Positions 1-37,477 of a DNA stretch of 37,477 nucleotides are shown here, one piece after another. Source of the stretch: a virus. Under the pieces are notes generated by a model. It ran no database searches. It saw nothing but the letters and a program-made list of their open reading frames with translations, and was not told where the DNA came from. Within the stretch, counting starts at the first letter, position 1. Each line of letters begins with the position of its first letter. The position numbers and the translations under genes were made by a program. The stretch is taken from the IMG/VR virus record IMGVR_UViG_3300031232_000426, positions 1 to 37,477 of that record, one strand, 5' to 3'.

Positions 1-304
1 CGACATAGGCCCCCTTGTGGACCAGGGTGCCCTCGATCGGGATCAGCGCGACGCCGTCGACCATATCGAACACCGGCGAGCCGTTGGCGTCGTACCGCCG
101 GCCAGTCCGGTCAGCGATGCGCCCAGCCAAGGGACGCCCGTTCTCGAACGCCACGTGATCGATGGGTTCAGCAGCACGGTCCAGGACGATCCCGCCCTCG
201 ACAATTCGCCCGCCGATGCCAGCGAGCACCGCGTCGAGCTTGCCCGGATGCATCAGGAGCGGCGTGTTGAAAACACGCGCCGCCAGTTCGGGACGAAGGA
301 TCAT
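1..304 (-). CDS. Phage S49-family head maturation protease, N-terminal part (runs off left edge)
   Basis: About 101 codons are visible, reading down from an ATG at 304 that overlaps the portal stop codon as ATGA, so the two genes are translationally coupled. The protein starts MILRPELAARVFNTPLLMHP, and residues 85-101 read VALIPIEGTLVHKGAYV. This resembles the first beta strand and entry loop of SppA/ClpP-fold S49 peptidases that phages of the lambda gpC type encode right after the portal. In that family the enzyme cleaves scaffold and capsid protein during head assembly. The catalytic Ser/Lys would lie outside the window and cannot be checked. Position next to the portal is the main support. 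Confidence 0.8.
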   Translation of the reverse strand, partial: MILRPELAARVFNTPLLMHPGKLDAVLAGIGGRIVEGGIVLDRAAEPIDHVAFENGRPLAGRIADRTGRRYDANGSPVFDMVDGVALIPIEGTLVHKGAYV

Positions 305-1908
305 GCCGGCGTCGCAACCCGTTTGGTCGGCTGATCCTGTTCGGCATCATTGGAGGGGACAGCCTTGCGATCTGTCATCAGATCCGGATCGAGCCCGAGC
401 GCGATCATTTCTTTCCGCTCCCTTGCCCGCTGCTGAATCGTTTCCAGATAATCCTCGCCCTGTTCGGCGCATTCGCGCTCCAGCGTCGAGAGACCCGCCG
501 ACATCCGTTCAGTGGCGGCCGTCGCCTCCTTGTGCGGATCGACCCAGCCACGGCCGGGACCGATCCATCGCGCTGCGCAATAGGCGGCCTTGGCTTCCGC
601 AAACTCCGGCGCGCCCTTCGGCAGTGAAATGGTTCCGCGGTCGATCGCCTCCTCCAGCCAAGCCGCATAGATCGGCGCCATGAACTGCTGGGCAAAATGG
701 TCCTTGCGAGCGGCAAAGCCACGCCAGACTTCGAGCAGCGCCGCCCGCGCCGATGAATAGTTCACCTGGCCCCAGTCCATCGACAGCTGCTCGTAGGTCA
801 TGCCCATGGCGGACGCAATATTGCGCAGGCTCGCACGTTCGAAGGCCTCGAACACGCTGTTGGGGTGATTGGGCTTCGTCAGCGTGACCTTCTCGCCGGG
901 GAACGTGAAAGCGATCTTGGCGCCGCCCATATTGATGGGCGCTGCCTGGTAATAGTCGAGCCGCTGCTGCTGGTAGGCCGACAGTTCCTCACCGCCGCCC
1001 AATGCCGAAGCAAACTGATCGTGGTCGAACGGGCTCTCGACGAAGGCCGCCATGACCGCGTTGAGGACCGCGGCCTGCAGCTCGGCCTCGTCATAGCGCC
1101 CAAGCATCCGCAGCCGCTTGACGATCGGCGCCAGGATCGAGACGCCGCGATACTGGCCGGCGCGCCCGGACTCGAAGGCGTGCACCACCAACCGGCGGCC
1201 GAAGCTGGTCTCTCGGGGAATTCGCTCCCAGGTCCAGAACATCGGATTGAATACGTTCTGGTCGCCGGGATGGGATCGCCGGATGTGATACGCCAAGGGC
1301 TCGCCGTGCTCGCCGATCTCGATGCCCTGACGCCGCCAATAGGTGTCGATACCGTTGTAGGGGTTCGAAAGCCGGTCCGGGTCGATCACCTGGACCGACG
1401 TTGCAAAGCGCCCGCCGCGCGGCAGCCAGAGGATGGCAGCTAGCGCCTCGCCGTCCATCAGGCGGTGACGGAACGCGAGCGCCAGCAATCCTCCCATGCT
1501 CAGTCGGCGCTCCGCGTCGCACCAGCAATCCGGGTCCTCGGCAAAATCCTTCCAGGCCGCCTCGATGTCCGAGGCCAGGTCCGATGCCACATCCGGATCG
1601 ATCTTGAGCGAGCGCGCATTCGGCTTCGACGACAGCCGCCAGCCGGCGCCGATGACGGCGTCAACCTGCCGAGTCACACCGCCGGAGGCCCAGCCATCAT
1701 TGCGGGCGAGATCGTGGATGCGCGCCGTCAGAACCGGTCGGTCCGGCGACAGCGCCGTCTGGGCCGACCACAATGGCGGACGCCATTGCGCCAGGTCGGG
1801 ATCGGTGACCGAGGCGCCGGAATAGCCCGCCGCCAGCATGCGCGCATGCGAGCGGGGCGAGCTTGGCATTTTCACGGGCCTGCCGTCGGGCCCAAGGAGG
1901 CCAGTCAT
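301..1908 (-). CDS. Phage portal protein, lambda family
   Basis: This 535-residue protein matches the usual length of lambda-type (gpB) portal proteins, which form the dodecameric ring at the head vertex for DNA entry and exit. Typical segments are visible: an N-terminal stretch with RARMHDL-like spacing before NDGWASGGVTRQVDAVIGAGW, a region with VIDPDRLSNPYN, and MGMTYEQLSMDW followed by NYSSARAALLEVWRGF. The C-terminus is charged and flexible. It sits between the S49 protease (ATGA overlap) and the gpW-like connector, as expected, but a 1.1-kb plus-strand insertion separates it from the connector. No good Shine-Dalgarno sequence precedes the ATG at 1908, perhaps because the insertion disrupted coupling to the upstream gene. 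Confidence 0.95.
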   Translation of the reverse strand: MTGLLGPDGRPVKMPSSPRSHARMLAAGYSGASVTDPDLAQWRPPLWSAQTALSPDRPVLTARIHDLARNDGWASGGVTRQVDAVIGAGWRLSSKPNARSLKIDPDVASDLASDIEAAWKDFAEDPDCWCDAERRLSMGGLLALAFRHRLMDGEALAAILWLPRGGRFATSVQVIDPDRLSNPYNGIDTYWRRQGIEIGEHGEPLAYHIRRSHPGDQNVFNPMFWTWERIPRETSFGRRLVVHAFESGRAGQYRGVSILAPIVKRLRMLGRYDEAELQAAVLNAVMAAFVESPFDHDQFASALGGGEELSAYQQQRLDYYQAAPINMGGAKIAFTFPGEKVTLTKPNHPNSVFEAFERASLRNIASAMGMTYEQLSMDWGQVNYSSARAALLEVWRGFAARKDHFAQQFMAPIYAAWLEEAIDRGTISLPKGAPEFAEAKAAYCAARWIGPGRGWVDPHKEATAATERMSAGLSTLERECAEQGEDYLETIQQRARERKEMIALGLDPDLMTDRKAVPSNDAEQDQPTKRVATPA

Positions 1909-2194
1909 GCTAGTCGACAGCTTCAGCCGAATTGAACGGGGTCATTTTGACTCTCCACGCCTAGCCGGCACCAAAAAAAAACGCTTGATGAGTGCGGCTT
2001 GCTCGATGTCTGCCATCCCCCGATAGCGACAGGGTATTGCGCTGCGGCACAAATTCGCGATGTGCCAATATCGGAAGCCATCGCTACTAGGCCGCGATGT
2101 AGCATTCCGTTAACTTCATTGCCGCCTCGCAAGCATTTTTCATGAATTGAGTTTAGACTAATCGTGCAAAAGTTATGGCGGATGCCCGCGCAAA

Positions 2195-2512
2195 ATGACT
2201 GATTACGACCTCACGGTTCCGACGAACTTTTCAATTTCCGATGCGCTCGCAAGCTTCGTGCGAGTGGAGGTGATTGCCCGTGGCTACGTTCCAAGCATTA
2301 CGTGGGCGTGGTCAATCCTTGCAGATGGCGAGGAAGAAGGCCGTCCGACGATTGGCGGATTTGAGCCCGACCGCGTACCCGCAGGGTCGTTGCGTACCGT
2401 GAATGGGATCGATTTTGTGTTTGCTCTTACGCCGGCATTGAGACCGCTCTTTGATCGGAAAGTCTTGGATATCGCCGACGGTCGCGGATGCTTTTTAAGA
2501 GAGCATCAATAG
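2195..2512 (+). CDS. Hypothetical protein, first gene of a plus-strand insert in the head module
   Basis: This 105-residue protein is not recognised. It starts MTDYDLTVPTNFSISDALAS and has a mixed alpha/beta composition, with a WAWSILADGEEEGRP segment and no signal peptide, membrane segment or cysteines pairing as a metal site. It lies opposite in strand to the surrounding packaging genes and at the head of a group of three plus-strand genes, the position and orientation of a phage moron. The upstream 286 bases are AT-richer than the phage genes and would hold its promoter, but no clear promoter or strong ribosome binding site is visible. Function unknown. Confidence 0.6.
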   Translation: MTDYDLTVPTNFSISDALASFVRVEVIARGYVPSITWAWSILADGEEEGRPTIGGFEPDRVPAGSLRTVNGIDFVFALTPALRPLFDRKVLDIADGRGCFLREHQ

Positions 2513-2532
2513 CCGCGAAGGGGCCACCTGGC

Positions 2533-2901
2533 ATGTTTGTCCGCTTTGTAGTCGGCACCGAAGGTGAGAACCACCGATGGCTGACGGGTATCATCACCGA
2601 GGCGCGGCTTCTTCGCGACCGGGGGCAACTGGCCTCCTATCAACAAGCCTGCCTTGAGGACGCGTATGCGTGGCTCAACGCTCATCTCCCTTGTCCGCCT
2701 TTCTCGAAGAGCGACTGGGGTCCTGAAGCGGTTTCGTGGTTCAAGGACACGGCCGAACCGTCGATCAAAAAAATGTGGGAGATTGGGGCTCTCCTCAGGG
2801 AGCACGGCATCGCAGTGCGCCTACTCAGATCAAAGAATCCGGGAAAGATTGTCTACGAGGACGATTTCCAGATCGTCGTTCGGGAGTGGAAACGCCTATG
2901 A
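2533..2901 (+). CDS. Hypothetical protein, second gene of the plus-strand insert
   Basis: The frame is open from an ATG at 2488, but the ATG at 2533 (MFVRFVVGTEGENHRWLTG) is preferred. It removes a 25-base overlap with the previous gene and begins at the first beta-strand-like stretch. The product is about 122 residues with a predicted alpha-helical core (ITEARLLRDRGQLASYQQA), an aromatic-rich middle (DAYAWLNAHLPCPPFS) and the C-terminal segment KIVYEDDFQIVVREWKRL. It resembles short conserved bacterial proteins of unknown role, but no function is assigned. It follows the 2195 gene directly and is probably co-transcribed with it. Confidence 0.6.
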   Translation: MFVRFVVGTEGENHRWLTGIITEARLLRDRGQLASYQQACLEDAYAWLNAHLPCPPFSKSDWGPEAVSWFKDTAEPSIKKMWEIGALLREHGIAVRLLRSKNPGKIVYEDDFQIVVREWKRL

Positions 2902-2923
2902 TGCTTGTCGGAAGGAGCCCATC

Positions 2924-3025
2924 ATGCCGAATTGGATAGGGATTTCTATCGGCTACTGGCTCGAACGGGCAGCAGATCAAGCCATGTGCGCTGTGCTCCG
3001 AAACCGGAAGTTTCCGAAGCGCTAG
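2924..3025 (+). CDS. Small ORF (33 residues), third gene of the plus-strand insert
   Basis: An ATG at 2924 is preceded at good spacing by GGAAGGAG (2910-2917), one of the best ribosome binding sites in this area. The peptide reads MPNWIGISIGYWLERAADQA and ends RNRKFPKR. The first 13 residues are hydrophobic and the tail is strongly basic, as in small membrane or phage-regulatory peptides. It starts 22 bases after the preceding gene and stops five bases before the convergent gpW-like gene ends. Support comes from the binding site and position only; no family is recognised. Confidence 0.4.
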   Translation: MPNWIGISIGYWLERAADQAMCAVLRNRKFPKR

Positions 3026-3030
3026 TGCAA

Positions 3031-3255
3031 CTAGAAAATCACCCGGCGCGCAGAGCCCCGGCCGTTTTGACCGAGCTTGCCGCGCAGCTCGGCGATATAG
3101 GCGCGCAGGTCCCCAACGTTCTGCGCGTTCCACTCCATGCTCTTGTCGCCGTGCCGCATCCTCGCGATGCTTCCCTGCACCAGGATCGAATGCAGCGCTG
3201 CCTCCGCTTCGGCAAGCTGCTGCCGCCAAAGCGACAGTTCCGCTGATGTCGCCAT
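3031..3255 (-). CDS. gpW-like head-tail connector protein
   Basis: This 74-residue protein starts MATSAELSLWRQQLAEAEAA and contains VGDLRAYIAELRGKLG near its C-terminus. The length and helix-rich pattern fit phage lambda gpW, a small head-completion protein that binds under the portal after packaging. Its ATG overlaps the terminase large-subunit stop by one base (TAATG), showing coupling. The portal should follow directly, but three plus-strand genes intervene. The call rests on size, helix pattern and position between terminase and portal. Confidence 0.8.
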   Translation of the reverse strand: MATSAELSLWRQQLAEAEAALHSILVQGSIARMRHGDKSMEWNAQNVGDLRAYIAELRGKLGQNGRGSARRVIF

Positions 3256-5288
3256 TATCGCCCCATGTTGAGCCGCGCCATCGCAGCCATGCTGGTCGTT
3301 GCCTTGGGCGCGTCGGTGCCCGGTGTCTCGGGCGACCTGGCTTTCGGTTCAGATCTTGGCCGCTGCGCCGAGTCGGCAATGCGCTGCACCCCGAGCATGT
3401 AAGCGGCGGCATAGGCCAGCGCCTCGCAGTCCAGAAAATGGTTCTCGCGGGAGCGCTGCACCCAGACATAGCCGCCCGATGGCTTCTTCACGCGCCCTTC
3501 CGAGACGATCTGCCGGCAATAAGCCTCCGTCGCGTCCTGCGACAGATGCCAACCGCCCGGCTGATCGTCCGGCCAGCGCACCCGCTCGTGCACCCAGGAC
3601 TTGAAGAAGTCGCTGTCCAGGCGAACGAGATCCAACCCGTATTTGGCAGCCTTGCCCCTGGGTGTCACGTCGATCCGCTTTACCGACAGCGGCTGGTCGC
3701 GATGATCGAATCCCTTCACGGCATAGGCCACCCGGGCGTGACGCCGGCAGAACTCGTAGACCCGATGCTCGGGCACCTCATCCTTCTTGCCCGGGCGAAA
3801 GCCGGAATCGATGAAGGCGCGGCGGATCATCAGATCGCCGATCGGCCGCGCCAGCATCTCCGCGAGATCCATCCACACATCCTGGTGCTCGGTCTCGCCC
3901 CAGAGTTCGTTCTGCTCGATCAGCCAGCTTTCCTGGCGAACGCCAAAGCCCCTGATCACATAGACCAGCCGGTTCTTCTGCACGTCGACGCCCGCGGTCA
4001 GCAGCAGCACACCCGCAGGGATGTCGCGGGACCGGTAAGGCAATCGAAGCCGCGCGACATCAGCCCATTCGGGCGCATCGCCGCCGGCCGGCGCCCATAA
4101 TTCACCGAAGCCGCCATTGATGACGGTCTGCACCTCCTCCTGGTCGCCGGAGTTCAGCGCCTCGACATAGCGGCCGGCGCGCTCGCCGAACGAGACGAAC
4201 GGCGATGCCAGACCGGACACCCAGAAACTCACGGTCGTGCTCTCGGGCGGGTCGCCGATGACGCTGCCAACTTCGATACGTTGGCCTGGCGCCACGTAGA
4301 CGCCGCGAGCGTTCATCTCGAACTTGTGCTTCTCCTCGATCAAACCATTGCAGTTGGGACATTGCAGGTGCGCGAGCCGGCGCGCCTCGATCGGCGTAGC
4401 ATCCCGCTCGATCCGCTCCTTGCCGCCCTTGGGCGTGATGTCGACCTTGGGAATAACCAGGCAGTCGAACCGCGGAACGAAGTAATCGCCGCAGTGCGGG
4501 CACGGCCAGGCCCAGTGATACCGAGTCCCGCGCTGCCACAGCTTCCAGATCGGACTGTCGAGCCCCGCCATGTCGTCCTTGTCGACGACCTTCCAGAATT
4601 CAAGGCCGGTCCGGTCGTCGGTCTCGATCTCGACGGCTCCGACGGTCGGGGTCGAGGTCACGCCGAGGGTGAAGTCGGCATGGGTATCGCCGCGGACTTC
4701 CAGCAAGCGGACTGGATCGCCTTCGCCCTTGACGTTCTTGGACATCCCATCCCGTTCGTCGACAATGGCAAGCCCGGCGGGATCGGACTTCAGCTGGTTG
4801 GCCGAGCCCGCCCAGGCCAGACGCACCGACACGCCCGAGACAATCTTGCGGGTCTTCTTGTTCTTCTTGCCGCGCGCCAGCTTGGCAGCCAGGCTCGTCG
4901 ACCGGTTCAGCGCATCGTCGAACCGCGGCTCAAACTGGTCGGTGACGAAGTTCCGGTCGGGGCCGGCATAGATGATCGGGACCGGGCGCTGATCGAGCCG
5001 CGACAGGATCACGTCGATGACGCTTTCCGTCTTGCCGCTCTGTCCTCCCGTGACGAGCACCACCGTGTTGTAGAGCGGGTCGTCGAAGGCTCGCACGAAC
5101 GGGATCACATACGGCGTGACCGCAGGGTCCTTCGGTCCCGGCCGCCCAGACGACAGCGGGAACACACGGTTGGTGCGCGCCCACTCGTCAGCCGGCACCT
5201 TCTTCGTCGGGCGCAGGATCCTGATCGCCCGATCGATAAGAGTCGCGAAGTTTTTCGATGCGATCGGCCACTTCGGCAAGCGCGTCAT
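3255..5288 (-). CDS. Phage terminase large subunit, GpA family
   Basis: This 677-residue ATPase-nuclease packages phage DNA into the prohead. The Walker A-type motif GGQSGKT is at residues 81-87, preceded by the family's typical ADEWARTNRVFPLSSG region. Two Cys pairs, CPHC and CPNC, lie in the middle of the protein and resemble the zinc-binding insert seen in GpA-type terminases. The second half holds the nuclease region (VDVQKNRLVYVIRGFG, then RRAFIDSG). The start at 5288 overlaps the small subunit by 101 bases but has AGAGG just upstream, so it is kept. The overlap recalls the adjacent Nu1-A genes of lambda. Confidence 0.96.
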   Translation of the reverse strand: MTRLPKWPIASKNFATLIDRAIRILRPTKKVPADEWARTNRVFPLSSGRPGPKDPAVTPYVIPFVRAFDDPLYNTVVLVTGGQSGKTESVIDVILSRLDQRPVPIIYAGPDRNFVTDQFEPRFDDALNRSTSLAAKLARGKKNKKTRKIVSGVSVRLAWAGSANQLKSDPAGLAIVDERDGMSKNVKGEGDPVRLLEVRGDTHADFTLGVTSTPTVGAVEIETDDRTGLEFWKVVDKDDMAGLDSPIWKLWQRGTRYHWAWPCPHCGDYFVPRFDCLVIPKVDITPKGGKERIERDATPIEARRLAHLQCPNCNGLIEEKHKFEMNARGVYVAPGQRIEVGSVIGDPPESTTVSFWVSGLASPFVSFGERAGRYVEALNSGDQEEVQTVINGGFGELWAPAGGDAPEWADVARLRLPYRSRDIPAGVLLLTAGVDVQKNRLVYVIRGFGVRQESWLIEQNELWGETEHQDVWMDLAEMLARPIGDLMIRRAFIDSGFRPGKKDEVPEHRVYEFCRRHARVAYAVKGFDHRDQPLSVKRIDVTPRGKAAKYGLDLVRLDSDFFKSWVHERVRWPDDQPGGWHLSQDATEAYCRQIVSEGRVKKPSGGYVWVQRSRENHFLDCEALAYAAAYMLGVQRIADSAQRPRSEPKARSPETPGTDAPKATTSMAAMARLNMGR

Positions 5289-5709
5289 CCACCTCTCGCT
5301 GCAACAGCGAGCGCTGTTCGATGTTGCGGGTCACGCGGGCGGGGATCGCATTGACGCGAGCGACCACAGCGCCGGCGACCTCGTCGACCAGCGTCATGGC
5401 CTCCGCCAGCGGGACCAGTTCGCGCTCGGCCTGAGCGACCGCCAATTCCTCCTTCCGCGTCCGAACGTCCTGCAGCCGGCTATGCGACGCCGTCTTGCTG
5501 GAGCGTCGCGCCTGGTCCTTCAGAAAACGAATGTAGCCCTGGACCACGTCAACCACGCGGTAGCGCCCGCGCTCGACCTTTGGGATCCAACCATCCTTCG
5601 ACAGCCGCCTGATCCATTCCGGTGTGACCATCAGCAACTTGGCGGCGACATCGGGGGCGATCGTGCCCGCCGCGTCATCCGCGCCACGCGCACCCGCCGT
5701 CTTCGCCAT
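5188..5709 (-). CDS. Terminase small subunit, Nu1-like
   Basis: This 173-residue protein has an N-terminal winged-helix/MerR-like DNA-binding region (VAAKLLMVTPEWIRRLSKDG, residues about 22-41) followed by a long charged helical region suited to oligomerisation. Nu1-type subunits recognise the packaging site (cos) and recruit the large subunit. It lies immediately upstream of the GpA-type large subunit, overlaps it by 101 bases, and is the first gene of the packaging block. No cos-like sequence could be identified by eye nearby. Confidence 0.85.
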   Translation of the reverse strand: MAKTAGARGADDAAGTIAPDVAAKLLMVTPEWIRRLSKDGWIPKVERGRYRVVDVVQGYIRFLKDQARRSSKTASHSRLQDVRTRKEELAVAQAERELVPLAEAMTLVDEVAGAVVARVNAIPARVTRNIEQRSLLQREVDDALAEVADRIEKLRDSYRSGDQDPAPDEEGAG

Positions 5710-5823
5710 TTCCGCCGATCACTTCCTGAAAGTTGTGCCATCAACTTTCAACCGAATGCACCACATTCTGCTTGGCTTGTGCCGAGATCAGAGCGTGTAT
5801 GGCGACCACCGACGGAGACCAAT

Positions 5824-6045
5824 ATGCGCCGCCCCGACAATCGCCAGGATGCCCTCGACGCCTTCATCACCCGCAAGGCCGATATCGACCTAATGCTCAA
5901 ACGGCTGAGAGACCTCAGCGACGATCATTTTGGATACAGCCCCGAAAGTATCACCTGGTCTCATGTCGAAACGATCGCTCACTACGCCGAGCGGCTCAAG
6001 CAAATTTCTGACGCGGCCTTCAAGGAAGGCGAATACGCGGAATAA
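5824..6045 (+). CDS. Small conserved-type phage protein of unknown function
   Basis: This 73-residue protein starts at an ATG at 5824 with GGAG seven bases upstream. The frame stays open far upstream, but that part lies over the terminase gene on the other strand and is not coding. The sequence is helical and charged, with RRPDNRQDALDAFITRKADI at the start and WSHVETIAHYAERLKQI in the second half. It is the first of two plus-strand genes between the terminase and the ParB-methylase, and is probably expressed with the DUF3489 gene 101 bases downstream. Function not recognised. Confidence 0.7.
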   Translation: MRRPDNRQDALDAFITRKADIDLMLKRLRDLSDDHFGYSPESITWSHVETIAHYAERLKQISDAAFKEGEYAE

Positions 6046-6146
6046 CCGCCAAAGCTCCTCACCTTACCCCGTGCGTCCAGCGACCGCGGGGCTTCAGGCC
6101 GTAGCAGGGTCGCGATGGTCGCGGCTCGCTGCAAGGAGCCTGCAAC

Positions 6147-6884
6147 ATGCCCAAGCTTTCCGACGCCCAACTCGTGGTCCTCTCCGCCGCCTCTCAGCGC
6201 GACGACCGTTCCGTCCTTCCCCTGACGCTCAAGCACAAGGGCGCCGCCGCCGACAAGGTGCTCAACAGCTTGCTGCGCAGTTCGCTGATCGAAGAATGCC
6301 CCGCCGGACTCAACGATGAAGTCTGGCGACAGGCAGACGACGGCACCCGCCTGGCTCTGCGCGCAACACCGGCGGCGTTCGAGGCGCTTGGCATCGCGAC
6401 CGAGACAGCCGCGCCAAACGAACCGCCAGCGCGAGATAACGACGCCGCGCCGGACGCCGTCGTGACGACCGACGCCAAGCCCACCAAGAAGGCTGGCGCC
6501 CACGCCAAGAAGCAGGGACCGACGAAGGCCAAATCCCAAGGCAAGTCGAAGTCCAAACCGGCGCCCCAGGCCAAGACGAAGGTCAAGTCCAAGGGCAAGC
6601 CTACGCCGAAGCCCGCGGCCAAGGCCGCAGCAAAGGCACAGAAGGCCAAACCCGCTGCCTCCAAGAAGCCGGGCGCAACCCGCGACAACAGCAAGCAGGC
6701 CCAGCTGATCAAGATGCTCGAACGCTCCCAAGGAGCAAGCCTCGACGAGATCGTCAAGGCGTTGGAGTGGCAAGCGCACACCGTGCGCGGCGCTATCGCC
6801 GGAGCGCTGAAGAAGAAGCTCGGCCTCGACGTCCAGTCCGAGAAGGACGAGCGACGCGGGCGGGTCTATCGCATCGCCGCCTGA
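6147..6884 (+). CDS. DUF3489 domain protein with Lys/Ala-rich linker
   Basis: This 245-residue protein has three parts. Residues 1-100 form a helical winged-helix-like region (MPKLSDAQLVVLSAASQRDD, then KVLNSLLRSSLIEE). Residues about 105-178 are a histone-H1-like stretch rich in Lys, Ala and Pro. Residues about 180-245 form the DUF3489 region (QLIKMLERSQGASLDEIVKA and HTVRGAIAGALKKKLG). The C-terminus looks like a winged-helix DNA-binding fold, and the basic linker suggests nonspecific DNA contact, so a DNA-binding role is inferred. AAGGAG precedes the ATG. Its 3' end overlaps the convergent ParB-methylase gene by 19 bases. Confidence 0.9.
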   Translation: MPKLSDAQLVVLSAASQRDDRSVLPLTLKHKGAAADKVLNSLLRSSLIEECPAGLNDEVWRQADDGTRLALRATPAAFEALGIATETAAPNEPPARDNDAAPDAVVTTDAKPTKKAGAHAKKQGPTKAKSQGKSKSKPAPQAKTKVKSKGKPTPKPAAKAAAKAQKAKPAASKKPGATRDNSKQAQLIKMLERSQGASLDEIVKALEWQAHTVRGAIAGALKKKLGLDVQSEKDERRGRVYRIAA

Positions 6885-8143
6885 GGCATCTCGAAAGGCT
6901 GACCGGTGGCGGCGTGGACAGCGCGGCCACCGGTTATATCTTGCCAGCGCTGCACGATCACATCGACGTATTTTGGGTCCAGTTCGATCAGCCGCGCCCG
7001 CCGGCCGGCGCGCTCCGCCGCGATCATGGTGGTTCCGGAACCGCCGAACAAGTCAATCACGACATCCCGGCTCTTGGACGAATTGCGAATGGCGCGCTCG
7101 ACCAGCGCCACCGGCTTCATCGTCGGGTGCAGGTCGTTCTTGGCCGGCTTGTCGACGAACCAGACGTCGCCCTGGTCGCGCGCGCCGCACCAGAAGTGCT
7201 CGGAACCCTCCTTCCAGCCGTAGAGGATCGGCTCGTATTGGCGCTGATAATCCGAGCGCCCGAGCGTGAAGGTGTTCTTGGCCCAGATAACAAAGGTCGA
7301 CACCCGACCTCCCGCGTCCCTGAAAGCCTTCTGCAGCTTTCCGATCTCGTAGGTCGACATGCAGATGTAGACAGCACCCTTGGTGACCGCGAGGATGTTG
7401 ACCGCGGTGTCATAGAGCAATTGGCCAAACGCCTCGCCGAGCGCGTCATTGAGGATCGGCCGGCCCTTCGGGCCTCGTTTCGCCCGAAACCTGTCCTGGG
7501 CCGATTTGCCGTAGTCCACGTTGTAGGGCGGGTCAGTGAAGGCCATATCGGCCAGTTCGCCATCCAGCACCTTCTCGACATCGGAGAGCACTGTGGAATC
7601 GCCGCACAGCACCCGGTGATCGCCGCAAATCCAGATATCGCCGGGCCGGCTGATCGGGTCGTTCGGCGGCTCCGGCACCTCGTCGGGATCGCCGTCGACG
7701 TCAGCATCGATCTGCAATAGGCCGTCGATCTCGTCCTGATCAAAGCCGGTCAGCGTCAGGTCAAAACCGACCGCGCGAAGGTCGCCGAGTTCGAGGCGCA
7801 AGAGTTCGTCGTTCCACTCGCTTGCCTCCGTCAGCCGGTTGTCGGCGATGGCGTAGGCCTGGCACTGCGCATCGGACCAGCCGCTGGCGACAATGGTCGG
7901 CACCTCGGTCAGGCCTTCGAGCCTCGCGGCCTCAAGCCGGCCGTGGCCTGCGATCAGCATCCCGTTTTCGCGCACCAGCACGGGCATGGTCCAGCCGAAT
8001 TCGCGGAGCGAGGCCCGGAGCTGTTCGATCTGCTCCTCGCCGTGAATGCGCGCATTGCGCGGGTTCGCCGAGAGCCGATCGATGGCCCACAGTTCGACCT
8101 TGGCCGCCGGCCAGGCGACCTGAGATTTGACGGGTGAATTCAT
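6866..8143 (-). CDS. ParB-like domain fused to DNA methyltransferase (N6-adenine or N4-cytosine type)
   Basis: This 425-residue fusion has a ParB/sulfiredoxin-like N-terminus (residues about 17-115, with the motif AGHGRLEAARL at 65-75). A beta-class amino-methyltransferase follows: catalytic motif DPPY at 204-207 and, later, the S-adenosylmethionine site DLFGGSGTTMIAAERAG. The DPPY-before-FxGxG order places it in the beta class; DPPY more often goes with adenine methylation. Such phage enzymes usually act as orphan methylases that protect phage DNA or affect regulation, and no restriction partner is adjacent. The gene starts opposite an AT-rich leader containing AAACCCAA repeats. The target sequence cannot be predicted. 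Confidence 0.93.
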   Translation of the reverse strand: MNSPVKSQVAWPAAKVELWAIDRLSANPRNARIHGEEQIEQLRASLREFGWTMPVLVRENGMLIAGHGRLEAARLEGLTEVPTIVASGWSDAQCQAYAIADNRLTEASEWNDELLRLELGDLRAVGFDLTLTGFDQDEIDGLLQIDADVDGDPDEVPEPPNDPISRPGDIWICGDHRVLCGDSTVLSDVEKVLDGELADMAFTDPPYNVDYGKSAQDRFRAKRGPKGRPILNDALGEAFGQLLYDTAVNILAVTKGAVYICMSTYEIGKLQKAFRDAGGRVSTFVIWAKNTFTLGRSDYQRQYEPILYGWKEGSEHFWCGARDQGDVWFVDKPAKNDLHPTMKPVALVERAIRNSSKSRDVVIDLFGGSGTTMIAAERAGRRARLIELDPKYVDVIVQRWQDITGGRAVHAATGQPFEMPQAAMR

Positions 8144-8166
8144 TTGGAGATACGCGCTCGCTAATC

Positions 8167-8257
8167 GGTCAAACCCAACTGACCGCGATTTGCCTAATTC
8201 GAAGATTTCGAGTTAGCGGAACTTGATTTTATTGGGTTTTTCGCTTTTCAAACCCAA
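8167..8257. repeat. AAACCCAA repeats and inverted repeat upstream of the methylase gene
   Basis: AAACCCAAC occurs at 8171-8179, inside a short inverted repeat (GGTCA 8167-8171, TGACC 8180-8184), and again at 8250-8258. The second copy pairs with TTGGGTTT at 8232-8239 across a 10-base loop. The repeats lie 24-115 bases upstream of the methylase ATG, where an operator or leader hairpin would be expected. A regulatory role is inference. Confidence 0.4.
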
Positions 8258-8435
8258 CCAAACTGAGGTTTTTCGATCTGGAAAAACGCTCGTTTACCGG
8301 GCGGCGGCGCCGCCGCTTATGAGGCCCCCCGAGGAAGGACCCGTTCGTTCGCTCGACTACACTGTGGCTCTCGCCGCTGCTGCATCCGCTTCAATCCCAT
8401 CGATCTAACATCCGGACTCAGCACTGTCAGCCCCC

Positions 8436-8461
8436 AAAAATGTACCGGTACACTTTTCGCT
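8436..8461. repeat. REP-like palindrome downstream of the gpZ-like gene
   Basis: A perfect 12-base palindrome, TGTACCGGTACA (8441-8452), extends imperfectly to AAAA/TTTT flanks (8436-8457). Its right side, ACACTTTTCGCT (8450-8461), is repeated exactly at 9124-9135 on the other side of the gpZ-like gene. It resembles short intergenic palindromic elements seen in rhizobial genomes, and might also act as a terminator for the minus-strand gene ending at 8503. Confidence 0.5.
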
Positions 8462-8502
8462 CTCGTACGCTTCGCACTCACTCGACTGCGCTCCGCTACT
8501 TG

Positions 8503-9033
8503 TCAGCGCGGCAGCATCCGTCGGATCTCATGACCGATGCGGGAAACGATCGCAGCAACCCCGCGCTGCCACGCCGCCGCGCTGGTGTCCTTCACCAGTT
8601 CGCGTCCGATGTTCGGACCGTAGAGCCAGCGGATGGGAAGACGCTGCTTTGACATGCGGACGAAGGCGCGACCGAAGCCCGTGATGACGAAGGCGTGCCG
8701 GAAGATCCGTCGCTTGTTCCACGGCGCGGCCGATACGCCCCTGATCCGTTGAACACCGCCGAACCAGGCGATGTTGGTTTCGTCGCCGCGCGCCTTGAGC
8801 CGGTAGGTTAGCGTTGCTGGCGTCGAACGGATCGTCGCCATTGCCTTGTCGATCGCGCCGTATTTGATGCCGATCTGCTTAGCGAGTGCACGCTTGACCT
8901 GCGTTCGCCCCTTGTCGCCTTCGTGATTGAGCGCCCGGGACATTGCGATCCGTGCTTGGCCTTCACCGAGTGCGGAAAGCTGATTGCCGAATTTGGCGAG
9001 CACCTGGTCCTTGGCGTTGATCAGCAGTCTCAT
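8503..9033 (-). CDS. Phage minor tail protein Z-like (GPZ family)
   Basis: This 176-residue protein starts MRLLINAKDQVLAKFGNQLS, contains ALNHEGDKGRTQVKRALAKQ and ends with GHEIRRMLPR. This pattern (ARxAMSRALN...TxVxRALA) and length match the lambda gpZ-like minor tail protein family, which helps complete the tail tube for joining to the head. The gene stands alone between two palindromic repeats rather than in a tail gene cluster, which is unusual. Other tail genes may lie beyond the left edge, or this may be a displaced leftover. Confidence 0.8.
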   Translation of the reverse strand: MRLLINAKDQVLAKFGNQLSALGEGQARIAMSRALNHEGDKGRTQVKRALAKQIGIKYGAIDKAMATIRSTPATLTYRLKARGDETNIAWFGGVQRIRGVSAAPWNKRRIFRHAFVITGFGRAFVRMSKQRLPIRWLYGPNIGRELVKDTSAAAWQRGVAAIVSRIGHEIRRMLPR

Positions 9034-9105
9034 CGGGAGATGCCGCTCCTCACGACCGTCGCCATCATGCCAATTGAGATAGCAATTTCGCCCCGTTTTG
9101 TCCGC

Positions 9106-9134
9106 GCGAAAAGTGTTCGCCGAACACTTTTCGC
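9106..9134. repeat. Long near-perfect DNA palindrome upstream of the gpZ-like gene
   Basis: The 14-base arms GCGAAAAGTGTTCG (9106-9119) and CGAACACTTTTCGC (9121-9134) are perfect reverse complements around one base. The element lies 73 bases upstream of the gpZ-like start. It shares ACACTTTTCGCT with the palindrome at 8436-8461, so the pair brackets the gene. It may be a REP-type mobile repeat or a transcription terminator for the gene ending at 9292. Confidence 0.6.
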
Positions 9135-9291
9135 TTGGCTTCGCTGCGTTGGCAGGAAGTAGCGCGAACAGCAGAGGGCTAGGCCCGAAACTTCACACTA
9201 GCGGAAGCATCTCATGAAGATCTGGCCTCAAATTGAAGCCCGGCAAAGCTCGCGAGATCCGGAATTCGCGAGCGATGGCGCGAAGGTTTTT

Positions 9292-10851
9292 TCAATCACT
9301 GGCCTCGCCATCAACCGCAACCTCGCGGCCGCCCCTGGCCTTGCCGCGCAGCACCACCTCGTTGTCGCCGCGAAACGAGAGCGAGAACTGCAGCTGCTCG
9401 CCCAAGCCCACATACTGCAGATCTATCGAGAACGTATCACCGCTCACCCAAGTCCCCTTCACCGCACGCAACCCGAAGGAGGTCGGCTCGGACTTGCGAT
9501 ATAGACCGTCTAGGCCGATCGGTCCGCGCATGCGGATCACGGGATCAATTGGATTGTGCGTATCGATCTGGATGGCGTAGCTCGACGCGTCCGTGAACGA
9601 CAGCGAGATGGATCTGATATCAAGCGCGTTGCCGCCAAACCGATAGGTCTTGCCTGAAATTCTAGAGGCGATCTGGGGTGCCGGACCGACTTCAGTCGGC
9701 TTCTCGATCGAAACGTCGCTGACCGTGTCGGCAAGTAGACGACCGCTGTCGGCATTGGCCGGCAGTGGTCCGTCAGATTTAACCGCCTCGGAGATACCCT
9801 CAGCCATCCTTCGGAACGAACAGAAATCCCTCGCGGTCATTGCCGCCACGATGTCGAGACCAGGAAACACCATGATGACCTGGCAGTGGTACCCGACCGC
9901 CATGAAGACATGGCGGTCGGGTAGCGCCCAGAACTGGTTGCGGTAGGTCAGGCCAGGGTCGACCCTGGCATTCATGGGGATGGTAGCGTGATTGACGGTG
10001 TCGACCCATTCCTCCGGAAGGAGTTGTTGGCCCGCCCACTCACCACGGCGCAAGTAGAGATAACCAATCTTGGCCATGTCGTGCGGCCGCAGCGACAAGC
10101 CGAATCCTCCGATCGCCATGCCCTGCGGATCTCTGCGCCAGAACGGTGGTGCGATCCCGAGCGGACCGAGCAGCTTGGCATTAGCGTAGGTAAACGTAGC
10201 CGTCCCGGTTAGCTTGGCAACAATGGCAGAAAGCAGATGTGAATTGCCACTGTTATAATAGAATAGTTCCCCCGGCGCATGCGACGACATCGGGCGATCA
10301 AGAATGAACTTAACCCAGTCCGGGCTTCGCCGCATGTCGATCAGGGACTGCTGCCGGCCGCCTTCGAAGCCCTCGTCCCATTCGAGGCCCGAAGTCATGT
10401 CGAGGAGATGCTGGACGGTCATTGCCTTCTTGCGCTCGTCAACACCCGCGGCATCGCGGTCAGCAAGAAGGTCGAGAACCGGGCGGTCGAAACTGTCGAG
10501 AAGGCCATCCCTGCGCAGTATCGCGACAAGGCTGCTGACCACCGACTTGGTTGCAGAGTTGAGGTTGTGCGGGATGTCGGGAGTGTAAGGGACGTAGTAG
10601 GTGTCGAGCACGATGCGCCCATGACGCGTGATCAGAAGGCTGTCGAAACTCTTAGTCTTGCCGTAGGCGATGATCTTTGCCAGCTCGGTCGAATCCATGC
10701 CTTGTTCCTCAGGCGTGGACACCTCCCAGTCCGGAATTGGCCAGACCGCCGCCTCAGCGGCGCGCACATCCCGGTGTCCGAAGCAGGCCACCATGAAGAG
10801 CATGACGGCGCCGCGTACGTAATTGGCAAGGGCATCTCTCTTGTGGGGCAT
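9292..10851 (-). CDS. Secreted serine hydrolase, class C beta-lactamase family
   Basis: This 519-residue protein starts at the ATG at 10851, with GGAAG seven bases upstream; a TTG further up is less likely. Residues about 1-35 form a signal peptide (basic start, hydrophobic AVMLFMVACFG, AxA-type cleavage). The catalytic SxxK motif is S99-A-T-K102 and the second motif is YxN at 198-200. Such proteins are esterases, peptidases or beta-lactamase-like enzymes in the periplasm; this sequence does not show the substrate. The C-terminal 150 residues form a separate beta-rich domain. It interrupts phage modules and looks like a cargo (morphon) gene. No antibiotic resistance role is claimed. Confidence 0.9.
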   Translation of the reverse strand: MPHKRDALANYVRGAVMLFMVACFGHRDVRAAEAAVWPIPDWEVSTPEEQGMDSTELAKIIAYGKTKSFDSLLITRHGRIVLDTYYVPYTPDIPHNLNSATKSVVSSLVAILRRDGLLDSFDRPVLDLLADRDAAGVDERKKAMTVQHLLDMTSGLEWDEGFEGGRQQSLIDMRRSPDWVKFILDRPMSSHAPGELFYYNSGNSHLLSAIVAKLTGTATFTYANAKLLGPLGIAPPFWRRDPQGMAIGGFGLSLRPHDMAKIGYLYLRRGEWAGQQLLPEEWVDTVNHATIPMNARVDPGLTYRNQFWALPDRHVFMAVGYHCQVIMVFPGLDIVAAMTARDFCSFRRMAEGISEAVKSDGPLPANADSGRLLADTVSDVSIEKPTEVGPAPQIASRISGKTYRFGGNALDIRSISLSFTDASSYAIQIDTHNPIDPVIRMRGPIGLDGLYRKSEPTSFGLRAVKGTWVSGDTFSIDLQYVGLGEQLQFSLSFRGDNEVVLRGKARGGREVAVDGEASD

Positions 10852-11070
10852 GGGTCTTCCGGGCAAGGGAGGGTAAGGGCCGACCAGCGAGAACGATAGA
10901 TCTTACCAATCTCCGCGAGTGTACCAAAATCATTGTACTCTGGATATGACCGCTGATCGCAGGGCAATACTTGCTCAAGAAGCGGGCTTCCGTCTAGCAA
11001 TCGACAACCGGCGTTGCACCGCTTAGATTTTACGACCGCTCGCTCAGCCTTTCGGTCGATCCTCTTGCTT

Positions 11071-11514
11071 TCAGGTCTCGCTAGTCCGAAATCTTTCGAT
11101 CAGCCGGCGCCTGGACGCCTCCGGTCGTCCCCTCGCACCGCTCAGCCTCCAGGCGATGACGCAGAGAGCGTAGACCCAGCGTTGGTTGGCTGCAGTCCTG
11201 GCCAGCCCAACCTTCCAGCAGATCGCCTTCCAGCGTTCGCCGCTCGCCCGCATCCAGACGATCCTGGCGTCCTCGGGCTCGAGCCAGCGCAACCATTCGA
11301 GCGTCTGCTCCATGCGACTGATGGCATCCGGTGGAGGCGGCGGGCGTCGCATCCGTACTGGCTCTTGACCCACGAGATCGGAGAACTCCTTCATCATCGT
11401 TGGCCAGGTGTTGAAGTAGCCGGGCACGCGCAATCCTGGCAGCCGCTTCATGACATCGGCGGCATCGACAAAGCGCGCTTCGATCTCGGATGGCGTGAGC
11501 TGTTTCTCAGGCAT
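11071..11514 (-). CDS. DUF6362-like phage protein
   Basis: This 147-residue protein contains the typical pattern SRMEQTLEWLRWLEPEDARI followed by WKAICWKVGLARTAANQRW. The second stretch looks like a helix-turn-helix, so DNA binding is likely. It is the last gene of the early operon and overlaps the upstream small gene by eight bases. The family is common in rhizobial prophages and of unknown function; a role in phage gene control is inferred from the HTH only. Confidence 0.85.
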   Translation of the reverse strand: MPEKQLTPSEIEARFVDAADVMKRLPGLRVPGYFNTWPTMMKEFSDLVGQEPVRMRRPPPPPDAISRMEQTLEWLRWLEPEDARIVWMRASGERWKAICWKVGLARTAANQRWVYALCVIAWRLSGARGRPEASRRRLIERFRTSET

Positions 11515-11704
11515 TGCTTTCCTCCTTCGGCTTACGCTTGCCGTAGAGCTTGGTGCCGAGCTGATTGATCAGCTCACGCTCGGGCCAGCTCAGGCGGTGA
11601 TCGTCGAGGCTCACGACGAGGATGTTCTGCTCGTGCCAGCCCTCGTGCTTGACCTTGTCCGCGGACCGGCGCTCTCCGCCGAAACCCCTGGGTGTCCACC
11701 TCAT
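11507..11704 (-). CDS. Small phage protein of unknown function
   Basis: This 65-residue protein contains HEGWHEQNILVVSLDDHRLS and ends with a basic tail (GTKLYGKRKPKEESNA). Its ATG overlaps the TSCPD-like gene's stop as ATGA, and its 3' end overlaps the DUF6362-like gene by eight bases, so it is translated as part of the early operon. The DDHRLSWPERELINQLG stretch looks like a short helix pair that could bind DNA or a partner protein. No family is recognised. Confidence 0.7.
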   Translation of the reverse strand: MRWTPRGFGGERRSADKVKHEGWHEQNILVVSLDDHRLSWPERELINQLGTKLYGKRKPKEESNA

Positions 11705-12018
11705 GGCTGATCCTCCAGAGCGAGGAGATCAGCCAGAGCTCCGATAATGGAGGCCGGGGCATTGCCGTTGCCGAGCCGTCCCATGCTTGCGGCCAGTGCA
11801 GCCGGCTCGACGCCGTGCTGAAGCAACAGCGAGAGCGCCACGCAGGCGTCATTGAGGATGCCGTCCATAGTCGAGCCGTTCTTGGCGCCATGGGTGAACA
11901 CCTCGCCGAGCCTGCCTGTTGAACGATCGAATCCGATCGTGACGGAGTACGATCTGCTGTCGTGGACCAACTCCATGGTGACGCACGGACGCCGGTCGGG
12001 AAGCCGCTGCCGGATCAT
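11701..12018 (-). CDS. TSCPD-like (ribonucleotide-reductase-related) phage protein
   Basis: This 105-residue protein contains GRLGEVFTHGAKNGSTMDGI followed by CVALSLLLQHGVEPAALAASMG. This matches the fold signature of the TSCPD domain, known mainly as the C-terminal domain of vitamin B12-dependent ribonucleotide reductase. Here it is a free-standing protein without the cysteine-rich metal site, a form common in rhizobial phages. A role in nucleotide metabolism is possible but not shown. It overlaps both neighbours by four bases (ATGA), within the replication operon. Confidence 0.8.
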   Translation of the reverse strand: MIRQRLPDRRPCVTMELVHDSRSYSVTIGFDRSTGRLGEVFTHGAKNGSTMDGILNDACVALSLLLQHGVEPAALAASMGRLGNGNAPASIIGALADLLALEDQP

Positions 12019-12584
12019 CGCACGCCTCCCTGGGTAGCGATGGACCAGAGCAGGATCGCCAGCGCATCAGCCTCGTTGTCATCGACAGGCGCAAATCCCT
12101 TGGCTTTCACCGCGGCAATGACGGCGGCCTTGTCGGCATTGCCCTTGCCGGTGATGAAGCGCTTGATGGTGCCGACCGGAACGCCCTGGTAAGCGATCCC
12201 GCGCTGCTCGCACCAGGAGCTGAGCGTGGCGAGGAAGCCGCCATAGAGATGCGCGGCATCAGTGCCGGCATGCCGCCGGACTTCCTCGAAGTAGATTGCG
12301 CGCAGACCGGTCGGCTCGGTGGCCATACCATCGAGCCATCCACGAAAGCGCAGGTACCGGATGCCACCCCCATCGTAGCGGCTTGGACGGAACGAGACGG
12401 TTCCGCTTTCGATCGGGCCCTCGGCGAGCTTCATCGCCCATCCGGTCGTGGTGCCGAGATCGAGTGCGAGCACGGACGATTGCTGCGGTTCGGGTGGTTG
12501 CAGTTTTCGGAGCAGGACTGGTGCTGTTTCAGGCAAGGCGAGGTCGGTCGCGGCGCCAGAGGCGCGCGTTGCTGCTGTCATCAT
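12015..12584 (-). CDS. RuvC-like Holliday junction resolvase of phage type
   Basis: This 189-residue protein has an RNase H-fold core. Asp42 lies in VLALDLGTTTGWA (first acidic residue), Glu100/Glu101 in IYFEE (second), and Asp168-Asp173 in VDDNEADALA (last acidic pair). Residues 136-160 (VPVGTIKRFITGKGNADKAA) match the conserved basic loop of the family. Such enzymes cut branched DNA made during phage replication and recombination. The N-terminal 35 residues are a poorly ordered extension. AGGAAA precedes the start, and the downstream gene is coupled by ATGA. Confidence 0.9.
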   Translation of the reverse strand: MMTAATRASGAATDLALPETAPVLLRKLQPPEPQQSSVLALDLGTTTGWAMKLAEGPIESGTVSFRPSRYDGGGIRYLRFRGWLDGMATEPTGLRAIYFEEVRRHAGTDAAHLYGGFLATLSSWCEQRGIAYQGVPVGTIKRFITGKGNADKAAVIAAVKAKGFAPVDDNEADALAILLWSIATQGGVR

Positions 12585-12656
12585 GATGTTTTCCTGAGGT
12601 TACGTGAGTGCGGGATGCGAGCGCTTTCCGGCGCTCGGTCTGGTCACTTCACGAGG

Positions 12657-12845
12657 TCAGGGAGGTGGTCGGGCCCAACAAGAATTTGAGCCACCAAGGC
12701 CACTGAAGAAATCGAGGTGGCTGCAGCTAAACCATTGATGGATTAGGGTAGAAGCCAGCGTGGCCACCAAAGCCACCTCTAAACATAAGATTCTACGCGC
12801 GACCCCTGCCACATTTGTGGCAGTCGTATTTCCATGGTTCTTCAT
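12657..12845 (-). CDS. Tiny coupled ORF with VAxxA repeats
   Basis: This 62-residue frame starts at an ATG overlapping the previous tiny ORF's stop (ATGA at 12842-12845). It contains LEVALVATLASTLI, then a Cys/Ser/Pro-rich tail. The coupling signal is the main reason to list it, because the product resembles no known protein. Much of its sequence may instead be dictated by the 9-base DNA repeats it contains. Function unknown. Confidence 0.3.
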   Translation of the reverse strand: MKNHGNTTATNVAGVARRILCLEVALVATLASTLIHQWFSCSHLDFFSGLGGSNSCWARPPP

Positions 12846-12992
12846 TTTGCGGTGGCCCCAGTGGCCTCGCTGGCTTCGACCTTTCCTGCCAATGACTTAA
12901 CTTGTGCCACCGCATTTTCAGCAGTGGCCTCGATGGCCCTGATTTTGGGACTTCGGGCGCAAATCGGGGCCATTGGAGCCACCGGAGCCACC
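12690..12992. repeat. Clusters of 9-base-period GCCACC repeats between primase and resolvase genes
   Basis: Five clusters repeat a GCCACCNNN-type unit: 12690-12703, 12763-12777, 12852-12874 (as GTGGCC on the given strand), 12924-12938 and 12969-12992. Each has two or three units at 9-base spacing. Some clusters encode Val-Ala-x tripeptides on the minus strand, while the one at 12690 falls in another frame (reading as Gly/Leu/Gly). The repeat is therefore more likely maintained as DNA than as protein. Position beside the replication genes suggests an origin or protein-binding iterons, which is inference. Confidence 0.65.
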
Positions 12993-13024
12993 TGCGATTG
13001 GATGGAGCAGGGAATAGCGCTCAT
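12842..13024 (-). CDS. Small coupled ORF, VAPVAPMAP-type repeat peptide
   Basis: This 60-residue frame begins at an ATG overlapping the primase stop codon as ATGA and ends with another ATGA overlap. It reads MSAIPCSIQSQVAPVAPMAP, then AIEATAENAVAQVKSLAG. Short Val-Ala-Thr/Pro-rich frames after Toprim-DUF927 genes recur, to my recollection, in alphaproteobacterial prophages, but no function is known. The middle is helical and Ala-rich. Real translation is plausible from the double coupling, though the 9-base DNA repeats could explain the composition. Confidence 0.5.
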   Translation of the reverse strand: MSAIPCSIQSQVAPVAPMAPICARSPKIRAIEATAENAVAQVKSLAGKVEASEATGATAK

Positions 13025-15903
13025 TGTTCGTCCTCACCATCAACCTGCGATCCCTGCCACGCCGAGCGCCGGCCGAACTCCTGGCGCTTCAGCGCGTAGG
13101 CATCGATCCGGCCGACTTCGGGCACGTGCCGGACCGTTGCACGCTTGTTGTTGTGCCGCTTGGCGAGCAGATCGCGGTCGATCAGCGCCTTGACGATCTG
13201 CTGGGCTTTCAGCGTCTCGCCTGAGGCCTCGCGCAGCCGCTGCACCGGCAGATAGATCGCGGTCGCGTCGTACCAGGCGACGGCCTCGCGGTTGTTGAGC
13301 TTGTGGTCAAACCCGGCAGCGCCAACGTCGACCGACTTGATGGTGACGTCCCAGCGCTCCGCGATCCAGGCACGAATGTTGGCAATGGCCTGCTCATCTG
13401 GAACGAGCGCATCGGCATCGGAGGACCGGGTAAAGCGGTCCCAGCCCCACTGGACCGCGCCGTCGAGATCAATCGACCACGGCAGCAGGTCGAAATCCTG
13501 CGCCAGGCGGCCCGCCACCAGCGGCAGCGCCAGGCAGGTCGCGGCGCGCAGACGTGCTGCGTCTGCCGTCGGGCCCGCGAGCTTGCGGGCGGCGTCGATG
13601 ATCTCCTCGCGCAGCGCGTCCGGCGCATGGTGGCGCTTGCGCTCGATCAATTTGGAGACGAACGCCGGGCCGGCATGACCATGGTTCTTCTCGACGCCGG
13701 CAATGGTGCGCATCAGCTCGGTGGGGACATGGCGATCAACGTCGGTGACATCGACGTCAACGATGCGTACCGCCATGCCGGCGATCCAGGAGGCGCCGTC
13801 GGCCTTCACCTTCTCCTCCAGCGAGCACTCGCTCGACAGCACGGCATAGGTCGACCAGGCATAGCGCTGTTTCAGCGCCGCGCCGGCGGTGAGCCGCGCC
13901 TTGCCCTGACCGCCGGCAATGGCGTAGATCAGCCGCGCAACAGCCCGACCGTCAGCATGGGCCAGTTCGTCAAGTGCGAGCACCGTTCCTGACGCGGCCT
14001 GGGCAAAGACCTCGACCGCGTTCTCCGTCGACCGCATCGATTGCAGCAGGCCGGCGCCGATCGACGGCGAGGTCCAGGCCGACACAGCCAGACGCTGCGC
14101 CGTTGTCTTGCCACTCGATGAAAGACCAGAGAGGTTGATGCCGCAGCTATCGAGACCGGCCAGCGATTGCACGACGCCGGCAAAGCCGCTGAGCACGCCC
14201 AGCAGGAAATGTGGACAGCCCCTGACTTCGGCTGCCGCTGCGACCGCTTCCTTCCAACCCTGGAGCGTGCCCCGCGTGACCACGCCAAACCGCTCCGCGG
14301 TCGCCAGTTCAAGGCGTGCCTCGTCGCCGCTGATGGCCAGCCCGCTCGGAGTGACGAACAGCGGATGATCCCTGCCTTCGACCCGGTGCCATCCCGGCCG
14401 GGACACGACCACAATCTCGTCCGCAGGGTCCGCGGCCTTGAGGATCTGCACCGCAAGGTTATCGCCGTCGCTTTCGGTGCGCAGGCCCGCCGCAAACAGC
14501 GCGCCCTTGATTTCACTGGCGCCGACCCGGGCCAGCGACGCACGGTCGAAATCGACGGCGCGGACGCGGTCATCCATGGCTTCGACATGGACGCGAAGCC
14601 CAAAGGCCTCTTCATGATCCATGTAGCGCAGGCGTGCGACCGGACCGAACGGTGTCGCGACGGCTTCCCAGCGATCCTGCCCACGCCTGTCCTTGCCGGC
14701 GTTCTTGTAGACCCGCACTGAGCCGTCGCTGGCATTGCGATACTCGAGCAGCAGGTTCTCCAGACGCGGCAGCGGATACAGCTTCCTGGTCTCCTCAATC
14801 GTTCTGCCGGTCGACACGGGGCCTTCGATGATGGAAGACGCGAGCACCGGAGACGCCGGCACGAACTCCGTTGCGGTCGTCAGGACCGCGCGGACACCTT
14901 TTTCGCCGTCAGCCGCGAGAACATCGGCAAAGTCCGTGTCGACCCGAGGCGGCATTACGAGCCAGACGCGTCGTCCCTCGGCAATGAGCCGCTCGGCCAA
15001 CCGTTCGGCGGCCTTGAGGCCCGCTCCGTTGGCATCATGGTCGGCGGCGATCAGGATTTCCTGGATGGCGGTCGGCAGCTGGCATTCGGCGAGATGACCT
15101 GAGGCGATGGCTGCCCAGACCGGCAAGTCTGGGCGAGCGGTCCGGATCGCGAGCGCGGTCTCGATGCCCTCTGCAACGACGACGAAGCTCTTGGCTGGAA
15201 ACAGCCTGATCGCGCCGCCGCGGATGGTTCCCAGTGACTTCTTTGCATTATCCAGCGCGGCCTTTGCGGGCGATACTGGATCGAGCCAAGTGCGGTGCAA
15301 GCCGGCCGGATCACCGTTGACGTCCCGGACGATCGCAATCAGCGCCGGATATCCCGCACGGGTCTGGAAATGCGCGAGGTCGGGATGAAACAGCAGATCC
15401 TCGACATGCGTCGCGTCCAGACCGCGCGCCCGGAGGTATGCTTCGCCATGGCTGCCAGCCAGCGGCGCAGTGCGCGAGAGGATGAAGGCAATATCTCGCT
15501 CCGTCGCTCCTTCGGAGGGAGACCGCGCCTGCCTGGGGCTGGCGCTGCCGGTTGAGCGATGCGGCAAATTTCCCGCAAGTTCTGCGGCGAACGACAGCAG
15601 CGCTCGACCCTCGAAGCCCGTGGCTTCGGCGATGGTCGACAGCGGTCCGCCGCCGACATTGCCATCGAATTCGAACCAATCACCGGCATGCGGCCCCTTA
15701 AGATGCACAACGCACGAGCCGGCTTTCCGCGGGGCATCGCCGCGGATGTTTGCCAGCCGCAGGACATCGTCGACCTTGCACCCGTTTGGAAACAGCCGGG
15801 GTGCCCAGGCGTGCACGGTCTGGCGCAGGGCCGCACTAAGCGCGTCGAGGTCGATCGGTGGCTGATCGATGATTTGCGGGCCGGCCTGGTTGAAATCATA
15901 CAT
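13021..15903 (-). CDS. Phage primase-helicase: Toprim plus DUF927 domains
   Basis: The 960-residue product starts at the ATG at 15903, with GAGGA ten bases upstream; a TTG at 15918 would overlap the helicase stop. The N-terminal 120 residues resemble a primase zinc/DNA-binding-like region (HLKGPHAGDWFEFDG). A Toprim domain follows, with Glu in VVVAEGIETALAI and the DxD-like ILIAADHDANG (residues about 240-290). The C-terminal half is DUF927, a helicase-like ATPase with Walker A GLSSSGKT near residue 595 and Walker B-like VLALDELAHAD further on. It would prime and unwind DNA for element replication. Confidence 0.93.
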   Translation of the reverse strand: MYDFNQAGPQIIDQPPIDLDALSAALRQTVHAWAPRLFPNGCKVDDVLRLANIRGDAPRKAGSCVVHLKGPHAGDWFEFDGNVGGGPLSTIAEATGFEGRALLSFAAELAGNLPHRSTGSASPRQARSPSEGATERDIAFILSRTAPLAGSHGEAYLRARGLDATHVEDLLFHPDLAHFQTRAGYPALIAIVRDVNGDPAGLHRTWLDPVSPAKAALDNAKKSLGTIRGGAIRLFPAKSFVVVAEGIETALAIRTARPDLPVWAAIASGHLAECQLPTAIQEILIAADHDANGAGLKAAERLAERLIAEGRRVWLVMPPRVDTDFADVLAADGEKGVRAVLTTATEFVPASPVLASSIIEGPVSTGRTIEETRKLYPLPRLENLLLEYRNASDGSVRVYKNAGKDRRGQDRWEAVATPFGPVARLRYMDHEEAFGLRVHVEAMDDRVRAVDFDRASLARVGASEIKGALFAAGLRTESDGDNLAVQILKAADPADEIVVVSRPGWHRVEGRDHPLFVTPSGLAISGDEARLELATAERFGVVTRGTLQGWKEAVAAAAEVRGCPHFLLGVLSGFAGVVQSLAGLDSCGINLSGLSSSGKTTAQRLAVSAWTSPSIGAGLLQSMRSTENAVEVFAQAASGTVLALDELAHADGRAVARLIYAIAGGQGKARLTAGAALKQRYAWSTYAVLSSECSLEEKVKADGASWIAGMAVRIVDVDVTDVDRHVPTELMRTIAGVEKNHGHAGPAFVSKLIERKRHHAPDALREEIIDAARKLAGPTADAARLRAATCLALPLVAGRLAQDFDLLPWSIDLDGAVQWGWDRFTRSSDADALVPDEQAIANIRAWIAERWDVTIKSVDVGAAGFDHKLNNREAVAWYDATAIYLPVQRLREASGETLKAQQIVKALIDRDLLAKRHNNKRATVRHVPEVGRIDAYALKRQEFGRRSAWQGSQVDGEDEQ

Positions 15904-15914
15904 CTGATATGTCC

Positions 15915-17207
15915 TCAATCGAGCAGTACGAGTCCGCGCTCGGCGCGGGTAATTGCGGTGTAGAGCCAGCGCGCCCGGTCCTCAGCGGTGCGGCCAAGGC
16001 CGTCGTCGTAGATCACGATGTTGGGCCATGATGACCCCTGGCTTTTGTGGCAGGTGATGGCCCAACCCCAGACGCATTCGACTGATGTTCGCTTCTTCTG
16101 ATATTCGCGCCGCTCGCGATCCGGATCAGGGCTCACGTGATCGAGGAACGGACCACGCCAGATCTTGAAGCGTTCGCTCTTGCCGTTCGCGCCGCCGCCG
16201 ATTTTCTTGCCGTCCTCGGAGGTAATCGAGGCCGTGAACGCGATCTCGTCGCCGTCGTCCTTGATGTCGTCCAGCGTGACGAACATGCCGTTGACCAGAC
16301 CGACGTCATTGCGGTTCTTCAGGCAGATCAGCTTCTCGCCAATCCCTGCCGGGAAGATCGCATCGAAGCCCGCGGCACGCTTCATGGCGACGTTGAGCTG
16401 AATGCGGGTCGCGTTGCGTCCGCAGATGACCTGATCCGCCTTGAGCAGTTGGTCCGGCCCAACGTCGGAGCGACGCATTTTCCAGACAAAGTCGTCGTGG
16501 TGCCCGTACGGTATCCACTGCCCCTGGCGGGCCAACGTCGCCAACCGAAGCACCGCGCTTTCGCCGGCCTGGCGGTGGACCTCTGTGAGCAGCACGTCGG
16601 GCGTGGGCGTATCGAAGGCGCCCTCGCCCTTGACCGGTGGCAGCTGGCCGGGGTCACCGAGCACCAGGGTCGGCTTGCCGAAGGCGAGCAGATCCTGCGC
16701 CATATCAGTGCCGACCATGGAGACCTCGTCGAGCACCAGCAGCTTGCAATCGCGAACAGCGGACTCGGCGTTGAGCACAAACCGCGGCTTGTGGGCATCC
16801 TTCAGCCGCAGTTCCAGCGAGCGGAGTCGCGTTTCCTCGAACAGCCGTTCGGCCATCCCGAGCGCGTGCAGCCCGGCACGGATGTCAGCGGCTTCCTTTT
16901 CGAGCTTCTCGATCTCCTGCGGGGTAGCCTCGGAGACCCGGTAGACCAGCGAATGGATGGTGGAGGCCGGCGTCCCCTTGCGGGTCATGACCAGCGCTGC
17001 CTTGCCGGTGAATGCGGCATAGAGCACCTCGCCCGGCTTGTCGGCCGAGAGGCCGAGTTCCTCGATGGCGTATTTGACGATTGTGGACTTGCCCACACCG
17101 GCATAGCCGAACACGCGGCAAACCTGCTGCTGCTTGGTCCGATTGGTGTACCAATCCTTGATGATCGCAATCGCAGCGCGCTGCTTATCGGAAAGCGAGA
17201 TGCTCAT
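15915..17207 (-). CDS. RecD-like superfamily 1 DNA helicase
   Basis: This 430-residue protein carries Walker A GYAGVGKS (residues 34-41), Walker B KLLVLDEVSMV (about 160) and the late motif WAITCHKSQGSSWPN followed by YTAITRAERGLVLLD at the very C-terminus. These are classical RecD/Pif1-like SF1B helicase motifs. Length is shorter than full RecD, as expected for phage single-domain versions with the UvrD_C_2-type end. It overlaps the nuclease gene by four bases (ATGA), suggesting that the two act together in end processing or recombination. Confidence 0.93.
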   Translation of the reverse strand: MSISLSDKQRAAIAIIKDWYTNRTKQQQVCRVFGYAGVGKSTIVKYAIEELGLSADKPGEVLYAAFTGKAALVMTRKGTPASTIHSLVYRVSEATPQEIEKLEKEAADIRAGLHALGMAERLFEETRLRSLELRLKDAHKPRFVLNAESAVRDCKLLVLDEVSMVGTDMAQDLLAFGKPTLVLGDPGQLPPVKGEGAFDTPTPDVLLTEVHRQAGESAVLRLATLARQGQWIPYGHHDDFVWKMRRSDVGPDQLLKADQVICGRNATRIQLNVAMKRAAGFDAIFPAGIGEKLICLKNRNDVGLVNGMFVTLDDIKDDGDEIAFTASITSEDGKKIGGGANGKSERFKIWRGPFLDHVSPDPDRERREYQKKRTSVECVWGWAITCHKSQGSSWPNIVIYDDGLGRTAEDRARWLYTAITRAERGLVLLD

Positions 17208-17980
17208 GCTGCGGCCCTCATCTGGTGATGACAGCGGCGCGCATACGGACAGAGCCGGCAGACATAGTGATCGGGATCATCGGAGATGCGCGGCAGCAGG
17301 TGCCGGGTCTCGACAGATCGAATGACCGTGACCGCGCGGTCGGACAGGGCCTGCGCATCAGCGGGATCGAATGCGATCAGTTCGGGGTAGAGCTGCATGG
17401 TGTCGCGGTTCAGCGCGATGAACAGCATCCAGGCGACTGCGAGATAGGCCATGTAGATTTGAGCCTGCGCCCAATAGACTGGCTTTGACGCCTTGACGCC
17501 CCGCTTCACGGTGTCCTGCCAGGACGAGGCTGAGAGCGCCTTGTGCTCGAACAGGATCGGATAGGGTTTGCCGAGGCGGGGGCCTGCGACGATCACACCG
17601 TCGATATGACCGCGGAAGCGCCCGCCGGCCGTTGCAAAGCCGAACTGCGATCCATCGCGCTTGTGACTGAGGAGTTCGAAGCCGGCGAGCCGCAACCAGC
17701 GGATCGTCATATCTTCGAAACGATGACCGGCGTCAAAGACACGCAGGATGCGACCGTCGAACGCGGCATCGGGATCAACAGGCGTTCCGCCATATTCGAA
17801 GCAAAGCCTGCGCAGACAAGGCTCGCCGATGCGGGAGGCGCCGAGGTAGTCCCGCGGCGGAGACGCATCGCGCTCCGCAGTCAGCGCGGTTTCCAGGATT
17901 ACATCGAGCCTTGCGGCGAGCGCGGCGTTGGGACCGTCGCCGCCGTAAACGAAGCCCGAGCTGTGATTGAGGTCGATCAT
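17204..17980 (-). CDS. Cas4/RecB-like PD-(D/E)XK nuclease
   Basis: The start chosen is the ATG at 17980, with GAGGAG seven bases upstream; a longer frame would overlap the previous gene. The 258-residue protein has the PD-(D/E)XK core GHIDG followed by ILFEHKAL, with Asp and Glu-x-Lys as metal-binding/catalytic residues. Cysteines at EPCLRRLC and in the C-terminal VCRLCPYARRC give four or more ligands for an iron-sulphur cluster, as in Cas4 and AddB-type nucleases. No CRISPR genes are present, so it is a phage recombination exonuclease partner of the RecD-like helicase rather than a Cas protein. Confidence 0.9.
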   Translation of the reverse strand: MIDLNHSSGFVYGGDGPNAALAARLDVILETALTAERDASPPRDYLGASRIGEPCLRRLCFEYGGTPVDPDAAFDGRILRVFDAGHRFEDMTIRWLRLAGFELLSHKRDGSQFGFATAGGRFRGHIDGVIVAGPRLGKPYPILFEHKALSASSWQDTVKRGVKASKPVYWAQAQIYMAYLAVAWMLFIALNRDTMQLYPELIAFDPADAQALSDRAVTVIRSVETRHLLPRISDDPDHYVCRLCPYARRCHHQMRAAA

Positions 17981-17990
17981 CGCCGGCTCC

Positions 17991-18335
17991 TCAAAAGGGC
18001 ACATCGTCGCTAAGCGCGAGGCGTCCCATCGCCTCGCGAAAGCCGTCGACACAGGCTTCGATGATGCGGTCGATCTCGGCGGCGGAGCGTCCTTCAAAGG
18101 CCGGCATCAGGCCGAGTTCGCCAATCACCTCGGCAAAGGGTCGCCGCGCCTCCTTGATGGCTTTGGTTTCGATTGCAGTTTTGTCGATCATGCCGTTCAA
18201 CCTCGTTGCGATTGCCGCGCCGGCCTGCTGGCAGGAGCGCGAACAGAAAGCGTAAGTCGGGTGGAGATCCGGCCGCAGCCGGTGGGTGAAGAACAGGCCG
18301 CGCGCGGGTCGCGCGCAAATGGTGCAGGGCCTCAA
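17991..18335 (-). CDS. DUF6511-like phage protein, TTG start
   Basis: The frame is open to 18527, but that upstream part lies inside the neighbouring gene. The TTG at 18335 overlaps that gene's stop as TTGA, mirroring the ATGA couplings elsewhere in the operon, and begins directly at the conserved LRPCTICARPARG. The 114-residue product has a CxxC pair near its start and FCSRSC about 30 residues later, forming a likely zinc-binding site. Next come a basic helix (MIDKTAIETKAIKEARR) and a C-terminal helical domain (AAEIDRIIEACVDGFREAM). Function unknown; a DNA- or RNA-binding zinc protein is inferred. Confidence 0.75.
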   Translation of the reverse strand: MRPCTICARPARGLFFTHRLRPDLHPTYAFCSRSCQQAGAAIATRLNGMIDKTAIETKAIKEARRPFAEVIGELGLMPAFEGRSAAEIDRIIEACVDGFREAMGRLALSDDVPF

Positions 18336-18592
18336 ACCATCAGCAGTCGCGAGAGCTTCCGCGACACGGGATCGTCGGGCACCTGTGCGATCCGCTGCGA
18401 TGCCAGGACGATCCAGCGGCTGGTTGCTGCTTCGGCGATGTTCTGAAGATCGGAGGAGGTCAGGCTGCGGATTGGCCGCTCCAGGCGAACCGAACCTTCG
18501 AGCCACTCGGCGACGGCCTTTGCGCATTCCTGTCTCACGTGATCAGCCCAGACATCATCGGGGTGGCGGTTGGTCGGATCGTTCGCTGCCAT
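18332..18592 (-). CDS. Small phage protein of unknown function
   Basis: This 86-residue protein starts MAANDPTNRHPDDVWADHVR and is mostly helical, with a middle segment RPIRSLTSSDLQNIAEAATS. It begins three bases after the DUF669-like gene and its stop overlaps the next gene's TTG start, so it belongs to the replication operon. No motif points to an activity. It contains one cysteine and no membrane segment. Confidence 0.7.
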   Translation of the reverse strand: MAANDPTNRHPDDVWADHVRQECAKAVAEWLEGSVRLERPIRSLTSSDLQNIAEAATSRWIVLASQRIAQVPDDPVSRKLSRLLMV

Positions 18593-18595
18593 GGC

Positions 18596-19369
18596 TCACT
18601 CGTTGAGCCAGGCGGGACCGGAGCGCTGTTGCGCGGCGGCGGGACCGGCAGTTTGGCCCTGCTGCCAGGCTGGCGTGACGCCGGCGCCGGTGTTGCCGCT
18701 GGCCGGCCCTGTCGCGGCCGAACGTTGGGCCGACGCGGGCTTGGCACCGGATGCGGCTGGGCCGTTTTGTGTGCGCCACGCAGGTGCCGCGTCGGCCGGT
18801 GTCGCGGCGGCTTTCGGTGCGCGGCGTGTGCCCGGGCGCGGCGGCACGTCCTCGCCCTTCATGACCTTCGACCATTCCGGCAGGTCGGGCGTGACCGCGA
18901 TGTCGAGGCGGTTCTGATCGGATTGCCCATCCCGTCCGGGCTCGATCTTGATCTTGGCGATGAACACGATGCCATCGAGCGATTTCAGCGCGGGGAGCGT
19001 GCGCTTGGCCTTCCCTTGCGGACTTTCATCGGCTGGGTCGATACCGAACGCGCTTTCGACCATGCCGCGAATGGTCCGTCTGGTAATGAGCCAGCCCATC
19101 GACACGCCCTTCTCGTCGACCTTGCCGCCGCGTACCGTCAGCGCCTGCCAGAATTTCCGTCGGATGTTCGGCCCCTCGACCACGGTGAATTCGCAGTCGA
19201 GCATCAGCACGTCTGAACCCGGCTGCGTCGATGCCTTGAGCAGACCGGCGTCCATCGGGGAGTCGCCGTTGATGCCGCCGGGCCGAATGGTCAGCGTGAC
19301 CTTGGCGAATGATCCGTCGGGAATGAGATCGGAGGAACGCTGCGGTTCGGCGTCATTGAAATCGAACAT
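18596..19369 (-). CDS. DUF669-like phage protein, putative single-stranded DNA-binding role
   Basis: This 257-residue protein starts MFDFNDAEPQRSSDLIPDGS, the typical opening of DUF669-like phage proteins. It continues with a beta-rich core (residues about 20-155; DVLMLDCEFTVVEGPNIRRK, then GIVFIAKIKIEPG). The C-terminal 85 residues are a disordered Ala/Pro/Gln-rich tail ending GPAWLNE. A beta core plus a flexible tail recalls single-stranded DNA-binding proteins, and the gene sits directly after the RecA-type ATPase, as recombination partners do. This role is inference. Confidence 0.75.
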   Translation of the reverse strand: MFDFNDAEPQRSSDLIPDGSFAKVTLTIRPGGINGDSPMDAGLLKASTQPGSDVLMLDCEFTVVEGPNIRRKFWQALTVRGGKVDEKGVSMGWLITRRTIRGMVESAFGIDPADESPQGKAKRTLPALKSLDGIVFIAKIKIEPGRDGQSDQNRLDIAVTPDLPEWSKVMKGEDVPPRPGTRRAPKAAATPADAAPAWRTQNGPAASGAKPASAQRSAATGPASGNTGAGVTPAWQQGQTAGPAAAQQRSGPAWLNE

Positions 19370-19412
19370 GGTTTTGTCCTTGTCGGTTTGGGATGTTTTG
19401 AAAGGTGTGAGA

Positions 19413-20288
19413 TCAGGCGAGCCGATCGAATGCCGCCGGCCTGTTGCCGTTGATCTTGTCGAGCACGGCCATCAGGTTGGGATGCTCGGTGGGATCGAGC
19501 TGGCCGGAGCGGTCCTTTGCGGGCAGGCTCCAGGCATTGCCGGATTGGCAGACCAGCCGCCGGGTCGTTCCGCTCGTGGCGTTGTGACGCCAGCCATCAT
19601 CGCCTGTCGCGGACGCTGATCCGGGATCTGGATCGAACAAGGAGAGCGTCATCACCTGGTCGACGATGCCCGGCAGCTCGCGGCCGACCTTGCCGCCCTC
19701 CATCTGCGGCTGGAAAGTTTCGCGGCCGAACTCGTCGACGACGCGCTCCAGGATGCCGACGAAGATCACGGTGCGTCCCGGCGCGTGCTGCAGATGCTTC
19801 AGCAAGGAAATCGTCTCGCGGGCGAGCAGCCCGTAAGCGCCGCGCGTATCCGGCTTGCCGGTCCGATCCGAGAAGGCCTCGGGGCGGGTCTTGGCCCAGG
19901 CCATGGCCTGGCGTGTCAGGTCGGTGATGGAGTCGACGAAGACATATCGCTTCCTCGCAATCATCTGCGCGAGATCTGGATATGCACCGACGACATGCTG
20001 GTAGTGCGCTTCCGAGAAGAACCCTTGCGCGTCGGTCGCGGGATCAATGCCTCCGACAAGGCAGGCGACGTCGGCTGCGTCGGGAAAGGTGCGCACCGGA
20101 ATGGAGTCGCCGCCCCAGCCTTGGAGGGACTTCATTCCGGCTTCGAGGTCGATGACCACGGTCTCGTCAGGCGGAAGCGTTCGCGCCAGCGACGTCTTGC
20201 CGGCACCGGCCGGCCCGAAGATCGCGACGGTGGTCTTGGCGTTGGCGACGGCGAGCCGCTCGTCGGCGGTAACGATGCGGAGCGCCAT
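19413..20288 (-). CDS. RecA-type phage AAA ATPase (AAA_24-like)
   Basis: The preferred start is the ATG at 20288, overlapping the AlpA-like stop by one base (TGATG); a GTG one codon earlier is possible. Walker A reads FGPAGAGKTSLA (residues about 24-35). Walker B-like KRYVFVDSITDL and the later TVIFVGILERVVDEFG fit the RecA/Sak4-type fold. Members of this group act as phage single-strand annealing or recombination ATPases. Paired with the DUF669-like gene 43 bases downstream, it probably forms the element's recombination module. Confidence 0.88.
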   Translation of the reverse strand: MALRIVTADERLAVANAKTTVAIFGPAGAGKTSLARTLPPDETVVIDLEAGMKSLQGWGGDSIPVRTFPDAADVACLVGGIDPATDAQGFFSEAHYQHVVGAYPDLAQMIARKRYVFVDSITDLTRQAMAWAKTRPEAFSDRTGKPDTRGAYGLLARETISLLKHLQHAPGRTVIFVGILERVVDEFGRETFQPQMEGGKVGRELPGIVDQVMTLSLFDPDPGSASATGDDGWRHNATSGTTRRLVCQSGNAWSLPAKDRSGQLDPTEHPNLMAVLDKINGNRPAAFDRLA

Positions 20289-20500
20289 CACGCAGCCCTC
20301 GCGTACTGGAGTTGGCTCGGACTGGGGTTATGGATGTTGGCGCTTTCGAACTGCTCGATATCGGCGACGCGATAGGTGACCCTGCCGCCGAGCTTGAAAT
20401 AAACCGGGCCCTGCCGGCGCCAGCGCCAGCACTCCAACGTCCGTGGCGACAGGCCCCAACGCCGCGCCAGCTGTTTCTGATTGAGAAATTGATCCGACAC
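20288..20500 (-). CDS. AlpA/MerR-like small DNA-binding regulator
   Basis: This 70-residue protein starts with GTG at 20500, with GGAG upstream at 7-8 bases. The helix-turn-helix KQLARRWGLSPRTLECWRW and the following RQGPVYFKLGGRVTYRVADI match the winged HTH of AlpA/excisionase-type proteins. As the first gene of the 20500-11071 operon, it is well placed to control that operon or act in excision. The leader upstream is very G-rich on the given strand. Confidence 0.88.
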   Translation of the reverse strand: MSDQFLNQKQLARRWGLSPRTLECWRWRRQGPVYFKLGGRVTYRVADIEQFESANIHNPSPSQLQYARAA

Positions 20501-20829
20501 TGGCTTCTCCGGGTCGCGAATTGCTTCGACCCGGAACTAATCACTTCTCGGAGCTGCATACCGTGGGCGCTGGAGGGGGATGCGGAGTGGGATCAGGGCG
20601 GGATGGGGTGGGGATAGGGTGGGATGCCGTGGGGGAGCGGGGGCTGGCGGCGAGTTCGTCCATTAAGGCGACCACGCTCAATCATCTGTAAAAACAATCA
20701 GCTTGGTTGGAGGTCATTCGCTTTGGTTCGCACTCCGGACTCGTCTCGAGAATGGCATGAGGTCCGGAAGGTGCCCACAGAAGAAGTTCGCGAGATTGAT
20801 TCCCCAGGCTCCGGCTGCCTTCTCGCCAT
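20501..20829. other. Intergenic leader with G-rich block
   Basis: No gene is visible in these 329 bases. The part nearest the AlpA-like start would carry the early-operon promoter. Positions 20571-20650 are a dense G-run block listed separately. The remainder, 20651-20829, lies downstream of the TPR regulator and shows no clear terminator. Confidence 0.6.
20571..20650 (+). repeat. G-rich block with quadruplex potential upstream of the early operon
   Basis: Many runs of three to five G lie in 80 bases, with the unit GGGAT recurring at 20589, 20600, 20611 and 20621. At least four closely spaced GGG runs occur between 20600 and 20640, which meets the usual pattern for a G-quadruplex on the given strand. 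The transcribed (minus) strand would be C-rich. The position 70-150 bases upstream of the first early gene suggests an effect on transcription or replication, which is inference. Confidence 0.6.
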
Positions 20830-22389
20830 TTACTTCTCGCGAAGTCCACCCTGGCGCAGACCCTCGGCAATACGAGCTCGCTGCGCTAGACAAGTCGGAT
20901 TGTCCGTTGGCGAACTGACGTGGAATTGGGCGATGCTGAAATTAGGCGTGAGGATGAGCCCCGCCTGTATAGAAGCCCGTGCTTCCTCGACCTGTCCGAG
21001 ATGAGACAACGCGGCGGCCAGATAGAAATGGACAAACGGCGCAATGTTCCGGTTTGTCTCGATGGAGCGCTTGAACCAGTGTACAGCCGCCTCATCGGCG
21101 CCAAGATATGACTGCGCTACGCCCGTTGCATTCATCCAGGAAAAGGCCCTGTTGTCGCGCGGAGAGAGCCGGAATGCTTCCATGACGCAGGCTTCAGTTT
21201 CCTTGGCACGACCCAGATAGCACTTGCCAAGCCCGATCCACGCGTAAGCGGCAGCCAAATTCCGATCCAGAGCTAAAGACCGCTCACATTCGGCAATCCC
21301 CTGAACGGCACGCTTGGTGAAAATCTGGACGACGCCCATTAGGCAATGGGCCATCGCGTAATTTGGCGCCTGGGCAAGTATCTTGGCCAATGACGCTTCG
21401 ACAGCCCGCAGAGGCGCCGTCCGGTCGATCAGCATGGACGTAGCTCGCGTGGTATCGACGAATGCCATGCCGACCATGGCGTCAAGGTTCGTTGGATCTC
21501 GGTCGAGAGCTTGTTCGAAGAAATGTCGCGCCTGCGCCAGGTTCTCAGGGGCCGATCCGCGGTTCACGCTCGCCATGCCCTGGAAATACAGATCCATCGA
21601 ATCCGCGTTAGGTGCCCGCGCCGCGCGCCGTGCCTCCACCGCGACCAGTTCAGTCCCCAGCTGATTGGCAAGACGGCCGCCGATCTCGTCTTGCATATCG
21701 AAGAGGTCGGCGATCGGTTTGTCGAAGCGTTCGGCCCAGAGGTGGTTGCCGGTTTCGGCCTCGATGAGCTGGACGTTGATGCGCATCCGACTCGCACCTC
21801 GCTGAACCGACCCCTCCAGGATGTAGCGAGCGCCGAGTTCGAAGCCGATCTGCTTCAGATCGACACGCTTCCCCTTGAATGTGAAGGCGGTGTTACGACC
21901 TATTACGTGGATCCCGGCCATCCGCGATAAATCCGTGGTCAGGCTCTCGGTCACGCCGTCGACGAAATAGTCCTGCTCAGGTTCAGGGCTCAGATTGGCG
22001 AACGGCAGGACCAAGAGCGACGTCTTGCCAAGGGCCGGACTTGGCAGGCTGCTCATGCTAGCGGCTGCCGTCAGTCCGGGCGCTTCGCGCACGGTGGCAA
22101 CGAAGCGGACACCTTTGCGAGGGAAAGTCTTGATGAGGCGCTGCTCGTCTCCGGAATCGCCTACCGCCTTCCGCGCCGCATTGAGGCGCGTGGTCAGCGC
22201 TGCGTCCGAGACGGCGCGGCCTTGCCAGATGGCGTCGATCAGGTCGTTCTTGCTGACAACGCGCTCCCGATTTCCGATCAGATAGTCAAGCAGGTCGAAC
22301 ACCTGTGGGGCGATCGCGACCACATCCATGCCGCGACGCAACTCGCGCTGGTCGGTATCGAAGGAAAAATTCTCAAAGAAATAGCGCAA
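20830..22389 (-). CDS. Winged-helix transcription regulator with TolB-like and TPR regions
   Basis: The start is taken as TTG at 22389, giving LRYFFENFSFDTDQRELRRG, the usual opening of this family, with GGGGA upstream. The frame further up (to 22530) would overlap the divergent promoter. The 519-residue protein has an OmpR/PhoB-type winged helix (residues 1-100), then a TolB-N-like/adenylate-cyclase-associated domain (LLVLPFANLSPEPEQDYFVD; about 125-265), then TPR repeats to the end. No membrane segment is visible, unlike CadC. It probably senses a signal through the TPR region and regulates the divergent transport/methyltransferase unit. Confidence 0.88.
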   Translation of the reverse strand: MRYFFENFSFDTDQRELRRGMDVVAIAPQVFDLLDYLIGNRERVVSKNDLIDAIWQGRAVSDAALTTRLNAARKAVGDSGDEQRLIKTFPRKGVRFVATVREAPGLTAAASMSSLPSPALGKTSLLVLPFANLSPEPEQDYFVDGVTESLTTDLSRMAGIHVIGRNTAFTFKGKRVDLKQIGFELGARYILEGSVQRGASRMRINVQLIEAETGNHLWAERFDKPIADLFDMQDEIGGRLANQLGTELVAVEARRAARAPNADSMDLYFQGMASVNRGSAPENLAQARHFFEQALDRDPTNLDAMVGMAFVDTTRATSMLIDRTAPLRAVEASLAKILAQAPNYAMAHCLMGVVQIFTKRAVQGIAECERSLALDRNLAAAYAWIGLGKCYLGRAKETEACVMEAFRLSPRDNRAFSWMNATGVAQSYLGADEAAVHWFKRSIETNRNIAPFVHFYLAAALSHLGQVEEARASIQAGLILTPNFSIAQFHVSSPTDNPTCLAQRARIAEGLRQGGLREK

Positions 22390-22551
22390 ACCACTTCCCC
22401 GGGACTGTGGTCGATCGTCATACCTGGGCCGGCGCAAGAATAAGCTGCCGGTAAGGAAAAAGTAAGCCTGCCACCAAGCCCGGCCATCCCTGACGTGGTA
22501 CATCCGGAGGTGGAACCCGCGCGGATACAAAATGGATCAGGGAGACAGGTG

Positions 22552-23532
22552 ATGATTACGCGTCGTAACCTATTGACCGTGTCGGCGGCCGGTGCCGCGA
22601 TCTCAGCCGCGTGGCTCGTGCCGGAAGTTCTCGCACAGCCGCTTGCGAGAACGGTGCACATTTTGACCGGCTTCACGCCTGGACTGCAGGACGCGCTGGC
22701 GCGGCTCGTTGCGGGTCGAATGAACGACTATGCCCAAACGATCGTGGTGGAGAGCCGGCCCGGCGCGGCCGGTCGCATCGCGGTGGAGGCGGTGCAAACG
22801 GCAGACGCCGACGGATCGACGATGCTGTTCGCTCCGCTCGGTTTCATGATGCTGTTTCCGCACGTCTACAAGACGCTGAGATACCAGCCGCGGGACTTCA
22901 CGCCCGTGTCGACCGTGGCCTCGACCCCGACTCTGCTGACGGTCGGTCCGAAAGTACCTGCGGACGTAACGACCGTCGCGGAGTTTGTCGCTTGGTGCCG
23001 GGCGAACCCGAAGTTCGCGACGTATGGGACGGCAGGCGCCGGAACGACGCTGCATTTCCTCGGCGCGACGCTCGGACACACTGCGGGGTTCGATTTTCTT
23101 CACGTGCCCTATCAGGGCAACGGCGCAATTCAGGATTTGGTCAAGGGCGAGATCGCATCGGCCATCATGCCGGTCGGTAGCTCGCTCGGACTGATCCAGT
23201 CCGGTGATCTTCGTGCGCTCGCGACCACCGGCCCGAACCGCTGCCCGTTTGTTCCCGCCGTGCCGACAGTGCGGGAGGCGGGATATCCGGCGCTTGAGGA
23301 CTTAACATGGTATGGATTCTTCGTTCCGGCGAAGACGCCGCTGCCGGTCGTTGAGAAGCTCAATACGTCGATCCAGGCAGCCATGCGTGCTGATGAGGTC
23401 AAGTCAGGCATGGCAAAGCTTGGTGTCGAGCCCGACGCGATTGCGATGGGTGACTTTGCCAGGCTGATCGCATCCGAGTCCGAGCGCTGGAAGGGGATCG
23501 TGCAGGCAACCGGGTTTGTCCCGACTGATTGA
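22552..23532 (+). CDS. Bug-family tripartite tricarboxylate transporter substrate-binding protein
   Basis: The start is the ATG at 22552, with GGAGACAGGTG just upstream. The 326-residue protein has an N-terminal export signal with twin arginines (TRRNLL) and a hydrophobic stretch ending at VLAQPLA. The mature part shows Bug/TctC features: VVESRPGAAGRIAVEAV, DGSTMLFAPLGF, FDFLHVPYQGNGAIQDLVKG and PFVPAVPTVREAGYP. These periplasmic proteins bind carboxylates or aromatic acids. No TctA/TctB membrane genes are nearby, so it is an orphan, as Bug proteins often are. The ligand is not deducible. Confidence 0.95.
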   Translation: MITRRNLLTVSAAGAAISAAWLVPEVLAQPLARTVHILTGFTPGLQDALARLVAGRMNDYAQTIVVESRPGAAGRIAVEAVQTADADGSTMLFAPLGFMMLFPHVYKTLRYQPRDFTPVSTVASTPTLLTVGPKVPADVTTVAEFVAWCRANPKFATYGTAGAGTTLHFLGATLGHTAGFDFLHVPYQGNGAIQDLVKGEIASAIMPVGSSLGLIQSGDLRALATTGPNRCPFVPAVPTVREAGYPALEDLTWYGFFVPAKTPLPVVEKLNTSIQAAMRADEVKSGMAKLGVEPDAIAMGDFARLIASESERWKGIVQATGFVPTD

Positions 23533-23562
23533 AGCGGGCCTTGAAACTATCGGAGGGAATAC

Positions 23563-24579
23563 ATGAGCCGGCAAATATCCGTCCACGATCTTGTGCAGTC
23601 ACATCGCATCACCGCCGTCATCTATGCGGCGGCGAAACTCGATCTCGCCGAGGCCATCGGCGTCGATTCGAAATCAGCAGCCGAACTCGCGAGGCTCGTA
23701 GACGCCGACGAAAGCGCTCTCCGCAGACTGCTCGTTGGCCTGACGACACTTGGCCTCTGCAGGCAGACCGACGGGGACCGGTTTGCAATCACCGATCTCG
23801 GCCGGCAGCTCGACGGGACCGCCGACCCATCCTTCAAGGATTGGATTCTCTTTGAGGGCGAGATGCTCGTACCGTCCTGGAGCGGCCTGGTCGATTCTGT
23901 TCGCACCGGCAAGACCGCGACCCAGCTGCGGGGCGACGGAGATGATCGCTATACCGCCACCGGTAGTGCGCCGGAATGGACCCGTCGATTCAACGCCGCG
24001 ATGGTCAGCCTCACCCGGACGGTCGTTCCACAGATCGTTGCAGCCTACGACTTCGCAGCTACGCGCGTGGTGATGGATCTAGGTGGCGGCATCGGCGAGT
24101 TGCTCGGCGGCGTGCTGCTCCACAACCCGCATCTTGAGGGCATCGCCTTCGACCTTCCACGCTGCGAACCGGAGGCGCATGCGCATTTTGATCGGCTTGG
24201 CATCGCCGATCGCTGCCGGTTCGTCGCTGGCAGTTTTTTTGAAGCAGTTCCGGGCGGCGCCGACACGATCCTGCTGAAGAGCATCCTTCACAATTGGAAA
24301 GACGATCGTTGCGAGGTCATTCTGCGCAATTGCAGGCGTGCGCTGCCGTCCGGCGGAACGTTGATCATGATCGAGCGTATCATGCCGGAGCTTGCCACGG
24401 CCGAGACGGAGGCCCGCTCCTGCGCCATGAGCGACCTAAACATGCTGCGGGGACCTGGCGGCCGCGAGCGGACGGAAGCCGAGTATCGCAGTCTGGCCAC
24501 CTTCGCCGGCTTCGCTTTCGTCGGAACGAGCGGTATCGGCACGTTCAGCTTGGTCAAATTCAGAAAAGTCGGCAATTGA
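23563..24579 (+). CDS. SAM-dependent O-methyltransferase (acetylserotonin/hydroxyneurosporene type)
   Basis: This 338-residue protein has an N-terminal winged-helix dimerisation domain (residues about 8-95) and a C-terminal methyltransferase domain. The S-adenosylmethionine motif is VVMDLGGGIGELLGG (about 169-183), and the catalytic histidine is His243 in HNWKDDRCEVIL, the typical HxWxDxxC pattern. GGAGGG lies upstream of the ATG, 30 bases after the binding-protein gene, so the two are probably one transcript. It would methylate a hydroxyl group on a small molecule; the substrate is unknown. Confidence 0.93.
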   Translation: MSRQISVHDLVQSHRITAVIYAAAKLDLAEAIGVDSKSAAELARLVDADESALRRLLVGLTTLGLCRQTDGDRFAITDLGRQLDGTADPSFKDWILFEGEMLVPSWSGLVDSVRTGKTATQLRGDGDDRYTATGSAPEWTRRFNAAMVSLTRTVVPQIVAAYDFAATRVVMDLGGGIGELLGGVLLHNPHLEGIAFDLPRCEPEAHAHFDRLGIADRCRFVAGSFFEAVPGGADTILLKSILHNWKDDRCEVILRNCRRALPSGGTLIMIERIMPELATAETEARSCAMSDLNMLRGPGGRERTEAEYRSLATFAGFAFVGTSGIGTFSLVKFRKVGN

Positions 24580-24841
24580 GGAGGCTTTCTTTCTCGGTGG
24601 CGCACAAGGACCCTGATACTACCTACTCATGCCCTTAATGACTTATCCCGATTTTCCTAGGGACAATGGAAACGATTTCCGCCTGATTCAGATATCCGCG
24701 GTGGGTCATTTCGCCAATCTTGAACGTCCGTGCCACGTCCGGTTAGGTCGTGTTCTCCGAACGTTTGGTGCCCGGTTTTGCCCGTTTGAGACATCGGATT
24801 GGCTGCGTACTATCGAGTCCACAAATTCGTTGGAGTAATTC

Positions 24842-25612
24842 TCACGAAGCAATCTTGATCCTGAACCGCCGATAGGCGCGATGCGCAGGCCGCGCCGCGG
24901 GGCGGTCGGGAATGTTGAGGCGATAGTAGCCGCGTCCATCGGAGGCGATCAGCGTACGCCAGTTGCGCTTGGCCTTGAACAGATCGACCATCCGCATCGT
25001 CGAGGCATTGCAGTTCGTCAGAAGCTCCTTCCCATGGCGCCATGGACTGTCCGATTGGGCCGCCTGATGAAGCTCGCGGACAACCGATGCCTGCAGGATG
25101 CCGAGCCGAAATATCTCGCCGTTGAGAACGACCTCGGCGTAATTGTTGCGATGGAGAAACTCACGATCCTGCGTTGCCGGTTCGGAGGGCTGTTCGATCG
25201 GGTGACCGGCACCGAGCCCATGTGCGGCCTCAAACCGTTGACGCTCCCTTCTCGTAACGAGCAGGTCCTGTATTCCGACCCGGATGGGGTGCACATCCGG
25301 CGCAAGATCGACGAAGCTATCGGGGGCGGTAGGTTTGAAGCGCGCAATTGAGCCGGAGCCGGCACGAAAGATCGGCCAGAGATCGGATGAGACGACTCCT
25401 TGGGGTCCGTGCAGAATCCTCTGGGCTTCCAGAATTCGAACCATCCCGCGGTTGCTGACCTCGAACCTGCCGGTCTCGACGCGGGTGCCGATGGTCATCA
25501 CGGCGATCTCCAGCAATCCGTCGAGCGTGTAGCACGCGAGATCGGGTATCGACGCCCCCCAGCACTTGGCGATTTCATCGAGGTGGAAATAGCTTTTTGG
25601 CGGCAACCCCAT
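24842..25612 (-). CDS. Unknown protein downstream of an ImmA/IrrE-XRE pair
   Basis: This 256-residue protein starts MGLPPKSYFHLDEIAKCWGA, an HTH-like opening that could contact DNA. The middle is not recognised, and the C-terminus is basic (RPAHRAYRRFRIKIAS). A conserved-looking central segment, TGRFEVSNRGMVRILEAQRI, follows the first helices. It lies 34 bases after the ImmA/IrrE gene on the same strand and so is likely its operon partner. To my recollection similar proteins accompany such pairs in rhizobial islands; the function is unknown. Confidence 0.75.
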   Translation of the reverse strand: MGLPPKSYFHLDEIAKCWGASIPDLACYTLDGLLEIAVMTIGTRVETGRFEVSNRGMVRILEAQRILHGPQGVVSSDLWPIFRAGSGSIARFKPTAPDSFVDLAPDVHPIRVGIQDLLVTRRERQRFEAAHGLGAGHPIEQPSEPATQDREFLHRNNYAEVVLNGEIFRLGILQASVVRELHQAAQSDSPWRHGKELLTNCNASTMRMVDLFKAKRNWRTLIASDGRGYYRLNIPDRPAARPAHRAYRRFRIKIAS

Positions 25613-25646
25613 TGTTACTCCTGCTCTTCGGGCTGCGGTGACAAGG

Positions 25647-26399
25647 CTAGACGGCAGTCACCAGGCCATATTTCTGGAAGCGGACGTGCATGAAGGGAAT
25701 GGAGACGCCGAACAGTTCGGCCAGTTCAATGGCGAGCGTTTCGATTGCATCGAATCCGGCTTTGCGGCCGTTGACGACCGGCAGGCCGTCGGAGTGCGGC
25801 GCCTCGATCAGGGGAATCCGCAGTCCCGCCGCACGCTTGTGCAGCCGCAGATGCAGAAGCCGGCGCGGCGCCAAAAATGCACCCATAAACTCATTGGCGC
25901 GCCACTCCGGCCAATCCATCCCGCCGTCGCTTGCCTCTTCAGCTGGGGCCGACTGCTGAAAATGCAGCGCGGAAGCGGCGCCTTCCCCACGCGGCCGAGA
26001 CTGGCCGCACTTGATCCATGAGGGCGCATCAAAGACGGCGTGACCGAGTTCGTGGACGACCGTGCTGCGCGCGATGTCCTCGCGATCGCCGATCAATTCG
26101 CCGTTGACGTAGATCATCGCTGCCGACGGCCAGCTCTCATCGTACTCGATCGCTCCCATGACGGGATGACCGGCCTCATCTGTCACGGATCGCCCGATTT
26201 CCCAGTGGGCCTCAAAGGCGAGGCCATTCACCATGAAGCGTTGCGCGCGTCCGACAATCCGAGAAAGCTCGATCTTCGGCCGCGGCGCAAGCCCGCCGAT
26301 CTGCAAGCGCGCGGTCTCGGCGACTTGCCAGATTTCTTCTCGGCGCAGCTTGGCTGGCTCCAGCGACGGCCGGAGGTGAGGATAATTCAACGTCAACAT
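25647..26399 (-). CDS. ImmA/IrrE-family metallopeptidase
   Basis: The ATG at 26399, with GAGAG upstream, is preferred to a TTG six bases earlier. The 250-residue protein has the zinc protease motif HELGH at residues 116-120 in STVVHELGHAVFD, with acidic residues after it. ImmA-type proteases cleave partner repressors in response to DNA damage or other signals and so induce mobile elements. The XRE repressor encoded just upstream is the obvious target. The last 100 residues, beyond the protease core, include a segment similar to the family's substrate-recognition part. Confidence 0.93.
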   Translation of the reverse strand: MLTLNYPHLRPSLEPAKLRREEIWQVAETARLQIGGLAPRPKIELSRIVGRAQRFMVNGLAFEAHWEIGRSVTDEAGHPVMGAIEYDESWPSAAMIYVNGELIGDREDIARSTVVHELGHAVFDAPSWIKCGQSRPRGEGAASALHFQQSAPAEEASDGGMDWPEWRANEFMGAFLAPRRLLHLRLHKRAAGLRIPLIEAPHSDGLPVVNGRKAGFDAIETLAIELAELFGVSIPFMHVRFQKYGLVTAV

Positions 26400-26408
26400 C
26401 GCCAACTC

Positions 26409-26693
26409 TCAGCGTGAGGCGCGGCGATAGAGTGCAAAGACCTCTGAAGCCCTGCTTTGCAAATCGGGAGGCAGCCGACGGGCGGCGGCGAAGACCTCGT
26501 CCTCCGGAATGTCCAGGATCTGAGCGAGGCGCTCGATCAACTCGTCACGCGGCACGCGTTCCCGATCGCGCTCGATCCGCGAGAGGTACGGCACCGAGAT
26601 CTCCAGGGCGGCCGCGACGTCCAGCAGGGTCAGGCCGCGTTGGTTGCGGCGCTCTCGAATGAATGTGCCAAAGCTTGACGATTCCCCAGACAC
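26409..26693 (-). CDS. XRE-family HTH repressor
   Basis: The start is GTG at 26693, with AAAGGAG eight bases upstream; another GTG at 26735 lacks such a site. The 94-residue protein contains a classical helix-turn-helix (RGLTLLDVAAALEISVPYLS), followed by RIERDRERVPRDELIERLAQ and a short C-terminal helix. It is probably the element's repressor, paired with the ImmA/IrrE protease encoded nine bases downstream. It faces the divergent recombinase unit across 309 bases, so it may control both promoters. Confidence 0.93.
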   Translation of the reverse strand: MSGESSSFGTFIRERRNQRGLTLLDVAAALEISVPYLSRIERDRERVPRDELIERLAQILDIPEDEVFAAARRLPPDLQSRASEVFALYRRASR

Positions 26694-27002
26694 GCCTCTT
26701 GCTCCTTTATGCAAACCTGCAACTTCCGATCGCACCTGTGTGAGAGGAAGGTCGCAAAATACCGCCGCAAAGTTCTTATTTTGTTCTCGGGTGTCTTGTC
26801 GAGTCGAATCTTGCCGGCAGCGGCGCTGAATTGATCATCAGTGGCCCTTCGCGCGGCTGCGACGGCCTACCATTGTCGCCGCATCCTTTCGACAAGGCGT
26901 TGAAACTGCTTACGAACGCGTAAGAGACCGTGTCATCCTAGGGTCTGATCCCATGAAGACACCGACTTCGGCTTGATGAGCAGCGCACTTCGTCCCGATG
27001 CC
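26694..27002. other. Divergent control region between repressor and recombinase unit
   Basis: This 309-base region separates the minus-strand XRE/ImmA genes from the plus-strand recombinase genes and must hold both promoters. An inverted repeat CTTACG-AACG-CGTAAG (26909-26924) is visible, and ACCTG-type motifs occur at 26716 and 26734. No gene is credible here. Operator function of these motifs is inference. Confidence 0.5.
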
Positions 27003-27176
27003 ATGTCCACCTCCGAACGGCTCGGAGAGATCGCCGAGATCCTGGTCGCCGGGCTGACACGGCTCCAGGCCCGGAAGTCCAGTCCTTTATCTCGCAACTT
27101 CGGAGAGAGTTCACTCGACTGTCCCGGCCACCAGAGCAGTCATGCCGACCGGAATTCTCTGGAGGGCGACTCATGA
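27003..27176 (+). CDS. Small protein leading the recombinase unit
   Basis: The ATG at 27003 (MSTSERLGEIAEILVAGLTR) is preferred to an upstream ATG at 26973, because the preferred start opens directly with the helical segment. The 57-residue protein continues ARKSSPLSRNFGESSLDC and ends NSLEGDS. Its stop overlaps the DUF2924 ATG as ATGA, showing coupling. Short proteins with an 'ILxxGLxRLxARKSS' pattern are found, to my recollection, next to DUF2924 genes in rhizobial elements. No function is known. Confidence 0.7.
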   Translation: MSTSERLGEIAEILVAGLTRLQARKSSPLSRNFGESSLDCPGHQSSHADRNSLEGDS

Positions 27177-27622
27177 AGGACAACGTACTGGCTCGGATCG
27201 CGGCGCTGAAAACTCTACCGGCACCGCAACTCAAGCAGCAATGGCGCGAGCTGTTCGCCGCCGAGCCGCCGCCCTACAACCGGCGTTTCCTGGAAAGCCG
27301 GCTGGCCTATCGCATTCAGGAACTGGCCTATGGCGGGTTGAAGAAGGAGACCGTCGAGCGGTTGCGGGCGCTGGCCAAGCAGTATGGCAACGGCAAGCCT
27401 GCCGCCAAACCGAAAGCCCGCAACGATCGGCTGCCGGTCACGGGCACCCGGCTGATCCGCGAATGGCAGGGCATCGAGCACTGCGTCACCGTGCGCGGCG
27501 ATCACTTCGAATATCAGGGACGGCCCTACAAATCGCTGTCGGCAATTGCCCGCGAGATCACCGGCTCGCGCTGGAATGGCTGGGTCTTCTTCGGCCTGAA
27601 GAACAGCCGAGGCGCGGCATGA
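27173..27622 (+). CDS. DUF2924 domain protein
   Basis: This 149-residue protein has GGAGG upstream. It contains LPAPQLKQQWRELFAAEPPP near its start, the family signature for DUF2924, and later TRLIREWQGIEHCVTVRGDH and YKSLSAIAREITGSRWNGWV. It is basic in its middle (AAKPKARNDRLP). DUF2924 genes regularly precede large serine recombinases in alphaproteobacterial elements, and it overlaps the recombinase start (ATGA), so a role as a recombination directionality or DNA-binding helper is inferred, not shown. Confidence 0.92.
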   Translation: MKDNVLARIAALKTLPAPQLKQQWRELFAAEPPPYNRRFLESRLAYRIQELAYGGLKKETVERLRALAKQYGNGKPAAKPKARNDRLPVTGTRLIREWQGIEHCVTVRGDHFEYQGRPYKSLSAIAREITGSRWNGWVFFGLKNSRGAA

Positions 27623-29022
27623 CTCGATCCCCGCAACCGGACCCGGCATCGCGCAGCGCAAGAAGCCAACCCGTCCGCGACAAACGCCGCTCGGCCAGCG
27701 CGGGCGCGGTCCGCGCGCCGGTCCGGAAAATCCGCTGTGCGGTCTACACCCGCAAATCGACCGAGGAAGGGTTGGAGATGGAGTTCAACTCCCTCGACGC
27801 CCAGCGCGAGGCCTGCGAGGCCTATGTCGCGAGCCAGCGCGCGGAGGGCTGGCTGTTGCTGTCCGACCGCTATGACGACGGCGGCTTCTCTGGAGGAACG
27901 CTGGAGCGGCCTGCGCTGAAACGGCTGCTGACCGATATCGAGGCTGGAGGCGTCGATGTTGTCGTGGTCTACAAGATCGACCGGCTGTCGCGGTCCCTGA
28001 TGGACTTCTCCCGGCTGGTCGAGGTGTTCGACCGCCACAACGTGACGTTCGTTTCCATCACCCAGTCGTTCAACACGACGACCTCGATGGGTCGGTTGAC
28101 CCTCAACGTGCTGCTATCGTTCGCCCAGTTCGAGCGCGAGGTCATCGGCGAGCGCATCCGGGACAAGTTCGCCGCCTCCCGCCGCAAGGGCATGTGGATG
28201 GGCGGCTGGGCGCCGCTCGGGTATGAGGTCCGTGACCGCAAGCTGGTCGTTAACGACGCTGACGCCAAACTGGTCCGGTCGATCTTCCAGCGCTTCCTGA
28301 AAACAGGTTCGACGACGATCCTCGCCCGGCAGTTCGAACAGGAGAACGTTCGCAACAAATACGGCAAGCTGGTTGATAAGGGGATACTCTACAAGCTGCT
28401 GCGCAACCCGGTCTATATCGGCGAAGCGGTCCACAAGGGCGTCAGCTACCCCGGTGAGCACGCAGCCATCCTCGATCGCAAGATTTGGGACAAGGTGCAG
28501 GCGCACCTGCAGATCGATCGTCGCAAGCGATCCGCAGCGGTGCGAGGCCAAACGCCAGCGCTTCTGAAGGGGCTGATCTACGGTCCTGACGGCGCCGCCA
28601 TGTCGCCCTCCCATACGCGCCGGAAGGGAATGCTCTACCGCTATTACGTGAGCCAGACGATCTTGAAGCTGGCTCGGACCGACATGCCAGCGGGACGGGT
28701 CCCGGCCGCGGAGGTCGAGACCATCGTCGTCGATCAGGTCCGCATCCTGCTGCGCTCTCCGGAAATCATCGTCAGGACGTGGCGACAGGCGCGGGAGACG
28801 TTGCCGGAATTGACCGAGGCCGAGGTGCGCACGGCACTGGTCGAATTCGAGCCGCTCTGGAACGAGCTGTTTCCGGCGGAGCAATCGCGCATCGTCCGGC
28901 TTCTGGTCGAGCGCGTCGATGTCGCTGCCGACGGCATCGAGGTCAAACTGCAAATCGACGGCATCGGCAAGCTCGTCGCCGAACTCACCGCCAAATCCGG
29001 CGGGCAACAGGACGCCGCATGA
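27619..29022 (+). CDS. Large serine recombinase without zinc-ribbon cysteines
   Basis: The start is the ATG at 27619, coupled to DUF2924; the longer frame upstream overlaps that gene and is not used. The 467-residue protein has the resolvase catalytic domain with Ser47 in CAVYTRKSTEEG, followed by SLDAQREAC, DRLSRSLMDFSRLVE and the conserved FAQFEREVIGERIRDKFAAS. A recombinase domain follows (MWMGGWAPLGYEVRDRKL). Where the zinc beta-ribbon should lie (LKGLIYGPDGAAMSPSHTRR) no cysteines occur, so the zinc ligand set is missing. It would integrate or excise the element; the attachment sites are not identified. Confidence 0.93.
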   Translation: MTRSPQPDPASRSARSQPVRDKRRSASAGAVRAPVRKIRCAVYTRKSTEEGLEMEFNSLDAQREACEAYVASQRAEGWLLLSDRYDDGGFSGGTLERPALKRLLTDIEAGGVDVVVVYKIDRLSRSLMDFSRLVEVFDRHNVTFVSITQSFNTTTSMGRLTLNVLLSFAQFEREVIGERIRDKFAASRRKGMWMGGWAPLGYEVRDRKLVVNDADAKLVRSIFQRFLKTGSTTILARQFEQENVRNKYGKLVDKGILYKLLRNPVYIGEAVHKGVSYPGEHAAILDRKIWDKVQAHLQIDRRKRSAAVRGQTPALLKGLIYGPDGAAMSPSHTRRKGMLYRYYVSQTILKLARTDMPAGRVPAAEVETIVVDQVRILLRSPEIIVRTWRQARETLPELTEAEVRTALVEFEPLWNELFPAEQSRIVRLLVERVDVAADGIEVKLQIDGIGKLVAELTAKSGGQQDAA

Positions 29023-29447
29023 CCACCGCGATCCCATCGCCCGTGATCAGCGTCAGCAAGGATGGGCGAACCGTCACCATTCGTGTGCCCGTCAGGTTTC
29101 GCCAGCGGGCCGGCCGGAAGCAGATCCTGACACCCCCGGGTTCGGTCCCGTGGTCGCCCGCGCCGCGCGTCGACCATTCCTTGCTCAAGGCCGTCGTCCG
29201 CGCCCACCGCTGGCGCGAAATGCTGGAGACTGGCGAATACGCATCCGCGGCAGAACTCGCCAAGGCCGAGAAGGTCAACGACTCCTACGTCAGCCGGATT
29301 CTTCGACTGACCCTGCTCGCCCCCCACATCATCGAGGCGATCGTGGATGGCCGGCAGCCTCCCACTATGCAGGTGGATGATCTGCTCAAACCACTGCCGG
29401 CGGAGTGGGAATTACAAGGCCCGTCACTATCGGAGAGACCACGGTAG
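29019..29447 (+). CDS. HTH protein coupled to the serine recombinase
   Basis: The ATG at 29019 overlaps the recombinase stop (ATGA); the frame is open earlier but only over the recombinase gene. The 142-residue protein has a beta-rich N-terminus (SPVISVSKDGRTVTIRVPVR) and a C-terminal helix-turn-helix AELAKAEKVNDSYVSRILRL followed by LAPHIIEAIVDGRQPPTM. That pattern resembles the KorB/ParB-type HTH. As the last gene of the unit, it probably binds DNA near the recombinase sites or regulates the unit. Function is inferred from domain and position. Confidence 0.85.
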   Translation: MTTAIPSPVISVSKDGRTVTIRVPVRFRQRAGRKQILTPPGSVPWSPAPRVDHSLLKAVVRAHRWREMLETGEYASAAELAKAEKVNDSYVSRILRLTLLAPHIIEAIVDGRQPPTMQVDDLLKPLPAEWELQGPSLSERPR

Positions 29448-30178
29448 TTTTGGCATCAGGCGGACCACGTAGTACGCAAAATTAGCTTTGCAAGCGCTTT
29501 AGCCAAAGTGTACCCGCGGAGCGCTCGGCGTCGTAGAACATGTGGGTGCGATCCTTCTGCCTCCAACTCCCAACCAAATGTAATAGAACTTCGTGGGGAC
29601 GAACAACGGTGATGGCTTCAGCTACGACTAGGGAGTTATACCTCTAGACACATCAACACATCATTCGGGTGTTAACAGGAACGTACTTGTGTCCTCCGAT
29701 CGAACTTCATTTAAATCACTTCGCAGGTATCGTCACGTCGAGCCCAGCAATCACCTCGTCCGGAATGCGTCACGCCCGTATGGCCATGGCTCGTGCCACC
29801 GGTATGTCGACAATTATAGCGCTAAGATTGATCCTGCCTTCAAGTGTCTACCAATCAGGCAATGGATCATCCTGCTCGCTCGGATCGAAGCCGGTCCTGC
29901 GGATCGCGAGGCGATCTGCGCTAACCCAACGACCACCGCGCGACGTGACCTTCGGGAGTGACTTTTCGGAAGTCCGCCCACCCAAAGGACTTTTCTGGAC
30001 GCAGGTGGCTCCGCAGCAGAGGATCTTAAGCATGCAGCGGGCGTGAGCTGGAGCACTCTGCACACCCTTCTCGGCTAACATTGGCGATCAGCCCAAAGAT
30101 TAGTTGGCAACGAGACGGTCTCGACATATTGGTCGAGCGGTAGCACCATATCACCTGATGGTTGCAAAGGGGGCCTTG
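29448..30178. other. AT-richer gap between recombinase unit and NACHT-glycosyltransferase gene
   Basis: No convincing gene is seen in these 731 bases. Several short frames occur on both strands without good start sites or recognisable products. The stretch at about 29985-30078 reads in one frame as a short HTH-like tail (SAAEDLKHAAGVSWSTLHTL) ending in a stop but lacking a start, so it could be a gene remnant. The last part would hold the promoter of the large gene and perhaps an insertion junction. Confidence 0.5.
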
Positions 30179-33100
30179 ATGAAGTCGCGGCACTTCCACC
30201 TTTGGCAGCGGCATTGGCGTCAGCTGGACGCTGTAGCTACCCGATCCGGAGCGCAGCGCGAGGGCGTAAGCCTCTCGTCCCTTAGGCATATTCCGTGCCT
30301 AGTGTTGCTCGGAGCGCCAGGTCTCGGGAAATCGAGCGAGATTCGGCTGGAGGCACAAAACGCCATCGGAAACGGCGATTTCGCGGACATTGTCTCTCTG
30401 GGCCGCATCACCAGCATAGATGAGCTTGAATCGGTCGTTTTATCGAAAGCTAGGCAACTTCAACTAGGAAGCGCAACCTGGAACCTTTTTCTGGACGGTC
30501 TCGACGAATCGCTGCCACAAATCACTCAATCACAGGACGGCATCTCCTCAGTCTTTCGAAAGTTATCTACTATCCAAGATCTAAGCAACGTCAGACTTCG
30601 GCTGACTTGCCGTTCGGCAGAATGGCCGTCCTCAATCGAGGCCGCCCTAAAAGAAATCTGGGGCGCGTCGAATACGAAGACCTATGAGCTTCAAGAATTG
30701 AGCGACACAGACATACGGGTAGCCACCTCGGAACTTCCACCCGCCCTTTCCGAAGCGTTTCTGTCTCAGATTGAACGTCGCGAACTCGATGCTCTAACGC
30801 GACGACCAGTTACGCTTAACATGCTCCTCGACGTATTTGCGCAGAGCTCAGACCTTCCTGCGCAGAGGGCACGGCTATATCGGGATGCGCTTCTTATGTC
30901 TATCGAAACGGCTGATAGACATAGACCAGTTTCAGCCCTCGATGCGCACTCGAAGATGATTGTCGCAGCCAGGATTGGCGCGGCATCACTTTTCTCGAAT
31001 AGCACAGAGATATCAATCGATGCGCACGCAACCAAAGCAGGACGTGTGGTCGCAATTTCTGAAATAGCAGGAGGCTATGAGCCGGCATCCAACGGGACCT
31101 TCCAGGTCGGAAACATTGAGCTTCACCACGCTTTGCTCTCCCCCCTCTTTACACCGGTGAGCGACACGCTCTTTGCATGGAGTCACCAAACATTTGCTGA
31201 ATTTCTGGCCGCTTACTATCTAATCGAGCGTCGACTCGGCCCTCACAACATTTTGAACTTTCTGCGCTCTGCCGAAGACCGACGGATCCCCCCGCAATTA
31301 CGGGAGGTTTCCGCCTGGCTTGCGAGCATGGACGACGCCATATTCAACGCGCTCGCTGAAACCGACCCTGATATCCTTCTTCGTAGCGATGTCGCCTCAG
31401 CATCACCGCAGGCACGAGAAATGCTCGTCGGCGGGCTCTTGCTCCGGTTTGATCGCGCTGAACTGCATGACTTCAACGCACAAGACAGACTTAGATATGA
31501 TCGCCTTAGTCACCCTCAACTAGGTAAGCAGCTCCTTCCATACATCCTTGATAAAGAAAAGAGCGTTGTTGTTCGACGAGTTGCCATCGATATTGCAGAA
31601 GAGAATGGTGGAGTAGGCATAGAGGATGTTCTAGCCAACGTATCGCTCGACCCTGCGGAAACCTTTAGCATTCGGACGCAGGCCGCAGCTGCGGTATCAA
31701 AGGTTGGCAATGAGCTAGTTCGCTCGCGCTTACGTCCGCTGATAGAAAACAATCCTGCTGATGAAAATGATGAACTTAAGGGGTTGGCACTGACGGCCCT
31801 CTGGCCGAAGCAACTCTCGGTTCGTGAATTGCTAAATGCGCTAACGCCGGAGAAGAACAGCAGCTGGATTGGCTCGTATACTCTTTTCATCTCGAGACTC
31901 GAGGTTCCACAGCTAACGGACGAGGAAGCACACGAAGTATTGCAATGGATTGCGGTTGTCGCCTCAGAGGACCAACGCAGTCGCTCTTTGAGCCCAGCCA
32001 TCGCTAAGTTTCTTGATCGCGTATGGGACAGATCCGATAGTCCGACCGTGCGAAGCTCGCTCGCCACGTTCTTCTTGGATCTATTTTCGAGCGCTCAATA
32101 TTCTATCCTCGAAGAGGACGCGAAGGACTTCCTGCTGCGTCTCTCGCGCGGCGGGCAGCGCCGACTCCTGCTTGTTGAGGAAATTGTTGCTCTAAATAAA
32201 TCATCAAATTGGTCTTGGCTTGCTTTCGCATTTCCATTCCCCTTCGTGACACTTGACGACCTGCCGTGGATGCTGGATCACCTTCGCGCGCCACGTCCTC
32301 AATTTCCTGAAGAAGCTGCTGCGCAGCTAATTCTCGCTGTCATCCCGAGAAATGACATCGAGCAACTGAACCCGATTTGGGACGCCGCAGAACGGTCAAG
32401 CGCTCTTGCTACCGGACTAACATCTCTTTTCAGCTGTGAGGTTAACTCCGCCACCTCAAAATGGCAGAGGGAAGACCACGAAAGAAGACAAGTCAGGTTG
32501 GCCGAGGCCGAAAAGCAGCGCTTCGACGCCCTCAGCGCCGTCGAGAAGAGACTGCAGCAGGTGGAACTGGCAAACAGCTTTGGATGGTGGGAGCTGAACC
32601 TAGCATTCTTTGCAGATGAAAGAGGGCGTCTCGACCACGAGTTTAGGTCCGACCTAACCTCGACGAAGCTATGGGCAGCGATCCCAAATGCGATGCGAGA
32701 TCGACTTCTCGTAGCGGCTATCCGCTATCTAACAGAGAACAAACTTCAGTCTTCCTCCTGGTTGGGCAGAAGCACCTTCCATCGACCTGCTGCCGCTGCT
32801 TATCGCGCAATGCGACTACTGCTGAATCTGGCACAAGATAAATTTGATGCTCTTTCTGTCGATGTTTGGAGAAACTGGTGCTCATGCATCTTCGTATCAT
32901 TCAACGAGAATCAGAACGGACTAGAGGCAAATGAAACAATTGCGGCAAGGGCATATGAATTAGCCCCTGAGCGCGTCTTGCGTTCGCTTGCAAGAATACT
33001 TTTCCGAAGTGCGTCGGAGCATGACGCCAAGCATGCTCTTCGCCTTCTCGATAAAAGTTACAACGAGAGCCTTGGCTCCTTCATGTGGGCCGCCTTTAGC

Positions 33101-35113
33101 AAGCTTGAACCGGGTAACGTTCGCGAATCTTTGATAAGTCAGCTAGCGAGCAAGTCATTCCCGCAGGCTGTGGACACCTTGCTAAGAGACCTAGACTCTG
33201 AGCCGAATACGAACGGCACAACATATTCGGAGTCAGAGTTCGTCGCAGGCGTTTCTAGTTTATTGCAAAGTAATCCGGCTGCTGTCTGGCCTCGCTTCGT
33301 GCGTTTTAGGGACACACACGCCCCCCTTGCGCTTCAAATTGTAAAATCGCTCGATTTCAATTCTCCATTCGTGTTAAAGATGACGGAAGCTGATCTCGCT
33401 GACTTTTTTATCTGGACCTACAAAGAAGCTCCCCCTCCGGCAGGGGATAACGGCGAGGCTCGATGGGTTGGGGCGGATGACCAGATTGATTACTTGCGCG
33501 GTGCCGCACTTAGACGTCTAACCGTAATGGGAACGTCATCTGCCGTCGCGGCTGTAAGGCGCATCGCAACAGAAGTGGCGCAGGCGCCATGGTTGAAGTA
33601 CCACATCTTAGACGCGCGCCGGTCGTTCGATGCGACCTCATGGAGGCTCAGGGAGCCGTCGGAAGTCATTTCAGCGATTGCTTTGCTTGGACCGATCGAG
33701 CCTCCGCGCAGTACGAAGGCCACCCTTAGTGATGTCGCTGACGCTAGCTCTCAAACTTTCAAGGGCATTGATGAGGTATTGAGCCACACGCCTGCTGCAA
33801 CGATTGAGGAGATTGAGCGACCCAAACCGCCCAAAATTGTTACGAGAAGAATTCTCTCGGTTGCAACAGAATGGCGCTCGGGGCACGGCGGCTTATCTAC
33901 GGTAAACAGAGAATTGTGCGTTGCGCTCGCGAAGCTAGGGCACGAGGTGGTGTGCCTTGTCGCGAGCGCTAGCAGCGAGGAGGTTAATCACGCGATAGCG
34001 ACAAACGTAAGGCTTGTGACACCGCGCAAAGATCCGTATCCGGAGCCGACGGACGTAATCATGCAGCTATTGCTTTTCTCAGGTAGGGATTTGCGGACAT
34101 TTCAGCCGGACATCGTTATTGGCCATGACCATATTACTGGGACGGCAGCTCGTCATATCGCTCACGACGTGTACGACGTACCCTACATTCACTTCATTCA
34201 TACGCTACCAGAGGAGATCGAGCGGCATAAGACACGCGGCCCGCAATCCGTATTGAGAGGCGCTATGAAGGGTCAAATTCAGTTCGAGCAGTGCAAGTCG
34301 GCAGACCTAGTAGTCGCGATTGGTCCAAGAATCTTTCAGCACATTAGTGGACGGCTAAGCCGCGCAGACGTGCCTGTCGTTGAAATGTGGCCTGGACTCA
34401 GTTCGACGCTAATCGGACATGTTGTAAATCCTGCGCAACAGCGCGGAGTGAACTGTCTTTTGATAGCTAGATTCGAAGATCCTGTACTAAAGGGAGCACC
34501 ACTGGCGTGCCGGATGATCGGCAAGATTAACTCCAATTGGCCAGGCAAACCCTGGACGCGCCCCCAATTGATCATGCGAGGCTTTACCGTAGATGTTGTC
34601 GATGACGAAATTCGGGCCATTGAGGGCTACAAGGCCGCAGAAGATTACGTGACTTGCAGGCCCTACACTCAGATTGAAGAAGATATTGCCAGCGATATTT
34701 GCGGCTCGTCGGTTGTGCTTATGCCATCAAGGTCGGAGGGCTTTGGTCTCTCCGCCTTGGAGGGAATCGCCGCTGGAATTCCTGCCCTCATCAGTTCTGC
34801 AAGTGGCTTGGCTCAGCTCTTGCTGCAAGGAGACATGTCTCCCGTTGTGACTGGTATTGCAAATGACTGGGTGGCCGACGTAACCGGCCCTGATCCAGAT
34901 GCAATCGTTGCGGATTGGGCGTGCCGCGTTGAGAAGATTGTAAAAGACCCTCCAGCAGCATTTCGGCAAGCCGAGCAGCTGAGGGAGAATCTCTCGTCGG
35001 TCTTGAGTTGGGAGAATGCGGCTCAAAAATTGTCTCTGGAGATCGAAAAACTATTGCAAGGCGCTTTGTCAGACGACGAAATCTCTTCAGGGGAGCGGAT
35101 AGTCACCCACTGA
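30179..35113 (+). CDS. NACHT-type NTPase fused to a GT-B (family 4-like) glycosyltransferase
   Basis: The frame is open from a TTG at 30104, but the ATG at 30179 (AAGGGGG upstream) is preferred, giving 1644 residues. Walker A is GAPGLGKS (45-52), Walker B LFLDGLDE (103-110), a sensor-like LRLTCRS follows (140-146), and the NACHT-end pattern FAWSHQTFAEFLAAYYL is at 332-348. Residues about 350-1185 are helical, with HEAT-like stretches. After an acidic, Pro-rich linker, about 1223-1620 form a glycosyltransferase: GHGGLSTVNRELCVALAKLG, DIVIGHDHITGTAARH, and an E-x7-E motif (E1520-E1528, EGFGLSALE). The gene is AT-richer than its neighbours. A STAND-type sensor with an enzyme effector is inferred; donor, acceptor and trigger are unknown. 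Confidence 0.88.
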   Translation: MKSRHFHLWQRHWRQLDAVATRSGAQREGVSLSSLRHIPCLVLLGAPGLGKSSEIRLEAQNAIGNGDFADIVSLGRITSIDELESVVLSKARQLQLGSATWNLFLDGLDESLPQITQSQDGISSVFRKLSTIQDLSNVRLRLTCRSAEWPSSIEAALKEIWGASNTKTYELQELSDTDIRVATSELPPALSEAFLSQIERRELDALTRRPVTLNMLLDVFAQSSDLPAQRARLYRDALLMSIETADRHRPVSALDAHSKMIVAARIGAASLFSNSTEISIDAHATKAGRVVAISEIAGGYEPASNGTFQVGNIELHHALLSPLFTPVSDTLFAWSHQTFAEFLAAYYLIERRLGPHNILNFLRSAEDRRIPPQLREVSAWLASMDDAIFNALAETDPDILLRSDVASASPQAREMLVGGLLLRFDRAELHDFNAQDRLRYDRLSHPQLGKQLLPYILDKEKSVVVRRVAIDIAEENGGVGIEDVLANVSLDPAETFSIRTQAAAAVSKVGNELVRSRLRPLIENNPADENDELKGLALTALWPKQLSVRELLNALTPEKNSSWIGSYTLFISRLEVPQLTDEEAHEVLQWIAVVASEDQRSRSLSPAIAKFLDRVWDRSDSPTVRSSLATFFLDLFSSAQYSILEEDAKDFLLRLSRGGQRRLLLVEEIVALNKSSNWSWLAFAFPFPFVTLDDLPWMLDHLRAPRPQFPEEAAAQLILAVIPRNDIEQLNPIWDAAERSSALATGLTSLFSCEVNSATSKWQREDHERRQVRLAEAEKQRFDALSAVEKRLQQVELANSFGWWELNLAFFADERGRLDHEFRSDLTSTKLWAAIPNAMRDRLLVAAIRYLTENKLQSSSWLGRSTFHRPAAAAYRAMRLLLNLAQDKFDALSVDVWRNWCSCIFVSFNENQNGLEANETIAARAYELAPERVLRSLARILFRSASEHDAKHALRLLDKSYNESLGSFMWAAFSKLEPGNVRESLISQLASKSFPQAVDTLLRDLDSEPNTNGTTYSESEFVAGVSSLLQSNPAAVWPRFVRFRDTHAPLALQIVKSLDFNSPFVLKMTEADLADFFIWTYKEAPPPAGDNGEARWVGADDQIDYLRGAALRRLTVMGTSSAVAAVRRIATEVAQAPWLKYHILDARRSFDATSWRLREPSEVISAIALLGPIEPPRSTKATLSDVADASSQTFKGIDEVLSHTPAATIEEIERPKPPKIVTRRILSVATEWRSGHGGLSTVNRELCVALAKLGHEVVCLVASASSEEVNHAIATNVRLVTPRKDPYPEPTDVIMQLLLFSGRDLRTFQPDIVIGHDHITGTAARHIAHDVYDVPYIHFIHTLPEEIERHKTRGPQSVLRGAMKGQIQFEQCKSADLVVAIGPRIFQHISGRLSRADVPVVEMWPGLSSTLIGHVVNPAQQRGVNCLLIARFEDPVLKGAPLACRMIGKINSNWPGKPWTRPQLIMRGFTVDVVDDEIRAIEGYKAAEDYVTCRPYTQIEEDIASDICGSSVVLMPSRSEGFGLSALEGIAAGIPALISSASGLAQLLLQGDMSPVVTGIANDWVADVTGPDPDAIVADWACRVEKIVKDPPAAFRQAEQLRENLSSVLSWENAAQKLSLEIEKLLQGALSDDEISSGERIVTH

Positions 35114-35658
35114 AAGCTGGGAGGCGGCCCAAGCTCCACCGCGCCCTCTAGCGGCCGAGGTCGCATGCTACTTTACGCGAAGTCAGTAATTAATTTGCTG
35201 TTCTGTTCGCGCAGCGGCTTCCCGGGCCCGTAGTCCCAACCAAAATAGCAGGTGTTGCCATAGCTCCTATTGACGTCAAGAGGTGCGTAGACAGACTGTG
35301 TATCGCTTGAATTGGCGGGAGAAATGCAGGCTTCTCGGCGGTATCGAACGAAGTAGTGGGGGTATACCCTTGTCAGATCGTCGCTCGCCACCCCCCAAGC
35401 GATTCAACCGCTCGTATGTTTCAATGAGGGGTCCGGCAGCAGTTGCATTGAGCCGAAGCGAGCGGCGATTTAAAAAAAGACCCGGGAACGAAGTGCGTAA
35501 GCAAATATATGCGCGACCTGGCGTTTAACGCCCAGCTCAGGCCAAGCCAAGCAGCGGTAGAAAGATGCCGATTAGACGCATGATTGCCAGCCCATCCGGT
35601 ATCATCAAGTTCGGTTCGCGCGATTAATCTACGATCGGCTCTCTCGCGGACAACCTCC
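35114..35658. other. Gap downstream of the NACHT-glycosyltransferase gene
   Basis: Apart from the doubtful small frame at 35173-35391, nothing convincing is seen. No rho-independent terminator for the large gene is obvious. A run of A (35472-35478) and several AT-rich patches suggest foreign or decayed DNA. Confidence 0.45.
35173..35391 (-). CDS. Doubtful small ORF or gene remnant
   Basis: This 72-residue frame has a GTG start and a stop codon 15 bases further upstream, so it could be the 3' end of a longer gene whose front is lost. The sequence looks protein-like rather than random (YGNTCYFGWDYGPGKPLREQ) and has two cysteines. No family is recognised and no good ribosome binding site is present. 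It is convergent with the NACHT-glycosyltransferase gene. Confidence 0.3.
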   Translation of the reverse strand: MASDDLTRVYPHYFVRYRREACISPANSSDTQSVYAPLDVNRSYGNTCYFGWDYGPGKPLREQNSKLITDFA

Positions 35659-36384
35659 TCAGTCTTCGCTGAAGAACTTATCAACGATACCGCGGATCGT
35701 CTTCTGTCGTTGCTCCGCCTTGACAATCCGCTCTTTCACCACGCCGGCAAATCTGTCCAGAGCTATGATGAGCTTCTGCATATGCCCATTTTCTCGATTG
35801 TAGCTTGCCTCGATTTGTCTGGCGATATCTCGCAAGCTGTCGCGCTGATCCGGAGCGAATGTGTGGATGTTCGCTACATCCATTCGGTATCGGTCAACCT
35901 CTTCTTTTCCTACCTTCAACATTGCTGCTTGGCTTTTGAGAGCGAGGATGATCTCCGTAACCTCTCGCCTTAAATGATCGTCTGCCAAAGGCAATAAACG
36001 GCCAACGGCTTGTTCGACCGATCCAATTGGGTCCATGCGGATCGCGGTGTCCAACAAAACGCCGGCCTGGTACAAACTTCTGCTTCTCAGTGCGGTCAGT
36101 GGTCCGCGAATGATAATAAGCAGCTCATTGACCTGCCGGAGTCCCGGCAGTAATGCGTCGAGTCTGTCCTGCTCCTTTATCACGACGTTGATGCGTTGTG
36201 TGCCTCGTACGCCTATGTACGCCAACGTAGCAGCCGCCACGGTGACCAACACACCCGCCAGCGTCTGCCAGTCCTTGAGCTGAAACCCGTACTGGACTTC
36301 AAGGAGATTGCCGTATCCGAACCCAAACACAAAACCGTAGACAGCGGCCATCACCGCGAAGATCATTGAGCTTTTGATATACAT
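35659..36384 (-). CDS. Membrane-anchored coiled-coil protein of unknown function
   Basis: This 241-residue protein has two N-terminal membrane segments (about residues 7-25, MIFAVMAAVYGFVFGFGYG; and 42-60, LAGVLVTVAAATLAYIGV). A long, charged helical region follows, with heptad-like spacing (NVVIKEQDRLDALLPGLRQV and later RQIEASYNRENGHMQKLIIA). It would be an inner-membrane protein with a large cytoplasmic helical domain. It converges on the NACHT-glycosyltransferase gene from the other strand. No known family is recognised; a link to that gene is only positional. Confidence 0.75.
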   Translation of the reverse strand: MYIKSSMIFAVMAAVYGFVFGFGYGNLLEVQYGFQLKDWQTLAGVLVTVAAATLAYIGVRGTQRINVVIKEQDRLDALLPGLRQVNELLIIIRGPLTALRSRSLYQAGVLLDTAIRMDPIGSVEQAVGRLLPLADDHLRREVTEIILALKSQAAMLKVGKEEVDRYRMDVANIHTFAPDQRDSLRDIARQIEASYNRENGHMQKLIIALDRFAGVVKERIVKAEQRQKTIRGIVDKFFSED

Positions 36385-36431
36385 TGCGGCTACCGCAGTA
36401 TCAGCCGTCTAATCTCGCAGAGAAGTATATT

Positions 36432-36848
36432 TTACGAACGCTGTATCCGCGCCGCGTCGTCGTCATTAAGCGCCTGTTCAAGAACGCGCATCACGTAAGC
36501 GTTCACTGAAGCGTTTTTCTTCTCAGCAGCGCTTTCAATCCGACGCGCCAAGTTGATCGGCAGACGAATCGTTAGCCGACGCTCCGCACTGCCGCCTTCG
36601 ATAACATCAAAGTATTTTTCGACAAGATGGTTTGCGTGTTTTTCTAGAAGCTTTTGCGCCTCTTCGTCGCTTACAGGTCCGAACTCCAGAACATCCTCGC
36701 CGTCGTGGTTCACGACGATAGTGAAGAACGCGCCCGCGCGAGTTTGATACAGGCCCCACCAACCACTCGATTGGAAATGGCCACTTCCCACGAAAATTTC
36801 GGTCGCTGTTTCAGTATTGTAGGTTTGGCCGTCGATAATCCGTTTCAT
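36432..36848 (-). CDS. Ribbon-helix-helix protein with N-terminal sensor-like domain
   Basis: The start is the ATG at 36848 (MKRIIDGQTYNTETATEIF); a start further upstream would lie inside the palindrome. The 138-residue protein opens with a beta-rich domain (to about residue 75; MKRIIDGxTYNTETAT is a pattern seen in short prophage and TA-type proteins). It ends with a ribbon-helix-helix DNA-binding domain (RLTIRLPINLARRIESAAEK, then NAYVMRVLEQAL). It resembles antitoxin-type autoregulators, but no toxin gene is adjacent. The perfect palindrome 11 bases upstream of the start is the likely operator. Confidence 0.8.
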   Translation of the reverse strand: MKRIIDGQTYNTETATEIFVGSGHFQSSGWWGLYQTRAGAFFTIVVNHDGEDVLEFGPVSDEEAQKLLEKHANHLVEKYFDVIEGGSAERRLTIRLPINLARRIESAAEKKNASVNAYVMRVLEQALNDDDAARIQRS

Positions 36849-36859
36849 GGCTGCCTCCA

Positions 36860-36898
36860 GACACATGACGTCAAGTAAGTCACTTGACGTCATGTGTC
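36860..36898. promoter_or_regulatory. Perfect palindromic operator with two TGACGTCA sites
   Basis: Two 17-base arms, 36860-36876 and 36882-36898, are exact reverse complements separated by five bases. Each arm contains the self-complementary octamer TGACGTCA (36866-36873 and 36885-36892; centres 19 bases apart). The element is 11 bases upstream of the RHH gene start, where RHH proteins usually bind pairs of palindromes to repress their own gene. Binding by that protein is inferred. Confidence 0.75.
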
Positions 36899-37280
36899 AA
36901 GATTGCGGTCCTTGGGGGAAATCGGACCAATTCGCCTCAGACAAGGAGACTGGTACGATGGCATACGCTTCGACACGCGCTCGTTGGGCTCGTGGCTTGT
37001 GAGACCAGAAGATGTCTTTCAGGGCGGTGTTGTGCGGAGCGAAACTCGTGCTTCTTGGCGTACTCGGCACACTTGCCAATTCGACGTACATCAGGGTTAG
37101 GTTTTCTCGCTCATCCAACATCAAACGCGAAATGCGCTGCGTTCCAGCCCTCGCAAGCCACTAAAATCAAAACGTTTTCAGAACCGTACTGAATCCGCGC
37201 AGTCCAGAGGTTCGGAGAAAAACCGCCCATTCGGAGAAAAATCGGCCGCTCGCCCGATTTGGCCGTCCGAACCTGAAATG

Positions 37281-37307
37281 AAAAAAGCCCGCAAATACTG
37301 GGCTTTT
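37281..37307 (-). terminator. Rho-independent terminator of tRNA-Ser
   Basis: On the minus strand an eight-pair stem (AAAAGCCC / GGGCTTTT; arms 37300-37307 and 37283-37290, nine-base loop) is followed by a T run. It lies 43 bases after the tRNA 3' end, as expected for its terminator. Confidence 0.85.
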
Positions 37308-37350
37308 CCGCCGCCGAGTTCGTCCGGAGATCCGGCGCCGCCGGCTATAG

Positions 37351-37440
37351 TGGCGGAGAGAGTGGGATTCGAACCCACGGTACGGTTTCCCGCACACACG
37401 CTTTCCAAGCGTGCGCCTTAAGCCACTCGGCCATCTCTCC
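37351..37440 (-). tRNA. tRNA-Ser, anticodon GGA
   Basis: A 90-base class II tRNA is read on the minus strand from 37440 to an encoded CCA at 37353-37351. The acceptor stem GGAGAGA (37440-37434) pairs with TCTCTCC (37361-37355), with G as discriminator. The anticodon stem-loop CACGC-TTGGAAA-GCGTG gives anticodon GGA (37406-37404), and the T arm contains GGTTCGAATCC. A long variable arm is present, as for serine tRNAs. The 3' end faces the mobile element, the orientation expected for a tRNA used as an integration site. Confidence 0.97.
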
Positions 37441-37477
37441 GGAGGGCCTCTCTTGAAGGGGCGGAGGGGTTTTTGCA

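Follow-up and report, generated by a model that had tools for sequence, protein, structure and literature searches.

A probable moron-type cargo cassette at the gpW–portal junction of a temperate lambda-like phage

The window analyzed here, the whole stretch of 37,477 bases of a virus record, carries a minus-strand lambda-type head module in its left part. The module includes TerL (3255–5288, minus strand), a gpW-like head-tail connector gene (3031–3255, minus strand; PF02831, E 1.7e-10), and a portal gene of the lambda family (301–1908, minus strand; PF05136, E 9.7e-106). Since a CI-like HTH gene (26412–26735) and a serine recombinase (27142–29019) are found in the right part, the phage is regarded as temperate. 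The GC content falls from approximately 63% in the phage part to 53% over positions 29300–37477. This region of lower GC content, in which a tRNA-Ser is located (37351–37440), is probably flanking host DNA.

The gpW-like and portal genes are the flanks of an insert of 1,122 bp, which spans the distance between the portal ATG and the gpW stop (1909–3030). It holds three plus-strand ORFs that run antisense to the late module: ORF1 (2195–2512, 105 aa), ORF2 (2533–2901, 122 aa), and ORF3 (2924–3025, 33 aa). A preliminary description of this DNA had reported three inserted plus-strand genes at 2195–3025. The insertion between the portal and gpW genes and the three antisense ORFs were confirmed, but the insert proper has the wider extent given above, and the status of a gene is firm only for ORF2, uncertain for ORF1, and doubtful for ORF3. 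The compositional difference claimed in the same description was borne out: the GC content of the insert (0.551) is lower than that of all 2,593 other equal-sized segments in 1–29300 (mean 0.628, minimum 0.578). The composition of the insert is foreign to the phage, and its GC content (55%) is closer to that of 29300–37477 (53%) than to that of the phage part.

Relatives of the portal gene were drawn from viral contigs (25 loci), from genomes of the Bradyrhizobium agreste genus (9 of 265), and from isolate phages. Both gpW and portal were matched in 22 loci, four of which represent two insert-bearing contigs, each seen twice (L001/L002 and L003/L106). In all of the remaining 18 scorable loci, which lie outside this phage type, the whole insert is missing and the extrapolated spacer between gpW and portal measures 2–51 nt. 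Eleven of the 18 (L004–L012, L019, and L023), some of them near-identical phages, have a spacer of exactly 2 nt, in which case the portal start is overlapped by the gpW stop. Loci without a gpW match were left unscored (9 of the 25 portal loci from viral contigs, 6 of the 9 from genus genomes, and 3 of the 4 isolate phages). According to their annotation, the four isolate phages have the same gene order, with an overlap of gpW and portal in three of them and a 65-nt gap in Serratia phage BZS1.

The premise that portal and gpW are normally adjacent therefore holds, as the two genes overlap or lie within approximately 51 nt of each other in every scorable locus outside the phage type. Because they touch or nearly touch in these relatives, the 1.1-kb gap in the window is derived. 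Judged from the empty sites, an ancestral insertion evidently split an overlapping gpW–portal pair. The absence of the insert from related phages furthermore suggests that it may be dispensable for the phage life cycle. The comparison with related phages that had been proposed in the preliminary description also ruled out that the inserted genes are conserved structural genes of this site: among the 25 viral-contig loci, within their limited flanks, ORF1 and ORF2 were found only in the contig identical to the window (L002, which equals L001). Two loci (L013 and L014) run, at approximately position 5000, from TerL residues 1–522 straight into portal from residue 147 and are missing gpW, which is either a deletion or an assembly join.

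The nearest relative, L003, with a portal 97% and a gpW 93% identical to those of the window, carries a different insert of 783 bp at the same gpW–portal site. The L003-type insert is also present in L107, a contig from a differently numbered data set that matches L003 at 99.97% identity over 3,121 bp, and the insert region of the window recurs without any difference in a second contig, L001. Only two fillings are known for the site, each seen twice (window and L001; L003 and L107). In a local comparison of the two inserts, similarity was confined to the two ends, and the interiors were unrelated. The portal-side shared end (1909–2067, 159 bp) is 86% identical to L003 over 160 columns, and the gpW-side shared end (2952–3030, 79 bp) is 91% identical. 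Synonymous sites differ between the window and L003 by 35% in portal and 45% in gpW (dN/dS 0.04 and 0.06, respectively), whereas the insert ends differ by only 9–14%; the ends are therefore either constrained or swapped as blocks. The interior of the L003 insert holds a 127-aa gene with an open frame, antisense to the late genes. Within the Bradyrhizobium genus, this gene has relatives that are 62% and 48% identical to it (matches in 6 of 265 genomes), and no further viral copy was found in the viral sequence scan. The two fillings demonstrate what is evidently a moron-type site, with cargo exchanged between kept ends. A two-copy 16-nt repeat (at 1926 and 2926, 81% alike) was noted and dropped, as it is not located at the shared borders.

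The 52 bp beside the portal ATG agree with L003 at 48 of 50 aligned bases. An 11-codon mini-ORF on the minus strand (1910–1945), identical in L003, ends one base before the portal ATG, and its start is overlapped by the stop of a 24-codon ORF (1942–2016, minus strand). The latter is distinguished from its L003 counterpart by two small indels that amount to one codon net, and its end is kept in frame. The mini-ORF may substitute for the lost translational coupling of gpW and portal, and the portal-side shared end presumably holds expression signals. In a consensus scan of 1850–3300 that was limited to the sigma-70 type, neither strand yielded a sigma-70-like promoter, and the plus strand had no terminator-like site. 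The scan counts were 0 and 1, compared to 0.7 and 1.3 in shuffles, and the one minus-strand terminator-like site is within chance. Neither a promoter nor a terminator was recognized when the L003 insert was scanned. For structured RNA, no Rfam match was obtained in 1850–3300 up to an E of 1, and three folded segments were no stabler than shuffles (z −0.89, −0.88, and +1.30).

ORF2 encodes 122 aa, or 137 aa if translation begins at the ATG at 2488 further upstream. Its product is 89, 87, 80, and 79% identical to proteins of B. diversitatis, B. agreste, B. jicamae, and B. lablabi, respectively, and 83% identical, over a part, to a protein of Bradyrhizobium sp. 141. The DNA match to the Bradyrhizobium copies is confined to 2513–2897. 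Versus the copies of the first four species, dN/dS values of 0.07–0.24 were determined, although part of this signal arose in the bacterial lineages. At E ≤ 0.001, matches were present in 37 of 265 genus genomes: six have copies of 79–89% identity (one partial and one split), one has a short 81% stretch, and 30 have distant relatives (≤35%). The closest relatives stand alone on Bradyrhizobium contigs, and no matches to ORF1, ORF3, gpW, or portal were found near these copies. Further distant relatives are located on 14 plasmid records (Vibrio 6, Streptomyces 6, Nonomuraea 1, and Arthrobacter 1). The relatives are alike over most of their length and have WFK-like and GxxxYxDxxQ positions in common.

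No other viral copy of ORF2 was detected by sequence in 50,697 phage records or in the IMG/VR scans, which were built on short peptide patterns and may miss distant copies. Phage scans with two distant members of the family, from Vibrio and Nonomuraea, gave no match in one case and a weak partial one (E 0.2) in the other. ORF2 had no family match in PADLOC, PHROG, NCBIfam, or Pfam, and the wider family members had no match above the cut-off in Pfam or NCBIfam (below it, NCBIfam E 0.056 and 0.08, Pfam E 0.19). By sequence, no solved structure was matched. A fold search with the predicted model (pLDDT 77) gave weak results (best PDB E 0.35), and one predicted viral structure resembles the model weakly by fold (E 1.2e-3, TMq 0.58). 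Because of the DNA match and the spread among bacteria, ORF2 is assigned a Bradyrhizobium-like origin; it is evidently a real gene of cellular origin, caught by the phage from Bradyrhizobium-like bacterial DNA.

The cargo candidate ORF1 is less clear. When the insert was simulated 5,000 times with a first-order Markov model, a same-strand ATG ORF reached 105 aa or more in 1,209 runs and 122 aa or more in 682; the length of an ORF alone is therefore no proof of a gene. ORF1 had no family match in PADLOC, PHROG, NCBIfam, or Pfam, and it was found in none of the 265 Bradyrhizobium-genus genomes. At E up to 0.1, 15 of 297 genomes of the order were matched, full-length and in a similar-sized frame only in genome G486. 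With a two-row profile, 3 of 337 genomes of the class were matched, all partially. The same profile also matched importins, at E 0.095 and above; these hits were rejected as probably due to chance. Plasmids gave two Shinella matches (E 0.7–0.8), one of them within an oxidoreductase-like frame, and phages gave one partial match (E 0.8). Predicted alone, ORF1 folds poorly (pLDDT 35).

The look-alike in G486 (L102:10024–10365, minus strand, 113 aa) is located between TerL and portal genes. The surrounding cluster, which we take to be gene-transfer-agent-like, contains a capsid gene and, some kilobases off, a TIGR02218 tail gene. ORF1 and the G486 protein are 28% identical (E 2e-7 as a single comparison). 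Their score of 75 is higher than those of all 20,000 shuffles, but apparently unrelated hits of the same scans reach 80 and 76. The chance that any of 16 order-wide ORF1 matches lands in the TerL–portal spacer was estimated at approximately 0.003. The G486 protein itself was matched in 2 of 150 genomes of the order, partially, and in 4 of the 12 genomes of its own family including G486, where the other three matches are partial; none was found in phages, plasmids, or viral contigs. Only colinearity and position point to a possible homology with ORF1.

ORF3 has a good ribosome binding site and is preceded by GGAAGGAG. The ribosome binding site noted in the preliminary description thus stands, but the stress laid there on the 33-residue peptide does not. 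In L003, the start and the first 11 codons of ORF3 are missing, and the 22 shared codons show five replacement differences and no silent one. The only Pfam match is at chance level (E 0.15, 12.2 bits versus a cut-off of 27), and no match was found in PADLOC, PHROG, or NCBIfam. The gpW-side end is conserved as DNA, not evidently as the ORF3 peptide, and it is doubtful that ORF3 is a gene.

Location amid lytic genes, on the opposite strand, has been described as a characteristic of moron loci (PMC7067206), and some of the morons carried by prophages are known to counter other phages (PMC9122126). The insert has in common with the morons of lambdoid and related prophages that extra genes lie between neighbours, antisense, with a foreign composition, and variable in close relatives. 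It differs from them by the lack of a recognized promoter or terminator, by the gpW–portal site, and by the retention of its ends across a change of cargo. Both morons and sites with variable cargo have been described before, and the insert probably belongs with the prophage morons. The empty site in relatives, the antisense ORFs, the foreign composition, and the different cargo in the nearest relative all agree with the earlier designation as a moron-like insertion. In the literature searched, which was represented mostly by abstract openings, no report of a gpW–portal cargo site with kept ends was found. The unnamed ORF2 family (Bradyrhizobium, Vibrio, Streptomyces, and others) resides on bacterial contigs and plasmids, and the copy in the window is the only viral one found by sequence.

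The insert as a whole is, in our view, likely to be a cargo cassette of the moron type that a temperate lambda-like phage carries among its head genes. As the comparisons show, an insertion entered the overlapping gpW–portal pair, and its ends were kept while the genes between them were exchanged. ORF1 and ORF2 are the filling in the window and the different 127-aa gene is the filling in L003, both antisense to the late genes. ORF2 was captured from Bradyrhizobium-like DNA, and the L003 cargo likewise has relatives in the Bradyrhizobium genus. The portal-side shared end would provide the antisense cargo with expression signals and portal with a new start region. The cargo may be transcribed in the lysogen, where it would alter the host instead of building virions. 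Protection against other phages is conceivable as the host effect of the cargo, but we regard it as the less likely outcome by a clear measure.

A narrower form of this explanation, in which the prophage would express its cargo to block phages or exclude superinfection in the manner of Tab of phage JBD26, appears rather unlikely. The tab gene of this Pseudomonas phage is a studied antisense defence moron; it runs counter to the late genes, sits between the two terminase genes, and is driven by a promoter of its own (PMC10884400). The likeness is one of layout, an antisense accessory gene within the packaging and head run, and it is complemented by the cargo difference between near relatives. 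However, Tab is located between the small and the large terminase gene, whereas the insert lies between gpW and portal, and Tab is accompanied on the late strand by anti-Tab, which overlaps the gene for the small terminase (PMC10884400). A partner of this kind is not apparent in the insert, where the sense-strand ORFs are tiny. Likewise, none of the PADLOC-DB 2.0.0 families matched ORF1, ORF2, or ORF3 at E up to 5, the closest relatives of ORF2 stand alone on bacterial contigs, and the consensus scan recognized no promoter. The role in superinfection exclusion or anti-defence suggested in the preliminary description thus received no positive support, neither from PADLOC, PHROG, and NCBIfam (no matches) nor from the solitary ORF2 relatives in Bradyrhizobium.

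That the insert is passive or decaying DNA, an illegitimate insertion without function that is being lost, would fit the broken ORF3 in L003, the missing promoter match, and an ORF1 that could be a chance ORF. We regard it as improbable given that ORF2 is intact with its low dN/dS, albeit partly a signal of bacterial lineages, that the shared ends have diverged less than synonymous sites, and that the L003 cargo gene is open too. More improbable still is a reading that gives ORF1 a minor role in head assembly or packaging, as a gene native to the TerL–portal junction, and leaves ORF2 as the sole cargo. It draws on the position of the sole full-length look-alike, between TerL and portal and in a cluster with capsid and TIGR02218 tail genes. 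Unrelated hits of the same scans score just as well as this look-alike or better, its orientation in G486 is that of the late genes whereas ORF1 opposes them in the window, and a full copy exists in only one of the 12 genomes of the G486 family. Moreover, ORF1 is missing from L003 and from the phages with an empty site.

For the preferred moron-type cassette, a more far-reaching but clearly less likely version can be put forward, namely that the gpW–portal junction is a dedicated exchange platform. Its conserved ends would give the cargo a promoter on one strand and portal a mini-ORF-coupled start on the other. If so, the site could exchange its content for bacterial genes from unnamed families, of which ORF2 is an example, without harm to head assembly. 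The empty site, the two fillings, and the same ends form a clean set in which cargo exchange can be watched in one phage lineage. In addition, the unnamed ORF2 family, which spans Proteobacteria and Actinomycetota, is tied to prophage carriage, which offers a handle on its function.

Further genes were noted in the window. The phage part has four more of bacterial type, which encode a beta-lactamase-family protein (PF00144; 9292–10866, minus strand), a Trans_reg_C/TPR protein (20830–22530, minus strand), a TctC receptor (22495–23532, plus strand), and an O-methyltransferase (23563–24579, plus strand) and may be other cargo. A gene in which ParB N-terminal and N6/N4 DNA methylase domains are fused (6869–8143, minus strand) adjoins the head module. 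Beside the recombinase end, a frame of 1,669 aa (30104–35113, plus strand) matches in its C-terminal part GT4-conflict (PF20706, E 2.4e-105), which is named after glycosyltransferases of conflict systems.
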